The notes under the pieces were generated by a model. It did not search any database and was not told where the DNA came from. It saw only the letters and a program-made list of their open reading frames with translations. From assembly GCA_037042915.1 (NCBI GenBank), contig CM073199.1, positions 3,658,001 through 3,722,000 of the forward strand: DNA of 64,000 nt, written 5' to 3'. The stretch's first letter is position 1, and each line of letters begins with the position of its first letter. Shown in pieces: positions 1 through 64,000 of this stretch. The translations under genes were made by a program, and so were the position numbers. This DNA is from Auricularia sp. M13 (lineage: Eukaryota > Basidiomycota > Agaricomycetes > Auriculariales > Auriculariaceae).

Positions 1-1271
1 GGGTCACCGTCCTTGTCTACTGTCTCGTTCTTACCGACAGCGTCATACGTCAAGTTGGTGAATGCCCATCTGAGAACTTATCAATTGGACGGCCCTGAAT
101 GGCGCTGGTTGACCTACGAATCCACGCCACCGCCTGGCGTATGATAAGTTAATCGACAATAGGCGGGGCCGAGAAACTGACCGGTGTCGACCAGTAACTT
201 ATACTTCACGACAACATCATCAGCGGACTTCACCAGTTGCCAGTCCGCGTTCGCCCAGTCAGTTCCACGGGTGTTGTCGAAGACTTGGAAACCTGACCAG
301 TCGCGAGGGACGCAGATTTCCTATTGTCATCGGTGAGCATTACCGGAAGCGTCGGTCAAAGACAAGTAACTGACGACTTCGAGACTGTGTCCATCTGAAA
401 TGAACATAAGCTTGAGTAGCCGAATGGGAAAGATCGGCAGCGCCACGCACAGTAAGGAAGCGCTTTACCGGTCCTGGACCTGGCGCTGAGAGTGTCGAGC
501 GTCAAGAGTCGTTGCATCATTTGAAGCTGTTGTGCAGGTGGAGCCTGCATGGTAGGCGGCGTGTGACGAGGAGCCGGCGTCGCGGGATGCGCCAACAATG
601 GCGTGGACGGTCTCGTGCTGCCCAGCGGGGAGGGCTGAGTAATCATGGAGACTACGCCGCCAGTTGACATTGGTGGAAAGGTGGCACGAGAAGCGGACGA
701 GGAGGCAGCGCTGGTAACGTTGAAGCGAGCGTCTTCGCCGTTCGGCGGCGTATAAGCTCCATGTAGACAAACACCACAAACATCCGCACTCACAGTGTTC
801 CGGAGGTTTAAATTCGGCAGGGATCGGCACAACAGTAATTCCTCGGAGCATGAGGTCTCGATGCATCTACGTACACGGTCAATAAACATATAATCAAGAT
901 GCCCAAAGTGTCACGACACGTACCGCGTCTTCATAAGTCGGAAGTTCGTCCGGCGCGTGCAACGTAAAAAGCAGAGAGCCATGTGTCCCATCTGAAGACC
1001 AAGTAATGGGTCGGTTGAGTGCCTCCAGGTACGCCGAAGACATTTCGACTCTTGGGTGTCGTCGACCCGTCAGACCTGGGCGCGCTTTATACCGAGACGA
1101 ACAAAAGAGACAACAGATAGATCCCATGTATTCCAGGGAGAAATATCTATTGTCCCCAACCCAAGAAGTCAGCTGACGAGTGTCTAACGGCCATCTCACC
1201 AGGATTCGGTCAGGATCGCACACGATCCCGACCGGCCCCCAGGCTTGCATGAAGCCCGAAACAAAATTCAC
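1..1271 (-). CDS. Spliced gene of unknown function, 3' part cut by window edge
   Basis: Six exons can be traced on the minus strand: 1271-924, 866-794, 756-469, 394-375, 320-118 and 69 to the left edge. All five introns are GT-AG, 37-74 nt, and keep one frame for about 333 codons. The N-terminal part (ending LPTYEDA) leads into a Ser/Thr/Pro-rich linker with a QAPPAQQLQMMQRL stretch. A more globular, Trp-rich C-terminal part follows, with ICVPRDWSGFQVFDN and FTNLTYDAVGKNETV. I do not recognise the family. The Met at 1271 is only the first in-frame Met of the first exon; an earlier exon is possible. The 37-nt intron (757-793) is the weakest call. The stop codon lies outside the window. Confidence 0.5.
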
Positions 1272-1656
1272 ATGCTAAGAAGCATTGAAACAATAGGGCT
1301 GATGCGCATCGGGTAGCAGACAATGAGATATGCTCGTCACCACGTTCGGCACCAGAACGATCCAGCTTCGATCAAGTCTCGACTCTACTCTCGAGAGAGC
1401 CAAGGCGTTAAATAATAAGGTTGTACTTATTATCTCCTATTTTATTTGTTTCACAAAGACCCGCTGTCGAGTGGTGAAGAGGCGTTGAAGGTTGGAAGGT
1501 TGCCTTTCGGAGTTCGGTTTGCGGCGGCAGAACCCGGGCCGGCTGATGCCGCAACCCTTCCAACCACCGCAACCAGTGACGCGCAATTTCGCCTTCATGA
1601 GACCGCCCAAATCGGCCGAACAAGCGACATGGTAAGTAGACTGTTGATGTGCTTAG
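1272..1656. other. Intergenic, no gene seen
   Basis: The short open frames on both strands show no family resemblance and no splice continuity. The stretch lies between two divergently transcribed genes and probably holds both promoters. No motif could be assigned. Confidence 0.4.
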
Positions 1657-3302
1657 ATGGACTATAATTTATCTCCCAGCCTGGCCAACCTGCCGTACGA
1701 TATTTTGTACATCATTTGCGACAGTTTGGCACACGGACAGTCCGTCCCGATCGTAACGGTCGCGCGATTCGAAACGCATCTAGGGGAGGGCTTTGGTCAC
1801 CTTACGAGGCCTAAGGCGGCACTCATTGCGCTCTCCATGACTTGTAAACAGCTGCGTCGAATTTGTGGCCCTCTTGTCTTCAGGGCTAGCCGGCTAGACG
1901 TCAAGGCGGATGCTACATGCCTACCACCCCATGTTATTCAATTTACACGGTAAGGGTCTCGCCTACGCTGATGTCCTACTCATGGAATCTTGTCTAGGCG
2001 ACTGTATATCGACGGCGTCAGAATGGACGCCGAGGAATTTCGAGCCGCGGTCAAGTCATTGCCGCATCTTCGAGAAGCGTACGTCTCGCAATCTGGTATA
2101 TTCCTTTCTGCGCTGCTCGAGCATCCTACTCTGGAGGTCCTCAGCGTGCGCGACGTCGAGGATGCAACACTGGACGCGCCTCTCAGAACCATCTCTGCCC
2201 CGCTTCGAGTGCTGCGCATGTGTTTTCCTCGTCGTCTCTGGCCGCCGTATTGGCACGCGAAGGAGATTTTTCATGAAACACAGTGGTTGAGGACTGTTTT
2301 GCATCAAGTCCGCCCCACACTGGAAGAGCTTTTCATCCCCGGAGAGTCCACCGACATTGCTTTCCTGGCGGCGCAGCCCTGGCCTTGCCTGCGCGAGCTG
2401 GTCATTTTCGGCGACTGTCCGGAACTCACCGCGCGCACGCTGCTGGCCCTGCTCGGCATGCTTCCACGGCTCCATGCATTCACCTTTGCGCCCATCCACG
2501 CCAGCGACCGGCGTCCCGTGCTCATCTGGCCACCTGGGCCCACGCCATCCTCGCACTCCGATCTGGACATCAGCGGCCTCCGACGCCTCTCCATCTCATC
2601 GCCGAGCGCCGACGACGACATCTTCGCGCACCTGCCCCGGGAGCTGAACGAGCTGGCCCTGCGCGACTTCCCGCGCTTCTATAACAGACGGCGCATCCCC
2701 CCCGCCGGCTCAAGGGGTCCGTTTTACCCCGGCGTTCTCTCGTGCAGCGCGGCGCTGCGCATCTTCCGGAAGCTGCGCGCGCCGGACCTCGGCTGCTTGG
2801 AACTCGTCGTCGTCGAGGATGCCCGCGAGCTGGAGATGCTGGCCTGCATCGCCGCGTCGTGTCCGAAGCTGGCGTCGCTCGAGCTCCACAGGTATCGCGA
2901 TGCCGCCAACCGCGACGCCGTCTTCCACGCTCCGCCCACCATATCAGTGGTCAGTCTTCTTCACCTTCACTTCCAGCCCGAGCGCAGGGTTCATATATTC
3001 TGTCATCGTTTCAGACTAGATTAGCGGAAGCACTCGCCGCGTTTAAATCCCTGCGCACCCTCCGGCTGCACTTTGAGTTCCCGAAGTCCGAGCTCCAGAT
3101 CGACAGCTCTAATCCGTCATTTGAGCACGCCGAGGAGCTGATGGAAGGCGTCGCACGCACGGTGGTGCGCCATCTACCCTGGCTGCAAACCGTATGCACG
3201 CTTGGTTGGTGCTTCGCATCGTCAATCCGCGGGTGGAAGATGTGGGCCATTGGCGAGCGGGACGGCGCGCCTACGTTCGACCCCGTAACGTTTTTCTTGT
3301 GA
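1657..3302 (+). CDS. F-box/LRR-like protein, three exons (divergent type)
   Basis: Exons 1657-1949, 1998-2949 and 3015-3302 join in frame (introns of 48 and 65 nt, GTAAGG and GTCAGT donors) to give 510 residues. The N-terminus carries an F-box-like helix pair, LPYDILYIICDSL, then ALIALSMTCKQLRRICGPL at about residues 12-75. The rest has leucine-rich repeat character (LRELVIFGDC, LRRLSISS, LASLELHRYR), as in fungal F-box proteins that bind substrates for SCF ubiquitin ligases. It lacks the W-R...HPxFW signature of family A and the INHEKYWK signature of family B, so it is a separate lineage. All three exons look intact. The substrate is unknown. Confidence 0.75.
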
Positions 3303-3981
3303 GTCTTCCGAGCCATGAATCGCGGTCTATCCTAACAGAAGCTGACCTGCTTCAGGGTAGATATATAGAGCAAAGCGCAATGCAAACAAGTATGTTGTGG
3401 TCGCTGCGATATGCCAGCCGTGCTAGTGTATTCAATACATCAATGCCAGCCCTTCAGATGACGGGCTCCACGTGTGCGCCTTGCCAGAGATAGTGCGCAC
3501 CCTTCAGAGATAGTAGTGTGGGGTGTTTCCTCGCTGAAAACCCACGATTATGACGTTTTTGATACTGAGCAGAGGGGCCTCGCAATGCAGTCGCTACCCT
3601 TGACCATATCGGGGTGTGAGCCAAGAGCGGTGTTGACAATCATATCCGATCTGCCAGGACCAGAACGCAGGTCGAAGCCAAAGGATGAGATTACCTGAGC
3701 TTCTTCAACTGTAAGTTACTGTATTAAATGGAGAGATTGATAGACTAACGGTTTTCATATCTCAGTATTGACCGCCGATCTGGAAAACGTCGCTCCACTT
3801 ATAAGTTGATCATTATTTGGCTCAGCTCGCCTGATCACCTACATATGGTGCTTGGTAAATACGCCGCGTTTATACGCTGCAGATTGCACCCGGTAGAAAA
3901 CAGCCGATTGATCGATAGGCAAGCGATTCAATCTCAGCCGTTCCGCCTTGCCCTTCCGTCGTCACCGTCTGTGGTCGTGCA
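3303..3981. other. Intergenic, no gene seen
   Basis: About 680 nt between two plus-strand F-box genes. Only short frames without family resemblance are present. It presumably holds the terminator of the upstream gene and the promoter of the downstream one. Confidence 0.4.
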
Positions 3982-5418
3982 ATGCCAAACCAGGCGAACA
4001 CTCAGCTGCCTCCTGAGCTCTTAGCTGCTATCCTGGATCACACAAGTATCTCGCAGCTCTTACGGTGCTCACACGTGTCCACCACCTGGCGCGCCATAGC
4101 GCGGGCGCACCCTGTCTTCTGGCGTAACATCTGGCTGCGCTCGCTGAACTCAGGCTCGCTCGAACTCTTCTTGGATCGGCTCCGTGCCAATACATCGTGC
4201 AGCGGCATAAACGTCTACATTCATCTAGTTGACGTCCGGGGCGACGAATGTCAGGTTTTATTCCACTACATCGTATTGCCTGCCATCCTTGACAACCTAT
4301 TCCGAATCGTATATCTGTGCCTGGAATGCGACCCGGACTACTTCTCTGCCACTCTGGATGCGCTCACGCAGCCTGCCTCGATGCTGAAAGGCCTCTCCAT
4401 GGTCTGCAAGCGTGCGCACGACCCCGAAGTACCTACACCACGATTGTCCTCCAGCTTTGTTGGAGGAGACGCGCCTAACTTGCGAAACCTTAATCTCTAT
4501 AACGTTGTGCTTCCAGACCCATCTACCAGGATCCCCATATTACAAACGGTCGAAACTCTCTCTATACGACACGATTGGATCGTCATCAATTTTGTAGAAG
4601 TCTTTGCGCATTTAAAAGTCTTTGCGCATTTTCCTGCAGTGCAGAAACTGAGTATCATCGCGCCGAGTTGCGTCCCAGGCGACAGGCGCGACTATGTCAT
4701 CAAGCAACCTCTCACCTTCCTCGACATATTTTGCTTTGACCGCAACTATAGACCCTTCTTTTCCGCGTTTCGCGCCAGATATCTATCCGCTATCACGCAC
4801 ATCATTTGCCCAGCCTATGGCGAACCTGAAGGGGTTTCCGTCTTTCTCCGCCTATTCGAAGGGCCGCTCAGGCTCACTCTCCTGGACCGGTTTCCGTCCG
4901 TGAAACGCGGCAGCGAGCTAAGAGCTGTATTCTCTTCTGCATATGCATCACCGGAGGCTCCTACACGGTCCTTCGACTTCAGTCAGAGAACCAACATCGA
5001 GCCGCCCCACTACGACGCAGTGTTCACGCCCGAGATCCGCGCGCGCGTGACCGTCTTCCGCCTGTTCTCGCTGCGCGCCTTGATCGTGCCCAGCTTCGGC
5101 GAGTTTCCTTCGTGCGAGGTGGTGGAGCTGCGCTTCGACGACCGCGGACTGCACCTCGATCCGCTGCTGAGACAGCTGGACGATCCCTGGCTGCCGTACC
5201 TCGGCTCCGAGTCCGACTCCACGCAATTCCCCGCCGTGCGCACGATCGTGTGCTCCTGCGACTCGCCGGCGACGATCACCGTGGAGACGCTTTCGCTCTT
5301 CCTGGCCAGCGTCCTTGGTCCTCAGTCGTGCCTTCAGCTCCTCAGGATGACCAATATCCAGATTACGGGCGATGTTGATGCTCTGAAGCATGAACTCAGG
5401 TGTGAGATTGAGCTGTAG
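3982..5418 (+). CDS. F-box protein, family A, intact (A1)
   Basis: A single-exon gene of 478 residues and the only fully open family A copy in the window. The F-box is at residues 8-50 (LPPELLAAILDHTSISQLL, then STTWRAIARAHPVFWRNIWL). The remainder is an LRR-like region with landmarks that recur in all paralogues: FVGGDAPNLRNLNL, FAHFPAVQKLSI, TPEIRARVTVFRLFS and FPAVRTIVCSCDS. It ends in a conserved tail, ITGDVDALKHELRCEIEL. Expected role: substrate receptor of an SCF E3 ligase; no substrate can be inferred. The start is the Met just before the F-box, as in the paralogues. Other copies lie at 7634, 8727, 10637 and 23627, with a relic at 30085-30245. Confidence 0.85.
   Translation: MPNQANTQLPPELLAAILDHTSISQLLRCSHVSTTWRAIARAHPVFWRNIWLRSLNSGSLELFLDRLRANTSCSGINVYIHLVDVRGDECQVLFHYIVLPAILDNLFRIVYLCLECDPDYFSATLDALTQPASMLKGLSMVCKRAHDPEVPTPRLSSSFVGGDAPNLRNLNLYNVVLPDPSTRIPILQTVETLSIRHDWIVINFVEVFAHLKVFAHFPAVQKLSIIAPSCVPGDRRDYVIKQPLTFLDIFCFDRNYRPFFSAFRARYLSAITHIICPAYGEPEGVSVFLRLFEGPLRLTLLDRFPSVKRGSELRAVFSSAYASPEAPTRSFDFSQRTNIEPPHYDAVFTPEIRARVTVFRLFSLRALIVPSFGEFPSCEVVELRFDDRGLHLDPLLRQLDDPWLPYLGSESDSTQFPAVRTIVCSCDSPATITVETLSLFLASVLGPQSCLQLLRMTNIQITGDVDALKHELRCEIEL
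4600..4634 (+). repeat. 18-bp tandem duplication inside F-box gene A1
   Basis: The unit gtctttgcgcatttaaaa is followed at once by a second, slightly shortened copy. In the protein this gives VFAHLK followed by VFAHF, where the paralogues have one copy (NVLAHFPAL, DILAHFPAL). The frame is kept, so this is an in-frame micro-duplication in the LRR region. Confidence 0.8.
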
Positions 5419-6106
5419 ACGGCGTCATCACATCATGTGCCTTGGACTCGTCATTTCGATAAAATCAACTCAAGTCCCCTCCGCGCCCGGCTCGGCCCTT
5501 GCTCTTCGACTCACAGAGCCCAGCACTCGATATTGCTGTTCCCGATCCGCACATTCGTTGATAACTGAACTATTGGTTCTATTTATATATTGCATTCCAT
5601 ATACACTGCTCGTTGCCAGGCTCGCGCGTCGTGCCCTCAGCTTGCACTTTCACACTCGGACTCATCTACGCTGCGCGTCGACGTCTACCACGCGCCAATA
5701 ACATCACGTCGTTCACGAGGATCTCTGAAAACCGGGTTATCAGCGCCCTGGCTATATTCCTTCCCTCGCGGTCTTGGATCTCGTCGCGCCGCCGCTGCCG
5801 CTGTTGCTGGTCGGCTCGCACCACGATCCAGTTCCGATTGAGCATCATTTGACCGAAAATGTACGTGAAGGTCTTATACATTCCTTCACTTACAACCCTT
5901 AGGATGTGTATGCAGATACTCCTGGATTCTGAGTGAGCACTCCGGCGCATGAGCTCGCTTTGCTGAGACTTTTGTCAGCATAAACTCCCGCTGGGCACGG
6001 AAAAGTCATTGGCTGACAAACCAGATTCTCAAGAGCGCGCAGCTTACGAACCATCCTTACTTAAGGTTGGTTAGGATGCATGCCGCTTCGGTCAATCCAA
6101 AGAATC
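5419..6106. other. Intergenic; one unassigned minus-strand frame
   Basis: No recognisable gene. An open minus-strand frame at 5666-5950 includes an Arg/Gln-rich run (ADQQQRQRRRDEIQDREG) but has no recognised relatives, so I do not call it. The 3' part should contain the promoter of the NmrA-like gene starting at 6107. Confidence 0.3.
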
Positions 6107-7372
6107 ATGCCCTCAGCCATTAGAACCGTTGTTGTTCATGGGGCCACCGGGAGGCAAGGTCAGTTCGCCAATCTATTGACCCAGCTGGATTCTGACCGGC
6201 AGTGATGCCTCTGTGTAGGTGGTTCGGTCGTTCGCGCTCTCTCAGCTGCGGGATACAGCGTTCGCGCTGCTGTTCGTGATGCATCCGCCACGAAGGCCCG
6301 TGAGCTCGCCGCCATCCCCAATGTCGGGCTCGTCACAGTCAATATCGACGATGCCAAGACGCTCGTAGAGGCCTATACTGGTGCTGACGCTGTTTGTGCT
6401 CGTCTTTCGCATATAGGATAGTAAACTCAATGACACACGTTTCAGGTGTTCTCGGTCACCGTCCCCGGCCCGCAGGAAGAGGCCCAGGGAAAGAAGATGG
6501 CGGATGCGGCCAAGACGGCAGGTGTGCGGCATTTCGTCTGGTCAGCGCTGGAGTCGACGGCGAAGGAGACGAACGGCGCGTATGCCATCCCTTTCTTTGA
6601 GGCCAAGGATGCGATCACGGAGTACATCGCATCCATCGGTCTCCCAGCCACGTACCTGTACACACCGATATTCTTCGAGAGTGAGTGCCAGCGTACGCAA
6701 TGGGCCCCTTGACGCTACTGACAAATGACTACCTGCATGTTTCCTAGACCTAGTCTACTTCGGCTTCTCGAGGTACATCACAGAGGAGGATACTATCGAG
6801 ATCACTTGTGGGGGTGTAGCCGATGCGAACAAGAAGCGTACGTTTTTATTTAACATCTTTTGCTTCTAATTTGACGACTTTCACCCGCATTCAGTGCCCT
6901 ACGCGCGTATTGAGATCGACCTGGGAGAGGCTCTGAAGATTATTCTCACGCACTCGGACGTCTTCCTCGACAAGAAGATCATACTGGCACCGCACTGGCA
7001 ATCGCTCAAGGAGCAGGCTGAGATAGTGGCCAAGGTGTCTGGGCGTAAGACGCGCGTGGGACCGCCCGTGCAGTTCCCCTCGGACGAGCACTCGCAGGTT
7101 TGATTGATTCATGGCCCGCAGAGTCATAATTGTGTTGTTGATGCATCTTTATTTCAGGACATTGCTCGGATGTGGAACTACGCCAGCGAGTACGGACTGT
7201 ATCGCGGAAAGGAGTATCCCGACCCGCTTCTCGAGAGTGAGTCTGTTATGGTAGGTTCAAGTTCACGATGTATGTTTCTGACGCCGCGTCGCTTGCAGAA
7301 TATGGATTCAAGCCCGCGTCATTTGAGAGCTTCATCCGTGAGATGCTGCTTCCTCACTTGGAACTTGCATGA
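6107..7372 (+). CDS. NmrA-like family protein, seven exons, intact (NmrA1)
   Basis: Exons 6107-6158, 6219-6391, 6446-6680, 6748-6837, 6895-7097, 7158-7236 and 7299-7372 join in frame to 301 residues. All six introns are GT-AG, 54-67 nt. The N-terminus is a Rossmann strand with the dinucleotide-binding glycine motif VVVHGATGRQGGSVVRAL. GVRHFVWSALESTAK and the C-terminal LPYARIEIDLGEA region are typical of NmrA/HSCARG-like atypical short-chain dehydrogenase-fold proteins. In fungi these bind NAD(P) and act as redox sensors or regulators more often than as enzymes. Exon lengths match the copy at 25735-26977 exactly except exon 4 (90 versus 93 nt). It lies between family A F-box genes. Confidence 0.9.
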
Positions 7373-7633
7373 TGTAGTCTTCATCTTTTTGCGGTTAACA
7401 ATGGAACATACTGTGTACCTAGAATTGTATGAACCTGATGGAAAGCCGCGAACAGTTGAATTCCATTCTGGTCATGGTAATCGGGGAGTAGTTGGACACG
7501 GGACAAGAAAACCGACATGCAACGCTCGACGATCACTCATCTGCCTGGTGCCGATCGGGACCGGCAGAGATTTCAATCCCAGCGTTTCTCCTTTAACGCT
7601 CGACATCTGCCTTCGACGCTACCCATCCTTGCT

Positions 7634-8470
7634 ATGGCAATCGACGGAAAACACAATCCGCTACCAGTAGAGCTCATCTCTGCCGTTATGGACTATTGAT
7701 GTTTGGCAACTCATACGGCTTTCCCACGTATGCCCGGTCTGGCGCAGTGCAGCGCACACTCTCTCTTCTGGCGCGACATCGAGCTGCGCGCCTTGACGCC
7801 TGGAGATATGGACTTCTTTCCAGCACGGCTCCTCGCGCACACTGGCAGCCAGCAGCATCAACCTTGACATTCAGTTTTACGTTCCCGATCCACTGGACGT
7901 CCACTTCAGACTCTTTTCTTCCATCGTGTTGCCGGCTGTAGAGCGCAACCCTGGTCGCATTGTGCTCCTAATCTTGGTTTTCAACGACGGCTTCATTCCC
8001 GACACCCTGCCCATTTCTGGAACACTTTGTCTTCGGGTCCCTGACAGAAGCGTAAGCTGCGTGTGCTCACGCTGCCGCATGACATTTTGGCAGGATCTGC
8101 CCCCAGACTCAACGATGCCGTGATATCAGGAGTTGCGCTTCCTGGCGCCGTCCGCTGCATCCTCGCATTCGACCATGTGGCATCCCTGCGTTTCAAAGCT
8201 TTTGGTGCTGTCGGCCTGCCAGCGGCTACTACGGGAGCTGCTATCAGTGCCATGTGTTGCAATTTCCCGCCGTCCAGATGGTTATTTTGCTTACCCTTTG
8301 GCCATGGGACGCCTGACATTTCCGTGGACGACCTTTCTGCCTTCCTGGCGAGAGTCATTCAGCCCCGTCCGTCTCCTCTCAAATTCATCTGGCTTGCTGG
8401 TGTGCAGCTCACGGGGGATATCAGCATCTTAGAGCGCGAGCATGGATGCACATTTTCGCAGCGTACTTAC
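7634..8470 (+). pseudogene. F-box family A pseudogene (A2)
   Basis: It starts with a good F-box half (LPVELISAVMDY) that runs into a stop. The expected motif follows in another frame (SLFWRDIELRALTPGDMDFF). Pieces of the LRR region reappear (GSAPRLNDAVISGVALP), and the conserved family tail is readable near the end (DDLSAFLARVIQPRPSPLKF, then GVQLTGDISILEREHGC). The middle third of the gene is missing and several frame changes are present, so this is an old, shortened copy. It lies directly downstream of NmrA1, an arrangement echoed by the relics at 30085-30545. Confidence 0.75.
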
Positions 8471-8726
8471 AACTGGATACACTTGATACCGTCGCTCGCG
8501 GGGCTCATCTTTTGTACTCAGTGATGTGCACGCGGGACGGCTAAGTGTAGACGTATCTGATGACTTCTTGAGCCGCATTTCCCAATGAGCTGCAGGGACA
8601 GCCTTCTCAATTCATGTTCCATTGGTTCCGTCGCCAGCACGATCTGCGCCCTGTCGCGGATGGTCTGGAACGAGGCAAACGTTTGGCAGATTCAGTCTCA
8701 GCTGTCCGCTCTTGACTCCCGCCTCG

Positions 8727-10174
8727 ATGGTGACGGATCACAGTAAAGGACGACTCCCTATGGAGCTCGTTGCGGCAGTCATGGACTGCGCAGAGGTCCC
8801 GCTGCTTGTACGACTCTCCCACACATGCACAGCCTGGCGCGCTGCGGCGCATGCGCACCCGGTTTCTGGAGGGACATCGAGCTAAACAGCCTGACGCCTA
8901 CAGCTGTGGTCTTCTTTCAGGCTCGACTCTGCGCCCACGCACCCGAGGGTGTCGCCATCAACATCAATGTCGGCTCGTACGACCCTCGACCCCCAAATGA
9001 GTGCCTCCAGCTGCTCGCTGCTGTCGTTCTCCCTGCAGTACAGCGCAACCTATTTCGCATTGCGCGTCTCACCATTCACTACCCGGAAATTTTGTTTCTT
9101 GATGCACTCAGGATCGCCCTCATAGTGCCCGCGCCAATGCTTCAAGTCCTTACTTTGGCCTGCACAGACCGTCGCCTATCTCTTGCAACACTTTCGTCGG
9201 AATTCCTTGGAGGATCTGCGCCCAATCTCCGAAAGGCGTATTTTATCGGTGTTGCGCTCCCTAGCAATGCTAGCCTCGTCGCGCTGCAAAGCGTCGAGTC
9301 GCTCAGCTTCGACTTCGACGAGGACTTTCATCTGCCGAACGTTCTCGCGCACTTTCCTGCTCTTCAACATCTCGAGCTAGACGCCATTCATAGCACAGGC
9401 AGTTCTCTCATCCAGAATCCTCTCAAAACATTTGATGTCCACGGCGACTGCGCGGCGCCGGTGTTGTCTTCTATTCCGAGCTTCTCAGCGGTCACGCATC
9501 TCACCTGCAACGTTCTCAACGCGCGCGGGCGATTGGACGACTTTCTGGCTGTGTTCGGCGACCAGGAGCTCGTGGTCACCATCCTTGACCGACCCTTCAA
9601 TTCGACACAAGTCGCCATCATGTTCTCCTCTGAGGACCCCTCTCGCGCGCACACACGCACTTTCAATGTGTTCCAGGACTTCGAGCGCTGGCGGCTCATC
9701 CCAGATGTGTTGTTTGCGCCCGAGATTCGCACGCGCGTGTCAGTCTTTCGCCTGTTATCCGGCAACGCCATGTTTGCGGACATGTTCGTCAGCAGGGACG
9801 AGATCGGAGAATTCACAGCATGCGAGACGCTGGAGGTGCACTTCGATTTCCTCAGGCTAGTGGAGCATCCACAGGTCGTACGTCTTGGAGAATTCCCTAC
9901 GTCGATGCCTCGCATCATGGACTCGGACATTCTGCAGTTTCCTGCGTTGCAGACCGTCGTCTGCTCCTGTGACTCAGCGACGACAATAACCGTGGATACC
10001 ATGTCAAACCTTCTGTCAAAGATCGTTCCTCGACGTCTGCCCTCAAGCCCATTCAGGGTCCTCAAACTATCGCGTGGAACAGAGATCACGGGAGAGATAG
10101 AGAGCCTAACCCGCGACTATGGGTGTGAAATTTGGCTTTCACAGACTTTGTATTCACCCAGAGAACCTCGTTGA
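8727..10174 (+). pseudogene. F-box family A gene with one frameshift in the F-box (A3)
   Basis: From the Met at 8727 the F-box is normal (LPMELVAAVMDCAEVPLL, then CTAWRAAAHAHPV). Near 8868 the frame changes: the paralogues have HPVFWR, but here one base is missing before FWRDIEL. The following frame then stays open for about 435 codons to 10174 with all family landmarks (FLGGSAPNLRKAYF, LAHFPALQHLEL, APEIRTRVSVFRL, ITGEIESLTRDYGCEI). A Met at 8825, in the second frame and just upstream of the HPxFW motif, could start a protein lacking most of the F-box. It is either a very recent pseudogene, an F-box-less LRR gene, or a sequencing slip. Confidence 0.75.
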
Positions 10175-10366
10175 ATATTCTAGAAGTACATCGGTTGACG
10201 CAATGCAAGGCCCTGAGTGTTCTCGGAAAAATTTCTCGCGACTCTTCCCTCCAAAAGCTCCACGGCCAACCTCGGTGCCGGTCACTGATGCGGCAAGTTA
10301 AGTAGCGGTCTAACTATCACAGTTACATGCCCTGCCTACGGCGCACGACATTGGATACGCATATTA

Positions 10367-10581
10367 GGGGGTGTCACAGTGGTCGCAACGGAATCCGCAA
10401 CGGAATCCGCAACGAAAGTCGCAACAGGTCGCAACGGCCTGTTGCGACCTGTTGCGACACGTTGCGACGTTGCGACATCTCGAGTCGCAACGTCGCAACA
10501 CGTCGCAGCGGGCCGTTGCGACGCGTTGCGACTTGCGTTGCGGATTCCGTTGCGACATGTTGCGACTACTGTGACACCCCC
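10367..10581. mobile_element. Palindromic MITE-like element with GTTGCGAC repeats
   Basis: The terminal inverted repeats begin GGGGGTGTCACAGT and end ACTGTGACACCCCC, and the element is flanked on both sides by TA. The inside is almost entirely direct and inverted copies of the octamer GTCGCAAC/GTTGCGAC, some extended to CAACGGAATCCGC, so the whole 215 bp can fold into one long hairpin. There is no coding capacity. The TA flanks suggest insertion by a Tc1/mariner-like or related DNA transposase. The ends resemble those of the Harbinger-associated repeat at 60981. Confidence 0.75.
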
Positions 10582-10636
10582 TATTGCTCGGCATGAGTGA
10601 AGGCCACCATCCCGGATTGCGGGATCGAGTACTTAC

Positions 10637-11181
10637 GTGAGGGTCGAGCTCGGCTCAGCGGATCCCACTCACGAACGCACGCGAACGTTCGATCAGTCGC
10701 ATCTTGAGGGCGCAGAAAATGAGTTGTGGTGGCAGGTCCAGGAGTTGTCCACTCCCGAAGTGCTCGCTCGCGTAGTGGGCTTCAGGCTGCTCTCGCGGGA
10801 CCCCGCGATCGTGCCCGAAATCGGCGACGCTCTGCCTGGATGCGAAACCGTTGAACTGTGGTTCGACGGGTCGCCGGGCAGCTTTGTTGAGGCGGCGTAA
10901 TAACACCAGCCTCCGCGAGCCCGACCCGCTGATTTCCTGCCGGCAAAACTGTCATCTGTTCGGCCAGCGACTGGGCGCGGCGGCGTCAGCATGACCACGG
11001 AGGACATTTCTGTGCTACTGGCGAGAGTCATCGAGGCTCGCCCTTCTCCTCTCCAACTCATCGAGCTTGCCGACATGCAGCTCACGGGAGATACTAACGC
11101 TCTCGAGCAGGAGTACGGATGTGCAGTCCGGCAAAGAGATATCCAGAGTCTGGATTCCAGACGCGATCACTTGTCCCTGTG
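10637..11181 (+). pseudogene. 3' fragment of an F-box family A gene (A4)
   Basis: Only the C-terminal third of a family A gene is present. The piece ELGSADPTHERTRTFDQSHL through VPEIGDALPGCETVELWFDG matches the same region of the copy at 23627-25023. A second piece has the family tail (DISVLLARVIEARPSPLQLI, then DMQLTGDTNALEQEYGC). Everything 5' of this is absent and the palindromic element at 10367-10581 lies 55 bp upstream. The frame is interrupted at least once between the two pieces. It has no start and is surely non-functional. Confidence 0.75.
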
Positions 11182-11341
11182 ACCTGACATTTAGGACCGG
11201 TTCTCGTGCAGTGCATGTTTGCCTATCCATTGAGCCCGCAATGTATATATTAGTTACTATGCAACAGCTCCATCATTTTTACCTGCTATGGTTTCCTCTA
11301 CTCTGTAACAGGACAGCGCAGCGCGTAGCACCAAGCAGTAA

Positions 11342-12723
11342 TCATGCTAGAACGCGCCTATGATCGATAAAGTACCTGAAACATGTTAGAAACACTGGGA
11401 AGGATGCACAACGAGAACGAACTCACGTTCGTGAGGAGGTACTGCCGTTTTCAATTGATCGAACAATGTCAGCCGTAATTGTGCCGGCGGAGGAAAGTTT
11501 TATGCCCTCCAGTACGACGGCGATAGGAAAGGGCACGCCAGCTAGAGAGTGCGAGATGAATGAAGCGAGCATCTGAGGCGCTATGGAGTGGAGTAGTTGC
11601 GGATTTCCAGACCGTAGGGTTAATCTCTGAAGTTCTGGACAGTGCAGCTTTTGCACAGGCAAGCCGTCCATACTGTCGTCGTGAGGGAGAATCAGACGAA
11701 GTTCCGTAAGGGCTGGCAGCAACAGGTTCAATGGGATGATGTGCCAAAGGGTCGTCGGTAAGGATAGAAAAACGATCCGCGCAGTAATATCTACGCGCGA
11801 GAAGACATCGCAGGGTGAAGGCGCATCGCCGCTATCGGACCGTGTTGATTCTGCGAACGAACGTACCCGTGCAGTCGAGGGCTCGACGACGTGCACGAAA
11901 TACGCGTCATTGGATTTCTCTTCTGGTTGAACGTGAAGATCAAGCTTCCCATCCATATTATCCATGAGGGCTGAAACAGCGCTTGCGTCTGCCGCTGAAT
12001 AGACCACATGCTGTATACGACAAATGGGCAGCAGGAGAAGCACGTGCTTCGGCATTGGGTAGTCCAGATGGAGGGAGAGCCGTTCGAGATTTCCGAATAC
12101 GGCGGCATCGATAGCCGAAGGATCGTCGACGCAAGGACGGCCAGTGAGCGTCAGATCACGGACTGAGGCCAGCGCCTCGAGCGACGCCTGGACATCAGTC
12201 AAGTCGTACTGGTCATGAAATCCAAACTCGATCTCTTTCACCGAAGGGAACATTCCGATGGGTATGTGCCTGGTGCTGATGTTCTGAGTAGCCAGACGAA
12301 AGAGCTTAGGCGCCGTCCCCATCAGCAGTGAATCTGGTAGGCGAGGAGTAATCAGGTCAATGTCGACCCGCAGAGTAAGCTGTTCCATATTATACGCCGG
12401 GTATCCCAAGGCGTCGAACAACCAGTAACAGTGGCCAAAGCTCACGCAAAAGACAAGAGACTGTATGTAAGCGAGATGCGCCGTAACCGCATGCAAGATG
12501 CAGACAAGGTTGACAGGATCGGCATCAACGAGCCTGGCATCGACAGTAATGAGGCGCAGCCTGGTCCTGGACAAGCGCAGCAGAAACCACTGCGTAGCTG
12601 CGTCAGAGGACGACGAGATGCTGAGGTATTTCCAGTATTTTTCGTGGTTAATAGAAAGTTGATGCCACCGTCTAGACATGCCCATGATGCGGACTATGTC
12701 CACGAGTGACAGATAATCCATGC
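11342..12723 (-). pseudogene. F-box family B gene (B1), main part, split by a copia element
   Basis: This holds codons 18 to the end of a family B F-box gene read on the minus strand. It begins with the F-box (DYLSLVDIVRIMGMSRRW, then LSINHEKYWKYL) and runs through an LRR-like region (MGTAPKLFRLATQNI, LASVRDLTLTG, PALTELRL). The first 17 codons lie beyond a 5.1-kb copia element at 17833-17883; the 5-bp duplication CATGC marks the joint. Apart from the insertion the frame is open for 431 codons, so the gene was probably intact when hit. A likely terminal intron (11376-11426, GTGAGT donor, CTAAC branch, TTTCAG acceptor) would give a last exon 11375-11342. Without it, translation stops at 11423. 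Confidence 0.85.
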
Positions 12724-12942
12724 TGTGAGAAATGCACCAGTATAGTGGAGGGGTAGCGCAAAGGGCGCGCATAGTCTCAGACTCGTCTAGAACTTCTCAG
12801 TAGTGTTGCTCTAGTTTTTTCATGCTCTGATCATTCCCCTGAGTACCAGAAGCTTATATACGACAGTATGTACATGGGAATAGATTCAGTCTCATCCCCC
12901 ACGACTCACGGTGTGCGACAAGTTAGCCCTCAACTTTGCACA
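12724..12942 (+). repeat. 5' LTR of the copia element
   Basis: 219 bp, TG...CA ends, preceded by the target duplication CATGC. No difference from the 3' LTR was found by eye. Confidence 0.95.
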
Positions 12943-12954
12943 GGTTATGAGCCC
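12943..12954 (+). promoter_or_regulatory. Copia primer-binding site matching initiator tRNA-Met anticodon arm
   Basis: GGTTATGAGCCC starts at the first base after the LTR. Its complement GGGCTCATAACC is the anticodon stem-loop, with CAT anticodon, of eukaryotic initiator tRNA-Met. This fits priming by a cleaved 5' half-tRNA, known for copia-type elements, rather than by the tRNA 3' end. Confidence 0.75.
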
Positions 12955-13021
12955 CGAGCTCTGACTTGTTGCCACACCAATCCTCAGCCAAGAACACCAT
13001 CTTCGATAACATCTGCTCATT

Positions 13022-16000
13022 ATGTCTACGAGAGACGACCATTACAAGATCCCTCAGCTCGAGGCTAAGGGCGGGAATTGGTTTGCGTGGAAGACACGCA
13101 TGAGGACGCAGATGCGCATGAAGCAGTGGCTTCTGCACATCGACGACACGTTCACGGCACCGCAGCACCCGGCAGAGGCGCCGGGCTACGTCAAGGCGGA
13201 CGTAGAGGCGGACACAGCGAAGCTCGCGCTGTACAAAGCGGAACTCCGGATCTGGCAGGAATGGACTGAGACCGACGCGAAGTCCCTCAATCACATCGTA
13301 TCCGGTCTTCCCGATGCACTGATGCATGAGGCGGATAAGCATACCACGGCGTTGCAGATGTGGAACTGGCTCACCCGTGAATACGAGACGAAGTCGGTCT
13401 CATTCGGCGTCACCATCCGCAAGAAGCTCAACGCGATGAGCTGCGCAGCGGGCGGCAACGTTCGCGAGCATTTGGACGCGATGGACAAGCTGAAACTTCA
13501 GCTGAATGCAGCAGCGGCTGTACCCATCGCGGACGTGGACTTCGAGGCGATGGTGATGGCGTCAATCCCAGACGAATACTCGAACTACGTTGCGCCTATC
13601 AAGGAGGCCGCGAAACGCGCGGGGAAGCCACTCACCGTCGATGAGATCCTTTCGTCGATCCGCGACGAGTATGATCGCCGTACGCTGCCGAGTGCGACTT
13701 CGAGTGCAGCCACAAGGGCGAAGGACGATGTCGCATTGGCGACGAAGGATAAGGGCAAGAAGCCCGCTTCCAAGTTCAAGTCGACGAAGCCCAAGAGGAA
13801 TCTGTCGAAGGTCAAATGTTTCCGTTGCGACAAGATGGGGCATTACGCACGTAATTGCCCGGACCTCCCAGGCAGCGACGATGACAGTGACAGCGACAGC
13901 AACGACGAGGCATCCAAGAAGTCCAAAAAGTCGAAAAAGAAGTCCAAGAAGAAGGATTCAGCGCGCGCCCTTGTTACGAAAGACGAGGAAGTACTTGCCT
14001 GGATGGCTATCCCGGACGACGGCGCCCTGGATGAATTGGACGACCACGTTGCTTTGTGCGAACAGATCTTCGATGGACTGGGAATTGAGCATGAGGACGC
14101 GGGAACTGCAAACGAGTGCAGCGACTGCGAGACTTGGCTGGATGACGTTGCCGACCACGATAGCACGGCGCTGGTCGGAGAAGAGGTCTCAGTGGGTGAC
14201 CTGGCCATGCTAGCAGGACGGAAGGGACTCAACGATGCTGAGATCGTTGATTCCGGCGCTACACGCCACATCTCCTCGTTGCGATCGCGGTTTGAGACAT
14301 TCCGCACGATCGACCCGCATGCCATCACCGCCGCGGACGGCAAAGACTTCTTCGCGATTGGTGTTGGTGACTACGCGATTGTTCTGCGAGCGATGAGCGG
14401 CGCAGAACGCAAGATCACGCTGAGAGACGTGCTCACGCACCATCATTATGTTGCACCCTGATCTCAGTCGGACGAATCGACAGGGCTGGCCAATTTGTCA
14501 TGTTCGGCGGCGGGCAATGCAAAATCTACAACGACTCACAAGAAGTAGTCGGCGTCATCCCGTATGTTGACGGGCTGTACCAGATTCTGCATCCCGGGCA
14601 TGAGCGTGTGCTCTACGCCCGCGCTGGAAAAGAGCCATTGACTTGGATGGAACTACATCGGATACTCGGGCACGCGTTTCAGCGCGTCTGCGAAGAAGCA
14701 GTTCGAACGAGGCGGCTTACTTGGTGTCAAAATCGATCCCACGTCGAAGCTGTTCGATTGCGAGTCTTGCACGCTCGGCAAAATTACACCAGCGCGCATT
14801 CCGAAGGTCCGTGAGGGACCGAGGTCTCAGACGTTCGGGAGCGCTGGTATTCCGACATATGGGGACCAGCGCCGGTCACGCCGCTTGAGGGCATCGCTAC
14901 GCAGATATCTACGTTGAGGATAAGTCTCTGTGGCACATCCGTTCTTTTACCGTCGCAAGAAGGAGGCGGAGGAGAACGTGACTTGAGTTTGCAGCAATGA
15001 TGGACCGACACCATGGCAAAGTCTGGCAATACTGGATCACCGACAATGCCGGCGAGTATCGCGATGAGAAGACCAACAAGAAACTGCGTCAGCTAGGTAT
15101 CAAGCACCTCTATACGACGCACGACACGCACCAGCAAGTGGGTGTCGTGGAACGCTTCAACAGGACCGCACTGGAACGAGTCCGCGCCTGCATGCACGCT
15201 GCAGGACTCCCGAAGTTTCTATGGGCAGAGTGCTTGCGCCCACGTCTGCTACATGCTGAATTCCGTCAGTACACAGTCGCTGAACGGATTGTCGCTGCAC
15301 GAAGTGCGTCGGCGTTCCACGCGACATCTCGGGACTGCCGGAATGGGGCGCACCTTGCTACGTCAGTGATCCCGGCAACAAGCTGGAAACGCGCGGGACG
15401 CGCGTGTACTGGGTCGGCTACGATGAAGAGACCAAGGGCAACCGAGTCTACTGGGACAAGAAGCGGAAAGTCACTTCTGAAATGGAGGTCAAATTTCTGA
15501 AGAAGGAAATACCGGAAGGGACAGAGCCTACCGACATATCCGATTTTTTCTGGCCAGAGGAGGACACAGGCAACGATGGAAGCGACGATCCCGACTCTGG
15601 AGAGCCAGGGGAGGGTGACGAGAGCGATGGCTCGTCCGTCGCGGGATCAAACGAGGTCCCACCGGCTCCGGCTTTGAAGATCCCGGCACAGCCAATCCCG
15701 GAGACGCCCAAACGGGAAGTCCGAGCACCGGCGCCGCCTGACGCCCCGAAGCGCAAACGGCAGATGGATATTGTTGACGAGAGCAACATCCTCGAGGGGC
15801 AGCGCGAGCGCAAGCCCAGCCGATACGTGCGCGACATCGAGTCTGGCAAGGGAACAGCAACCGGTCAAGGGCGCAATCCGGCGCTGCCCGTTGGCTTGCA
15901 GATCCCCGGCGCGCAGGCGTCAACAGACAAAGCGAAAGTCGCTGTTGCATCAGCACAAGACATCTTTGAGCACGATGATTTTGCCGCGGCACTGGTGGCC

Positions 16001-17605
16001 AGCACCACGAACTTAGAAGGACTTGAGCCATCTAGCGTTGACGAAGCCCGCAAACGGCCTGACTGGCCCAAGTGGAAGGAAGCTTGTGAGCTCGAGATTG
16101 CTGCCATGAAGGACCGGCAAGTCTATGAGCTGGTCAAGCGGCCCTCCGATCGACGCGTCATCGGTTCCAAGTGGGTATTCCGCGTCAAACGAGACGCTCA
16201 GGGCAAAATAGACCGGTACCGTTCACGACTGGTCGCGCAGGGATTCACGCAGGAACCTGGCGTCGACTACGTCAAGACAACGTCTCCTGCAGCGTGCATG
16301 GAGACAAATCGACTGTTCCTAGCCGCGGCCGCATACTTTGATTTCGAACTGCATCAGATCGACTTTGACACTGCATATCTCAATGGGATTCTCGACGAGG
16401 AAATATTCATGGAACAGCCACCTGGTTTTGCAGATCCCAACCACCCAGCGACGGACTATGTCTGTCGACTGCTGCGAGCACTTTACGGCTTGAAGCAGGC
16501 AGGAGAAGTCTGGTATCAGACTTTGTGCCAGGCTATGCGCGACATCGGATTCAAGCGCTGTGAATCCGACCTCAGCTGCTTCGTGCGACACCTCAAGACA
16601 ACGTTTCTCATGTCGGCAGTCAGCACTGATGACTGTTTACTGGCTGTGCCACGAGGGCATCTCAAAACGTTGGCAGCATTCAAAGCGGACATCGGTTCAC
16701 GGTACAAGATCAAAGATTTAGGCGATGCGCGCTGGATTCTGGGCATCGAGATCACCCGGGATCGCGAGGCGCGCATATTGCGCCTGTCTCAAAGGCTGTA
16801 CATTGACACGATCTTGCGGCGTTACGGGTTTGAGGACGCGCGACCGCTGTCGACACCGTTGGACCATCAGGTCCAACTCAGTACCGAACACTGTCCGAAG
16901 ACCGCTGAGGAGTTCGCCGAGATGAAAGGAGTACCGTACCGCGAGATGATCGGCGCAGCCAACTATCTTGTCCGCGGAACTCGACCGGACCTGGCAATAG
17001 CAGTCAGCGTGCTGTCGCAATTCTTGGAAAACCCGGGTCCTGCTCACTGGCGAGCCCTGAAACGGCTTTATGCCTACATCAAGGGCACAAAGGACCTGCA
17101 GCTCACCTACGGAGAGACGGAGCATGGCCTGGTCGGATTTAGCGACGCCGACGGCATGTCTCAGTGGCACCGCCATGCGGTGTCCGGTTACGTCTTTATG
17201 TGGAACGGCGGAGCGATATCGTGGTCCAGCAAGAAGCAGGACATCGTCTCCTTATCCACAACCGAAGCAGAATATGTTGCTCAAGTCCACGCTTCACGAG
17301 AAGCTCTGTGGCTACGCAGCATCATCGGGGAGCTGTTCGAGCCACTGCATGAGCCGACGATCATCTACGCCGACAACCAAGGCGCAATTCAGCTTGGGAA
17401 TGAGTACCAATTCCATCCCCGCACCAAGCACATTGATATTCGATATCATTTCGTGCGCTGGGTTGTGTCTGAAGGAATGGTCAAACTCGTGTATTGTCCC
17501 ACGGAGAATATGGTCGCCGATGCGCTCACGAAGGCTCTGCCTTCACTGAAGGTCAAGCACTTCGCGTATCAACTCGGGCTTCGAGCGATACGAGCTCAGG
17601 CTTGA
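13022..17605 (+). pseudogene. Copia gag-pol, broken
   Basis: Gag begins at 13022 and carries a CX2CX4HX4C zinc knuckle near 13820-13860 followed by an acidic Ser/Lys-rich stretch. The aspartic protease motif DSGA is near 14250. The integrase core with DNAGEY and GVVERFNRT lies near 15040-15180. The copia-type reverse transcriptase spans about 16130-16900 (KWVFRVKRDAQGKIDRYRSR, YGLKQAGEVWYQ). RNase H runs to the end (YADNQGAIQLGN near 17370). The region is a fossil with about five interruptions and should not yield a full polyprotein. Confidence 0.9.
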
Positions 17606-17613
17606 GGGGAGGG
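17604..17613 (+). promoter_or_regulatory. Copia polypurine tract
   Basis: The purine run GAGGGGAGGG lies immediately upstream of the 3' LTR, overlapping the end of the pol coding region. This is the usual place for plus-strand DNA priming. Confidence 0.8.
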
Positions 17614-17832
17614 TGTGAGAAATGCACCAGTATAGTGGAGGGGTAGCGCAAAGGGCGCGCATAGTCTCAGACTCGTCTAGAACTTCTCAGTAGTGTTGCT
17701 CTAGTTTTTTCATGCTCTGATCATTCCCCTGAGTACCAGAAGCTTATATACGACAGTATGTACATGGGAATAGATTCAGTCTCATCCCCCACGACTCACG
17801 GTGTGCGACAAGTTAGCCCTCAACTTTGCACA
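17614..17832 (+). repeat. 3' LTR of the copia element
   Basis: 219 bp, identical by eye to 12724-12942 and followed by the second copy of the target duplication CATGC. Confidence 0.95.
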
Positions 17833-17883
17833 CATGCAAGCCCAGAGGATTTCGTTCGGCACCCTGCTTGTCGCGTCGGTCAT
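17833..17883 (-). pseudogene. F-box family B gene (B1), first 17 codons
   Basis: Read on the minus strand this gives MTDATSRVPNEILWACM, matching MTDETTRVPNEILWACM of the neighbouring copy B2. It ends exactly at the copia insertion site, and the target duplication (GCATG on this strand) holds the last bases. Together with 12718-11427 it accounts for the complete F-box gene. Confidence 0.9.
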
Positions 17884-18487
17884 GAGGGAAAGCAGCGATG
17901 TGCGGGGATTGAATATCGGGCCGTCGCCGGTGGCCCGGAGCGTCCGGCGGGAGCCCGATGGAATTCCACTGGTAAGCCTTCGTTTAAACCAATTTTAACC
18001 CAAGCGACGCGTCCAACGGCAATAGCCATTCTATGACAGAGCAATAGGCAGTATATTGACCGCCTTTAACTTCAAAAGCAGGAAACCCCTGCATCTCAAC
18101 AACGGCCAGATCAGGAGCTCCTGCCGCATCTCGGATTGTAGATGATAGCTTAATCTCGAAAGCTACAGATAACTGCACAGAGTGCACGTTTCGAGGCCTC
18201 TCTGAGTCAGGCCAGAAGACGACTGTGTCAACTTACAGTATATGCGAGGGAAGGACCGCAGAGCGAGGGTATGATCGACAAGGTTGCCGCTGCACTGCAC
18301 TTATGTACCCTGGCTGAAAATCGCGCGTGAGATACCTGGGTTCTCACGCGATGAAGGCAGCCGTATCTGAGGTTCTATTCGGCAAGACGATAACCCAGCC
18401 TTAGTGTACAAACGAGAAAATGATTCGTTACTTACTCCACCATTCGTTCGGCTATGATTCACTCTCTACCTCGCGCAGCACGTGGGA
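17884..18487. other. Upstream region of B1, similar to that of B2
   Basis: The first 200 bp closely resemble 19932-20130, upstream of B2 (shared atgagggaaagcagcgatgt / atgagggaaaggagcgatgt and the following gcggggattgaatag-like stretch). The promoter was therefore duplicated with the gene. Unlike B2 and B3, no proline-rich partner gene follows. A short NmrA-like relic lies at 18075-18124. Confidence 0.6.
18075..18124 (+). pseudogene. Trace of the NmrA last exon
   Basis: gagctcctgccgcatctcgg followed by attgtag reads ELLPHLGL and stop. It differs at only two positions over about 28 bp from the clearer NmrA exon 7 relic at 30400-30545 (KLLPHLGL, stop). Upstream similarity fades quickly. The match is short, so this is a tentative relic. 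Confidence 0.35.
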
Positions 18488-19931
18488 TCACATCAGAACA
18501 CCGACATGGTCCAAAGGCATCTGAAGTAGATTAGTATGACCAGGAAGAAATGTGCAGGTATGCTGAGCTCACGCAGTTTAGTATCTCGGAGGAGGCATCG
18601 CCGTGTTCAATCGATCGAACGATGTCAGGCGCAAGACCGTCGGTGGAAGAAAGTCTTGTACCCTCCAATCTAACGACAATAGGAAACGACGCGCCGTTCA
18701 GAGAGCGCGAGATGAACGAAGTCAGCATCTGAGGTGCCAGAGCATTAGCCGGCTGCGGATGTCCAGACCGCAGCGTCAGTTTCTGGAGTTTCGGACTGTG
18801 CAGCTTCTGCACGGGCGAGCTGCCCATGATATGGGCGGCGTCAGAGCCGGAAGGGAAAAGGACACGAAGTCCCGTAAGAGCCGGAAGCGACAGGGCGAAT
18901 GGCATGATAGTCTGCCAAAGGTGTGCCGGTAAGGATAGACCTACGATCCTCGCGCTGATTTCGGTGTTCAGGATATCGCACAGCGCAGGCGCATCGCAGA
19001 ATGTGAATAAACGGACGCGCGAAGTCGACGGCTCGATGACCTGCACGGAAAACGCATCATCGGAGCGCCCCTCTTGTTGAACGTGGATATCAAGTGGCCC
19101 GTCCATGTCGTCCATGAGGGCTGAAACAGCATTCTCGTCTCGATTTGCGGAGGTATATACCACATGTTGTATTCGATGCATGGCCAACAGACGACGCATG
19201 TTTTTCGGCATCGCGCAGTCCAGACGGAGGGTGAGCCGACTGAGTGCGCCGAATACGGAAGGATCGATGATCGAAGGGTCGTCGATGTAAGGACAGCCGG
19301 TGAGCGTCAGATCACGGACCGAGCCTAGCGCCTCGAGCAATGCCTGGACGTCAAACAACTCGTATTCGGCATTGCACGAGTATCCGAACTCTAGCTGGTT
19401 CAGAGAAGGAAATACGCCGGTAGGCACATGTCTGGTGTGGATATTCTGAGTGGCCAGACGAGAGAGCTTCGGCGCCATGCCCATCAACAGTGAAGATGGT
19501 ACGCGAGGAACGATCCGGTCAATGTCTACACGGAGAGTGAGCTGTTCGAGGTTATTCGCCGGATAGCACAGAGCATCAAATAGCCAGCCGCTGTGGCGAT
19601 AGCTCACGCGAAAAACCAGAGACTGTATGTAGGCGAGATGACCCGTAATGGCCTGCAAGACTGCAATGAGATTGTCTGGATTGGCATCAACGAGCGTCGC
19701 ATCGACGGTGATGAGGCGGAGCCTGGTCCTCGACAAGCGTAGCAGAAACCACTCTGTGGCCGCGTCAGATGACGAAGCGATTGTGAGGAATTTCCAGTAT
19801 TTTTCGTGGTTAATAGCAAGCTGCTGCCACCGTCTAGACATGCCCATAAGGTGGACTATGTCCATAAGCGACAGATAGTCCATGCATGCCCACAGGATTT
19901 CGTTAGGCACCCTGGTTGTTTCGTCGGTCAT
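18488..19931 (-). CDS. F-box protein, family B, intact (B2)
   Basis: Main exon 19931-18573 and probable last exon 18520-18488, joined across a 52-nt intron (GTGAGC donor, TACTAAT branch, CTTCAG acceptor), give 463 residues. If the intron is retained, the frame stops at 18531 (466 residues). The F-box is at residues 8-50: VPNEILWACMDYLSLMDIV, then SRRWQQLAINHEKYWKFL. The C-terminal 400 residues are LRR-like (LEQLTLRVDI, VRDLTLTGCPYIDDP, LQKLTLRSGH). Role inferred from the family: substrate adaptor of an SCF ubiquitin ligase. The start is head-to-head with a proline-rich gene at 20270, as at B3. Confidence 0.88.
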
Positions 19932-20269
19932 GAGGGAAAGGAGCGATGTGCGGGGATTGAATAGCGGCCGTGAGCCGGTGCCCTGGTGGAATTCCGCGGG
20001 TGAAACTTCATTTCAACCAATTTCAACCCAGGCAACACGTCCAAAGCTGATGGCCGTTCAAATACAGCGAAATGCGCAGTAAATTTACTCCCCTGAACTT
20101 CAGAAATATTAAATCTTGTACACGGCAGGGGCAACCGACCCAACTGGAACCGCGAAAAATTCGTCCTCCCCCGCTGTTTGGCGATTATTGTTCTCCGTGT
20201 GCCGCCCGGTATTCCTTTAAAACTCAATAGGGTCCTATCAGCTCCCCATCGCCTTGACCTCCTTCCATC
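19932..20269. promoter_or_regulatory. Divergent promoter between B2 and proline-rich gene P1
   Basis: 338 bp separate the two start codons, which face away from each other. The same head-to-head pair recurs at 28176-28577. No individual promoter element could be assigned. Confidence 0.5.
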
Positions 20270-20817
20270 ATGAAGAAAACCCAAGCGCAGAAATCGGTGA
20301 GTTTCTTACGACTCGCTCGCTATCCCATATCCTGTAGGACCCAACTGAGATCTAGCTTAAGACCTCGCCCGCATCTCCAAAGGGCCCAACGCCCCCTCGT
20401 GCTCGCCCTGCACATCAGACGCCGCCAAGTTACGCTGCTGCTGCTGCGATCTATCAGCAGCAGACACCAGCTCCTGGAACTGGATTCCAACCACCGCCAA
20501 AGGGCTACTTCACTAATCTATTCCGCGCTGCTCCACCACCAGCTCAGCCTTCTCCGCCTTCCCCAGCTCAGGCGCCCCCGCATGCGACGACTCAGGCGTC
20601 CAGCGCCAACACCAATCACACGGCTTCGCCGCCATGGGCTCTCGCCTACACCAACGCACACAGTACGTCCGCGATCAATGTAGGTAGTATTTCACTGATT
20701 TACTCGTAGCGTACCCCTGCAATGTGTGCGGTCACGAGTTCAGGTCTGGCACTGTCAGGTGCCTTTGCGAAGTGGTTCGTCAACATTACTCACCGACCAT
20801 CTATTTGTCTCCGCTGA
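20270..20817 (+). CDS. Small proline-rich protein P1
   Basis: Exons 20270-20296, 20356-20679 and 20710-20817 give 152 residues. They comprise a 9-codon first exon (MKKTQAQKS), an Ala/Pro-rich body (PKGYFTNLFRAAPPPAQPSP, then SPPWALAYTNAHST) and a C-terminal piece with SGLALSGAFAKWFVNI. A paralogue with the same layout is at 27588-28175, so selection on this frame is likely. The second intron would be only 30 nt; if it is not removed, the protein ends a few residues later at a stop conserved in both copies. No family is recognised and no signal peptide is evident. Divergent from F-box B2. Confidence 0.6.
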
Positions 20818-21133
20818 CTCGTGCTCAAGTCTCACAAGTCAGGCTGAATTTGTAGCTGTCTCCGGATGGCATGCTACTCCCCCATCTCGCGCTGGCGGGT
20901 TTTTTTGCTACACAGACCCGGTTTCATGTACTTGAATAGACCGTGTTGATCACGGTAACCAATATTCACAATGCAAAGATCATATGACGTTTGGTTCCAT
21001 GTCGCAGTGAGCGCGTGAGAGGTCACTGAGACGGTGCGATGCCCAAGTTACATCCCGAGAGCTCCTTACAGTCCGCAACGCCGTGCATGCTTGGTTGGCG
21101 GGAGCGCTTCAGTCGATCTCATAAACCGGAAAC

Positions 21134-21640
21134 ATGTCCTCAGCCATCAAAACGGTCGTCGTGCACGGAGCAACTGGCAAACAAGGTCAGTGCTACGGTC
21201 AACTGTTTGGATCGACGGTGATAGTATTGGCGTTATATGCGGGCGGCTCGGCCATTCGCCCTCTGGCGCGCGCGGGATTCAGCGTTTGCGACGCCTTTCG
21301 AGACGCCAGCGCCGACAAAGCTCGCGGGCTGGCCGCCATTCCTGGAGTCGAGCTTGTCACAACCAACCTCGACGACGTCCAGACGTTCGTCAAGGCGTAC
21401 ACTGGCGTTGACGCGGTTCGTTCTGGTGCCTATTTGCTCCTGGTCTATAGGCTAACGGTCCGCAGGTGTTCTCCGTTACGGCTACTGGTCCGAAGGACCA
21501 GACGCAGGGAAAGAACACGGCAGATGCTGCGAAGACCGCGGGCGTTCGCCACTTCGTCTGGTCCGCGCTCGAGTCGATCACAAGACAGAGGACAAGCTCG
21601 CCGTGCCGTTCTACGATCCGTGACTGCCAACGGAAGGTGC
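21134..21640 (+). pseudogene. 3'-truncated NmrA-like copy (NmrA2)
   Basis: It starts like the intact copies (MSSAIKTVVVHGATGKQ) and continues with the glycine-rich fold and PGVELVTTNLDDVQTFVKAY. Exon 3 begins FSVTATGPKDQTQGKNTADA and reads to HFVWSALES. The acceptor expected near 21240 lacks AG. Homology stops soon after LAVPFYD, so about half the gene is missing. The remaining sequence to about 21780 does not resemble NmrA. It sits next to proline-rich gene P1, mirroring NmrA3 and P2 on the other arm of the inverted repeat. Confidence 0.85.
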
Positions 21641-22131
21641 GCCGGCCTGAGCTAGAGGATTTCTGTCTTAATTCCATTTCCAGAACAAGCCCAGGATACG
21701 AGCATGTGGAACGGGTTCGCGAGCTGACATTCTGGACAGAGAGTTCCGTTGGCCGCGCAAAAAGTCCGGGGTCCAGGTAGTGAGCAGGAGCCTGCAGAGC
21801 CGTAATGATGCATGATTAAACTGAATCTTGAAGTCGAATCTGGAGGTACCGCGCGGTTATATTATAGGGTATGAGGTCTGCGAGCGGCGGCATGGGCATT
21901 GAGAGCAATTTTGCAAGGATTTGAAAGCTTTCTGACTATTTTACTTACTTGTTTATGAAAAATTAACGCAGGTATACTTGCTTTCCATGCTCTGAACGCG
22001 GTGTTTACGTTAAAACCAGTTTTCAAGTGTGCGCGAGCACCGAGCGGAAAGAAAGGCGTACGGGATTCTCCGGCCCTCGTGCGCTCCTTTCCTCCGCGCC
22101 ACACTCTACTCAGTTGGAACCGGCGCGCGCC
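21641..22131. other. Intergenic, left edge of the unique core
   Basis: No coding signal was found. The end of NmrA2 similarity and the start of the unmatched central genes lie here, so this is one boundary of the inverted repeat. Confidence 0.4.
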
Positions 22132-23411
22132 ATGAGCGTGCGCACCAGCTCCGCTGAGATATCCATAACAGACCGTGCGCTACTTACTGTCAGTACCCGC
22201 GCCGGCCCAGCTGATATAACAACGTGCCGGCAGCGGAAGTCCTTGTCTCGCTGCTAAACGACCTGCTCGTCGTGCTCTCGCTGGAACAAATTAAACTGGA
22301 GTCACCGCAGGACCTGACCCCTTCGCTGCTGCTCGCGATGCTCGAGTCAATGCTGCGCGCCCGGCTACCTATCGCCCAGACAACCCGCGACGCCCGTACC
22401 AGAGCTGCCAGAGTTGCCGCAATGAAGGTCTTCCTCGCTGTCCTGGAAACGGATATAATGCAAGAGGACGTGGGGCTTGCCGATGTCGACCCGCGCCGCC
22501 TGGCCGACGGTGAATGGGCCGAATGTGTCTTTGTCGGCGAGCTGCTCGTTTGGCTTGCGCGCGATATGGGCTATCTTCCCATGTCGCCGGCAGATTTGGC
22601 CCAAGAGCGTAAGGCAGAGAGCTCAAGCATGGCGCTAGGCGGATCGACATCGACGACGAGGCGGCCACCCGTGCACGGGCACAAAGACAGTGTGACGTCT
22701 ATGCGCACAGCGGACAGCAACCCTTTCGTCGTCAGGCCGAGACCACGGCGGCCCCAGCAGCTGGACGCGTCATCCAGCTACGCAGTCCGCGATGCATCGA
22801 CCAGCCACAGATCGTACTCGCCACCGAGCCCCATGCCGTCCTCGCATCCCTCGCGGACGCCGTCGCCGACGACAGACAGTCTCGGGCTATCATTCCATCC
22901 GCCGCGCGCCAGCTCACCAGCTCGGGTTGAGGATGATTCTGAAGAGGAGCACGAGCTGGACGAGACACAGCTCTGCTCGTGCGACCCCGACGCGTCGTTC
23001 GCGAGTAGCGCGACGTTCTGCACGTGCTCGCATGCTGGCGACGAGCACCCACCAACTTCTCCACCCGAGCGCCGACGAGGGTCCACGCCTACAGTTGCCA
23101 GCGGGCGACCATCTCTGTCAGGCGACAGACGAACGCCTGGCCGACGTCCATCTCTCGATCCACCATCGAGCTCAGCGACGACGCCCGTGCGTTACGACGG
23201 CTGGATCGAACGCGTTGAGGGCGATGTGGAGGCGTTCGAGGCCGCGCGTCGTGCGTCTGCGCGCAGCTTGGGCGCGGCGCGCGGCCGCTCTGCGCCGGGT
23301 ACTGTGCGTAATCCCACGCGCCACGTCTCGCCCGCGCAACACACGCTGGCGTTGATGAACGAGCGCGCGAGGCTGCTTGGTGAGCTAGCCAAGATCCGGA
23401 CCAAGCCATGA
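22132..23411 (+). CDS. Conserved-type protein, helical N-terminus and Ser/Pro-rich tail
   Basis: Exon 22132-22192 (MSVRTSSAEISITDRALLTV) joins exon 22234-23411 across a 41-nt GT-AG intron to give 412 residues. This start was chosen because the long second exon has no ATG near its beginning. Residues about 20-140 form a compact helical domain (VLVSLLNDLLVVLSLEQI, then ECVFVGELLVWLARDMGYLP) that reminds me of the DUF5745/calponin-homology-like N-terminal domain of basidiomycete proteins; that match is from memory. The rest is low-complexity Ser/Pro/Arg with an acidic patch (DDSEEEHELDE) and a short C-terminal helix. It lies in the single-copy core between the inverted arms. Function unknown. 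Confidence 0.7.
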
Positions 23412-23626
23412 ATCACGGAGGCAGCATCTTGCGCTGCGTAGACCCCGATGTGTATCTGCAATATCTTTATTTCTGCTGCTTTGCTCGCGTTGATTCCTGT
23501 TACTTCTTGGAGAAACTAGACTTCTTCTCGGGCACAATAAGTCCCGGTTGACACCTCGAGTTGGATCAGCGAAGTTTGACCCTGTGAATTTCAAGCCCAG
23601 CCGCTTGCGCTTCTTCTAGTACCAGG

Positions 23627-25023
23627 ATGGCGGCCCTTGAGACGGGTCCTTGGCTGCCCTTTGAGCTCGTCTCAAAGGTTATGGACTACGTGAGCATTCC
23701 AGAGCTCGTCCAGCTTTCGCACGTCAGCAGCGGCTGGCGGCTCACGCGCATCCGCATTTCTGGCGCGACATCGAGCTGGATACCACCAAGTCTGCAGCGC
23801 TGGACTTTTTCCTAGCTAGGCTCTCCACGCACACGGCTTCGATCAACATGGACGTCGCCTGCCTTTCCTATCAGCTGACAGACAAAGATCTTCGCCGGTA
23901 CTGTTCGGTTGTGCCGCCTGCGGTCCGCCGCAACCTATTTCGCACAAATCATCTCAGCATTAAAGGCACGGACAACCTTTGCCCATACGTCTGTGATGCG
24001 CTCGTAGAGCCCGCCCCAATGCTGCAGGAACTTTCCCTCATGAATTTCCTGGAAGATGCGAACATACTATCCGTACCCGAGACTTTCCTCGGTGGGTATG
24101 CGCCGAAACTCAAAAAAGCACATCTCTCGTATGTCGATCTCCCTTGGCCAGCCCATGCCGTCACTGCATTCCAAAACATCGAATGGCTCTACTTCACATC
24201 CGAGCGGGAAGTCGCTGTCCCCGACATTCTTGCCCACTTCCCTGCGCTGAAGCATCTCCGCGTCTGTTTGTTCGCGTGCGTCGAGGCTGACGCGCGCATG
24301 GGTTTTGCCGACCGCACTCTGACCACGCTCGACGTTGTCGTGTGGAACGAGACCTATACTCCGTTCTTCTCTGCGTTTCACCCTCTGGATCTCGCGGCCA
24401 TTAGGCATCTCACATGCTCGGCGTCTGGCGCTCGCCCTTGGATACACACACTCCTCAGTGTGCTCAAAGGTCCCCTGACGCTCACTATCCGGGATCACGG
24501 GTTGATCGACGTGAGCGTCGAACTCTCCTCAGCGGATTCCGCACAGGCACGCACGCGCACGTTCCACATCGATCAGTCGCACGGCCAGGGTCAAGAAGTC
24601 GTACTCTGGCTTTTTAGGGCCGAACTGCTCACTCGCATCTCTCATTTCCGGCTACTCTCGAAGAACGCTAGTATCGTGCCCGAGATCGGCGACGCGCTGC
24701 CTGCATGCGAAACTGTTGAACTCTGCTTCGACGGGTCGGCGGGTCGCAGCCATCCGCTGATTAGGCGACTTAACTACAATGCTCTCCGCGAGCCGTACGC
24801 CCTGCAATTCCCTGCTGTTCGGACTATTATCTGCATTCCCAGCGACGACGCGCCCGTTGGCCTTGCCGTTTCCGCGGACGATCTTTCTGCCCTTTTGGCG
24901 AGAGTTATTCAGGATCGTCCTTCGCCTCTCGAATTCATCGAGCTTGCAGGTGTGCAGCTCACTGGAGATATACAGGCGCTTGAGCGTGAGTACGGCTGTA
25001 CAGTCAGGCAGCGGAAATTGTAG
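23627..25023 (+). pseudogene. F-box family A gene with a frameshift in the F-box (A5)
   Basis: The Met at 23627 opens a good F-box start (LPFELVSKVMDYVSIPELVQ, then SSGWR). Near 23736 a few bases are missing and the frame changes. The expected AHAHPHFWRDIEL then follows in the frame that stays open to 25023. That part holds the whole LRR region (FLGGYAPKLKKAHL, LAHFPALKHLRV, ELLTRISHFRLLS) and the tail FIELAGVQLTGDIQALEREY. It is either freshly inactivated or translated from an internal Met (for example 23848) without an F-box. Closest relative of fragment A4. It occupies the core of the inverted repeat. Confidence 0.75.
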
Positions 25024-25734
25024 ACGTGGTCAATTATGGCTGTCATTTTGCAATACCCTCAGCTCTGTTAGTCGCTGTGCATTGGGTTGTCAGGGTCCAA
25101 ATTGACGAGGTTCCATGGCCAGACACACAAATGGGAAAACCCTCAAACCAACTCAAAACAGTCAGGATTAGCATGATATATATGAAAGGGAGTCGATATG
25201 GTGAACTGCAGAAATGCGCCCCCCTTGATCGCGGCGCTCATAATTTTGCGCGAGCTTCAGTTCGGCAGCATCAGCGTGCGGCTGCAACACTCCTCAGATA
25301 CCGGCGCTGACGAGCTCGCGCTCAACGGAAAATCACTGCCGCCTATCTCGCGCTCTGATCGACGCTGGGTCGATGACCTTGACGCGGGATCAGATTGAGC
25401 AGTTGCTCGTGACACCGCGGCAAGACGGAACGCGTTTACCAGTCAACCCTGTTAAGGACCGGGATTCTCATACGGAATGCAATGACGATGTTCCAGCCGG
25501 GTTGGATGACGCAGAAGAGATGCCGGATGTGCTTGTTTCTGCGGTAGAATAGGTTATAGGTACGCCGATGTCTCATACGTCATATTCAAGTGAGATACCC
25601 ATCGATCTCATGACATTCTTCTCAAGGCTAGATTATATTGGCTTTTTCGAGCGCAGACCTCGCGCCGATAAATGTGCCAGCGCGTGCTTGGTACCTCGGA
25701 TTGACTATATACAGTCAATGGAGGCCTTAACGGC
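25024..25734. other. Intergenic with one unassigned small frame
   Basis: A plus-strand frame ending at 25552 (from Met at 25373: MTLTRDQIEQLLVTPRQDG...VLVSAVE, 59 codons, open further upstream) looks protein-like but is unassigned and may be a gene remnant. Otherwise no signal was found. Confidence 0.3.
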
Positions 25735-26977
25735 TCATTGCAACTTCCAGTGCGGTAGAAAGACCTCGCGGACGAAGCTCTCGACCGATGCTGGCTTGAA
25801 TCCGTACTCTGCGCCCGCGGCTCTGTCAGAATGACGATCATTCCGCGAATCACGACACTCACGCTCGAGCAACGGGTCGGGATACTCCTTATCGCGATAC
25901 ATTCCGTACTCGCCACAGTACTTCCACACTCCGTCCAACCACTACAGGTGACAGCTGATGAGCTAACTGACGCTGAGACAGAACAGGTGACGGGAGACAG
26001 ACCTGCGAGATCTGGTCCTGTCCGAACTTCACTGGCGCGCCGACGCGCGTCTTGCGTCCTGAGACCTTGGCGACAATTTCGGCTTGCTCTTTAAGCGTCA
26101 TCCAGTGGGGCGCTAGGATGACCTTCTTGCCGAGGAAGGCGTCGGAATGCGAGAGGATCGTCTTGACGGCTTCTCCGACGTCGACCTCGATGCGCGCGAA
26201 CGGCACTGTCAATGCAAAATGGTGAGTATGAGAATAAGCATTTGCATTTTCACGGAGACGCACGTTTCTTATCCGCATTGGCTATAGAACCAGACGTAAT
26301 CTCGATGGTATCCTCCTCGGGAATGTACCTCGAGAAGCCGGGGAAGTATACCAGATCTAACCGAAGTGAGCAGCCATCATACTTAATGAGCCTAAAGCAT
26401 GAGAGTAACTCACTCTCAAGGAAGATAGGGGTGTAAAGAAACGTGGCCGGGATACCGATGGACAAAATGTGCTCCGTGATTTCGTCCTTATCATCGTAGA
26501 ACGGCACAGCGAGCTCGCCGTTCGTCTTCTTCGTGATCGACTCGAGCGTAGACCAGACGAAGTGACGCACGCCTGCGATCTTTGCAGCATCCGCCATGTT
26601 CTTTCCCTGGGTCTGTTCTTTCGGGCCAGTTGCCGTCACTGAGAACACCTGATGACCGTTAGCTCATCGACCAGGAGCAAGTAGGCACCAGAACGAACCG
26701 CATCAACACCAGTGTACGCCTTGACAAGTGTCTGGACGTCGTCGAGGTTGATGGTGACAAGCTCGACTCCCGGAATGGCAGTGAGCTCGCGAGCTTTGTC
26801 AGCAGTGGCGTCTCGAACAGCGGCGCGCACTCTGAATCCCGCATGCGCAAGCGAACGAACGGCTGAGCCACCTGAGAACCGTGTCATTTCAGCATCATCC
26901 TACGCATCTAGCCGGACGAATTGACCTTGTTTGCCAGTGGCTCCGTGCACTACGACTGTCTTAATGGCTGAGGACAT
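25735..26977 (-). CDS. NmrA-like family protein, seven exons, intact (NmrA3)
   Basis: Exons on the minus strand: 26977-26926, 26871-26699, 26648-26414, 26356-26264, 26205-26003, 25941-25863 and 25808-25735, giving 302 residues. Exon lengths (52, 173, 235, 93, 203, 79, 74) equal those of NmrA1 except for one extra codon in exon 4, which supports both models. The dinucleotide-binding motif HGATGKQGGSAVRSL opens the Rossmann fold, followed by GVRHFVWSTLESITKKTNG and VPFARIEVDVGEAVK. Expected to be an NAD(P)-binding regulator or redox sensor of the NmrA/HSCARG group. It sits in the right arm of the inverted repeat beside proline-rich gene P2. Confidence 0.9.
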
Positions 26978-27587
26978 GTTTCTGTCTTGACTGGAGCGCT
27001 TGCAGTCTCGACTACGATTCGAGTCTTTTTATCGAAACTTCCTGCCACCTTCCTCAGCTGCGTCCGTACCGGGTCGACGCGCTGACTCAGCCTGACTGAA
27101 AGCGTACAGGTCGTTACTAAAGCGGAAACTGATGTGGGATCTGGTTTATTAAGCTCTGTAATTCCTCTGCTTGCAGATGACAAAATGAGAAGCGCGCGTC
27201 GTGAGCGCTCGACGGAAGCTCAGAAGCTCGTTCTCCGATCATGCCGGTTTCACGAAGGTTCCCTGCAGTTCTCAATTCCCAGGTCACTATTGTTGTTGGT
27301 GACAATGGATCTCCGGGATCTGTCTAATCTTCGCCACGATCCCGCTAACCAAGCTTTCACGAGGCTTTCACACGAGTAGGAGCGCTCATGATGTGGCTAG
27401 GGCATTCCAACGTCTCAGTGCCATCTCACGCGCACGAACATATAAGCAAACATCTTTCACTGTCATCAACGGCCTACATGAAACCTGAGTCTGTGTATCA
27501 AACATACGGCCAGCGCGAGAGAGGGCATGAGCAAGCGATACGGAAACAGCTACAGAATCAACCGGACTTGTGAGACTTGAACAGGAG
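26978..27587. other. Intergenic between NmrA3 and P2
   Basis: About 600 nt. The part next to P2 matches the stretch after P1 (27386-27587 against 20818-20935), so the repeat includes the 3' flank. No further gene was seen. Confidence 0.45.
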
Positions 27588-28175
27588 TCAGCAGAGACAA
27601 ATAGATGAATGGTTATCGATGTTAACGAACCACTTCGCAAAGGCACCTGACAGTGCCAGACCTGAATTCGTGACCACATACGTTGCAGGGGTACTCTACG
27701 AGAAAATCAGTGGACGAATACCTACATTCATCGCGGGCGTACTGTGTGTGTCGGTGTAGACGAGAGCCCATGGCGGCGAAGTAGTGTGATTGGCTTTATC
27801 GTCTGATGCGTGAGTCACCAGAGAGTGTCCTCTCGTATTCTGGGGCACCGTTGCTGGCGCTGGCGCAGCAGTCTGAGCTGGCGCTGGCGCACCGCGAAAT
27901 AGAGCCGTGAAGTGTCCTTTTGGAGGGGGGTGACCTCCAATTACCTGCGCCTCGGTTCTTCTCTGATACTCGGTAGCCGCAGCCTTGTAGTCTGGGCGGG
28001 TTTGCGAAGATGGAGGCGGCCGCGGGGGAGTGGGTGGATGCCAGGCGCCAGGAAGGGCAGACCCCTTAGGGCGCGCAGGGTTCGGCTGCGAAGAATACAT
28101 ATAGGTTAGAACATCAGCGGGCCTGATTAGAGTGCAGGGGAGATGGACCGCATCCGCCGTTGCTTTTCTGTTCAT
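27588..28175 (-). CDS. Small proline-rich protein P2
   Basis: Exons 28175-28149, 28085-27726 and 27695-27588 give 164 residues: a 9-codon first exon (MNRKATADA), a Pro/Ala-rich body (PPPKGHFTALFRGAPAPAQ, then SPPWALVYTDTHSTPAMN) and the tail SGLALSGAFAKWFVNI, which is identical in P1. The first intron has a CTAAC branch site and TTCGCAG acceptor. The second is 30 nt, as in P1; if it is not removed, translation ends at a stop in the same relative place in both copies. Family unknown. Head-to-head with F-box B3, 402 bp between starts. Confidence 0.62.
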
Positions 28176-28577
28176 GGTAGAAGGACGATGAAGGACGGGG
28201 GGGTGCTTGACCAGTTCTTGACCTTATGAACAACTGGAGGGTATAGTAGAGAGAAGCATGATGTCCAAACAGCGGGGGAGGACCAAAATTTTTTCCGGAA
28301 GATGCCATTGTAATTCTTCTCGGTCGCAATGGTCACGGAGCAGCTGGACGCACCGAGAGAGATCGATAGCCGGATCGCGAGTGTAATCCCGAGAGACATG
28401 CTCCTGCCAGTTTGACACCACGTCTGCCAGTGAGTCTATCCGTACATAAATTGCGTACCGAGATGCACTGGCATAGGTAGTCGGGGATGATTCGTCCGCT
28501 ACCGCGGAAATCCGCCGAGCTGTTGGCACTTCCGGCGCTGCGGACCGATATTCAAACCCCGCTATCTCACCCTTCCC
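28176..28577. promoter_or_regulatory. Divergent promoter between P2 and F-box B3
   Basis: 402 bp separate the outward-facing start codons of P2 and B3, the same pairing as B2/P1. The duplicated unit therefore includes a shared regulatory interval. No single element could be assigned. Confidence 0.5.
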
Positions 28578-30056
28578 ATGGCTGACCTCACGACGACTGT
28601 GCCAAACGAGATACTGTGGGCTTGCATGGACTTCATTTCACTCGTAGACATTGTGCACCTTATGCACCTGTCTAAACGATGGCAGCGGCTGGCTATCAAC
28701 CACGAAACATACTGGAAATACCTCACCATCACATCCCCGTCTACCTCGGCCACCGAATGGTTTCTGCTGCGTCTATCGAGGTCAAAGCTGCGCTTGATAA
28801 GCATAGATGCAAGGATTAATGACGCTGAGGACTGCTACGTCTGCATAATCTTGCGGGCAATCACAGCGCATCTTTCTCACCTGCAGTCTCTGAACTGCTG
28901 TGTGCGCTACCGGCACAGCGGCTGGCTCTTCGACGCGTTGGAATACCCTGCATATAATTTAGAACGGCTCACTTTGCGTGTTGCGGTTGACATGGAGGAT
29001 CTCAATATTGCACTGCTGCCGCGGACGCTCATGATGCGAACGGCCCCTCGACTGGCGCGGCTTTCTGTACAGAATATCTCCCTGGAGCGCATGCCAGTTG
29101 GAGCCTTTCCTTCGATAAAGCATCTCGATTTTGGTTACACGGTCAAATACGAGTTCATCGACGTCCAGGTGTTGCTCGAGGCGCTAGTCTCCGTCCGGCA
29201 TCTCACGCTTACTGGCTACCCTCGCGTAAAGGACCCCGATGCCATCAATCCCTCCGTATTCCGAAGACTTGACTTTCTTTCTCTTTATCTGGGCTGCTCG
29301 TTACCGGAGAATATGCGGGAGCTGCTTCAGATGCACTCGCTGCCGCACGTCCTCTGCGCGCGCGCAGATCCATTCGAGGTCTCATCGCTCATGAATAGCC
29401 TCGACGGGAAGCTTGACATGCACATACATCCAGAAGAGGATGCCGACGACGTCTTCTTCATTCATATTCTTGAATCGGCGACCTCACGCGTCCGGTCGTT
29501 CGCGGAAAGCACCCAGTGTTACGGTGCCAGCCGTGACGATGGCATGGCGTGTGATGTCTTATTGCGCACCGACATCACCGCTCGGGTCGTCTTCCTTTCG
29601 TTAACAACGACACTCTGGACAACAATTGTGCCATTCGTCCAGTCGCTGCCCGCCCTGACTGAACTGCGCTTAGTCATTGCTCTCGACGACAACGCCTTCT
29701 TGGAGACCTTGTCCATACCGAAGCTACACTGTCCAAACCTTCGCAGATTGACGATGCGGAGTGGTGATTCTCCGGCGCCAACTACTGTGAAAGCTGAGGC
29801 GCTCACCTCCTTCATTTTGCGTGCTTTGTCCAGCGAGTCCTTTCCTATCGCCGTCGCCTTGGACGGTGCCCGGCTATCTTCCGCGGCAGAACTACCTCCC
29901 GACCTGATTCGTTCGATGGAACAAGGCCATCGATCCACACAAATGTGAGTGCAGACCAATCTACGCATCCTCGCATGCTCACATGATCTGGCTACCTTGT
30001 CAATCAGAAAGGACTTTTGCTTTAGGGAACCAAGTTTCGTGCAATATATACTCTAG
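28578..30056 (+). CDS. F-box protein, family B, intact (B3)
   Basis: Main exon 28578-29944 plus a probable last exon 30008-30056 (GTGAGT donor, ATCAG acceptor, 63-nt intron) give 471 residues. Without splicing the frame ends at 29948 (456 residues). The F-box is at the N-terminus: VPNEILWACMDFISLVDIV, then SKRWQRLAINHETYWKYL. The rest is LRR-like with family landmarks (MRTAPRLARLSVQNI, VRHLTLTGYPRVKDP, PALTELRLVI, NLRRLTMRSG). It is a mirror-image partner of B2, forming the outer gene of the right arm of the inverted repeat. Presumed SCF substrate adaptor. Confidence 0.87.
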
Positions 30057-30084
30057 ATTGAGATTGTTGCATGTGTACTCTACA

Positions 30085-30245
30085 TATCTCGTTGCCTGAC
30101 TGTACACCCGTACTCTCGTGCTCAAGAGCCCCTATATCTCCGGTGATCTGCACGCCGGAGAGCTCGATGACATCGAGAGGAGAGGCGAGCGAATGACTCT
30201 CGCGGCGGAGCAGAAACTTCGAGGATAATCCTTTCCGTACCCTCG
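30085..30245 (-). pseudogene. Relic of the F-box family A 3' end (A6)
   Basis: On the minus strand SPLDVIELSGVQITGDIGAL matches SPLEFIELAGVQLTGDIQAL of copy A5. The end of the tail (YGCTVRQR in A5) continues after a small frame change. Nothing 5' of this survives. It lies just downstream, in minus orientation, of the NmrA relic at 30400-30545, the same order as NmrA1 and A2. Confidence 0.65.
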
Positions 30246-30399
30246 TCAAGGCCCTGTCATGCTCCTACTGTAGATGGTCGGCTTTCTCGTCTGACGCGGA
30301 CAAGCGTGGCAACCAGGAATTACACGCGACATATGTTCATTTCATCTGTTGTTACCATACATGCTTTCTTGACACCGCTGTTAGAACTAGTCGCTACAA

Positions 30400-30545
30400 C
30401 CCGAGATGCGGCAGGAGCTTCTCGCGCACAAAGCTCCCGAACGCGGCTGCTGGAATCCATACTCTGCAGGCGGGTCAATAAGCATTAGGGAACATTCAAC
30501 TGCATTCCGACTCGGACTCACTCTCGAGCAGCGGCCCGCGAGACC
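30400..30545 (-). pseudogene. Relic of NmrA exons 6-7 (NmrA4)
   Basis: On the minus strand the end of exon 6 survives as PLLE followed by a GTGAGT donor. After an intron-like stretch, exon 7 begins EYGF and ends FGSFVREKLLPHLGL and stop, in a shifted frame. Intact copies have EYGFKPASFESFIREMLLPH (NmrA1) and EYGFKPASVESFVREVFLPH (NmrA3). The rest of the gene is gone. Confidence 0.7.
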
Positions 30546-30826
30546 AACGACGTACAATAACAATCTCGAGATCATCATGGCATGGGGTTCTCGAGAATTG
30601 CTCAAACATCAACCGGCAACTGCAGGAGGGAACTGAGCGAACGTTTTAAGCAAAAAGCATAGCGAGCAGTGTGGCCTGGTTTAATTGGAACGACTATCTT
30701 CCAAAAGAGGATGCAAAGGAGACTAGTGGCCTGGGGAACGGACCATAACAAAGTATACATAGCACTGTGTGCGACGGTGCGAGCATAGTCCATGGGATCC
30801 AGCCATTACAATATCGCAAACTGCAT

Positions 30827-32277
30827 TCAATCTTCGCGACAGGCGAAGTCGCTGCGCGGGTCGCGCTTGTGGCGCCTCAACGCGCTGCTATCCGAAAACG
30901 TCTTGGTGCACTGCGGGCACCTGTACGCTGTCGAGCACTCAGTCTTTCGGGCTCAAGCAAGCGCACACGTTAAGAGAGCGTACGCTTCGCGCCGGTGTGG
31001 ATTCTGGCGTGTTTCTGTGCGTGCAGAGCAGGGCGCGAAAGTCAGCATCAAACAGTTGTAGGCGGCTGGTGCAACGTACATCGCGGTCGCCTGAGTCAAC
31101 GAAACTCTTGTTACAACCAGGCTCGAGACAGGGCCAAGCTAGACAAACAACGCGCGTGAGAAGTCAATTGAATAGGCACATGTAAAACTGAGGCGTACGT
31201 CTCTCGCCGGTGTGGATGCGAATGTGACGCTTGAAGATGTTCATGTCAGTCTCAGACAGTGACGGTGACAATCAGAAACGCGCTGTACTGTACCTTGAGG
31301 TTGTCAGGCCGGCTGAATGTCTTGTTACAATATGAACACCGGTTGTCCGGGTCTTTAATCCAGCAGCCGTGATCACCGTCAGCAACGACGCGTGCTGACG
31401 ACTCGAGGAACGCACCGTAGGGCGCAGCGCCTCGTCGCCGTTTCTTAGGCCGCGCAGGCGACGCCGACTTGGATTCGGGTTCAGACGAATACTCCTCATC
31501 GTCATCGGACGACTGAGACGCAGAGGAGTCGGATAGCCGTGCCCGCTTCCGGCGCGGTTCCGGTGACAAACGGACGACGACGGGAGATGCGGAGGAAGGA
31601 GATGTATGTATGGACTCCGGTGCCTCAGGGACCGGAGTCTGCGGGAACGGCAGGTCCGCGCCAGGCGATAACGATGTACGACTCGATACAGAGACAGGCG
31701 CTGACACGCTGGGTTGCGTAGTAGTCGCCGGAGGTAGCGTCGTAGGTACAAGGGCAGATGGGGGCGCTGCAGGCCTGCCTGCGGCAAGACCACTGATGGA
31801 GGGGGGGTTGGCGGCAGGGTTTATAGACTGATTCGCAGAAGCTGTTCGAAAGGGAAGCATCGGGCCCGAAGAAGAGGTGGGTATTACTTCGGGCAGTAAC
31901 ACGGGCAAGATGCGCGCTACTGGAGCCGCATGAACAGCTGGAGAAGGGGTAAGCGGTGGAGGCGTCTTCGAATGTGGAACATCAGCGGGCGGAGAAGGCG
32001 ATTGAGTGAGATCAATAACAATCGGCGCAGAACGTGGTGCGGGTCGTGTCGGTGAGCGGATCCTAGACAATGTCGGTGAAGATGAACTCCGGGAAGCAGA
32101 AGCGTGAGAACTGGGAGGTGGCATAGCAGACGGAAAGCGAGAAGAGCTAGAGAGATGTTCTGAAACGGATGGCAGGCGAGGTGCTGGCAGATACATATTG
32201 GCTGACGGTTGTTGGCGTGGCGGTGGGACGGCAAGGGTGAGAACGACGGGAGATGGCGGCGGGGTCTCCTTCGGCAT
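30827..32277 (-). CDS. C2H2 zinc-finger protein, three fingers
   Basis: Five exons (32277-31294, 31229-31199, 31138-31080, 31014-30984, 30927-30827) give 401 residues. The splice sites were fixed by finger spacing. Finger 1 is CSYCNKTFSRPDNLKRHIRIH, finger 2 CLEPGC...KHARIH and finger 3 CPQCTKTFSDSSALRRHKR; the last ends its zinc-binding part in an atypical tail. Classical linkers TGERPW and TGAKPY separate them. The first 320 residues are Pro/Ser-rich, with a likely SUMO-interaction motif IVIDLTQSP at about 85 and acidic and basic patches (DDDEEYSSEPE, PKKRRRG) that could be a nuclear signal. A probable DNA-binding regulator. The Met at 32277 may be internal, because the frame upstream stays protein-like (see 32441-33212). 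Confidence 0.75.
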
Positions 32278-32440
32278 CTCAGACCGTAAACAGGGCCAGG
32301 AAGGGCGAGGCTTCGGTGGTTTGACTTCTACTCAAACGTTGAGCGCAAAGCCTCGGAGAAGCGAGTCGATCTTACTCAGTGAACACGGCGCCGGTCCGAC
32401 AGGACCCGTCCACGGTACCTGCGCCGCATGGTGAGAGTCA

Positions 32441-33212
32441 TTACAGGTGTCGATGGCGGCGAGCAACGCACCATTGGATAATGGTATGCGGGACTGTATT
32501 GCGAGGGCACATCATGCCCTGAGCGGGACCGTCAGCCCACGCTGTGCTTCGCTCCCGCACAATAAACGCACCGTGGTGACGAAGCGCCGGCGGCAGGCGC
32601 GGACTGTCGTCGCTCTCTGGCGCTGGACGCTTGCGGGAGACTATTGCGTTGCTCGGAGGCTTCAAATGAGAAGCTCAGTAAGCCCTCGGAGACCCCTCGG
32701 AGGTTACGGAAACATACGTTCGCCAGCGCCTGCGGTGGAGGCGCCCACTGCCCGGGTCCGGCGAACGGATCTGTTGCCATGACCCAGTAAGCGTCTCATT
32801 TTTGGCCAGTCGTCGCTGGAACGTACACGAGGGATGGTACATGGTATGGTGGGTGCCAGGATGGTAATACTGGGGCGGGGGAGGAGCGCCGGTGCGCACA
32901 GGGGGGCCGATCGGCCGAACGGCACCGCGGCCGTCTCCAGGCGGCGGCGGATAACCCGAGTAGTGTCGCTGAGGCCCGCTGGGCGGCGGCGGCGGGGGTC
33001 GTGCCCACATTCGCAGCAGGAATGGTAGTGGTAGCAGGCAAGGGGCACAGATACGGCACGGCGCGGCTATTGGTCGACACGTGTCTTGTGACCCGGAAGC
33101 ATCTTTCCTCGGAGACCCGGCGACTTCCGCCAGCCACCCTGCCGCCCATCTGTAGAACCGCTGATGCCTCGTGACTGCTGCCCATTGTACCCGCCCGACG
33201 AATCGTGCTCAT
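32441..33212 (-). CDS. Proline/Gly-rich exons, perhaps 5' part of the zinc-finger gene
   Basis: Minus-strand segments with strong coding character and short intron-like gaps: MWARPPPPPPSGPQRHYSGY and GTHHTMYHPS (33010-32830), MATDPFAGPGQWAPPPQALA (32780-32720), then PPSNAIVSRKRPAPESDDSP (32660 onwards). Donor and acceptor sites allow chaining (for example GTATGT after PQALAN, acceptor TTTGAAG). The frame just upstream of the zinc-finger Met also reads sensibly (KPPKPRPSWPCLRSE). This may therefore be the N-terminal, low-complexity part of the zinc-finger gene or a separate small gene. I could not settle all joints. Confidence 0.35.
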
Positions 33213-34095
33213 TGCAGAGTTCTATAGGGGCATTTATTAGTAGATTGAGAATCGATTGAGGTCAATTCGATGGCAGTCACCGTTCCGCAGGCAGCTCAGG
33301 CCCGTTCCTCACGTGGCATATACTGTCTCCGTGGCCTGGGAGTCCATCAGCGCCACCCAGGGCTCCGAGTATTGGCTCCGCAACGTTTACCAGTCGCAGG
33401 AACGCACAGTCTCGCCTTTACGTGCCTAATTCGGCACTTCGATTCTCAACTGCAGAACAGGGTCATGTCTCCTATCGCGACGCCTTATGACCCGTAATAC
33501 GGTGTTACTCCATTTCTCTGCCGCCTGCAGCATGGGAAGCTAGCACGCCATTCCGAGTACTGCAGCCGCCATCTGTCCCGATCGGGACGAGAATCCCGCA
33601 ATTCGTATTTCTTGATGCGCGCGGGACCAGATGCCGGCGCCAAACGCGGTACTCGCTCCATCGGGCACAGTTGACCTGCAATGGTTTATGGCGGAGAGAC
33701 CATGTCGCTCTGCTGCTCTTAAACACATTGTATCACTATGCCGTTTATCTGTCTACGCATCATTCGCTGCATGCAGGGGAATAAACAAGGAACGGTTGGC
33801 CCGTCAGAGCGCAGTTTCTGAGCATGCGCAGCCGACAAAACATGATTCATACAGAAACCGCGGCTGCTGTTCCCAGATAGGTATCCTGCTGGTTGGAGGC
33901 TCAGGCTTGACTGATAACTCGAACTGCAGAACCTTCCGATTCCGATTAACGAAAGGAAACGTCAGTTCTCCTGCAGCGCATTGAGGCTCAGCCGAGACGC
34001 TCAAGTCGTGTCACAGTTGTCAACATCTTTACCTATCATACATCCGGAGTTACCACAAAATCAAGGCATACTAGGATCACAACATGATGGCGCAC
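33213..34095. other. Intergenic, no gene seen
   Basis: About 880 nt between the 5' side of the zinc-finger region and the 3' end of the NLR-like gene. The short frames show no family resemblance. Confidence 0.4.
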
Positions 34096-36247
34096 CTAAT
34101 GCGCGGAAATGCGTGAACCCGCGGAGGGCGTCCGACGCAGCGCAGCGGAGTGAGCATGGGCAACCCGACGCAGCGACGCGCGCTCGGCCGCGCTCTCCGC
34201 GGCAGAATCGATCACCGGGATCTTGGCCATGACGTCCGCGCGCAGGCTGGAGAGCATGGTCTGCAGCGCGCGCGTGCGGACGTACGCCGCGTTGAGCTGC
34301 TCACGCAGCAGCGCGTCGTCGTCGCTGGAGTCGTGCAGGATCAGCGAGTGGTAATGCGCGCGGATGTCGTCCAACAGCGGGATCTCCGACGCGGGGTCGC
34401 ACGCGCGCAGCACGAGGTGCCGCAGCGGCGCGTGCATCGTCACGTAGTCGCCGCTGGGAGTGACGTAGGTCAGCGCGAGACGGCACAGCGCGTCGATGAT
34501 GTCCGACGCCTGGGGGACGGACGGGAGCACCGCGCGCAGCTTCGTCAGGTTTATTCCTTGCGGGAGGTACGCGATGACGCGCAGGACGTGCAGCGCCATC
34601 GTCCCCGCGTTGACGAACTCCCATGAGCGGAAAGCCAGGTGGACGATGGCGGCGAGCAGCTGGTACTCCCAGCCGCCCTGCGCGTCGTTGTGGTCGCGCG
34701 CGTCATGCGTGAGGCGGTTGGCCTCCTCGGCGAACTGCGCGAGCGCTTCGTCAGCCTTCCAGCAGCTCTCCCGCGCGACTTTCGCGAGGAGGCTGATGGC
34801 GAGCGGGTGGTAGTTCAGCGCGCCGAGGAGTTGGTCCAGGCCGTCCTCGTCGATCCAGCCGCGGTAGGCTGCGGTGAACGTCTCGCGGGCAGCTTCGAAG
34901 TCCAGCTGGGGAACTTCGATCGTTTCGTAGGCGAGGTAGAACGGTAATGACGAGCTGCGCGCCGTGAACAGCATCACCACCGAATCGATCGCGCCAATGT
35001 CCGCGATGAAAGCCGCGATACGCCCGGAATCCTGCCCGGCCTGCAGAATGATGTCCACGCCGTCCAGCACGAGCATCGCGGGGCACGACTTGAGATGCTG
35101 CACAATAGCAATGGCAGCGAGATCATGGGGTGCATGCAAACCTAGCACGCGACAGACGTGGCCGAGGAACATGCCCAGCGTGATGGGCACCACGCCGCCG
35201 GTGTCGAGCTCCTCGAACGAAAGGAGGTACCGCTGCGCGCCGAAGTTCTGTTGGACGTCGTCGTGCTCGAGCACGGCGAGCGCGAGCGCCGTCTTGCCGA
35301 TCCCGCCAGTCCCAAGCAGCGCCATGTGGCGGAAACTCAACAATCCGCTGGTGATCTCAGCAATCTGCGATTCGCGTCCGTGGATGACTAGGCGCTCGCG
35401 GTACCGGGGAAGACGCTGCGAACCGCTGCGTGCAATTGTCAGCTGTAAATGCAAACAGCTTAACTGCCCGCTAAGGTTAGAGTACATACAATGCCGCGCT
35501 GGACGGACCGGCCACAGTGTCGCGGATGTCCTGTTTCGGACAGTTGAGCCAGGACATTGCACAGCGCTGCGTAGCTAAAATGAAATGCTATACCTGTATA
35601 TTCTTGTGCATTTGCATAATCGTCGTGTTCGCCATGAGCAAGAGGTTTGTCTGAAGTGCGCATAAGCCATTGACCGTGACGAGCATCCCCGCTGCACGCA
35701 CGCTGAAAAGTCGCTCGCAGCGCGCCAGGTCGTGCCTCCACTCTCCAATGGTTTCTTTATCTACATAGACGGAAACAAGCCGCCGAAAGAATCGGCGTTG
35801 CGTCCGCTGTGCCAGCTCCCGATGAATGCGAAAGGCGGTACTGTCAGTGAGGGGGTGCGCGTCAGCGTAGGAGGGTGAAAAAGGCGCCAACTGACTCTCT
35901 GAGGTCCTCGACGGCACTCATGAAGTCCATATTATGTTCCGCTTGCGGAACATGCATCGCGCGCTGCAGGATATCGGATATCGCGACGCATTCGCGGACG
36001 ATATCCGCGAAGTCCGCTTTGTTCTTCAACGTGTCCTAGGCAGCCTCTGGTGATTCACGAGCTGCAAGGACGTCTTAAAGGTATAACGCACTCTGACTAT
36101 GCACACAAGTCCTTCCAGAGAACTCAGAGCAACGCAGGCAATATCGACCGGGACGGCAGTCTTGGTGAAGCGGATGATGGACAGCGCGTACTCGAGCGCG
36201 CGCCGGCTTCCCTGCTCCGAGACGTCGGGGAGCTTCGTCCTCACCAT
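34096..36247 (-). CDS. STAND/NLR-like ATPase (NB-ARC or NACHT type), five exons
   Basis: Exons 36247-36098, 36035-35896, 35840-35594, 35530-35490 and 35425-34096 join in frame to 635 residues. The N-terminal 190 residues are the helical domain often seen before fungal STAND modules (KNKADFADIVRECVAISDIL, then RRFFRRLVSVYVDKETIGEW and IQDIRDTVAGPSSAA). The nucleotide-binding domain has the P-loop LLGTGGIGKTALALAVL at about 240 and a Walker B-like strand AMLVLDGVDI. It continues through helical and winged-helix-like regions to a stop at 34096. No clear WD40, ankyrin or TPR array follows, so the sensor region is short or degenerate. Such proteins switch signalling on upon ligand binding and are linked to self/non-self responses in fungi. 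Exon 4 (41 nt) is the least certain. Confidence 0.75.
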
Positions 36248-37216
36248 CGCGCACGAGGACGACGACAAAGAGGAGGCAAGGGATGGTCGTGCACACTGCA
36301 CAGGCGGGTCGCGTTGTTGGGTCTCCGCTGAGTCGGCCCGTTGCCAGCGCTTGACAGATTCGTGATGAGCACCGCCTCGCCAATCTTATCAATGGTTCCT
36401 CATTTAGACAATTGCCGGGCATTCCAAATCCTTTTGGGTGCTCTGAAGGTGCGCTTAGAGCTAATTGCTGTAGTATACAGTAAATCCCCGAGTTATTTCA
36501 CAGAGAATATCACCAAGTAAATGTATGCGTGGCATAAATGAGAGGATTCGATGGCGACTTCAGTTCAACTGCGCACAGCCAAGTGTGCCCCCAGCAAGCC
36601 CCCAGTGTGCCCCACACTGCCAACACAGTTGAGGTATCCAGTGCTGTATCAACGGCCCAGGCACAGAAATGAATGAGGATAAGGCAGTCCAGGGAACGCG
36701 GCAGGGTGCGAGTCGCCAGCAGTTATTCAGGGCTCCGTGTCGCCTCGAGCGTTTCCAGCAACAATTCTCGTCTCGAATGGTGCCAATCATGGCGCTGGCC
36801 TCCGAGGGTGTTGCTTGGTACCTCCGACTCGACGCTCGCCTCTCCACGCTGAGTCGTCTTCCATCTTGTCTCCTGCATGCCAAGAGCAGTCGCAGCGCAA
36901 GAATTGCTCCTCTGCTGGTGTCACGGCGCCGCTAACGCACATCGAAGCATCTTGATGGTACGCAGACTGTTTATAGCGCGTGAGGTGAAGACTCTCGCTA
37001 GCAGCACTGCTGGCGGGGGCGGTTGAATATACCAACAACTGCACCACAGACCGTCTGAATTGCCCAGACACTGGGGCATCAGCCCCAGTGAAAACGCGCA
37101 CTAGCGCGGGTGAGCGCGTCTGTGCTCTACCGGTCAGCCGGAAAAGATCCGATTGTAAATCTGAGCCTGGACAAGCCCGAGCTAGCGCAGACGAGTGTGC
37201 ACATCTTGAGCGCATA
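36248..37216. other. Intergenic, no gene seen
   Basis: About 970 nt. Contains a short patch of repeated agtgtgcccc-like units near 36585-36620 but no coding signal. Confidence 0.4.
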
Positions 37217-37711
37217 CTGTAGAGCTAATAATTATTACCGCGTCACGCGTCACAGAGGCCTCACGGCCCGGTAATAAATGTGTTTTGTAACGTGTCACAG
37301 GCCTCTCCTGGTAACAGGATGTCACGGTGTTCAGGCAGTCAATTCCTCACTTAGGACTGTCGGGAGCGGCACGCCTTCGGCGCGCAGCATGTATAACTAC
37401 AAAATCGGCAAATCTCACACTATCCCTTCAGAATCTCAGTGGTCAACACCATGATTATCACTGCACTGTCCATATTAGGCTTTCAGATACCTGAGGAGAC
37501 CTGGAAACAACCCTGAAATGGATAATTTTACTCAAGGCATCTTTCTCACAGTCTTGTTGTGCTTTGTCCTGCTGAGAACAAGCTGAGAAGTACCAATTCA
37601 GCGATTTTTTTCTCAGCTTGTGTGGCAATGTCACATGTCACAGGCACCCCAAGGTAATGTCTCCGACATGTCACGGCCCAACGTCCCCGGTAATAATTAT
37701 TAGCTCTACAG
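37217..37711. mobile_element. MITE-like element, 495 bp, perfect terminal repeats
   Basis: The left end CTGTAGAGCTAATAATTATT... is matched by an exact inverted copy at the right end (...AATAATTATTAGCTCTACAG); the repeats are 24 bp without a mismatch. TA flanks both sides (37215-37216 and 37712-37713), as expected for a TA-targeting DNA transposon. The interior is non-coding and holds several gtcacaggcctc-like repeats in both orientations. The exactness of the ends suggests recent activity. No autonomous partner is in the window. Confidence 0.8.
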
Positions 37712-38057
37712 TATCGCTCACCGCAGCTCGGTCAATCCGACATCTTTCCAGCGGCAAACCGCTGTCGCGCTCACGTGCACGGCTCCTGTGCAAAAAGCAC
37801 TAAGTTCGGAACTTGGGACACAACGCACTTGTGGCTCCCTGCTCGCCTTGCATACCCACCGCCGAAGTCTCTGCGAGGCCTGCAAGGCGGCCAATGGTAG
37901 AATGGGATTGCAGTAGAATATGCAACGTATTATCCGAGGTTTCGTACAAACTTCCAATGGTGCAATCAAGTTTTTCCTCCTGTGTGCTGTCGTGGAGAGG
38001 TTTAAAACGTTTCCTGCTAAACCACCAGCTCTGTGGCTTTCCCAGGCAGTCATCCGA

Positions 38058-41000
38058 ATGCCTGAGCGCACTTATTTCTGCTCATGCACTGCACGATGCT
38101 TGCGTGCCGGGCAGCGGGGCAAGGCGCTCAAGTACAGCACGTATAGGGCTCATGCGGTCTTTCGAGAGGCCGATGCGCGTGCACAACACACAGCCTCGAA
38201 TGTCAACCCGGCTGATGCACTGTCCTCGATGAGCACAGTGGGCGCCGGCACGCTCGATGCGGATAGTCCCCATCCCGACATTCCACCTGCCCAGACCCAG
38301 GTTTGCATGCAAACCTCCTAACGTTGCATCTGCTAATTAAATATTGACTTAGGACCTGGCCCGAGACTTTGTGACGAACACGGTGACTGCGGCTTCCGAG
38401 GATGTTGAGCAGGACGGTACGTCTTTAGAGCGGACTGAAGCTGCTTCACCGCTTACAGTGCTTTCTCTCAGCGCATGGGTCAGGCATGGATATCGAAGTC
38501 CCTCCATCTCCAGATCTCCATGACGAGATCAGCACGATAGTGCCAGAGGACGACCCGATTGTCGACCTCGGCAGCGCAGCTACTCAACTGCTCGAAGACG
38601 AGACTTTGCCTGAGCTCCCATCTCCCGGTGACGACTTCGACGAGTCGCGCATCGAAGAACTCGAGCAGGTTCGCCTCTTTATTGATGCGCTGAAGCGTGC
38701 GGACATTCGCAACGGCGATCTCTCGGACAAGGCCATCCAGCGTTTGACTCAGCCACTGCTCGAGCGCCCGGTTCTGGACGAGAAACTCGACCGCGATCTG
38801 CTACTGAGCCTGCGCTTGTATCTTGCGCATCTCAACAGCCCAGAGTCTGCGTACACTGCGTCTGTTCGTGCCTGTATGCAGGCACATCCCGAGGACAAGC
38901 TCTGGTCCCTATACCGTGTAAAGCAATGGATGGAGACCACGACGGGCGTCACTTCAATCGACTACGATATGTGCCCGAATAGCTGTCTCGCATACTCTGG
39001 TCCTCTTGCGGCACTCACTTCCTGCCCTTCCTGCGGCGTGTCGCGCTACCTGCCTGGAACCCGAAAGGCTCGTCAGCACTTCTCCACCATCCCACTTGCA
39101 CCAGTCATCCAGGCGCTATGTCGCGACCCTTCCATCTCTCAGCAGTTTGACTATGGCGCTCGGCGACTCGCAGAGCTTCAGCGCGAGGCAGACGCTAACA
39201 ACGGCCGCATCAGCATCATCGACGACATCCTCTGCGGTACCGAGGTTATCAATGCGTATCGCGCTGGCAGAATCAAGGGCTCTGATATTCTGCTCATGAT
39301 TTCGTACGATGGCTGCCAGATCTATAGAGACAAGCAGTCAGACTGCTGGATCTATATCTGGATCTTTCTCTCCATTGCTCCGGATATGCGCTACAAGCTA
39401 CGTTCCGTCCAACCGGGTGGATTCATTCCTGGGCCCAGAAAGCCCGGGAACTTCGAGTCGTTCATCTTCCCAGGTCTCCATCACGTTGCGGCCGTTAATC
39501 GGCTTCCGGGCGGTGGTCTTCCCGTCTGGCGCGCTCACACAAACACCGTGTCCACCCATCGCCTGTTCATTGTTGCAGCAGGTGCTGATGGCCCTGCGAT
39601 GACCAGTTTGAACGGTTTGGTCGGGTACAGCGGGCGGCTTGGCTGCCGCTTCTTCTGCCTGATCAAGACCAGGCGCAAGCCTGGTCAGGGCGGCCACCAC
39701 TATCCCTGCTTGCTGAAACCAAATGGAGACTATGCTGTCGAGGGCAGTAACCATGCCGATTACCCCGTAACAGAGCTTCCTTCTGCGTATTCGGGCGACT
39801 ATCTGTCGCAGCTCCGTCTCGTCATGGAATCATCCAGCAACGCCGAGTACGCGCGTCGACGTGCTGCTTCGGGAATTGCACGCCCTAGCATTCTCGGTGG
39901 ACTGGGAAACGACATTCTAGGTGTGCCGCGCATGTGCGGTGGCGACATCATGCACCTCGTCCTAAATCTTGGCGAGCTACTGATTCCGCTGTGGCGTGGG
40001 ACTTTCGAGCGCTCCTCTACTGACAAGGAGCTCTGGTACTGGGCAACGCTTACTGGAAGAACATGGGAGCAACATGGCACAGATGTTGCTGCGGCTACGG
40101 CTTGTCTTCCTGGCTCGTTTGGCCGCGCTCCTCGCAACCCCGCTGAGAAGATCAACAGTGGGTACAAGCAATGGGAATGGCTACTATATCTGTTCGGTCT
40201 ATGTCCTGGCCTTTTATACAAGGTACTCCCAGAAAATATCTGGAAGTCCTTCTGTAAACTGGTACGCGGCATGAGAATGCTCTATCAGTATAAGTCATCA
40301 CCTAACGAATCTGCCTACATCTCCATGCTCTTTCAGACGTTTCAGATAGAGTACGAGGAGATGTACTACGAGCGCCGCGCCGATCGGATCCACTTTGTCC
40401 GGCAGAGCATCCATGTGCTCACGCACTACGCTCCCGAAATCGTTCGCTTCAGTCCCGGACTCTGCTCCTCGCAGTATCCAATGGAGCGTACCATTGGAAA
40501 CCTCACTCAGGAGCTTCGTCTGCATTCGGCTCCGTACGCAAACTTGTCTCAGCGTGGCTTTCTCCGCTGCGCAGTGAATGCTCTGTATGCTCTGATTCCT
40601 GGCCTTCCCCTTGCACCGCCAGCTTCGTCGAGCTCAATAGAGCTCGGTAATGGTTATGCTCTCTTGCCAAAGGGAGACAGATCCATCTGGACGTTGGCTG
40701 ACGACGAGCTTGCTGCATTCCGGCGATATCTACCAAATTCTCCGCCTCGCGTTGTTCGGTGGGCGAGGTTGCGCCTTCCAAATGGTCAGATTGCTCGATC
40801 CAGGTTCAAAGAGTTGCAAATCACACGTCAGAATTTGCGAAACACTCGCAATGTCAAGGTACAACTCCCTAATTGTGCGCCAGAGTCAGTGACTTATAAC
40901 AGTGTGCAGTTGAATCTCGATGGACGCATCTGTTTCGCCGACGTCCACTTCTACTTTCAGTACATTGTCGACCACGTCGTGCACAATCTGTGCATGGCAT

Positions 41001-41275
41001 CAACATACACTGGTCCAGACCGATCACTATATGAACACTCCAGCGGTACGGTCTACTCGTGCTCGCTGACAACCGACATTGTCATTGTCGATGTTCGGGC
41101 CGTTCAGTCGGTCGTCGCCATGGTCCCTCACTCTCTCACCCTTCTTGCCGCAGCAGAATTACAGGATCAGTTTGCTGGTCGTGTTTTTGTTGTAGAACGA
41201 CCTGGCTTGGAGGTTTTGGCCCTCGGTGACCCTGAACCTGACACCGAACGCAATGACGTTGAGAACTACGAGTAG
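38058..41275 (+). CDS. Tnp2 (CACTA) transposase
   Basis: Exons 38058-38300, 38353-38416 and 38484-41275 join in frame to 1032 residues. The first exon carries a Cys-rich head typical of these proteins (YFCSCTARCLRAGQRGKALK, then YRAHAVFREADAR). The long exon has the Tnp2 zinc-ribbon-like motif MCPNSCLAYSGPLAALTSCP followed by CGVSRY. The catalytic region comes next: LMISYDGCQIYRDKQSDCWI, then GGFIPGPRKPGNFESFIFPG, and NGLVGYSGRLGCRFFC. It mobilises the element by cut-and-paste. No stop or frame change interrupts it. The Met at 38058 was chosen because it directly precedes the Cys-rich head. Confidence 0.85.
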
Positions 41276-41454
41276 CAGTGAGAATCTATATCCATGAATA
41301 CATTTCTTGTACCTAGCCTCGCCACTATCTCATGACCAAATTACTCATGCACTTTGGACTTCATTTCCTACATTGGAATGTTGTAAAGACTGCCGTTACG
41401 CGACGCTTAGACAAACTCCGCTCTTCTTGCTCATAAGATTTTCGTCCTACCAGC

Positions 41455-42849
41455 ATGTTCACAATTCCTGGGTCTACTCCCCTCGCCAATATGCGCATTC
41501 GCAACCTAGGCACTCGGGCTGGACGAGCAGCTTCGCCAAGCGCCGGAAGTTCCTCGGGCACACCGACTCCCAGGACGGTGTCATTCGACCTGCCACATAC
41601 CCCAACGTCAGCTCAAACGGCCTTCCATGCTGGTCGTCCAACAGTCGATCTGGGATCAGCAAATACTACCCAGGTAAGATCCTGAACAATGTCTCTCCAG
41701 ATTTTATTGAGTAATTGCTTGATCGCAGTCGCCTTTGACGGAAGCACTGCTGTTCCAGATGTCTTCGCAGTTGGACAGTGTTGCAGCGCACGTCAAATTG
41801 CTAACAGTGTCGGTGTCGGAACTCCAGTACGTTGCTCGTTGCTGACATTATCGGAATGTCTTTATTGACATGTGCCAAAGAACCTCGCAGGCAGAAATAG
41901 CCAAAGCGATCCAGCTTCTCAAGCAAGGCAGCCAGTCCGATTCCAACCTTACAGCAGAAGAGGCGGCACTCATGGCACGCATCGAGAAGCACGCCCGCCA
42001 GACCTTTGACAGGGCCGACTTTCCGGACGTCGAACACTAGGATCTATCGGACTATACCGCAGAGAAGAAGGTACGGCACAGTACTAACAATAACGAGATG
42101 GGCCTTTGGTTCATACAGGATCAAAACGGAAAGCAGATTCCAAAAGATCGCTCGAACGCTATCCGGCACTACTCCAAAGCCGTCTGGACACTCTTCCTCA
42201 AGCTCAAAATCGCCCCGCAGGGGCATTGGAATAAAGGCGACAACGAAACGTGGGACCTATTCGCCAGCATCATGTGCGAGCGTTTCCCGGAGCTGGCCCT
42301 TTGCTCCAAAGACTGGAAATGCCATCGGCTTGCCATGATAGACTATCCGTCGTGGTATAGCAGGAAGCTTGGGAAGCGCAGCAAGCGTGGTAACGACTCT
42401 GATTCGGACGACGGCAATACAACTGGTCGCAAGCGGGCGCGGTGCGTGCAGCGGCCCGGCGATGCGCGGTTTTGTCTGACGCAGCTTGGTCCAGCACTTC
42501 AACGTCAGCTTCAAAGGAGGCCCACCCTGCGCCAGCTCCACGTGTGCCAAGCCCTGCAGCACACACTGCTACTTCTGCGAGAGCAGCTCTCCATGCAGAT
42601 CGGGATCCAGGAGACGTCCAACTGGACGACACGCACCCGGGCGGTGAAACCCACCTATCGCTCGAGGATTTTCTTCACAAAGAGTTGGAATCGATGCCGG
42701 TACGACATTAGCACTGCAGTATGTTCCTTCACTGACTGAGCCAATAGCCTGAGCCTGGCAATTGGGACGGGCTCGGCGAGCACAGCATGTTCTGGCGGTT
42801 TGGGTCCACCACGACTGCAGGTTCCTCGTCACAACAGCTGCCAGCCGGG

Positions 42850-42880
<31 letters not shown>

Positions 42881-44684
42881 CCGTACCGCCACCGCCGCCG
42901 CCGCAGCAGCAGCCCGTATCACTGCCGCCAACGCAGCAGCAGCAGCAGCTGCCCATACCACCGCCGCCGACGCAGCAGCAGCAGCAGCAGCTGCCCGTAC
43001 CACCGCCGCTGCCGCCACAGCAGCAAGAGCAGCCCCTACTGCCGTCGCCGCCGCAGCAGCAGCAGCAGCAGCCCGTACCGCCGCCGCCGACGCAGCAGCA
43101 GCAGCGGCTGCCCATACCACCGCCGCGGCCGCAGCAGCAGCAGCAGCCCGTATCACTGCCGCCAACGCAGCAGCAGCAGCAGCTGCCCGTACCACCGCCG
43201 CTGCCGCCACAGCAGCAAGAGCAGCCCCTACTGCCGTCGCCGCCGCAGCAGCAGCAGCAGCAGCCCGTACCACCGCCGCCGACGCAGCAGCAGCAGCAGC
43301 CCGTACCACTGCCGCCGACGCAGCAGCAGCAGCGGCTGCCCATACCACCGCCGCCGACGCAGCAGCAGCAGCAGCAGCTGCCCGTACCACCGCCGCTGCC
43401 GCCACAGCAGCAAGAGCAGCCCCTACTGCCGTCGCCGCCGCCGCCGCCGCGCCGCCGCAGCCGTACCACCGCCGCTGCCGCCACAGCAGCAAGAGCAGCC
43501 CCCCTGCCGTCGCCGCCGCCGCCGCCGCAGCCGCCGCAGCCCGTACCACCGCCGCCGACGCAGCAGCAAGAGCAGCCCCTACTGCCGTCGCCGCCGCCGC
43601 CGCAGCCGCCGCAGCCCGTACCACCGCCGCCGACGCAGCAGCAGCAGCAGCGGCTGCCCATACCACCGCTGCCGACGCAGCAGCAGCAGCAGCAGCAGCT
43701 TCCCGTACCGCCGTCGCCGACGCAGCAGCAGCAGCCCGTACTGCCGCCGCTGCTGCCGCAGCACTTGCCCATACCCCCACCGCCGCCACAGCAGTCATCG
43801 CCATTCCCTACCGCCGGCCCGCGACAAATCAGGCTGGTTGTTCGGCCGCCTGTGCCTCTTGGAAAGGACAAGCAGCCCGAGTCCGGTGAGTCTGCATTTA
43901 GTTGACCATGCTCCGCTCATGTCGTGCACAGTGACCAAGGCATTTAACGCGGCTGCAGCAGTCAAAGATGCGCGCGGCAAGACTCTTCAGCCTAAGAAAA
44001 TGCCCTCCCACGACTACTCTTGCAAAAAGTCGACGGCAGCAAAGCCGAATGTGGAGTACGTTCCTCGCGGTGCCTGTTGATCTTCCCTCATCGTGACACT
44101 GCAGATCGCTCATTCGAGATGCGTGGGTTGCAAGCCAAGCCAAGCCCATGCAAATGGCATTCGTGGCATACTGGAATGAGGTGATTCACCAGCCCGAGAG
44201 CTTACAGGTTCGGGTCTTTCTTTGCTTTCCCATATGACACTCATGCACTCTGCAGCCATTCTACGACATGCTTGCGGAGCTTCAGGCAAGCAGCGCGACA
44301 GCAGCGCCCGGTACATCGAAGAGTACAAAAGCCCCATCCTAATTTTATCTAGCATGTGCATGTACTGTCGCCCACTGCGTTGTCTAGTCCATATTAGAAT
44401 ATGATTTGTTTTCATTCTTATCGTGCCAGATATAGCAAGCCGCAAATATGAAATACCGCTCTCGTACGCTCTCAGACGCTTGCAGACGCAAGGCACTGTC
44501 AACAGGACTATGACGCTCTGCTGCGCTCTTTACAGCTTGCGCGGAAGCGAGCGCTCCTCGCCGCGGCCCAGCGCTCGCCATCGCTCCAAAATCCTCTCGA
44601 TTTTGAAGCTCTGCAGAGCCGTGCCGATCAAAACCGAGCGCAGCTGTATGGCTCATTCCGGCTTGTTCCCGCTCACCCGTGCTA
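41455..44684 (+). CDS. CACTA companion protein with Gln/Pro repeat region, multi-exon
   Basis: The model starts at Met 41455 with exon 41455-41673 (MFTIPGSTPLANMRIRNLG...). Helical exons follow (SPLTEALLFQMSSQLDSVAA; AEIAKAIQLLKQGSQSDSNL), then a Trp-rich domain (NEMGLWFIQDQNGKQIP, HWNKGDNETWDLFASIMCER, FPELALCSKDWKCHRLAMID), a basic/acidic linker and LEDFLHKELESMP. After an intron comes a Gln/Pro repeat of about 300 residues. The last exons read VTKAFNAAAAVKDARGKTLQ, MQMAFVAYWNEVIHQPESLQ, and a coiled coil ending GSFRLVPAHPC. Exon joints after 44080 are approximate. The FPELALC...W signature recurs in proteins next to basidiomycete Tnp2 genes (from memory). Role unknown; perhaps a DNA-binding or regulatory partner of the transposase. 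Confidence 0.55.
42853..43770 (+). repeat. CAG/CCG compound repeat coding Gln and Pro
   Basis: About 0.9 kb of alternating (CAG)n and (CCG)n-like blocks. Higher-order units recur, for example QLPVPPPLPPQQQEQPLLPS appearing three times and VPPPPTQQQQ several times. The coding frame reads Gln/Pro; the other two plus frames read Ala/Thr and Ser/Arg. Two minus frames are also open across it, because triplet repeats of this type contain no stop in most frames. Confidence 0.9.
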
Positions 44685-45489
44685 GTGCTTGTTTTCGCTG
44701 GGCATCAGCAATCGATTCCCACTTCACAAGTCGGGAAGTGCGGAGTCGTGGTCGGGGTGTGATGCATGAAAGCCCATGATCGTGTAGGCACAGCTGTTTA
44801 CGAAAAGATGTCGCGTGATACGATGCAGGGCTGGCGCACTGAGCCCGAAGCACCTTCCAAGCAGGGGAGGTACGAGAAAGGCAGGAAAGAAGATTGTTTG
44901 CTTCAATAGCTCCATTGGAGATGGCCAGAATGGTGCTCCGTATAGCCTTCGTGAATAGAGGGTACAGTCAAGGTCGGCGACACGTTCGAAGGAAGCGACA
45001 AAATGGACAGCATGAGAACACGCAGGTGAATAACCGCTATCCAGAGCCCGCAATAGCCATTATGTAACAGGTGAGCCAGATCAGTACTCAGCGCGCAGGA
45101 GAAGCGAAGGATAACACGTGAGAGTGGTGCGTGAAATGGGAAGCTGCTTTGTTGGTTGCACAAAAAAAAGCGAGAAGAGTGCCAGCTCCGTCGGTAAGTT
45201 GGGAGCAGCCAAGCACAGAATCAGGCGACGACGAATGCTGGCCGACCAGCGTGCAAACACAGGTCTGTTAAGCCCGCCGCTCGCGTCTGGAGCCTACCAT
45301 AATGCATAAGGCGGCAAGCTCGACACACCCCGGCGCTAGCGGTGTAGACTGGAGCCACAGATTTTCCCAGGGCAGGCGCGCGTTCTGCTGAAGCTGAGAG
45401 CTGCCGGCCGCGGCAGCAGATTTTGGCGCTGGCGGAGTCAGAACACGCGCCTACGCCTTCCGGTCACCCTACGCCTGCCGGTCACCACT
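44685..45489. other. Intergenic, no gene seen
   Basis: About 800 nt between the CACTA companion gene and F-box gene C1. No CACTA-type end was recognised. Its right part should hold the C1 promoter. Confidence 0.35.
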
Positions 45490-45620
45490 ATGCCGCAGGA
45501 CCACACAGGCAGGCTACCACTGGAGCTACTGCAGCACATAACGGAGGACTTCGATCTTTCCGAGCTGTTACCGCTGCTGGCTACATCCCGACGATGGCGC
45601 GAGATTGCGCTCGACTCTCC
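45490..45620 (+). pseudogene. F-box family C gene (C1), 5' part, split by a gypsy element
   Basis: MPQDHTGRLPLELLQHITED, then FDLSELLPLLATSRRWREIA and LDS, is the first half of an F-box. The frame stops at the LTR that begins at 45621. The 5-bp target duplication TCTCC (45616-45620) is repeated at 57781-57785, where the F-box continues with PAYWKPI. Confidence 0.9.
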
Positions 45621-46376
45621 TGTAAGGCCAAGCGGCCATGAGTGAATAGTGAAAGTCAATAGAATCATTACTCACCGATGGTTTTGGGCCTTTAGACAAA
45701 GTCTTGAGAGCTGCTTGGGCCTTTCTCACTCAGGGATGAATGGGAATTGCCTCTGTTAAGCAGACTGAGGAGCTCAGAGTCCTAGAATACAGATATTTAT
45801 ACTAAAAATACAGGTAGAGTCATGGATTGTGCTCTGACTCGGGCTCCACAATTATCCCGGTCATTCTATGACTCGGGATAGCTCCTGCCGGGCGTACTCG
45901 TCATATCCCGCACTCTAACGAGGCGGGATAGTCGGTACCGTCGGCAGGAGACTGACTGCGGCGGCGCGCTATCCCGCCGCCGGGGTATACGCGCCGCTAC
46001 GGCATCCTCGACTCCTCGGTCCCGAGCTATCCGCAGCTCAAAGGACGCGCGTCCCGTTTCCGAACGCAGACGCGTGTCCTCGGCCGGCTCGAGATCCGGA
46101 GTTGGTTTTTCGGGTTGAGACTGTACAATCGAGCAGATGCGACGGCATTGGGATAAGTCGCGAACTACCCATACCAAAGGATTATTGGTCCAGTGGTTAA
46201 GTTGCCCGATTGTTGTAACCATGTCATTAGTTCGATTCTGAGCTGGGGTAATGTTTTATTGCAAATCCGAACAAGTCTTGTTACAATCTCAAATGCCGCG
46301 CAAGTCTATCCTAGTTCCCGGGTAAGCAAGAACTGGATAACTATCAGTCAGCGGCAAGGAGAGAGTGGGCGTTACA
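45621..46376 (-). repeat. 3' LTR of the gypsy element
   Basis: 756 bp, matching 57025-57780 except for two apparent substitutions (near 45825 and near 46366). Contains a tRNA-like segment at 46186-46250. Confidence 0.95.
46186..46250 (+). other. tRNA-like segment inside the gypsy LTR
   Basis: TGGTCCAGTGG resembles a Pol III A box and GTTCGATTC matches the B box consensus, at roughly tRNA spacing, with a region between resembling an anticodon arm. No good acceptor stem can be paired, so it is not a functional tRNA. It is probably a tRNA-derived relic carried in the LTR, on the strand opposite to the element's transcription. The second LTR has the same segment at 57590-57654. Confidence 0.4.
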
Positions 46377-47199
46377 TACGCCCTCCGAAGCTGGTATAGC
46401 GGCTTCTAGGTTGAGCCGCTCGAGCCGCTGCCGCTGGCGACAATGGGCGGGTCGACGACCTCGCCCTCCTCTGGCTTGTACGGCGGGGAGACTGGCGAGA
46501 GCTCGCGTGTGAGTTGAGACGCGAGCTCGGCGGCCTCGGGGTCCACGATGACGCGGCTGAGTACGATGCCCATAGGGTCTTCGGCACCCTCGGCGATGGC
46601 GACGGGCGGGCACATGTACGGCGCTGCGGCGCGAGCAGAGGCGGAGATGAGGGTCCCCGTTCGGACAGGGCCCTTTTGCCGCGCTTGCGGTTGAGCTCTG
46701 CGGTTTCGGTGAGCTCGGCGTGGCGGATCGTAATCTCGCGCAGAAGGGTGAGGTTGTTGTGCACCACGCGAGTCGACTCGTCGATGCCTGCACGGATGGC
46801 CTTCACCTCGCCCTCTACGCTCACCACGCGCTGGTACATGACGGCGAAGCGCCGGTCAAATTCGCCCACAACGCGCGCTGAGACTGAGTCGGGAGTCGCG
46901 AATCCGACCTTCGCGAGCTCCTGGCTGACGACTCGGACAACATCCTCTGGCGTAGGCGGCCTGTGCAGTCCGCGGATGAGCCGATCGACGCGGTCGACGG
47001 CGGTGGCGATGTTCGAGGTTTGAGACGTCATGGTGACACAAAGGTCAGCCACGGCGTTCTTGGCCCTCTCGCCCATAACTACAGCGCGCTCGCTGCGCAG
47101 AAAAGTCTCGTTGGTCGACGAGTACAGTCCCGCGAGCGTCGGGCGCAGCACGTCGGCTAGCTCCGTCGCAATGCGGCCAGAGTGGTAGGGGTCGAGCAC
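46372..47199 (-). CDS. Extra open frame between gypsy pol and 3' LTR
   Basis: A frame of about 275 codons on the element's coding strand. The first half is helical and regularly patterned (LADVLRPTLAGLYSSTNETF, then VGEFDRRFAVMYQRVVSVEG), suggesting a coiled coil. The second half is Ser/Arg/Pro-rich. It has no membrane segment or signal peptide, so there is no support for an envelope protein. Function unknown; it may be an accessory protein of this lineage or captured host sequence. The last few bases enter the LTR. Confidence 0.45.
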   Translation of the reverse strand: MLDPYHSGRIATELADVLRPTLAGLYSSTNETFLRSERAVVMGERAKNAVADLCVTMTSQTSNIATAVDRVDRLIRGLHRPPTPEDVVRVVSQELAKVGFATPDSVSARVVGEFDRRFAVMYQRVVSVEGEVKAIRAGIDESTRVVHNNLTLLREITIRHAELTETAELNRKRGKRALSERGPSSPPLLAPQRRTCARPSPSPRVPKTLWASYSAASSWTPRPPSSRLNSHASSRQSPRRTSQRRARSSTRPLSPAAAARAAQPRSRYTSFGGRM

Positions 47200-48323
47200 G
47201 ATAGCTCGACCCGAATCGTAAATTGAAGCTGTAGTCAGGTGTTAGTGACTGCTGCTGACGTCGAGAAACCGGGGTACTCACACGCAGACGGCGCGTAGGG
47301 AGTTCCGGTCCCAGGGTTGACGTTGAAGTGAGCGTCAGCCAGCGTTCGAGGAGGCCCGCCCAACCCTCCTCCTGGGAGGTTGGTAGTAGGGTAGGTGTTG
47401 GCGGGCGTGGCGCCGACGCCATTGACTGGCGGCGGCGCCGATCTCGGTTGCTGCAGCCGTCTTAATTAGTTGAAACGCCCAGCACCCGTGACAGCACTTG
47501 CACCGGTCCGCCAGGGGCAGTGCTGCTAGAGCGCGGCGCGAGACGAGGATCCTGGGGAGTGTTGGCATTGGCGGGTGCGGTGGCCATAGGCGCGGATTGG
47601 GGTGTACTAATGTTGGTCGCTGCGAAGCGGTCAACTTGCGATAGGCAGTCATTGGAGCTATTGCTCCCCTATATAATCGTCTCGGGCGGACCGTATGGTC
47701 CTCCCAGTCTTCCTGACGACCCTGAGGACGCGCGTGCTTCGCGCAGAGCGTCCTGGCTGGCTGTATGCACCGGGAGACCGCTCCCAGTGCCGTTGTGTTG
47801 CGGTCTTCGTCGGGTCCCTCCTCCCCCGCTGTTTCATTTCGCCGTCCCGTGGCCCTCGCACCTCGTCCGGGCGCCCAAACTCCTTGCGCCCGGCCCCGCG
47901 GCCCTTTCGTCGTCGCGTCCAAGCGGTCTCTCCGCTCGGCGAGTACCTCGGTCTCTTCCCAGGAGAAGGGTAATACGACGGGATGTTTCTGGTTTGGTTG
48001 GGCTCTATTTATCCCGGGTTTCCTGTCTCGCCGGAGCGCCCGGCGGTCTCTTTCGGCCTGATCTGTGGCGCCCGCGTGGCAACCGGTCGGTGGCGCAATT
48101 GGTCCGCGGGTCCCCTCGGCCTTGCTTCCGTAGTATATATATCTGGGCCGTCGCCCCTCTTGTACCTTAGGTTTGGTCTGGTCTATCATACCGCTTATCC
48201 GCGCCTCCCTCTCCCCACTCATCCCTTCCCCTCGGGCGTCGTCTCGGAGAGTGATATAGCAGTCACCGTGACACGTTGATTCGATATCGGAACCGCGACC
48301 CTGCATGATCCCGTCAGGGATCA

Positions 48324-51300
48324 TTACTCGCGGGTGTCGTTCGGAGGCACAGCCGTACCTACTGGCAGGTTACGGGGTTTCTCCACCCCCATGGCCTGGA
48401 GATAAGCCTCGAGCGCCGCGAGATGCTTCACCTCGCGGATTCGCTCCCAGCTCGTCTGTCCTGTATTCCATTTCACTTCGAATACGAGTTCTTGTCCCTT
48501 GCCATAGTGATTAGTGATTTCCGAAACGGTCCATTCGTCGGGAGACGGACCAAATCCGGGTAGGTGACCGAGTTGACGGCCCGGGAAACGTATGTCGTCG
48601 TTGATCACGTGCGGCCGGAGAAGAGACGCGTGGAATGCATTATGGATGCCGCGAGCGCGCAGCTCCTGCGGCAGATCGAGTTCAAATGTCGTATCACGTA
48701 CGATGGCCCACGTAATCTTGTAAGGACCGATGTACTTCGGCGCGAGCTTTCGCGATGCACCCTTCGGCAGGCTGAGATTCTTCGTAGCGAGGTAGACCCA
48801 GTCCCCCTCACCGAATGGAGTCATCCGGCGGTGCTTGTTGGCCTGCCGGGTCTGTCGCACACGCGCGTCAATGATGCAGTCATGTGCCTGCATGATGGCA
48901 TCCTTCATCATATGCGCGAATTTGATCACACCCGGATATGGTGAGCTCGCGCTCCACTTGAGAGCGCGGGGAAGCGCACCGTAGTTGAGAAAGAACGGGG
49001 AGAACCCGGTGGTCTCTGAGACCGCCGAGTTCATTGCGAATTCGATGGCGGGCAACCGCTTTGCCCAGTCGGTTGGATTCGCGAGCGCGCACGTGCGCAG
49101 CATTTGCACGAGGGTGTGATTGGCGCGCTCGGTCGACCCGTCCGTTTCTGGGTGATACGCAGAAGACATCCTGAGATCGACCCCGATTAGATCATGAAGA
49201 CTGCGCCAGAAGATGCTGGTAAACAGCGAATCCCGGTCACTTACAATCCGCTCAGGGAGTCCGTGCAGCTTGTAGACGTGCTCGAACACGAGCTCTGCGA
49301 CGTCTGTAGCCTTGTAAGTAGACTGAGTGGGCACGATATGCACCATCGACGTGAGATGATCGATGATCACGCATATCATATCGAAGCGGCCGAGCCGCGT
49401 GAACGAGTCGGGCAGCGGCCCGACAAAATCGATTCCAACGGACTGCCAGGGCCGCGACGGCACTGGCAGGGTTTTGAGCTTGCCCAGAGGCTGCTGACTG
49501 TTGGCCCTATTGAGGGCGCAGACACTGCAGCTTCTGCAAAAGGCTTCAATATCACGGCGCATATCGCGCCACCAGAAGACAGTACGGACGTACTGCAACG
49601 TTTTACTCGCGCTGAGGTGCGCGAGTATCGAATGCGCCTGCGAGATGATGATCTCGCGAACGGAGCGCCCCTGATGCAAGCAATCAGGAACGCCGATTAA
49701 CGATTCTTCATCCGTAATCATTTGCACGATCCCGTTCTTGATTCGGAAATTCCGGTAATCGTGAGGGTTTTCGGTGATCATCTTGAAGAACTTGTCATTC
49801 TGGTACTCAGGCTCAAAAATGGCGGGTATGTCGAGCTGAGGCTCGGCGGCCTTCAGCACTGATGCGATGTCGGCGAGTCGATAGTCGAGCAACAGCTCGG
49901 CTGTTCCCGCATCTTGACCTATCACATCCCCCGAGGCGCGCGACGGCGAGACGTTCGCCGGCGACCGCGCGCCCTCTTCACCTTCTTCTTCCTCATCGTG
50001 GTCGCGCCCTCCGCTGGGCTGCACGGGTTCCAGCAGCTGGGGCGGGTCTGCATTCGCAGGCTCGCCCGTCGTCACTACTTCGGGCGTGACCTCATTCGAG
50101 GCTGCGTCAGGCGTGTCCGCATTCGCGGGCGCGCCGTCGTTCTTCTTGTATCGAGGACCGCGCCGACCTTGGATCAAGCTCGCCCAGGCCGGCGGGCCCG
50201 TCTTCGCGCCGAGTCGCGCAGACCGTCGGACGGCGTCGTTCAAAGGTGCGTCAGCGTTCGTATCACCTTTGTTACGACCTGTCGTTTGATGCTGACCCTC
50301 CGTATCACCTTTGTTACGTCTATCAGGGGAGTTTTGTCGCTGGACCGACGCAGCGAAGCTGGCCAGGGCTTCGCGGCCAGTCAGCACCGGTGCTGACAGC
50401 CAGCGCGACGCGCACGCCCTCCAGGTGAGTCCCACGGCGTTTGATTGCAGTGCGGGCTTATCATCGTCGTCGTTTTCTTCATAGATGAGCTCGCTGGACG
50501 CCCGTACCGTACCTGCTTTGTCCTCGCTGTACAGCCTGGACAACGCATCGGCGAACTTGTTCGTCTCGCCGGGGATATACATAACTTCGAAATCAAACTC
50601 GTTGAGTACGTCCAGCCAGCGGCTTTGCCTCGAAGATAGCGAGCGCTGACTCATGAAATACTGCAGGGCTTTGTGGTCGGTACAGATACGAAACCGCGCG
50701 CCATGCAACATGCCGCGGAAGCGCTTCAACGACTCAACGATGGCGAGAAGCTCGAGTTCGTGCACCGGATAGTTCTGCTGGGCGGGATTGAACTTCCCGC
50801 TCCAGAACGCGCATACTTTGGCGGTGGCAAGGTCATCGCCTTGGCTGATATATCCGCTACCGCCCGTCAAGCATGCGTCCGTGACTAGATTGATCCACGG
50901 TGCGTCCTTCTCGTAGTTTATCGCGACTCGATGCTGATCGCGGTGTTCAGCTACGATTTTGCGTATCTCGTCGAACGCGCGCTGTTCGGTCGCGCCCCAT
51001 CGCCAGGGTCGATTCACGCCCGTCAACGGCGTTAGGCCGCCCATTGGGATTCGGATGCCGGCGCAGTCGGGCACGAGGAAGCCCACTGCACCCAAGAAGC
51101 TCTGGAGAAGTGCCCGGCTCGTGGGCACTTTCCAGTTAGCAACGGAGTCGACCTTATGTGGGTCCATCCGTATCCCGTGCTCGTCTATAATGTGTCCTAG
51201 AATGTTGATTTCTGAGGCGAACAGCTGCATTTTATCTGCACTCAAATAAAACTTGTTCTCCCGCAGAATTTTGAATACCGTCCGGATGTGCTCGATGTGT

Positions 51301-54300
51301 TCTTCAAGCGTATACGAGTAAATGATGATGTCGTCAAGATAGACGTCCATCCACACGCCAAGATGCTCTGAAAATATATGGTTCATCAGCATTTGGTACG
51401 TTGCCGAGTCATTGCAGTCCCCGATCTGCAGTACTAAGCTCTCCATCGTCCCGTCAGGGGTATTAAACAGCGTGCGACTGACGTGCTCGGGTACGACACG
51501 GATTTGCTCATAGGCGTCCTTGCCGTCTATGAGGCTTCTCCACGGGCGCCGTACCACGCTCCTGAGTATGGTGTCGATGTCCGGCAAAGGTGTAGCTATC
51601 TTCAGCGTATTCTCGTTCTGCGCGCGCTTGTCGACGACCGTGCGCATTCGTAACACGCCGTCTCCTTTCGGCGGCTTCGGGATAATGAGCAGCGGCGTGC
51701 AGCTCGTTCCCGACGCAAGTCGCCAGCGTCCTGTCGCGAGATAGGCATTCTTTTTCTCTGTCCACAGGCTTCTCATTGCCTCTGGACAGCGCGATGGACG
51801 CCATGGATATATTTTCTTCTCGTCGATGAGAGGAATCGTGTGGTTAATCGCATGCAGCGGCGGGAGCTCGGTGAGCCACGCATCCTTGCAGAGGTCTTCC
51901 GCCTCCTTCTTCATTTGCTGACGCAGTGTTTCCAGTCGCTCCTCATTGATGATCGCAGCCGCGGCAGATAATGAGAACGCCTCAGAGCCTTGTATTGGCT
52001 CCGGCTTCGCGCTCCCGATTACCACACGCGTCGGGTTGAGTCCAATCGCCACAGAATGTTGCCACATGAAAGGTGTACCTAAAATCAGGTCGTAGTTGTC
52101 AAGGTTAGCCACGTCAAAGCGTTTCTCGCAGTCTATGTCCTGATACTTGAACTGCGCAGATACTTCGACATTGATTTTCGATCGTGAACCCTTGACCGCG
52201 AGTTGCACTGGGATTGGTCGCTCCAGCGCTTTAACCTTGAGCTTGAGCTGGTCTACCAGCGTCGTGGACATGAAATCCGCGAGGGAACCTGAATCGATTA
52301 AAACGCGAACGACCCGACCTTGTACATGCGCTTCAACTACTACCGGCCGAGGTACCATCCGGGATACACTTCTGAACCGCATGGCTGTTCGTTCCAGCGG
52401 TTCCGAAGGTACCGGCTTCCTCATTCCACTACTGCCCGCTCGCCCCGCGCCTACTGGACGCGAGGAACTCACGGTAATCGCCTGACACGCGATCCCGCTG
52501 CGGGAGAAATGGTCAGCCTGGGTAGACGAAGTGACAGGCGCGGTACTCACGGGTTCCACAGTCGAATGGAGCTCGGCGCGGTGTAGAACTGCGGGAATGT
52601 TGATTCCCGCGGCCGCGATCTCAGGCGTCACGTGATAGTCAAGCCGCGTCTCCAGGTCGCGAACGAAGGTCTGTCCGCGGCTGCGCATAATCACGTAACG
52701 CTGATTGTCGACTCCAAGTTGGTGCGCTTGCTCGTTGGACATTAGCCGGAATTCGCCGTTGAGAAAGACTACAGCGTGATCGGGTGAGTAGTCCGGGTTT
52801 CTTTCGTTCGGAATACTGAGACCGCGTAGGCTTGCGATGGTTGGTCCATCGTAGCCTGCGTGTCTCTCGACGTGACGGCGCACGATCGCAGACACACGCA
52901 AGTCTCCGGCCAGGAAGTCGTCACGGTAGACTTCATAAGCATCACCGGTACCCCAGTCGTTCACAACGAATGAGTTGTTCTCTTCGTCGTAGTTGACCGT
53001 AAACCGGCGATCGACATGCATCTTCACGGTGCCGTCCAGCGAGGTGAGATTTCCAAAATAATTCTTGAATTTACCGATTAACACCTCCTCGACGATGTAG
53101 GGCTTGGCGTAGGCGAGCTCGTGCTCGCTCTCGGGGTGATCGATCATCAAGCGCATCCCCGCGAGCTGCAGCGCATTCTCGTCGCTGTACTCGCGCTCGT
53201 CGTACGGGATCTCGTCTTGAAGTTCTACACGGTGAGCTCGAATGGCCTTGATCTTCGGTGCAAACGGTTTGCTGACGCGCGCAGCGCTCGAGTGCAGAAT
53301 CGCCGGGCGGCGTGCTTGCATCCGCGTGGGGCAGTTTCGGCTGAAATGCCCCTCGCTCTTGCAGATGAAGCACTTTCCCTCCGCCTGCAAGCGCGCTTTC
53401 TCTTCGGCGCTGAGGGCTTCGCGCCGTACGAATTGGCCGTCGCGCGAGCGTGGAGGGCCCGTGGTCGGTCCTCCTCTCGCACCTCCGCGGCCGTTGGATC
53501 CTCTGAACCCTCCGCGGCCGCGACTGGACTGGAACCCGACAGCATTGCTGCGGATCCAGGTCTTCGGTCGCGAGGTGGGTCGTCCGACGGTGAGACTCGC
53601 ATTTTGCACGCGCTGACGCCAGTTTGAAGCAGAACTCGAAGCTGTCCGACCGTGAACTCGGTCGGACGTGTGCATATGTCGGTCTACACCTGCGCGCGCG
53701 CGCTCACCCTTCTCGAACTGTTCAGCGGCCGTAACGAGCTGGTCGAATGGACTTTCATCGATATTGAATCCATAGTCGAACCATTTCGACCGCATGTAGC
53801 TGTGCACTCCTTCCCATAACACCTGGATGAGCTGACGCTCTCCGATGTCAGGGAACCGTCGCGCGAGCACCTGGATGTCTCGCGCGAACTCGCGCACATC
53901 GCGTTGGCCTTGAGTCGACTGCGCGAAGCGCTTACGCAGCATGAGCTTGAAGTCCGAGGGGAAGCAGTGGTCGAACAGTTCATTGAAGAACTTTCGCATT
54001 GTCCACTTCTCCTCGGACAACACAATGTTGCTCATGAACCAGCGCAGGGCCTTCTCCGAGAGGAAACTCGACATCATGGGTATTGCCCATTTGGTACGCA
54101 CTCCGTTCAGTCGTTTCCACAAGTCGACCTCATAGCACCACTGGTCGTAAACGTCGACGTCCGCGCGTCCATCGTAGACGCACGGTTGCTTGATTTTCAT
54201 TTGTGAGACGAGCTTGCGCCGCGCGCGCAAGTCGTCTTCGTTGTCGTCCGACTCGCTCCCAGAGTCGTCTCCGGGATCGCCATCTCCAGGCTCTCCGCCA

Positions 54301-56744
54301 GCAGGCGGAGTTGGGTCAGAACCGCCAGGCGGCGGAGGCGATCCTCCTCGCCAGCCGTCGCCGCCCGGAAAACCACCTCCCGGTGGTCCTCCTCCTCCTC
54401 CGTTCCCACCCGGTCCCTCTCCGCCGTTCCCGCCACCATGCCCATTTCCCGCTGGGTCAGGGCTCGATGGCGTTGGAGTAGGCGGCGTGTCACTGGGTCC
54501 GTTCGGCGGTCCAGCCGGCGGCTTCCCAGTTCCAGGAGGTCCGCGGCGAGCATCCCGCTCGCCGTGCGGTGCTCCAGTCGCAGGGGCGGACGAATCGAGC
54601 GCAGTTGGGGTTGATCTTCCCCAGCTTTGCTGATTTGCTCGCACCTGTGCGGGGTCCTTGGTGAGATTCATCGCAAGAGGAAATGGACGAGCAGTTCTTA
54701 CCTTATTTCTTGCTGACCGGCTGCTGACAGGGTACGCGAGATCGCCAGAGTCGGACGATTCACTTTGAAAGAAAGTGGAGCGAACTGGAGCGCCACCACT
54801 GAGTGCTCCGGGCAAGCCTCCAGCTTCCGAGTAATACCCACCCGGCGGCGCAGCTCTTGCTCGCGGCGTCTCTGGGTTGGCATTGTGCACAGTAATGCTG
54901 CGCACCATTCCTCCCTGTGGGAAAGGTACGTTCTTGCTCTGGGGGACAGGTGTAGTTTTTACTGACGCTTTCCCCCAGATCGGGATTCCCTGGCTGGATT
55001 GTGACTCGAGTACGTCCGTTTTCGCCTGCACAACACCGTGCTGTTGCTGCGCAGTCGAGGCGAGCGACGAGCTTGCCTTCGTCCGCCGCAGGATACCCGG
55101 CGTGACTGGCGCTGGGTCGGCTTGATACGACGGCAGCGGCGACGACGAGTCGGCGAAGGAGAACCGGACTGACTTAGGCGTGGAGGTCGCTGTGGGTCTC
55201 TCCAGCGGGTCCACGCCTTTGCCTTTTCCCGGGCGTCCAGTGCCGATGGGATCAGGTAACAGTCGAGTCTTGGGCGAGGGAGACGTACGAGCGGCCTCGC
55301 TGTACGTCTTCGGTTTCGGTGGTGCCTGCACTGGCTTGACTAAATGCGCAGGTACCTCGTTGTTCGCGAATTTAACCAGGGCGGTCGCAGCCAGCGGTTT
55401 CGACTGTGTAGCGCATTCATTCACATAGTTGAGCCACTGGCACAGTACCTCGACATGATGATCTGGGAAAATCCCGCTCATATATGCGAGCGCGGGATCC
55501 AGTCCTTCATCATGGTACTTGTTCAGCGCCGACTCGCTGAACCTGCGCAGCTTCTTTACATATGCGCTGACCGATGTCACAGGTTCCTCGCCAGGCAGCA
55601 ACGGCTGCGGTTCGGGCGTCGAGCGGGGGCTTGACGGCGCAGTGGCTGGTTCGCTGTTGAATGGACCAGTTGTAGCGCCACTTGTCGTCTCGCTCGGAGC
55701 GACGAGAGAAGGCACCGCGCTAGTCGCCCGAGACGATGGGCGACCGCTCGGACCCTCTTCTTTGTCGCTCTCGACGGCGGGTAGGTCCTGCACATGTTTA
55801 GGGTAAGTTTCTCCTTCTGTTACCCATGGCTCAATTCTGACCGAGTGATCCCCGCTGTTGTAGTGTGCGTACCACGGAGGGAAATCCTGCGGTCCCGAGA
55901 TGGTCGGCACGGGGATCACTTCGCTAGCTTGCTTCGGAGGTGAGCCTTTCTTGATTTTGGTAACCCATCCGTCGGCGTCGACAATGGTTCCTTCACCAAC
56001 TGTTCGCCAAGTCGGATTCGCGCCTGCGTCTCCCGACGTGCGCGTGCCGAACTTGACAGTTGGCTCAGCTGCCATCGCTGATGACTGTATTCTCGGCGGG
56101 CTCGTCCTTTCTGAACCCGGCGGGTCTGCTGTCGGCGGCTTTGGTGCAACTCCGGGATCTGCCGGAGTTGCAGCAGCAGGCAACTGGATCGCGCCGCCGC
56201 CAGTTACAACCGTTGCCGTTCCCTCTGGCGCAGCTGGCACTGGCCGGATTGGCCCGTGCGGCTGCGCCAGGGGTGACACGCGGGGTACTGACGGCGTTGT
56301 AGGCGCAGTATCTGGGTCGGCCATGCGGAACGATGCGTCCGCCGCCGAATCCGTCGATTTATCTGCTGCTAGCGGGAACTCGAAGTCCCCGATTAGTTTG
56401 CTGACATGAATGGACCCCGCTTTGCTCAGCGGGGTCAACGGCGACATGGGTGCGGTGCGCGACGCAGCAGGTGTCGCGGGCGCAGAGTCGCCGGCGTTCG
56501 ATGCTCCAGCTGGTTTGGCTGGGGTCATCAGACCTTCCCAGGACTCCCGTCTCGCCGGGGAGTCCGCATCCAGCATGGCGAACACGCGGCGCGCTGGAAT
56601 GCGCGGCGTTGCCAGCCGAGCAATCGTGTCACGCAACTCGCGGACACGATTGTGCAAAGGGGTCGGTCCTCCCGGGAGCGACCCGGGGGCGCGAGTGTCT
56701 TCGTCACTCGCGTACGAACGTCTTCCAGAACGGGTCTTGACCAT
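48324..56744 (-). CDS. Gypsy gag-pol polyprotein, single open frame, 2806 residues
   Basis: Domain order with rough residue positions: a long Pro/Ser/Gly-rich N-terminal extension (1-840); gag core (845-1010, DVYDQWCYEVDLWKRLNG); zinc knuckle (about 1130, CFICKSEGHFSRNCP); aspartic protease (about 1480, VLIDSGSLADFM); reverse transcriptase with YLDDIIIYS (about 1800); RNase H (about 1950); integrase with HHCC zinc finger (2370-2415) and core (2440-2535, VGIDFVGPLP, AYHPETDGSTERAN); and a C-terminal chromodomain-like segment (about 2740-2785, EWTVSEITNHYGKGQELVFE). The last marks it as a chromovirus. Gag and pol share one frame. Typical chromovirus polyproteins are around 1500 residues, so the N-terminal extension is exceptional. 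The frame looks whole. Confidence 0.93.
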   Translation of the reverse strand: MVKTRSGRRSYASDEDTRAPGSLPGGPTPLHNRVRELRDTIARLATPRIPARRVFAMLDADSPARRESWEGLMTPAKPAGASNAGDSAPATPAASRTAPMSPLTPLSKAGSIHVSKLIGDFEFPLAADKSTDSAADASFRMADPDTAPTTPSVPRVSPLAQPHGPIRPVPAAPEGTATVVTGGGAIQLPAAATPADPGVAPKPPTADPPGSERTSPPRIQSSAMAAEPTVKFGTRTSGDAGANPTWRTVGEGTIVDADGWVTKIKKGSPPKQASEVIPVPTISGPQDFPPWYAHYNSGDHSVRIEPWVTEGETYPKHVQDLPAVESDKEEGPSGRPSSRATSAVPSLVAPSETTSGATTGPFNSEPATAPSSPRSTPEPQPLLPGEEPVTSVSAYVKKLRRFSESALNKYHDEGLDPALAYMSGIFPDHHVEVLCQWLNYVNECATQSKPLAATALVKFANNEVPAHLVKPVQAPPKPKTYSEAARTSPSPKTRLLPDPIGTGRPGKGKGVDPLERPTATSTPKSVRFSFADSSSPLPSYQADPAPVTPGILRRTKASSSLASTAQQQHGVVQAKTDVLESQSSQGIPIWGKASVKTTPVPQSKNVPFPQGGMVRSITVHNANPETPRARAAPPGGYYSEAGGLPGALSGGAPVRSTFFQSESSDSGDLAYPVSSRSARNKVRTARPFPLAMNLTKDPAQVRANQQSWGRSTPTALDSSAPATGAPHGERDARRGPPGTGKPPAGPPNGPSDTPPTPTPSSPDPAGNGHGGGNGGEGPGGNGGGGGPPGGGFPGGDGWRGGSPPPPGGSDPTPPAGGEPGDGDPGDDSGSESDDNEDDLRARRKLVSQMKIKQPCVYDGRADVDVYDQWCYEVDLWKRLNGVRTKWAIPMMSSFLSEKALRWFMSNIVLSEEKWTMRKFFNELFDHCFPSDFKLMLRKRFAQSTQGQRDVREFARDIQVLARRFPDIGERQLIQVLWEGVHSYMRSKWFDYGFNIDESPFDQLVTAAEQFEKGERARAGVDRHMHTSDRVHGRTASSSASNWRQRVQNASLTVGRPTSRPKTWIRSNAVGFQSSRGRGGFRGSNGRGGARGGPTTGPPRSRDGQFVRREALSAEEKARLQAEGKCFICKSEGHFSRNCPTRMQARRPAILHSSAARVSKPFAPKIKAIRAHRVELQDEIPYDEREYSDENALQLAGMRLMIDHPESEHELAYAKPYIVEEVLIGKFKNYFGNLTSLDGTVKMHVDRRFTVNYDEENNSFVVNDWGTGDAYEVYRDDFLAGDLRVSAIVRRHVERHAGYDGPTIASLRGLSIPNERNPDYSPDHAVVFLNGEFRLMSNEQAHQLGVDNQRYVIMRSRGQTFVRDLETRLDYHVTPEIAAAGINIPAVLHRAELHSTVEPVSTAPVTSSTQADHFSRSGIACQAITVSSSRPVGAGRAGSSGMRKPVPSEPLERTAMRFRSVSRMVPRPVVVEAHVQGRVVRVLIDSGSLADFMSTTLVDQLKLKVKALERPIPVQLAVKGSRSKINVEVSAQFKYQDIDCEKRFDVANLDNYDLILGTPFMWQHSVAIGLNPTRVVIGSAKPEPIQGSEAFSLSAAAAIINEERLETLRQQMKKEAEDLCKDAWLTELPPLHAINHTIPLIDEKKIYPWRPSRCPEAMRSLWTEKKNAYLATGRWRLASGTSCTPLLIIPKPPKGDGVLRMRTVVDKRAQNENTLKIATPLPDIDTILRSVVRRPWRSLIDGKDAYEQIRVVPEHVSRTLFNTPDGTMESLVLQIGDCNDSATYQMLMNHIFSEHLGVWMDVYLDDIIIYSYTLEEHIEHIRTVFKILRENKFYLSADKMQLFASEINILGHIIDEHGIRMDPHKVDSVANWKVPTSRALLQSFLGAVGFLVPDCAGIRIPMGGLTPLTGVNRPWRWGATEQRAFDEIRKIVAEHRDQHRVAINYEKDAPWINLVTDACLTGGSGYISQGDDLATAKVCAFWSGKFNPAQQNYPVHELELLAIVESLKRFRGMLHGARFRICTDHKALQYFMSQRSLSSRQSRWLDVLNEFDFEVMYIPGETNKFADALSRLYSEDKAGTVRASSELIYEENDDDDKPALQSNAVGLTWRACASRWLSAPVLTGREALASFAASVQRQNSPDRRNKGDTEGQHQTTGRNKGDTNADAPLNDAVRRSARLGAKTGPPAWASLIQGRRGPRYKKNDGAPANADTPDAASNEVTPEVVTTGEPANADPPQLLEPVQPSGGRDHDEEEEGEEGARSPANVSPSRASGDVIGQDAGTAELLLDYRLADIASVLKAAEPQLDIPAIFEPEYQNDKFFKMITENPHDYRNFRIKNGIVQMITDEESLIGVPDCLHQGRSVREIIISQAHSILAHLSASKTLQYVRTVFWWRDMRRDIEAFCRSCSVCALNRANSQQPLGKLKTLPVPSRPWQSVGIDFVGPLPDSFTRLGRFDMICVIIDHLTSMVHIVPTQSTYKATDVAELVFEHVYKLHGLPERIVSDRDSLFTSIFWRSLHDLIGVDLRMSSAYHPETDGSTERANHTLVQMLRTCALANPTDWAKRLPAIEFAMNSAVSETTGFSPFFLNYGALPRALKWSASSPYPGVIKFAHMMKDAIMQAHDCIIDARVRQTRQANKHRRMTPFGEGDWVYLATKNLSLPKGASRKLAPKYIGPYKITWAIVRDTTFELDLPQELRARGIHNAFHASLLRPHVINDDIRFPGRQLGHLPGFGPSPDEWTVSEITNHYGKGQELVFEVKWNTGQTSWERIREVKHLAALEAYLQAMGVEKPRNLPVGTAVPPNDTRE

Positions 56745-56759
56745 TTTTAATGAGTTTTT

Positions 56760-56945
56760 ATTTGTTTTCGAATTCGAGTTGAGATTTGAAACTGAGATTT
56801 GAGGCTGAGACAGATTTAGAGAAGAAACCGAGATTTGATTTGAGATTTAAGAGAGACTTGAGAGGTTGAGAGTTGAGATTTGAGGGAGTTGAGAGTGATG
56901 GTGAGAGTGAAGTGAGTTGTTTGAGGTTGAGGTTGAGATTTGCTG
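56760..56945 (-). repeat. Purine/pyrimidine-skewed repeats in the gypsy leader
   Basis: The plus strand is a run of degenerate gagatttgag and gagttgag units (pyrimidine-rich on the element strand), between the 5' LTR and the gag start. It is non-coding and of low complexity. Confidence 0.7.
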
Positions 56946-57024
56946 AGAGAGTTTCTGCATGCAGTGTGATCAGTACTGTATGCAAGGGTCATAAATGCAA
57001 AACAGAGAAGTTTCATTCAAAAAA

Positions 57025-57780
57025 TGTAAGGCCAAGCGGCCATGAGTGAATAGTGAAAGTCAATAGAATCATTACTCACCGATGGTTTTGGGCCTTTAGA
57101 CAAAGTCTTGAGAGCTGCTTGGGCCTTTCTCACTCAGGGATGAATGGGAATTGCCTCTGTTAAGCAGACTGAGGAGCTCAGAGTCCTAGAATACAGATAT
57201 TTATACTAAAAATACAGGTAGAGTCATGGATTTTGCTCTGACTCGGGCTCCACAATTATCCCGGTCATTCTATGACTCGGGATAGCTCCTGCCGGGCGTA
57301 CTCGTCATATCCCGCACTCTAACGAGGCGGGATAGTCGGTACCGTCGGCAGGAGACTGACTGCGGCGGCGCGCTATCCCGCCGCCGGGGTATACGCGCCG
57401 CTACGGCATCCTCGACTCCTCGGTCCCGAGCTATCCGCAGCTCAAAGGACGCGCGTCCCGTTTCCGAACGCAGACGCGTGTCCTCGGCCGGCTCGAGATC
57501 CGGAGTTGGTTTTTCGGGTTGAGACTGTACAATCGAGCAGATGCGACGGCATTGGGATAAGTCGCGAACTACCCATACCAAAGGATTATTGGTCCAGTGG
57601 TTAAGTTGCCCGATTGTTGTAACCATGTCATTAGTTCGATTCTGAGCTGGGGTAATGTTTTATTGCAAATCCGAACAAGTCTTGTTACAATCTCAAATGC
57701 CGCGCAAGTCTATCCTAGTTCCCGGGTAAGCAAGAACTGGATAACTATCAGTCAGCGGCAAGGAGAGAGCGGGCGTTACA
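57025..57780 (-). repeat. 5' LTR of the gypsy element
   Basis: 756 bp, the promoter-side LTR for the minus-strand element, followed on the plus strand by the target duplication TCTCC at 57781-57785. Two apparent differences from the other LTR. The bases just inside it (rc TTTTTTGAATGAAAC) are not a tRNA-complementary primer site that I recognise. Confidence 0.95.
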
Positions 57781-58995
57781 TCTCCAGCGTACTGGAAACC
57801 CATCACCTTGATGGTGGCCTCCGATGCTGCGGTCAACCTTTTTCTTGCGCGTCTTCATCGCACATATGGACGTCCTTTTGTACTTGCTGTTCTCATAAAA
57901 ACCGATTGGAGCAATCTGGAACGAGCTTTTCCGGCGATACGGCCGCATCTGCATCATATTTCCAAGATGGATTTGCGGGTTCACATGTCCCAATCGAGCA
58001 GTCTACTTGATCACCTGCGCTCTCCCACTCCCCTGCTTCGATATTTCTATTTTGGCGCCATCCTGACCCAATTCGACCACGCGCTCCCGCCATTTCCTCC
58101 CGACCTTTTCGGCGGGCACGCCCCAAGCCTTGGGGCCGTCAGCTTCTGCAACGTGATACTTCCCGAAGAGTCTCCGGTTCGCGCTTTTCGAACAGTATGG
58201 GGTGTTGGGCTCGCCTACTATTCAAATCCTCAGACCATCGTTCCGAACGTATTTCCACACTTTCCCACTCTGGGCGAGATTCGGATAAAGGGAGAATTCA
58301 GCTTGCTTCGCCCCGTATTTCTGCAGCACACGTCCTGGTCTGCAGTTGGCATAGTACGGTTCGATTTGGTTAGCACCGCTCGCCGTGTCCAGATGGACCT
58401 ATCTCCCCTATCCCGCATCCCGTTCGTCGAGATCAAGTTCCCGTCGTATCTGCAGATTCAACCTCTCCTCTCTCACATACGCGGCTGCGCTCACGCCGTG
58501 TTCAATAATCGCGACGCCAAAACGTTCTCGTTTGATCTGGCCGACATGGACGGCACAGTGGGTCGGTCCATGCTGTTGTCAAAGGATTGGCTCGAAGACC
58601 GAGACTCGTTTCAATACGAGCTCTTCGCGGTGCCAGATATCGGCCATCGCATCGTCTATATCGCCCTGGACTGCTCTCTATGGGACACAGTCGTGAACGT
58701 TCTCCCCGAGCTGTCTTGTCTCGCCACGGTGCACGTGGTCTTCTCCGAGCAGATCCCCCTCCACGCGGTGTTTGAGTGCCCTGCGCTCAGAAAAATTATC
58801 TTCCAATCGAGCGTCGGACGATACAGGAAGCTCCCAGAGCATATGTTCGTGGAATTCGCCTCCGCCTGTTTTCGCAGCGTCTGCTTCCCGATCATGATTG
58901 ACCTCAGGAATATCCTGCTCGACTTCAGTGCCACCAACATAACCAGGCTGGACGAATTCGACCGAGTCTTCTCTCTGATCAGAAATCGGAAATGA
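57781..58995 (+). pseudogene. F-box family C gene (C1), 3' part
   Basis: It resumes exactly where 45620 breaks off: AYWKPITLMVASDAAVNLFL completes the F-box. It is then open for about 400 codons of LRR-like sequence (LFGGHAPSLGAVSF, PHFPTLGEIRIKG, CPALRKIIFQSS). The gene was 446 residues and single-exon before the insertion. It shares the GGxAPxL and HFPxL landmarks with family A but has its own F-box (SRRWREIALDS). An internal Met at 57808 could start an F-box-less product, but its promoter would have to come from the LTR side. Confidence 0.88.
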
Positions 58996-59542
58996 GGCGC
59001 ACCGTGGCTTTCGTATGTCTGCGATCTCTGGCTTGTGATTCAGTCTACACCGCTCACTTCTTTCCAGGGTTTTTTCTTCCTAAGAAAAGAAGATGCAGCG
59101 ACATGAGGAACGAGTCGGGGGGTCCTGATCAAGGCAGAGGTACAGTTATCAGCGCCCTGTAATATGATGCGTACCGCGCTGCAGGCCAACAAGAGAGCCC
59201 GAACCAGATTGCAAGCCGGCGAATCAATTGAACATCATGACAGCACAGTTCATTTCATCCATGTGACAAGGGCAGCGCACGCAGTCAATTGACTAGTCAT
59301 AGGTTATAGCTGTGGATATCAGTGCGCTCGACTTCCCACAGAGTGTTTGGAGCGTGAATGACCGCGCCAAACCATGCAGAACTCGAGATATGGATATGAG
59401 GTATGAAAGTCACGGTCAGAGTCAATCTAGAAGCCATGACTCAGCGCGCCCGTCCAAGAATCGCCTAATAGTACTCTACCTAAAAAAACAGGGGATGGTT
59501 AAGCAAGCATAAATCGTATATGTAGAAGAGGCTAGACCCACG
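58996..59542. other. Intergenic, no gene seen
   Basis: About 550 nt after F-box C1; no coding or repeat signal was found. Confidence 0.4.
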
Positions 59543-60725
59543 TCACCCCCAAATACTCGTGTAACAGTCCTTCGCTCCAATCGATATCTGCCAGCCGTCT
59601 CCACCCTTCGATTGCGACTCTTCCAACGCAAAGAGGCGTGCAGCCCAGACACAATACGGAATCTCCGGATGGTACTGTCTCTCGTCGATGAACGCCTTAG
59701 CGCTCGCGATGCCCAACCTGCGCAGGTGGCCATACAAGATGACGCCAGCTGACTTTTGAGCTCGAGTACGTATAAGTCGCTGTTGCACAGGGGGGGTGTG
59801 CGGGGATCGCGTCTATGAATGAAGAATGCCTCGAAGAACGGCGATACGGACTGAGGGCCGAGGCCGAGACATTTTACGAGCTTATTGATGAACTTGTCCG
59901 AAGTATCCAGGGGCTGCAGATGTATAGCCATTTCGACAGCGGAGGAACCGGGGTGGAGTATCTCGCGCAGGACGTCGGGAAGGAACGGTCCGGACTGGGA
60001 GACGACGGCGGCGATGGCTGCCTCAGTAGCGTACGACGCCTGGATCTCTGGCTTCAGTTTCTTGAAGTCGTCACGCAGCGTCAGGCTGATGAAACTCAGA
60101 GATGAGAACGTGTAAGAAGGACTACGATACGCACCATTTTAGGATGGGATGTCAGCAACGGTCCACGGACGCAGGAACCATCGGTTATGCAGAATGACAC
60201 GGCGGCGCCAGACATCTGAACCGTGAACACGCGATTCGTAAGTATGTATCGAGGTGCTCTGCCACTGGCAGTTGTCTCGACAAGCGACCATGGTAAGGGG
60301 TCAGAGTCCAGAAGATCGAATTCATTCAGCTGGTCGGTGAGAGCAGCCGCCACGCCGTGGTCATCGAAGCGGTAGGTGATGCCGTCCGACGACGTATAAT
60401 GAAACTGCTCCGCGACAGCCATGCGGAATAGCAAAATGAAGAACAGCAAGAAGGAGCTCCCGCTGCCCGACTGGCCGATGTAGACCACGCCAAAACTGCC
60501 CGCGGCGCGCGAAGAGACGATGGCAGTGTACGACTCGACCATGTCGTGGCGCAGGCGCATCCATCCAGAAGTCTGTTTCAGAAATTGCATTTCCCAGCAA
60601 ATGCCGTCTTGCTCAATGTGGAGAGCGCCTGAGTTGCTTGCAGCCTGTAATCTCGCGGCGCCAGCATTGCTGGTGAATGGCCTGCCAGCTGCGGCTTGCA
60701 GGCCGCTTATCAAATAATTCGACAT
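59543..60725 (-). pseudogene. P-loop NTPase-like gene, decayed
   Basis: From Met 60725 a frame of about 195 residues (DGICWEMQFLKQTSGWMRLR; VVYIGQSGSGSSFLLFFILL; YRFDDHGVAAAL) recalls the NTPase region of fungal Crinkler/RHS-type proteins, which have a GxxGxGKS loop followed by a hydrophobic helix; this is from memory. Downstream pieces continue the theme (TLRDDFKKLKPEIQASYATE, EMAIHLQPLDTSDKFINKLV, and finally HLRRLGIASAKAFIDERQYH ending KDCYTSIWG). The pieces do not connect cleanly, so the gene appears broken. The family assignment is tentative. Confidence 0.4.
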
Positions 60726-60980
60726 AAGGGGCGGGTACTCGCGCGTCCGTCATGGAACGAGCCAGATGACAGTCGGAAGGTAAGTCGATAGAAGCGGGCG
60801 GAGCTGGCAAAGTCCGGCCTCGGAGTGAGTCCGCAACGATCCATGTTCCTATTTCCAGATCAGTATCTTGCTACCGACCGATATCGACCAGGGAGATTAT
60901 CGGCAAGCACATTGCGTGACAAAGACACATGCCTGGGCTGACAGCCATGTCGTTCCCATACCCAAGTTCAGAAAACAATA

Positions 60981-61103
60981 GGGGGTTTCACGGTAGCGTT
61001 TTAGGACCGTTTCTACGCCGTTTTTGTTCCATTTCTTGAATCATTTCTGGATCGTTTTGGCGCAGAAATGACATCAAAAACGGACAGCTACTGTGAAACC
61101 CCC
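60981..61103. repeat. Inverted repeat pair near the left end of the Harbinger element
   Basis: GGGGGTTTCACGGTAGC (60981-60997) faces GCTACTGTGAAACCCCC (61087-61103), 17 bp with one mismatch. The left copy is preceded by ATA. It is either a small MITE or the left terminus of the Harbinger element with an internal inverted copy; the matching right terminus would lie beyond 64000. The ends resemble those of the palindromic element at 10367. Confidence 0.6.
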
Positions 61104-61338
61104 CCAGCAAGTTCTGTTTTGATTTCATTTCTGGAGCCTGCAGACTCGCTGCCGGGCTCGGCACGCGCTTTATGTCATCTTTCCGCTGCCAGCAAACCAG
61201 AGCTTTGAGCCCGAGCCCGAAGGAACAGGTCCCTTATACACGCCGATGGCTGCACTCACCACCCGGCTTCCTATATGAGCGCAACCCGCCTGCGGGAAAC
61301 TTCTGGTCCCACAAGCGTTCCGCCCACCGTGTGGCCTC

Positions 61339-62807
61339 ATGCCATCACTTTCTCATCGTGAACGCGTTGTCCGGGACATCCTCAACGACGCTTTCGAGTG
61401 CCATGAGCAATATCTGCGCTCCGTAGAGGATACCTCGTCCCCGCTTCGACGACTATGCCAGCTTGACAGCGATACAGACTCGTCGGACAACAGCTCTCAG
61501 AACTCGACTGATTCGTTGTCTCTTCGCCGTTCAAATTCAGATGACGAGGACAACAGCTACCTCAGCAACATGGAGGCGACTGAGGAGGCTCTAGCTATCC
61601 TTTCTGCTGTTCGTGTTCTCCAGCCGAGCGCAGGCGTGGCAAAGGCACCCCAGCTGCCGCTTATCCTTCATGACTTCTACTACAACGATGCGACACGCTT
61701 CCAGCACAACTTGCGCTGCTCGCCAGCCATCTTCGATGAGATCGTTCGGGTGCTGGAGCCTGATCCAGTCTTTATGAACAACTCGAACCAGCCCCAGATG
61801 CCCGCTCGCTGGCAGATTGCTATCACACTCTATCGCTTTGGGCACTTCGGGAATGCTGTGTCAGTGGAAGGAGTGGCACAGTGGGCTGGTGTCTCAGCCG
61901 GGATGGTCTATAAGGCCACACAGCGCGTCATGCTTGCCCTCCTTGGCCGCCACGATGACTACATCCGTTGGCCAACAGCCGAGGAGAAGGAGGAGGCCAA
62001 AGACTGGGTCCAGTCGGCATCGTGCCGCGCATGGAGAGATGGGTTCTGTATGGTCGACGGGACCTTAGTACGGCTATATGAGAAGCCGGGATGGCACGGT
62101 GAAGCGTACTTCTGCCGCAAGAGTAGCTACGCCCTGAATATACAGGTATTTTTTCCCTACATGGGGTACCTGTACTAAATTGTCCGTAGATAGTGAATTT
62201 GCCCAATAGGATCATCATCGACTACGTTCTGGGCCACTGTGGCAGCGCACACGACTCCACTTGCTTTGCTGACAGCCGTGTTGCAAACGAGCACAACACT
62301 CTGCTCCCAGACGGAGAGTGGATCTGGGCAGACTCGGCATATGCTACTCAAGTCTGGTGTGTTGTCCCTTACAAAGGCAACGCTGCCAAAGTCCAGGAGA
62401 ACCGCACCTTCAACTTCCATCTCTCAAGCGTATGCCTGCAATTCTAGCCTAGATTTATCTTAACCCTCAAATAGATTCGAGTACGGAGTGAACATACGAT
62501 GGGCCTCTTGAAGGGGCGGTTTTCCTCACTGAGAGATCTTCGACAGCAAATCAACAACGAGCGCGCGCACCGCATGGCGCTGGCCTGGATACGGTGCTGC
62601 CTCATACTGCACAACATGATTCAGATCACCTCCGGCGGCAGTGAGGACGAGGACTTTGTAGCAGAAATGCTGAGACTTGGTGCCGATAACGACGGAGAAG
62701 GCGAGGACCTCGTTGGTGAGGACATACCGATGCAGATTGCACGACTCTCAGCGGGACAACGGAAGCGCGAGGAGCTCAAGGCCGCACTCTTTCGCAGTCT
62801 AGGATGA
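61339..62807 (+). CDS. PIF/Harbinger transposase
   Basis: Exons 61339-62145, 62190-62429 and 62475-62807 (introns 44 and 45 nt) join in frame to 459 residues. An acidic Ser/Asp-rich N-terminus leads into a helix-turn-helix region (ITLYRFGHFGNAVSVEGVAQ, then WAGVSAGMVYKATQRV). The nuclease fold supplies acidic residues in FCMVDGTLVRLYEKPGW, in GHCGSAHDSTCFADS and DGEWIWADSAYA, and in SEHTMGLLKGRFSSLRDLR, matching the spaced D-D-E layout of this superfamily (IS5-related). It excises and reinserts the element, classically at TWA targets. The Met at 61339 is the first in the open frame. No damage was seen. Confidence 0.88.
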
Positions 62808-62886
62808 TGATTAATGAGTGTGTATCTACTCGGTTGCGTTAATTAGGATGTTTTCTAGTCTATATACCCATCGCCGATCGTCAGCG

Positions 62887-64000
62887 TCAGAAACCCAGGC
62901 CAGGATCGGGAGCACCAAAGTCTGCAAATGCTCCAGGGAAGTTCAGAGGGGCTGGTGCAGCCGAACGTTGTGCAAGCGCGATCTGCAACTCCATGCGCTT
63001 AAGCACCAGCTGGTGCTCACGATCCGCCTGAGCCTGACGTGCCTGATGCTCACGCTCTTTCTCAGCCCGCTGATCCTCAAGCTCCAATCGCATACGCTTG
63101 AGACGCATACCTTCCATCATTTCATCATGCTCAAAGCGACGCTTGGTCGAGAGACGCTCGGTGTCCGCAAGACGTGTCTCCCGGAGCACGTCAAGCGGGG
63201 TCTGCTTGTTCTTCTTCGATACCTGAGGCTGCAAGCCGGCAGCAGGCAGCACAGCCTGAACGGCAGATGGAGCGGCGGGTGTAGCAGGGTGGGCAGCGGG
63301 TGCGGAGCGGTGAACGGGGGGCAGCAGAGAGGTAGCACGGGCGGCAGCAGTCTTAGCGGCAGCAGTCTTAGTGGCAGCAGCAGCAGCGGAATCGTCTTCA
63401 TCCACATCCCAGCCCTCAAGACCACTAGACGACGAATTACGACGAGCAACGTGCTGCGCGGGCGGTGAGTAATTGCTGCCGCTGTCGTCGAACTCTTCAA
63501 AGCCACGGCCAACGGCGCCAGCAGACGCCGCATCCACGTCATCGTCGTCGGCCTGTGCAGTCTCAGCCTTATCCCGAGATGACAGTTCACTGTACATACC
63601 TGAGGATCTGCATCAAGTTCGGCGCGTTCCTCATCGCCGACATCGGCATCGGCGCCTGTATGACCTGGTGCGTTGAAGAGGGATGCTGCGGTTCCAGCGT
63701 GATCCGTGCCAGGCGTCGCCGAGCTGACGGCACAAGGTGCATAGTTGGGCAACTCGGACCAGAAGCCGTGGAGCTCATCCCACCATGGCCATTCTACACG
63801 GATACCCTCTGAGGCAAGCATGAGCTCCATAAAACATAGTATAATGACGAACACCCGCACCAATTTGGTTCAAAACCCCTGGGGTTTGCACGACGATACC
63901 GTTGCCTGTCTGTCCGAGTTCCTTGCGGTAATACTGGTAGTCCTTGCGCAGTCTATCCCGTTGCAGATATCAACACAGAATCATGGCAGAAAGAAAAGAA
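62887..64000 (-). CDS. Harbinger Myb/SANT-like partner protein, 5' end outside window
   Basis: Exons on minus: 63552-62887, 63808-63600 and 63861 to about 63958, probably followed by another intron towards the edge. The N-terminal part (LRKDYQYYRKELGQTGNGIV; EWPWWDELHGFWSELPNYAP) is a trihelix/Myb-SANT-like DNA-binding domain of the type encoded beside Harbinger transposases. An Ala/Ser-rich linker follows. A long charged helix ends the protein (RRFEHDEMMEGMRLKRMRLE, then EHQARQAQADREHQLVLKRM), probably a coiled coil. In known Harbinger elements this protein helps import the transposase into the nucleus and bind the termini. Confidence 0.75.

Follow-up and report, generated by a model that had tools for sequence, protein, structure and literature searches.

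The window, a 64,000-nucleotide stretch of DNA from Auricularia sp. M13, contains a mirrored array of F-box, proline-rich, and NmrA-like genes. The left arm holds B2 (minus strand), P1 (plus), and N2 (plus), and the right arm holds N3 (minus), P2 (minus), and B3 (plus). B2 (18531 to 19931) and B3 (28578 to 29948) are open reading frames (ORFs) for intact F-box B proteins of 466 and 456 aa. B2 passes the Pfam cutoff (PF00646 score, 23.8 versus 20.5), whereas B3 scores slightly under the curated cutoffs (19.2 versus 20.5 for PF00646 and 22.1 versus 24.3 for PF12937). P1 (20270 to 20780) is a small proline-rich gene with a C-x2-C...C-x-C end and a three-exon model. Its partner is P2 (27625 to 28175), and the predicted exon layout is conserved between the two. 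N3 (25735 to 26977) is an intact NmrA-like gene of seven exons and 302 aa. N2 (21134 to 21617) is a truncated pseudogene. Its homology ends at 21617, the acceptor AG of N3 intron 1 is missing, and there is a 4-base gap in exon 3. The N3 exon-3 ORF (70.2) and the N2 ORF (28.1) both pass the curated PF05368 cutoff of 27. The order, orientation, and coordinates of the three-gene arms given in a preliminary description hold, but the left arm does not contain three whole genes.

The core between the arms had been regarded as single-copy. This is true of a 395-aa ORF (22224 to 23411, plus strand), which has a single match in the 52.1-Mb genome and no Pfam match. It is not true of A5 (23639 to 25023, plus strand), an A-type F-box gene. 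Compared with A1 and A7, its F-box shows a 7-base gap. A5 matched 40 pieces of the genome, itself included, and A-type relatives also lie at the outer edges of the mirrored block. In the Pfam F-box search (PF00646 and PF12937), A1 passed the cutoff and the A3 frame had no match.

The mirror had also been confined to a block of about 10 kb, but the pattern extends outward. A6 (30083 to 30213, minus strand) is the tail of an A-type F-box gene, lies tail-to-tail with B3, and was found by blastn, tblastn, and HMM. Beyond it is N6 (30394 to 30540, minus strand), a relic of the final two exons of an NmrA-like gene, recognized by its motif, its exon-intron layout, and an HMM match at 30397 to 30450 (i-E, 0.028). 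On the other side, a motif scan found N7 (18115 to 18141, plus strand), a 27-base relic of an NmrA C terminus (ELLPHLGL stop) that the HMM scan at i-E 0.05 missed. N7 equals the N6 tail at 27/29 bases (window-wide E, 2e-6). With the point where the aligned B C terminus ends as reference, the distance is 441 bases to N7 (18582 to 18141) and 449 bases to N6 (29945 to 30394). Measured from the B stops, the distances are 390 (B2 stop at 18531) and 446 bases, so the equal spacing hinges on the reference point. No A fragment was visible between N7 and B2. The DNA 3' of B2 also resembles that 3' of B1 (score, 187, exceeding all 300 shuffles), which means that, on that side, B2 does not pair exclusively with B3.

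Farther to the left are direct copies of the same families. N1 (6107 to 7372, plus strand) is an intact NmrA-like gene with HMM matches and a seven-exon, 301-aa model, built from the sequence, that has no inner stops. A4 (10625 to 11152, plus strand; tblastn and HMM) is a C-terminal A-type fragment that lies tail-to-tail with B1. Most of the B1 coding region is an ORF at 11423 to 12723 (minus strand), with 62 to 64% protein identity to B2. B1 is interrupted by a young LTR element (12724 to 17832, plus strand), presumably of the Copia type, with LTRs identical at 219/219 positions and a 5-base target duplication, CATGC. The B1 5' end and upstream region resume beyond it (17833 to 18113, minus strand) and are homologous to 19881 to about 20105.

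The relic order echoes a block. N1, A2, A3, and A4 point forward to the reversed B1, the N7 tail points forward to the reversed B2, and the forward B3 meets the reversed A6 and N6 tails. With these A-type and NmrA tails outside B2 and B3, a block of NmrA-like gene, A-type F-box gene, opposed B gene, and P is present more than twice. An HMM scan at i-E 0.05 covered window positions 1 to 36000 and three 10-kb flanks and revealed no N, B, or P copies beyond those described. Reversed controls gave no matches, and the B and A models cross-matched each other's genes.

Inverted blastn alignments confirmed the mirrored gene order and relative orientation. The B arms aligned in two pieces, 18597-18966 with 29930-29567 (64.8% identity) and 19251-19967 with 29261-28545 (67.6%; E, 2e-59). 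The P arms aligned over 20488-20930 and 27932-27475 (78.2%; E, 2e-105), the P-N spacers over 21011-21106 and 27433-27337 (74.2%), and the N arms over 21129-21617 and 26982-26493 (81.2%; E, 8e-129). The pieces are thus 65 to 81% identical, and the top 100-column stretches reach 87%. All of these values lie below the 95% line that the preliminary description had drawn for a biological duplication. An assembly fold-back, in favor of which nothing was found, is exceedingly improbable and was ruled out by this divergence, because the aligned pieces differ at 19 to 35% of sites, with gaps and frame breaks, and the P-N spacer measures 198 bases on the left versus 492 on the right. Similarity outside the coding exons, proposed as a further check, is present in introns and in the P 3' flank.

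Like a palindrome of the human Y type, the locus has inverted arms flanking a spacer. However, the arms are not near-identical through conversion. The longest exact match between them is 42 bases, the second longest is 21, and the spacer exceeds 4 kb. A recent palindrome with active conversion was ruled out by arm identity. The present sequence offers no support for the proposed capacity for conversion, hairpin breakage, and rapid copy-number change. Nor does the evidence support conversion or palindrome instability as ongoing processes; past exchange within the inner part of the arms is possible.

The arms differ in divergence along their length. Synonymous divergence (dS) is 1.44 for B2/B3 (bootstrap, 1.14 to 2.01), 0.58 for N2/N3 (0.38 to 0.82), and 0.79 for P1/P2 (0.55 to 1.24, a range that overlaps that of B2/B3). 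Judged by these values, the arms do not look like the product of one event. For comparison, dS is 0.64 for the tandem pair B1/B2 (0.50 to 0.82), 1.38 for B1/B3, and 1.20 for N1/N3. Fourfold sites are equal at 52/133 in B2/B3, 39/66 in N2/N3, and 30/54 in P1/P2, and the pooled inner sites (69/120) differ from the outer pair (Fisher P = 0.004). As to possible tracts of past exchange between the arms, the inner tract is less diverged than the outer, and a permutation test on the longest run gave P = 0.012. Most, but not all, of the noncoding DNA repeats the contrast. Equal sites number 40/47 in the P intron, 120/149 in the P 3' flank, and 44/50 in N intron 2. N intron 1 has just 32/52, and conservation is weak in the P 5' half. 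The "young" inner tract is therefore patchy, and constraint could explain part of it.

A single inverted duplication of the entire B-P-N block, with gene-specific rates and constraint producing the unequal divergence, would account for the collinear mirrored homology over three genes and the outer relics. It would also fit the poor, B-like conservation seen in N intron 1 and across most of the B-P spacer, and the comparison of P1/P2 alone with B2/B3 is borderline (P = 0.051). We consider this reading rather unlikely, because the P intron, P 3' flank, and N intron 2 are 81 to 88% equal, yet the DNA upstream of B2 and B3 past 40 bases aligns no better than shuffled sequence (P = 0.62). The single three-gene duplication described earlier is doubtful: at synonymous sites, the divergence of the outer pair is about double that of the inner two, and more block copies and relics lie around the structure.

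Comparison with Auricularia subglabra, the closest species found, bears on the same question. We used a five-row F-box tree, because a tree of eight paralogues from the M13 genome gave long branches and included three short pieces (L008, L009, and L011). B1, B2, and B3 clustered separately from both A. subglabra B proteins with support of 93/95, which is not full, and grouping B3 with either protein was rejected (p-AU, 0.036 and 0.027). From this grouping, B1 to B3 appear to postdate the split from A. subglabra. In A. subglabra, one contig of 643,094 bases seems to carry four NmrA-like proteins and two B proteins. In summed branch lengths against the A. subglabra proteins, N2-N3 accounts for about 0.16 of about 0.32 and B2-B3 for about 0.97 of about 1.28. 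The N pair is therefore relatively younger than the B pair, which also argues against one event. A possible but less than even reading is that the arms exchanged sequence after forming. Conversion would have homogenized the inner P-NmrA part while the outer F-box pair drifted, the NmrA pairs of each species would group by species through concerted evolution, and the orphan P, which occurs nowhere but in the two arms, would have survived because of the palindrome.

The similar dS values of B1/B2, P1/P2, and N2/N3 could also reflect a younger inverted duplication of a 3-kb B-P-N segment (B1-P2-N3 and N2-P1-B2), followed by an inversion that placed the older paralogue B3 beside P2. The B2-P1 spacer is consistent with this, since its B1-like half ends near 20105-20148, its P2-like half begins near 20141-20155, and the halves abut. 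However, N7, downstream of B2, is far closer to the N6 tail beside B3 than to the N1 tail, and an extra inversion is required. We consider this scenario improbable.

We suggest that the locus is probably a mirrored pair, old and specific to this lineage, within a locally duplicating cluster that is decaying, and that the inner P-N part of the pair was copied again later. The repeating unit would be an NmrA-like gene and an A-type F-box gene facing a reversed B-type F-box gene, then a forward P and the next NmrA, and one block inverted relative to its neighbors would yield the mirror. The mirrored B pair may have formed after the split from the A. subglabra lineage. The inner P-NmrA part would later have been recopied between the arms, around when B1 and B2 split, through either gene conversion or another round of inverted copying. 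Subsequent decay would have left the N2, A2, A4, A6, N6, and N7 fragments, the A5 gap, and the LTR element in B1. The mirror layout itself most likely has no function and is a by-product of duplication.

Tandem gene clusters can evolve by birth and death. Like such clusters, this locus has neighboring paralogues of unequal age, and it has pseudogenes and fragments (N2, A2, A4, A5, A6, N6, and N7). Unlike them, it has one inverted block, and four unrelated gene families move together. In origin-dependent inverted-repeat amplification, short inverted repeats lie at the junctions. This process offers a route to interstitial inverted copies, and its model is one of interstitial inverted triplications (PMC4689423). 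No third inverted copy was found here, and these junctions are too old to serve as a test. PMC5490193 describes gene palindromes from inverted duplication in Folsomia candida and cites 17 in Adineta vaga as well as those of the human Y. All share with this locus several genes mirrored on one chromosome or scaffold. By contrast, the Folsomia Dscam2 palindrome has a dS of 0.2 versus 0.58 to 1.44 here (PMC5490193), and the present arms are partly dead and lie within a larger cluster that also has direct copies. Searches found no paper on F-box genes and inverted duplication in basidiomycetes and nothing on topic among the papers listed for Auricularia and F-box. An eLife paper (PMC8893723) lists F-box proteins with other developmental genes. 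Within the literature searched, no paper on the locus was found. Within an expanding F-box cluster, a striking mirror layout can be built up layer by layer, and gene order alone may suggest a single event where divergence indicates otherwise. The two halves of this mirror are old and partly dead and seem to differ in age, and the cluster reads as one more outcome of local gene duplication, not as an active genetic palindrome.

The P gene may be restricted to the lineage of this fungus. A protein search for P relatives gave 188 candidates, none reaching E 10, and the M13 genome yielded only four pieces of P1/P2 and one chance-level piece (E, 0.42). The identity of the B-P spacers (0.70) is inflated by gaps, and shuffled controls back the box region on the P side together with some 40 bases close to B. 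This box, 41 bases at 20155 to 20195 in the B2-P1 spacer, is mirrored by an inverted match at 28251 to 28291, and its central 19 bases occur just twice genome-wide.

Self-comparison of the window confirmed the mirrored gene order given in the preliminary description. The F-box genes B2 and B3, the small proline-rich genes P1 and P2, and the NmrA-like genes N2 and N3 form inverted repeats in the claimed order. The core open reading frame between the arms (22224 to 23411) has itself as its sole genome match. In a global alignment of the two arms, identity per 100 columns was 52 to 80% in the B region and 44 to 56% in the B-P spacer. Identity was 81 to 87% at 20618 to 20917 (the 3′ half of P and its flank) and 85 to 87% at 21284 to 21580 (N exons 2 and 3). 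The longest exact arm-to-arm run, 42 bases, exceeded the permuted expectation (p = 0.012; 5000 permutations). We conclude that the mirror is real and old, and that the duplicated cluster around it is decaying. Similar gene palindromes have been described in other systems (PMC5490193). That this palindrome can drive conversion, breakage and copy-number change does not follow.

We compared the divergence of the inner and outer parts. The NG86 dS of B2/B3 was 1.44, that of B1/B3 (B1 is a third F-box B paralogue, left of B2) was 1.38, and that of B1/B2 was 0.64. The values were 0.58 for N2/N3 (114 shared codons), 1.20 for N1/N3 (N1 is an NmrA-like gene further left), and 0.79 for P1/P2. The bootstrap ranges of B2/B3 and N2/N3 were separate, and those of P1/P2 and B2/B3 overlapped slightly. 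Fourfold sites were identical at 52 of 133 positions in B2/B3 versus 69 of 120 in N and P pooled (p = 0.004; N separately, p = 0.010; P separately, p = 0.051). Inner non-coding identity was high in the P intron (40/47), the P 3′ flank (120/149) and N intron 2 (44/50), with N intron 1 as the exception (32/52). No B2/B3 upstream similarity was detectable beyond 40 bases, a distance at which B1 and B2 upstream DNA are clearly alike. Therefore, the dS, fourfold and mostly agreeing non-coding contrasts indicate that the inner part is younger than the outer part or has been overwritten. The single duplication event proposed earlier is thus doubtful, and the mirror was probably put together in layers.

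Relics lie outside both B genes. Outside B3, on the minus strand, are an A-type F-box tail (30213 to 30083) and the two final exons of an NmrA gene (30540 to 30394). On the B2 side, the gap between B1 and B2 holds an NmrA tail (18115 to 18141) that equals the right-hand relic at 27 of 29 bases (window-wide E = 2e-6). Its ungapped score was 25, and none of 200 shuffles exceeded 12; the HMM scan did not pick it up. Measured from where the aligned B C terminus ends, the left tail is 441 bases away and the right relic 449; measured from the B stop codons, the distances are 390 and 446 bases. The DNA between NmrA tail and B is weakly similar on the two sides (score 231, matched by 1 of 300 shuffles), and B2 downstream DNA also resembles that of B1 (score 187, beating 300 of 300 shuffles). 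The left-side order, including the A-type F-box genes or fragments A2 to A4, is N1> A2> A3> A4> <B1. Together, this order and the outer tails point to a recurring block, N> A> <B P>. The block is present in several copies, one of which is inverted and forms the mirror.

The closest proteins to the window genes are from Auricularia subglabra. Four A. subglabra NmrA-like proteins match N3 at 57 to 72% identity, and a fifth, on another contig, at 46%. B3 had two matches among the 7995 best-sharing database candidates scored, both A. subglabra F-box proteins (42 to 47%). These two and the four NmrA-like proteins are probably encoded on a common 643,094-base contig. In trees, N2 grouped with N3, and the two nearest A. 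subglabra NmrA-like proteins paired together (98/95 each). Alternative positions of N1 were not rejected (p-AU = 0.154 and 0.125). B1 and B2 were sisters with B3 next, in a group that excluded both of the A. subglabra B proteins (93/95), and joining B3 to either was rejected (p-AU = 0.036 and 0.027). Given this separation, the mirrored B pair probably arose after the split from A. subglabra. The genome (52.1 Mb, 14 contigs) holds 93 scored B3-like pieces, from 257 initial candidates, of which 44 are on this contig (C7; 3,876,945 bases), where the window occupies bases 3658001 to 3722000. Of these 44, 41 lie within 550 kb of a contig end, which places the cluster in an F-box-rich stretch near such an end. 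Two closely similar NmrA-like genes lie at about 3745 kb on C7 (N4) and about 4212 kb on C4 (N5); N4 forms a head-to-head pair with an F-box-like gene.

By our exon reading, P1 (20270 to 20780) and P2 (27625 to 28175) have a three-exon layout in common, with a first exon of 27 bases; both have a C terminus with cysteine pairs. Both reach YPCNVCGHEFRSGTVRCLCEVVR, and P1 continues beyond it. No further P copies were found in the genome, and no relatives outside it among 188 database candidates. A genome search for the 19-base heart of the P-upstream box, tolerating up to 2 mismatches, gave exactly two hits; its reversed control gave one.

Gene integrity varies. N1 and N3 give clean models (301 and 302 residues). 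N2 is a pseudogene: homology stops at 21617, intron 1 lacks the AG acceptor that N3 has, and there is a 4-base gap in exon 3. Compared with A1 and A7, the A-type gene A5, between the arms, is 7 bases short in the F-box; aligned with A3, it has gaps of 1, 1 and 5 bases, and A3 has one of 1 base. A-type relatives lie at 3614 to 3617.6 kb of C7, one 58% identical to A5, versus 37 to 38% for A1 and A3. B1 is interrupted by an LTR element (12724 to 17832), which we take to be of the Copia type, with identical 219-base LTRs and a CATGC target duplication. Its LTR has six genome matches including its own two, five at 100% and one at 96%. Directly before the truncated A4 is a putatively MITE-like, 219-base inverted hairpin (10365 to 10583), which is 84% identical to its reverse complement; related sequence occurs elsewhere in the genome (43 pieces from 17 scored candidates). 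An open frame at 34099 to 35574 has NB-ARC/NACHT-like matches under Pfam cut-offs, and a low-complexity tandem repeat (42849 to 43794) reads as proline/glutamine-rich in one open frame. A second LTR element, presumably of the Gypsy type (45621 to 57781), has 757-base LTRs with two differing sites and is flanked by CTCC on each side. An F-box-like open frame (57745 to 58995) begins within its right LTR.
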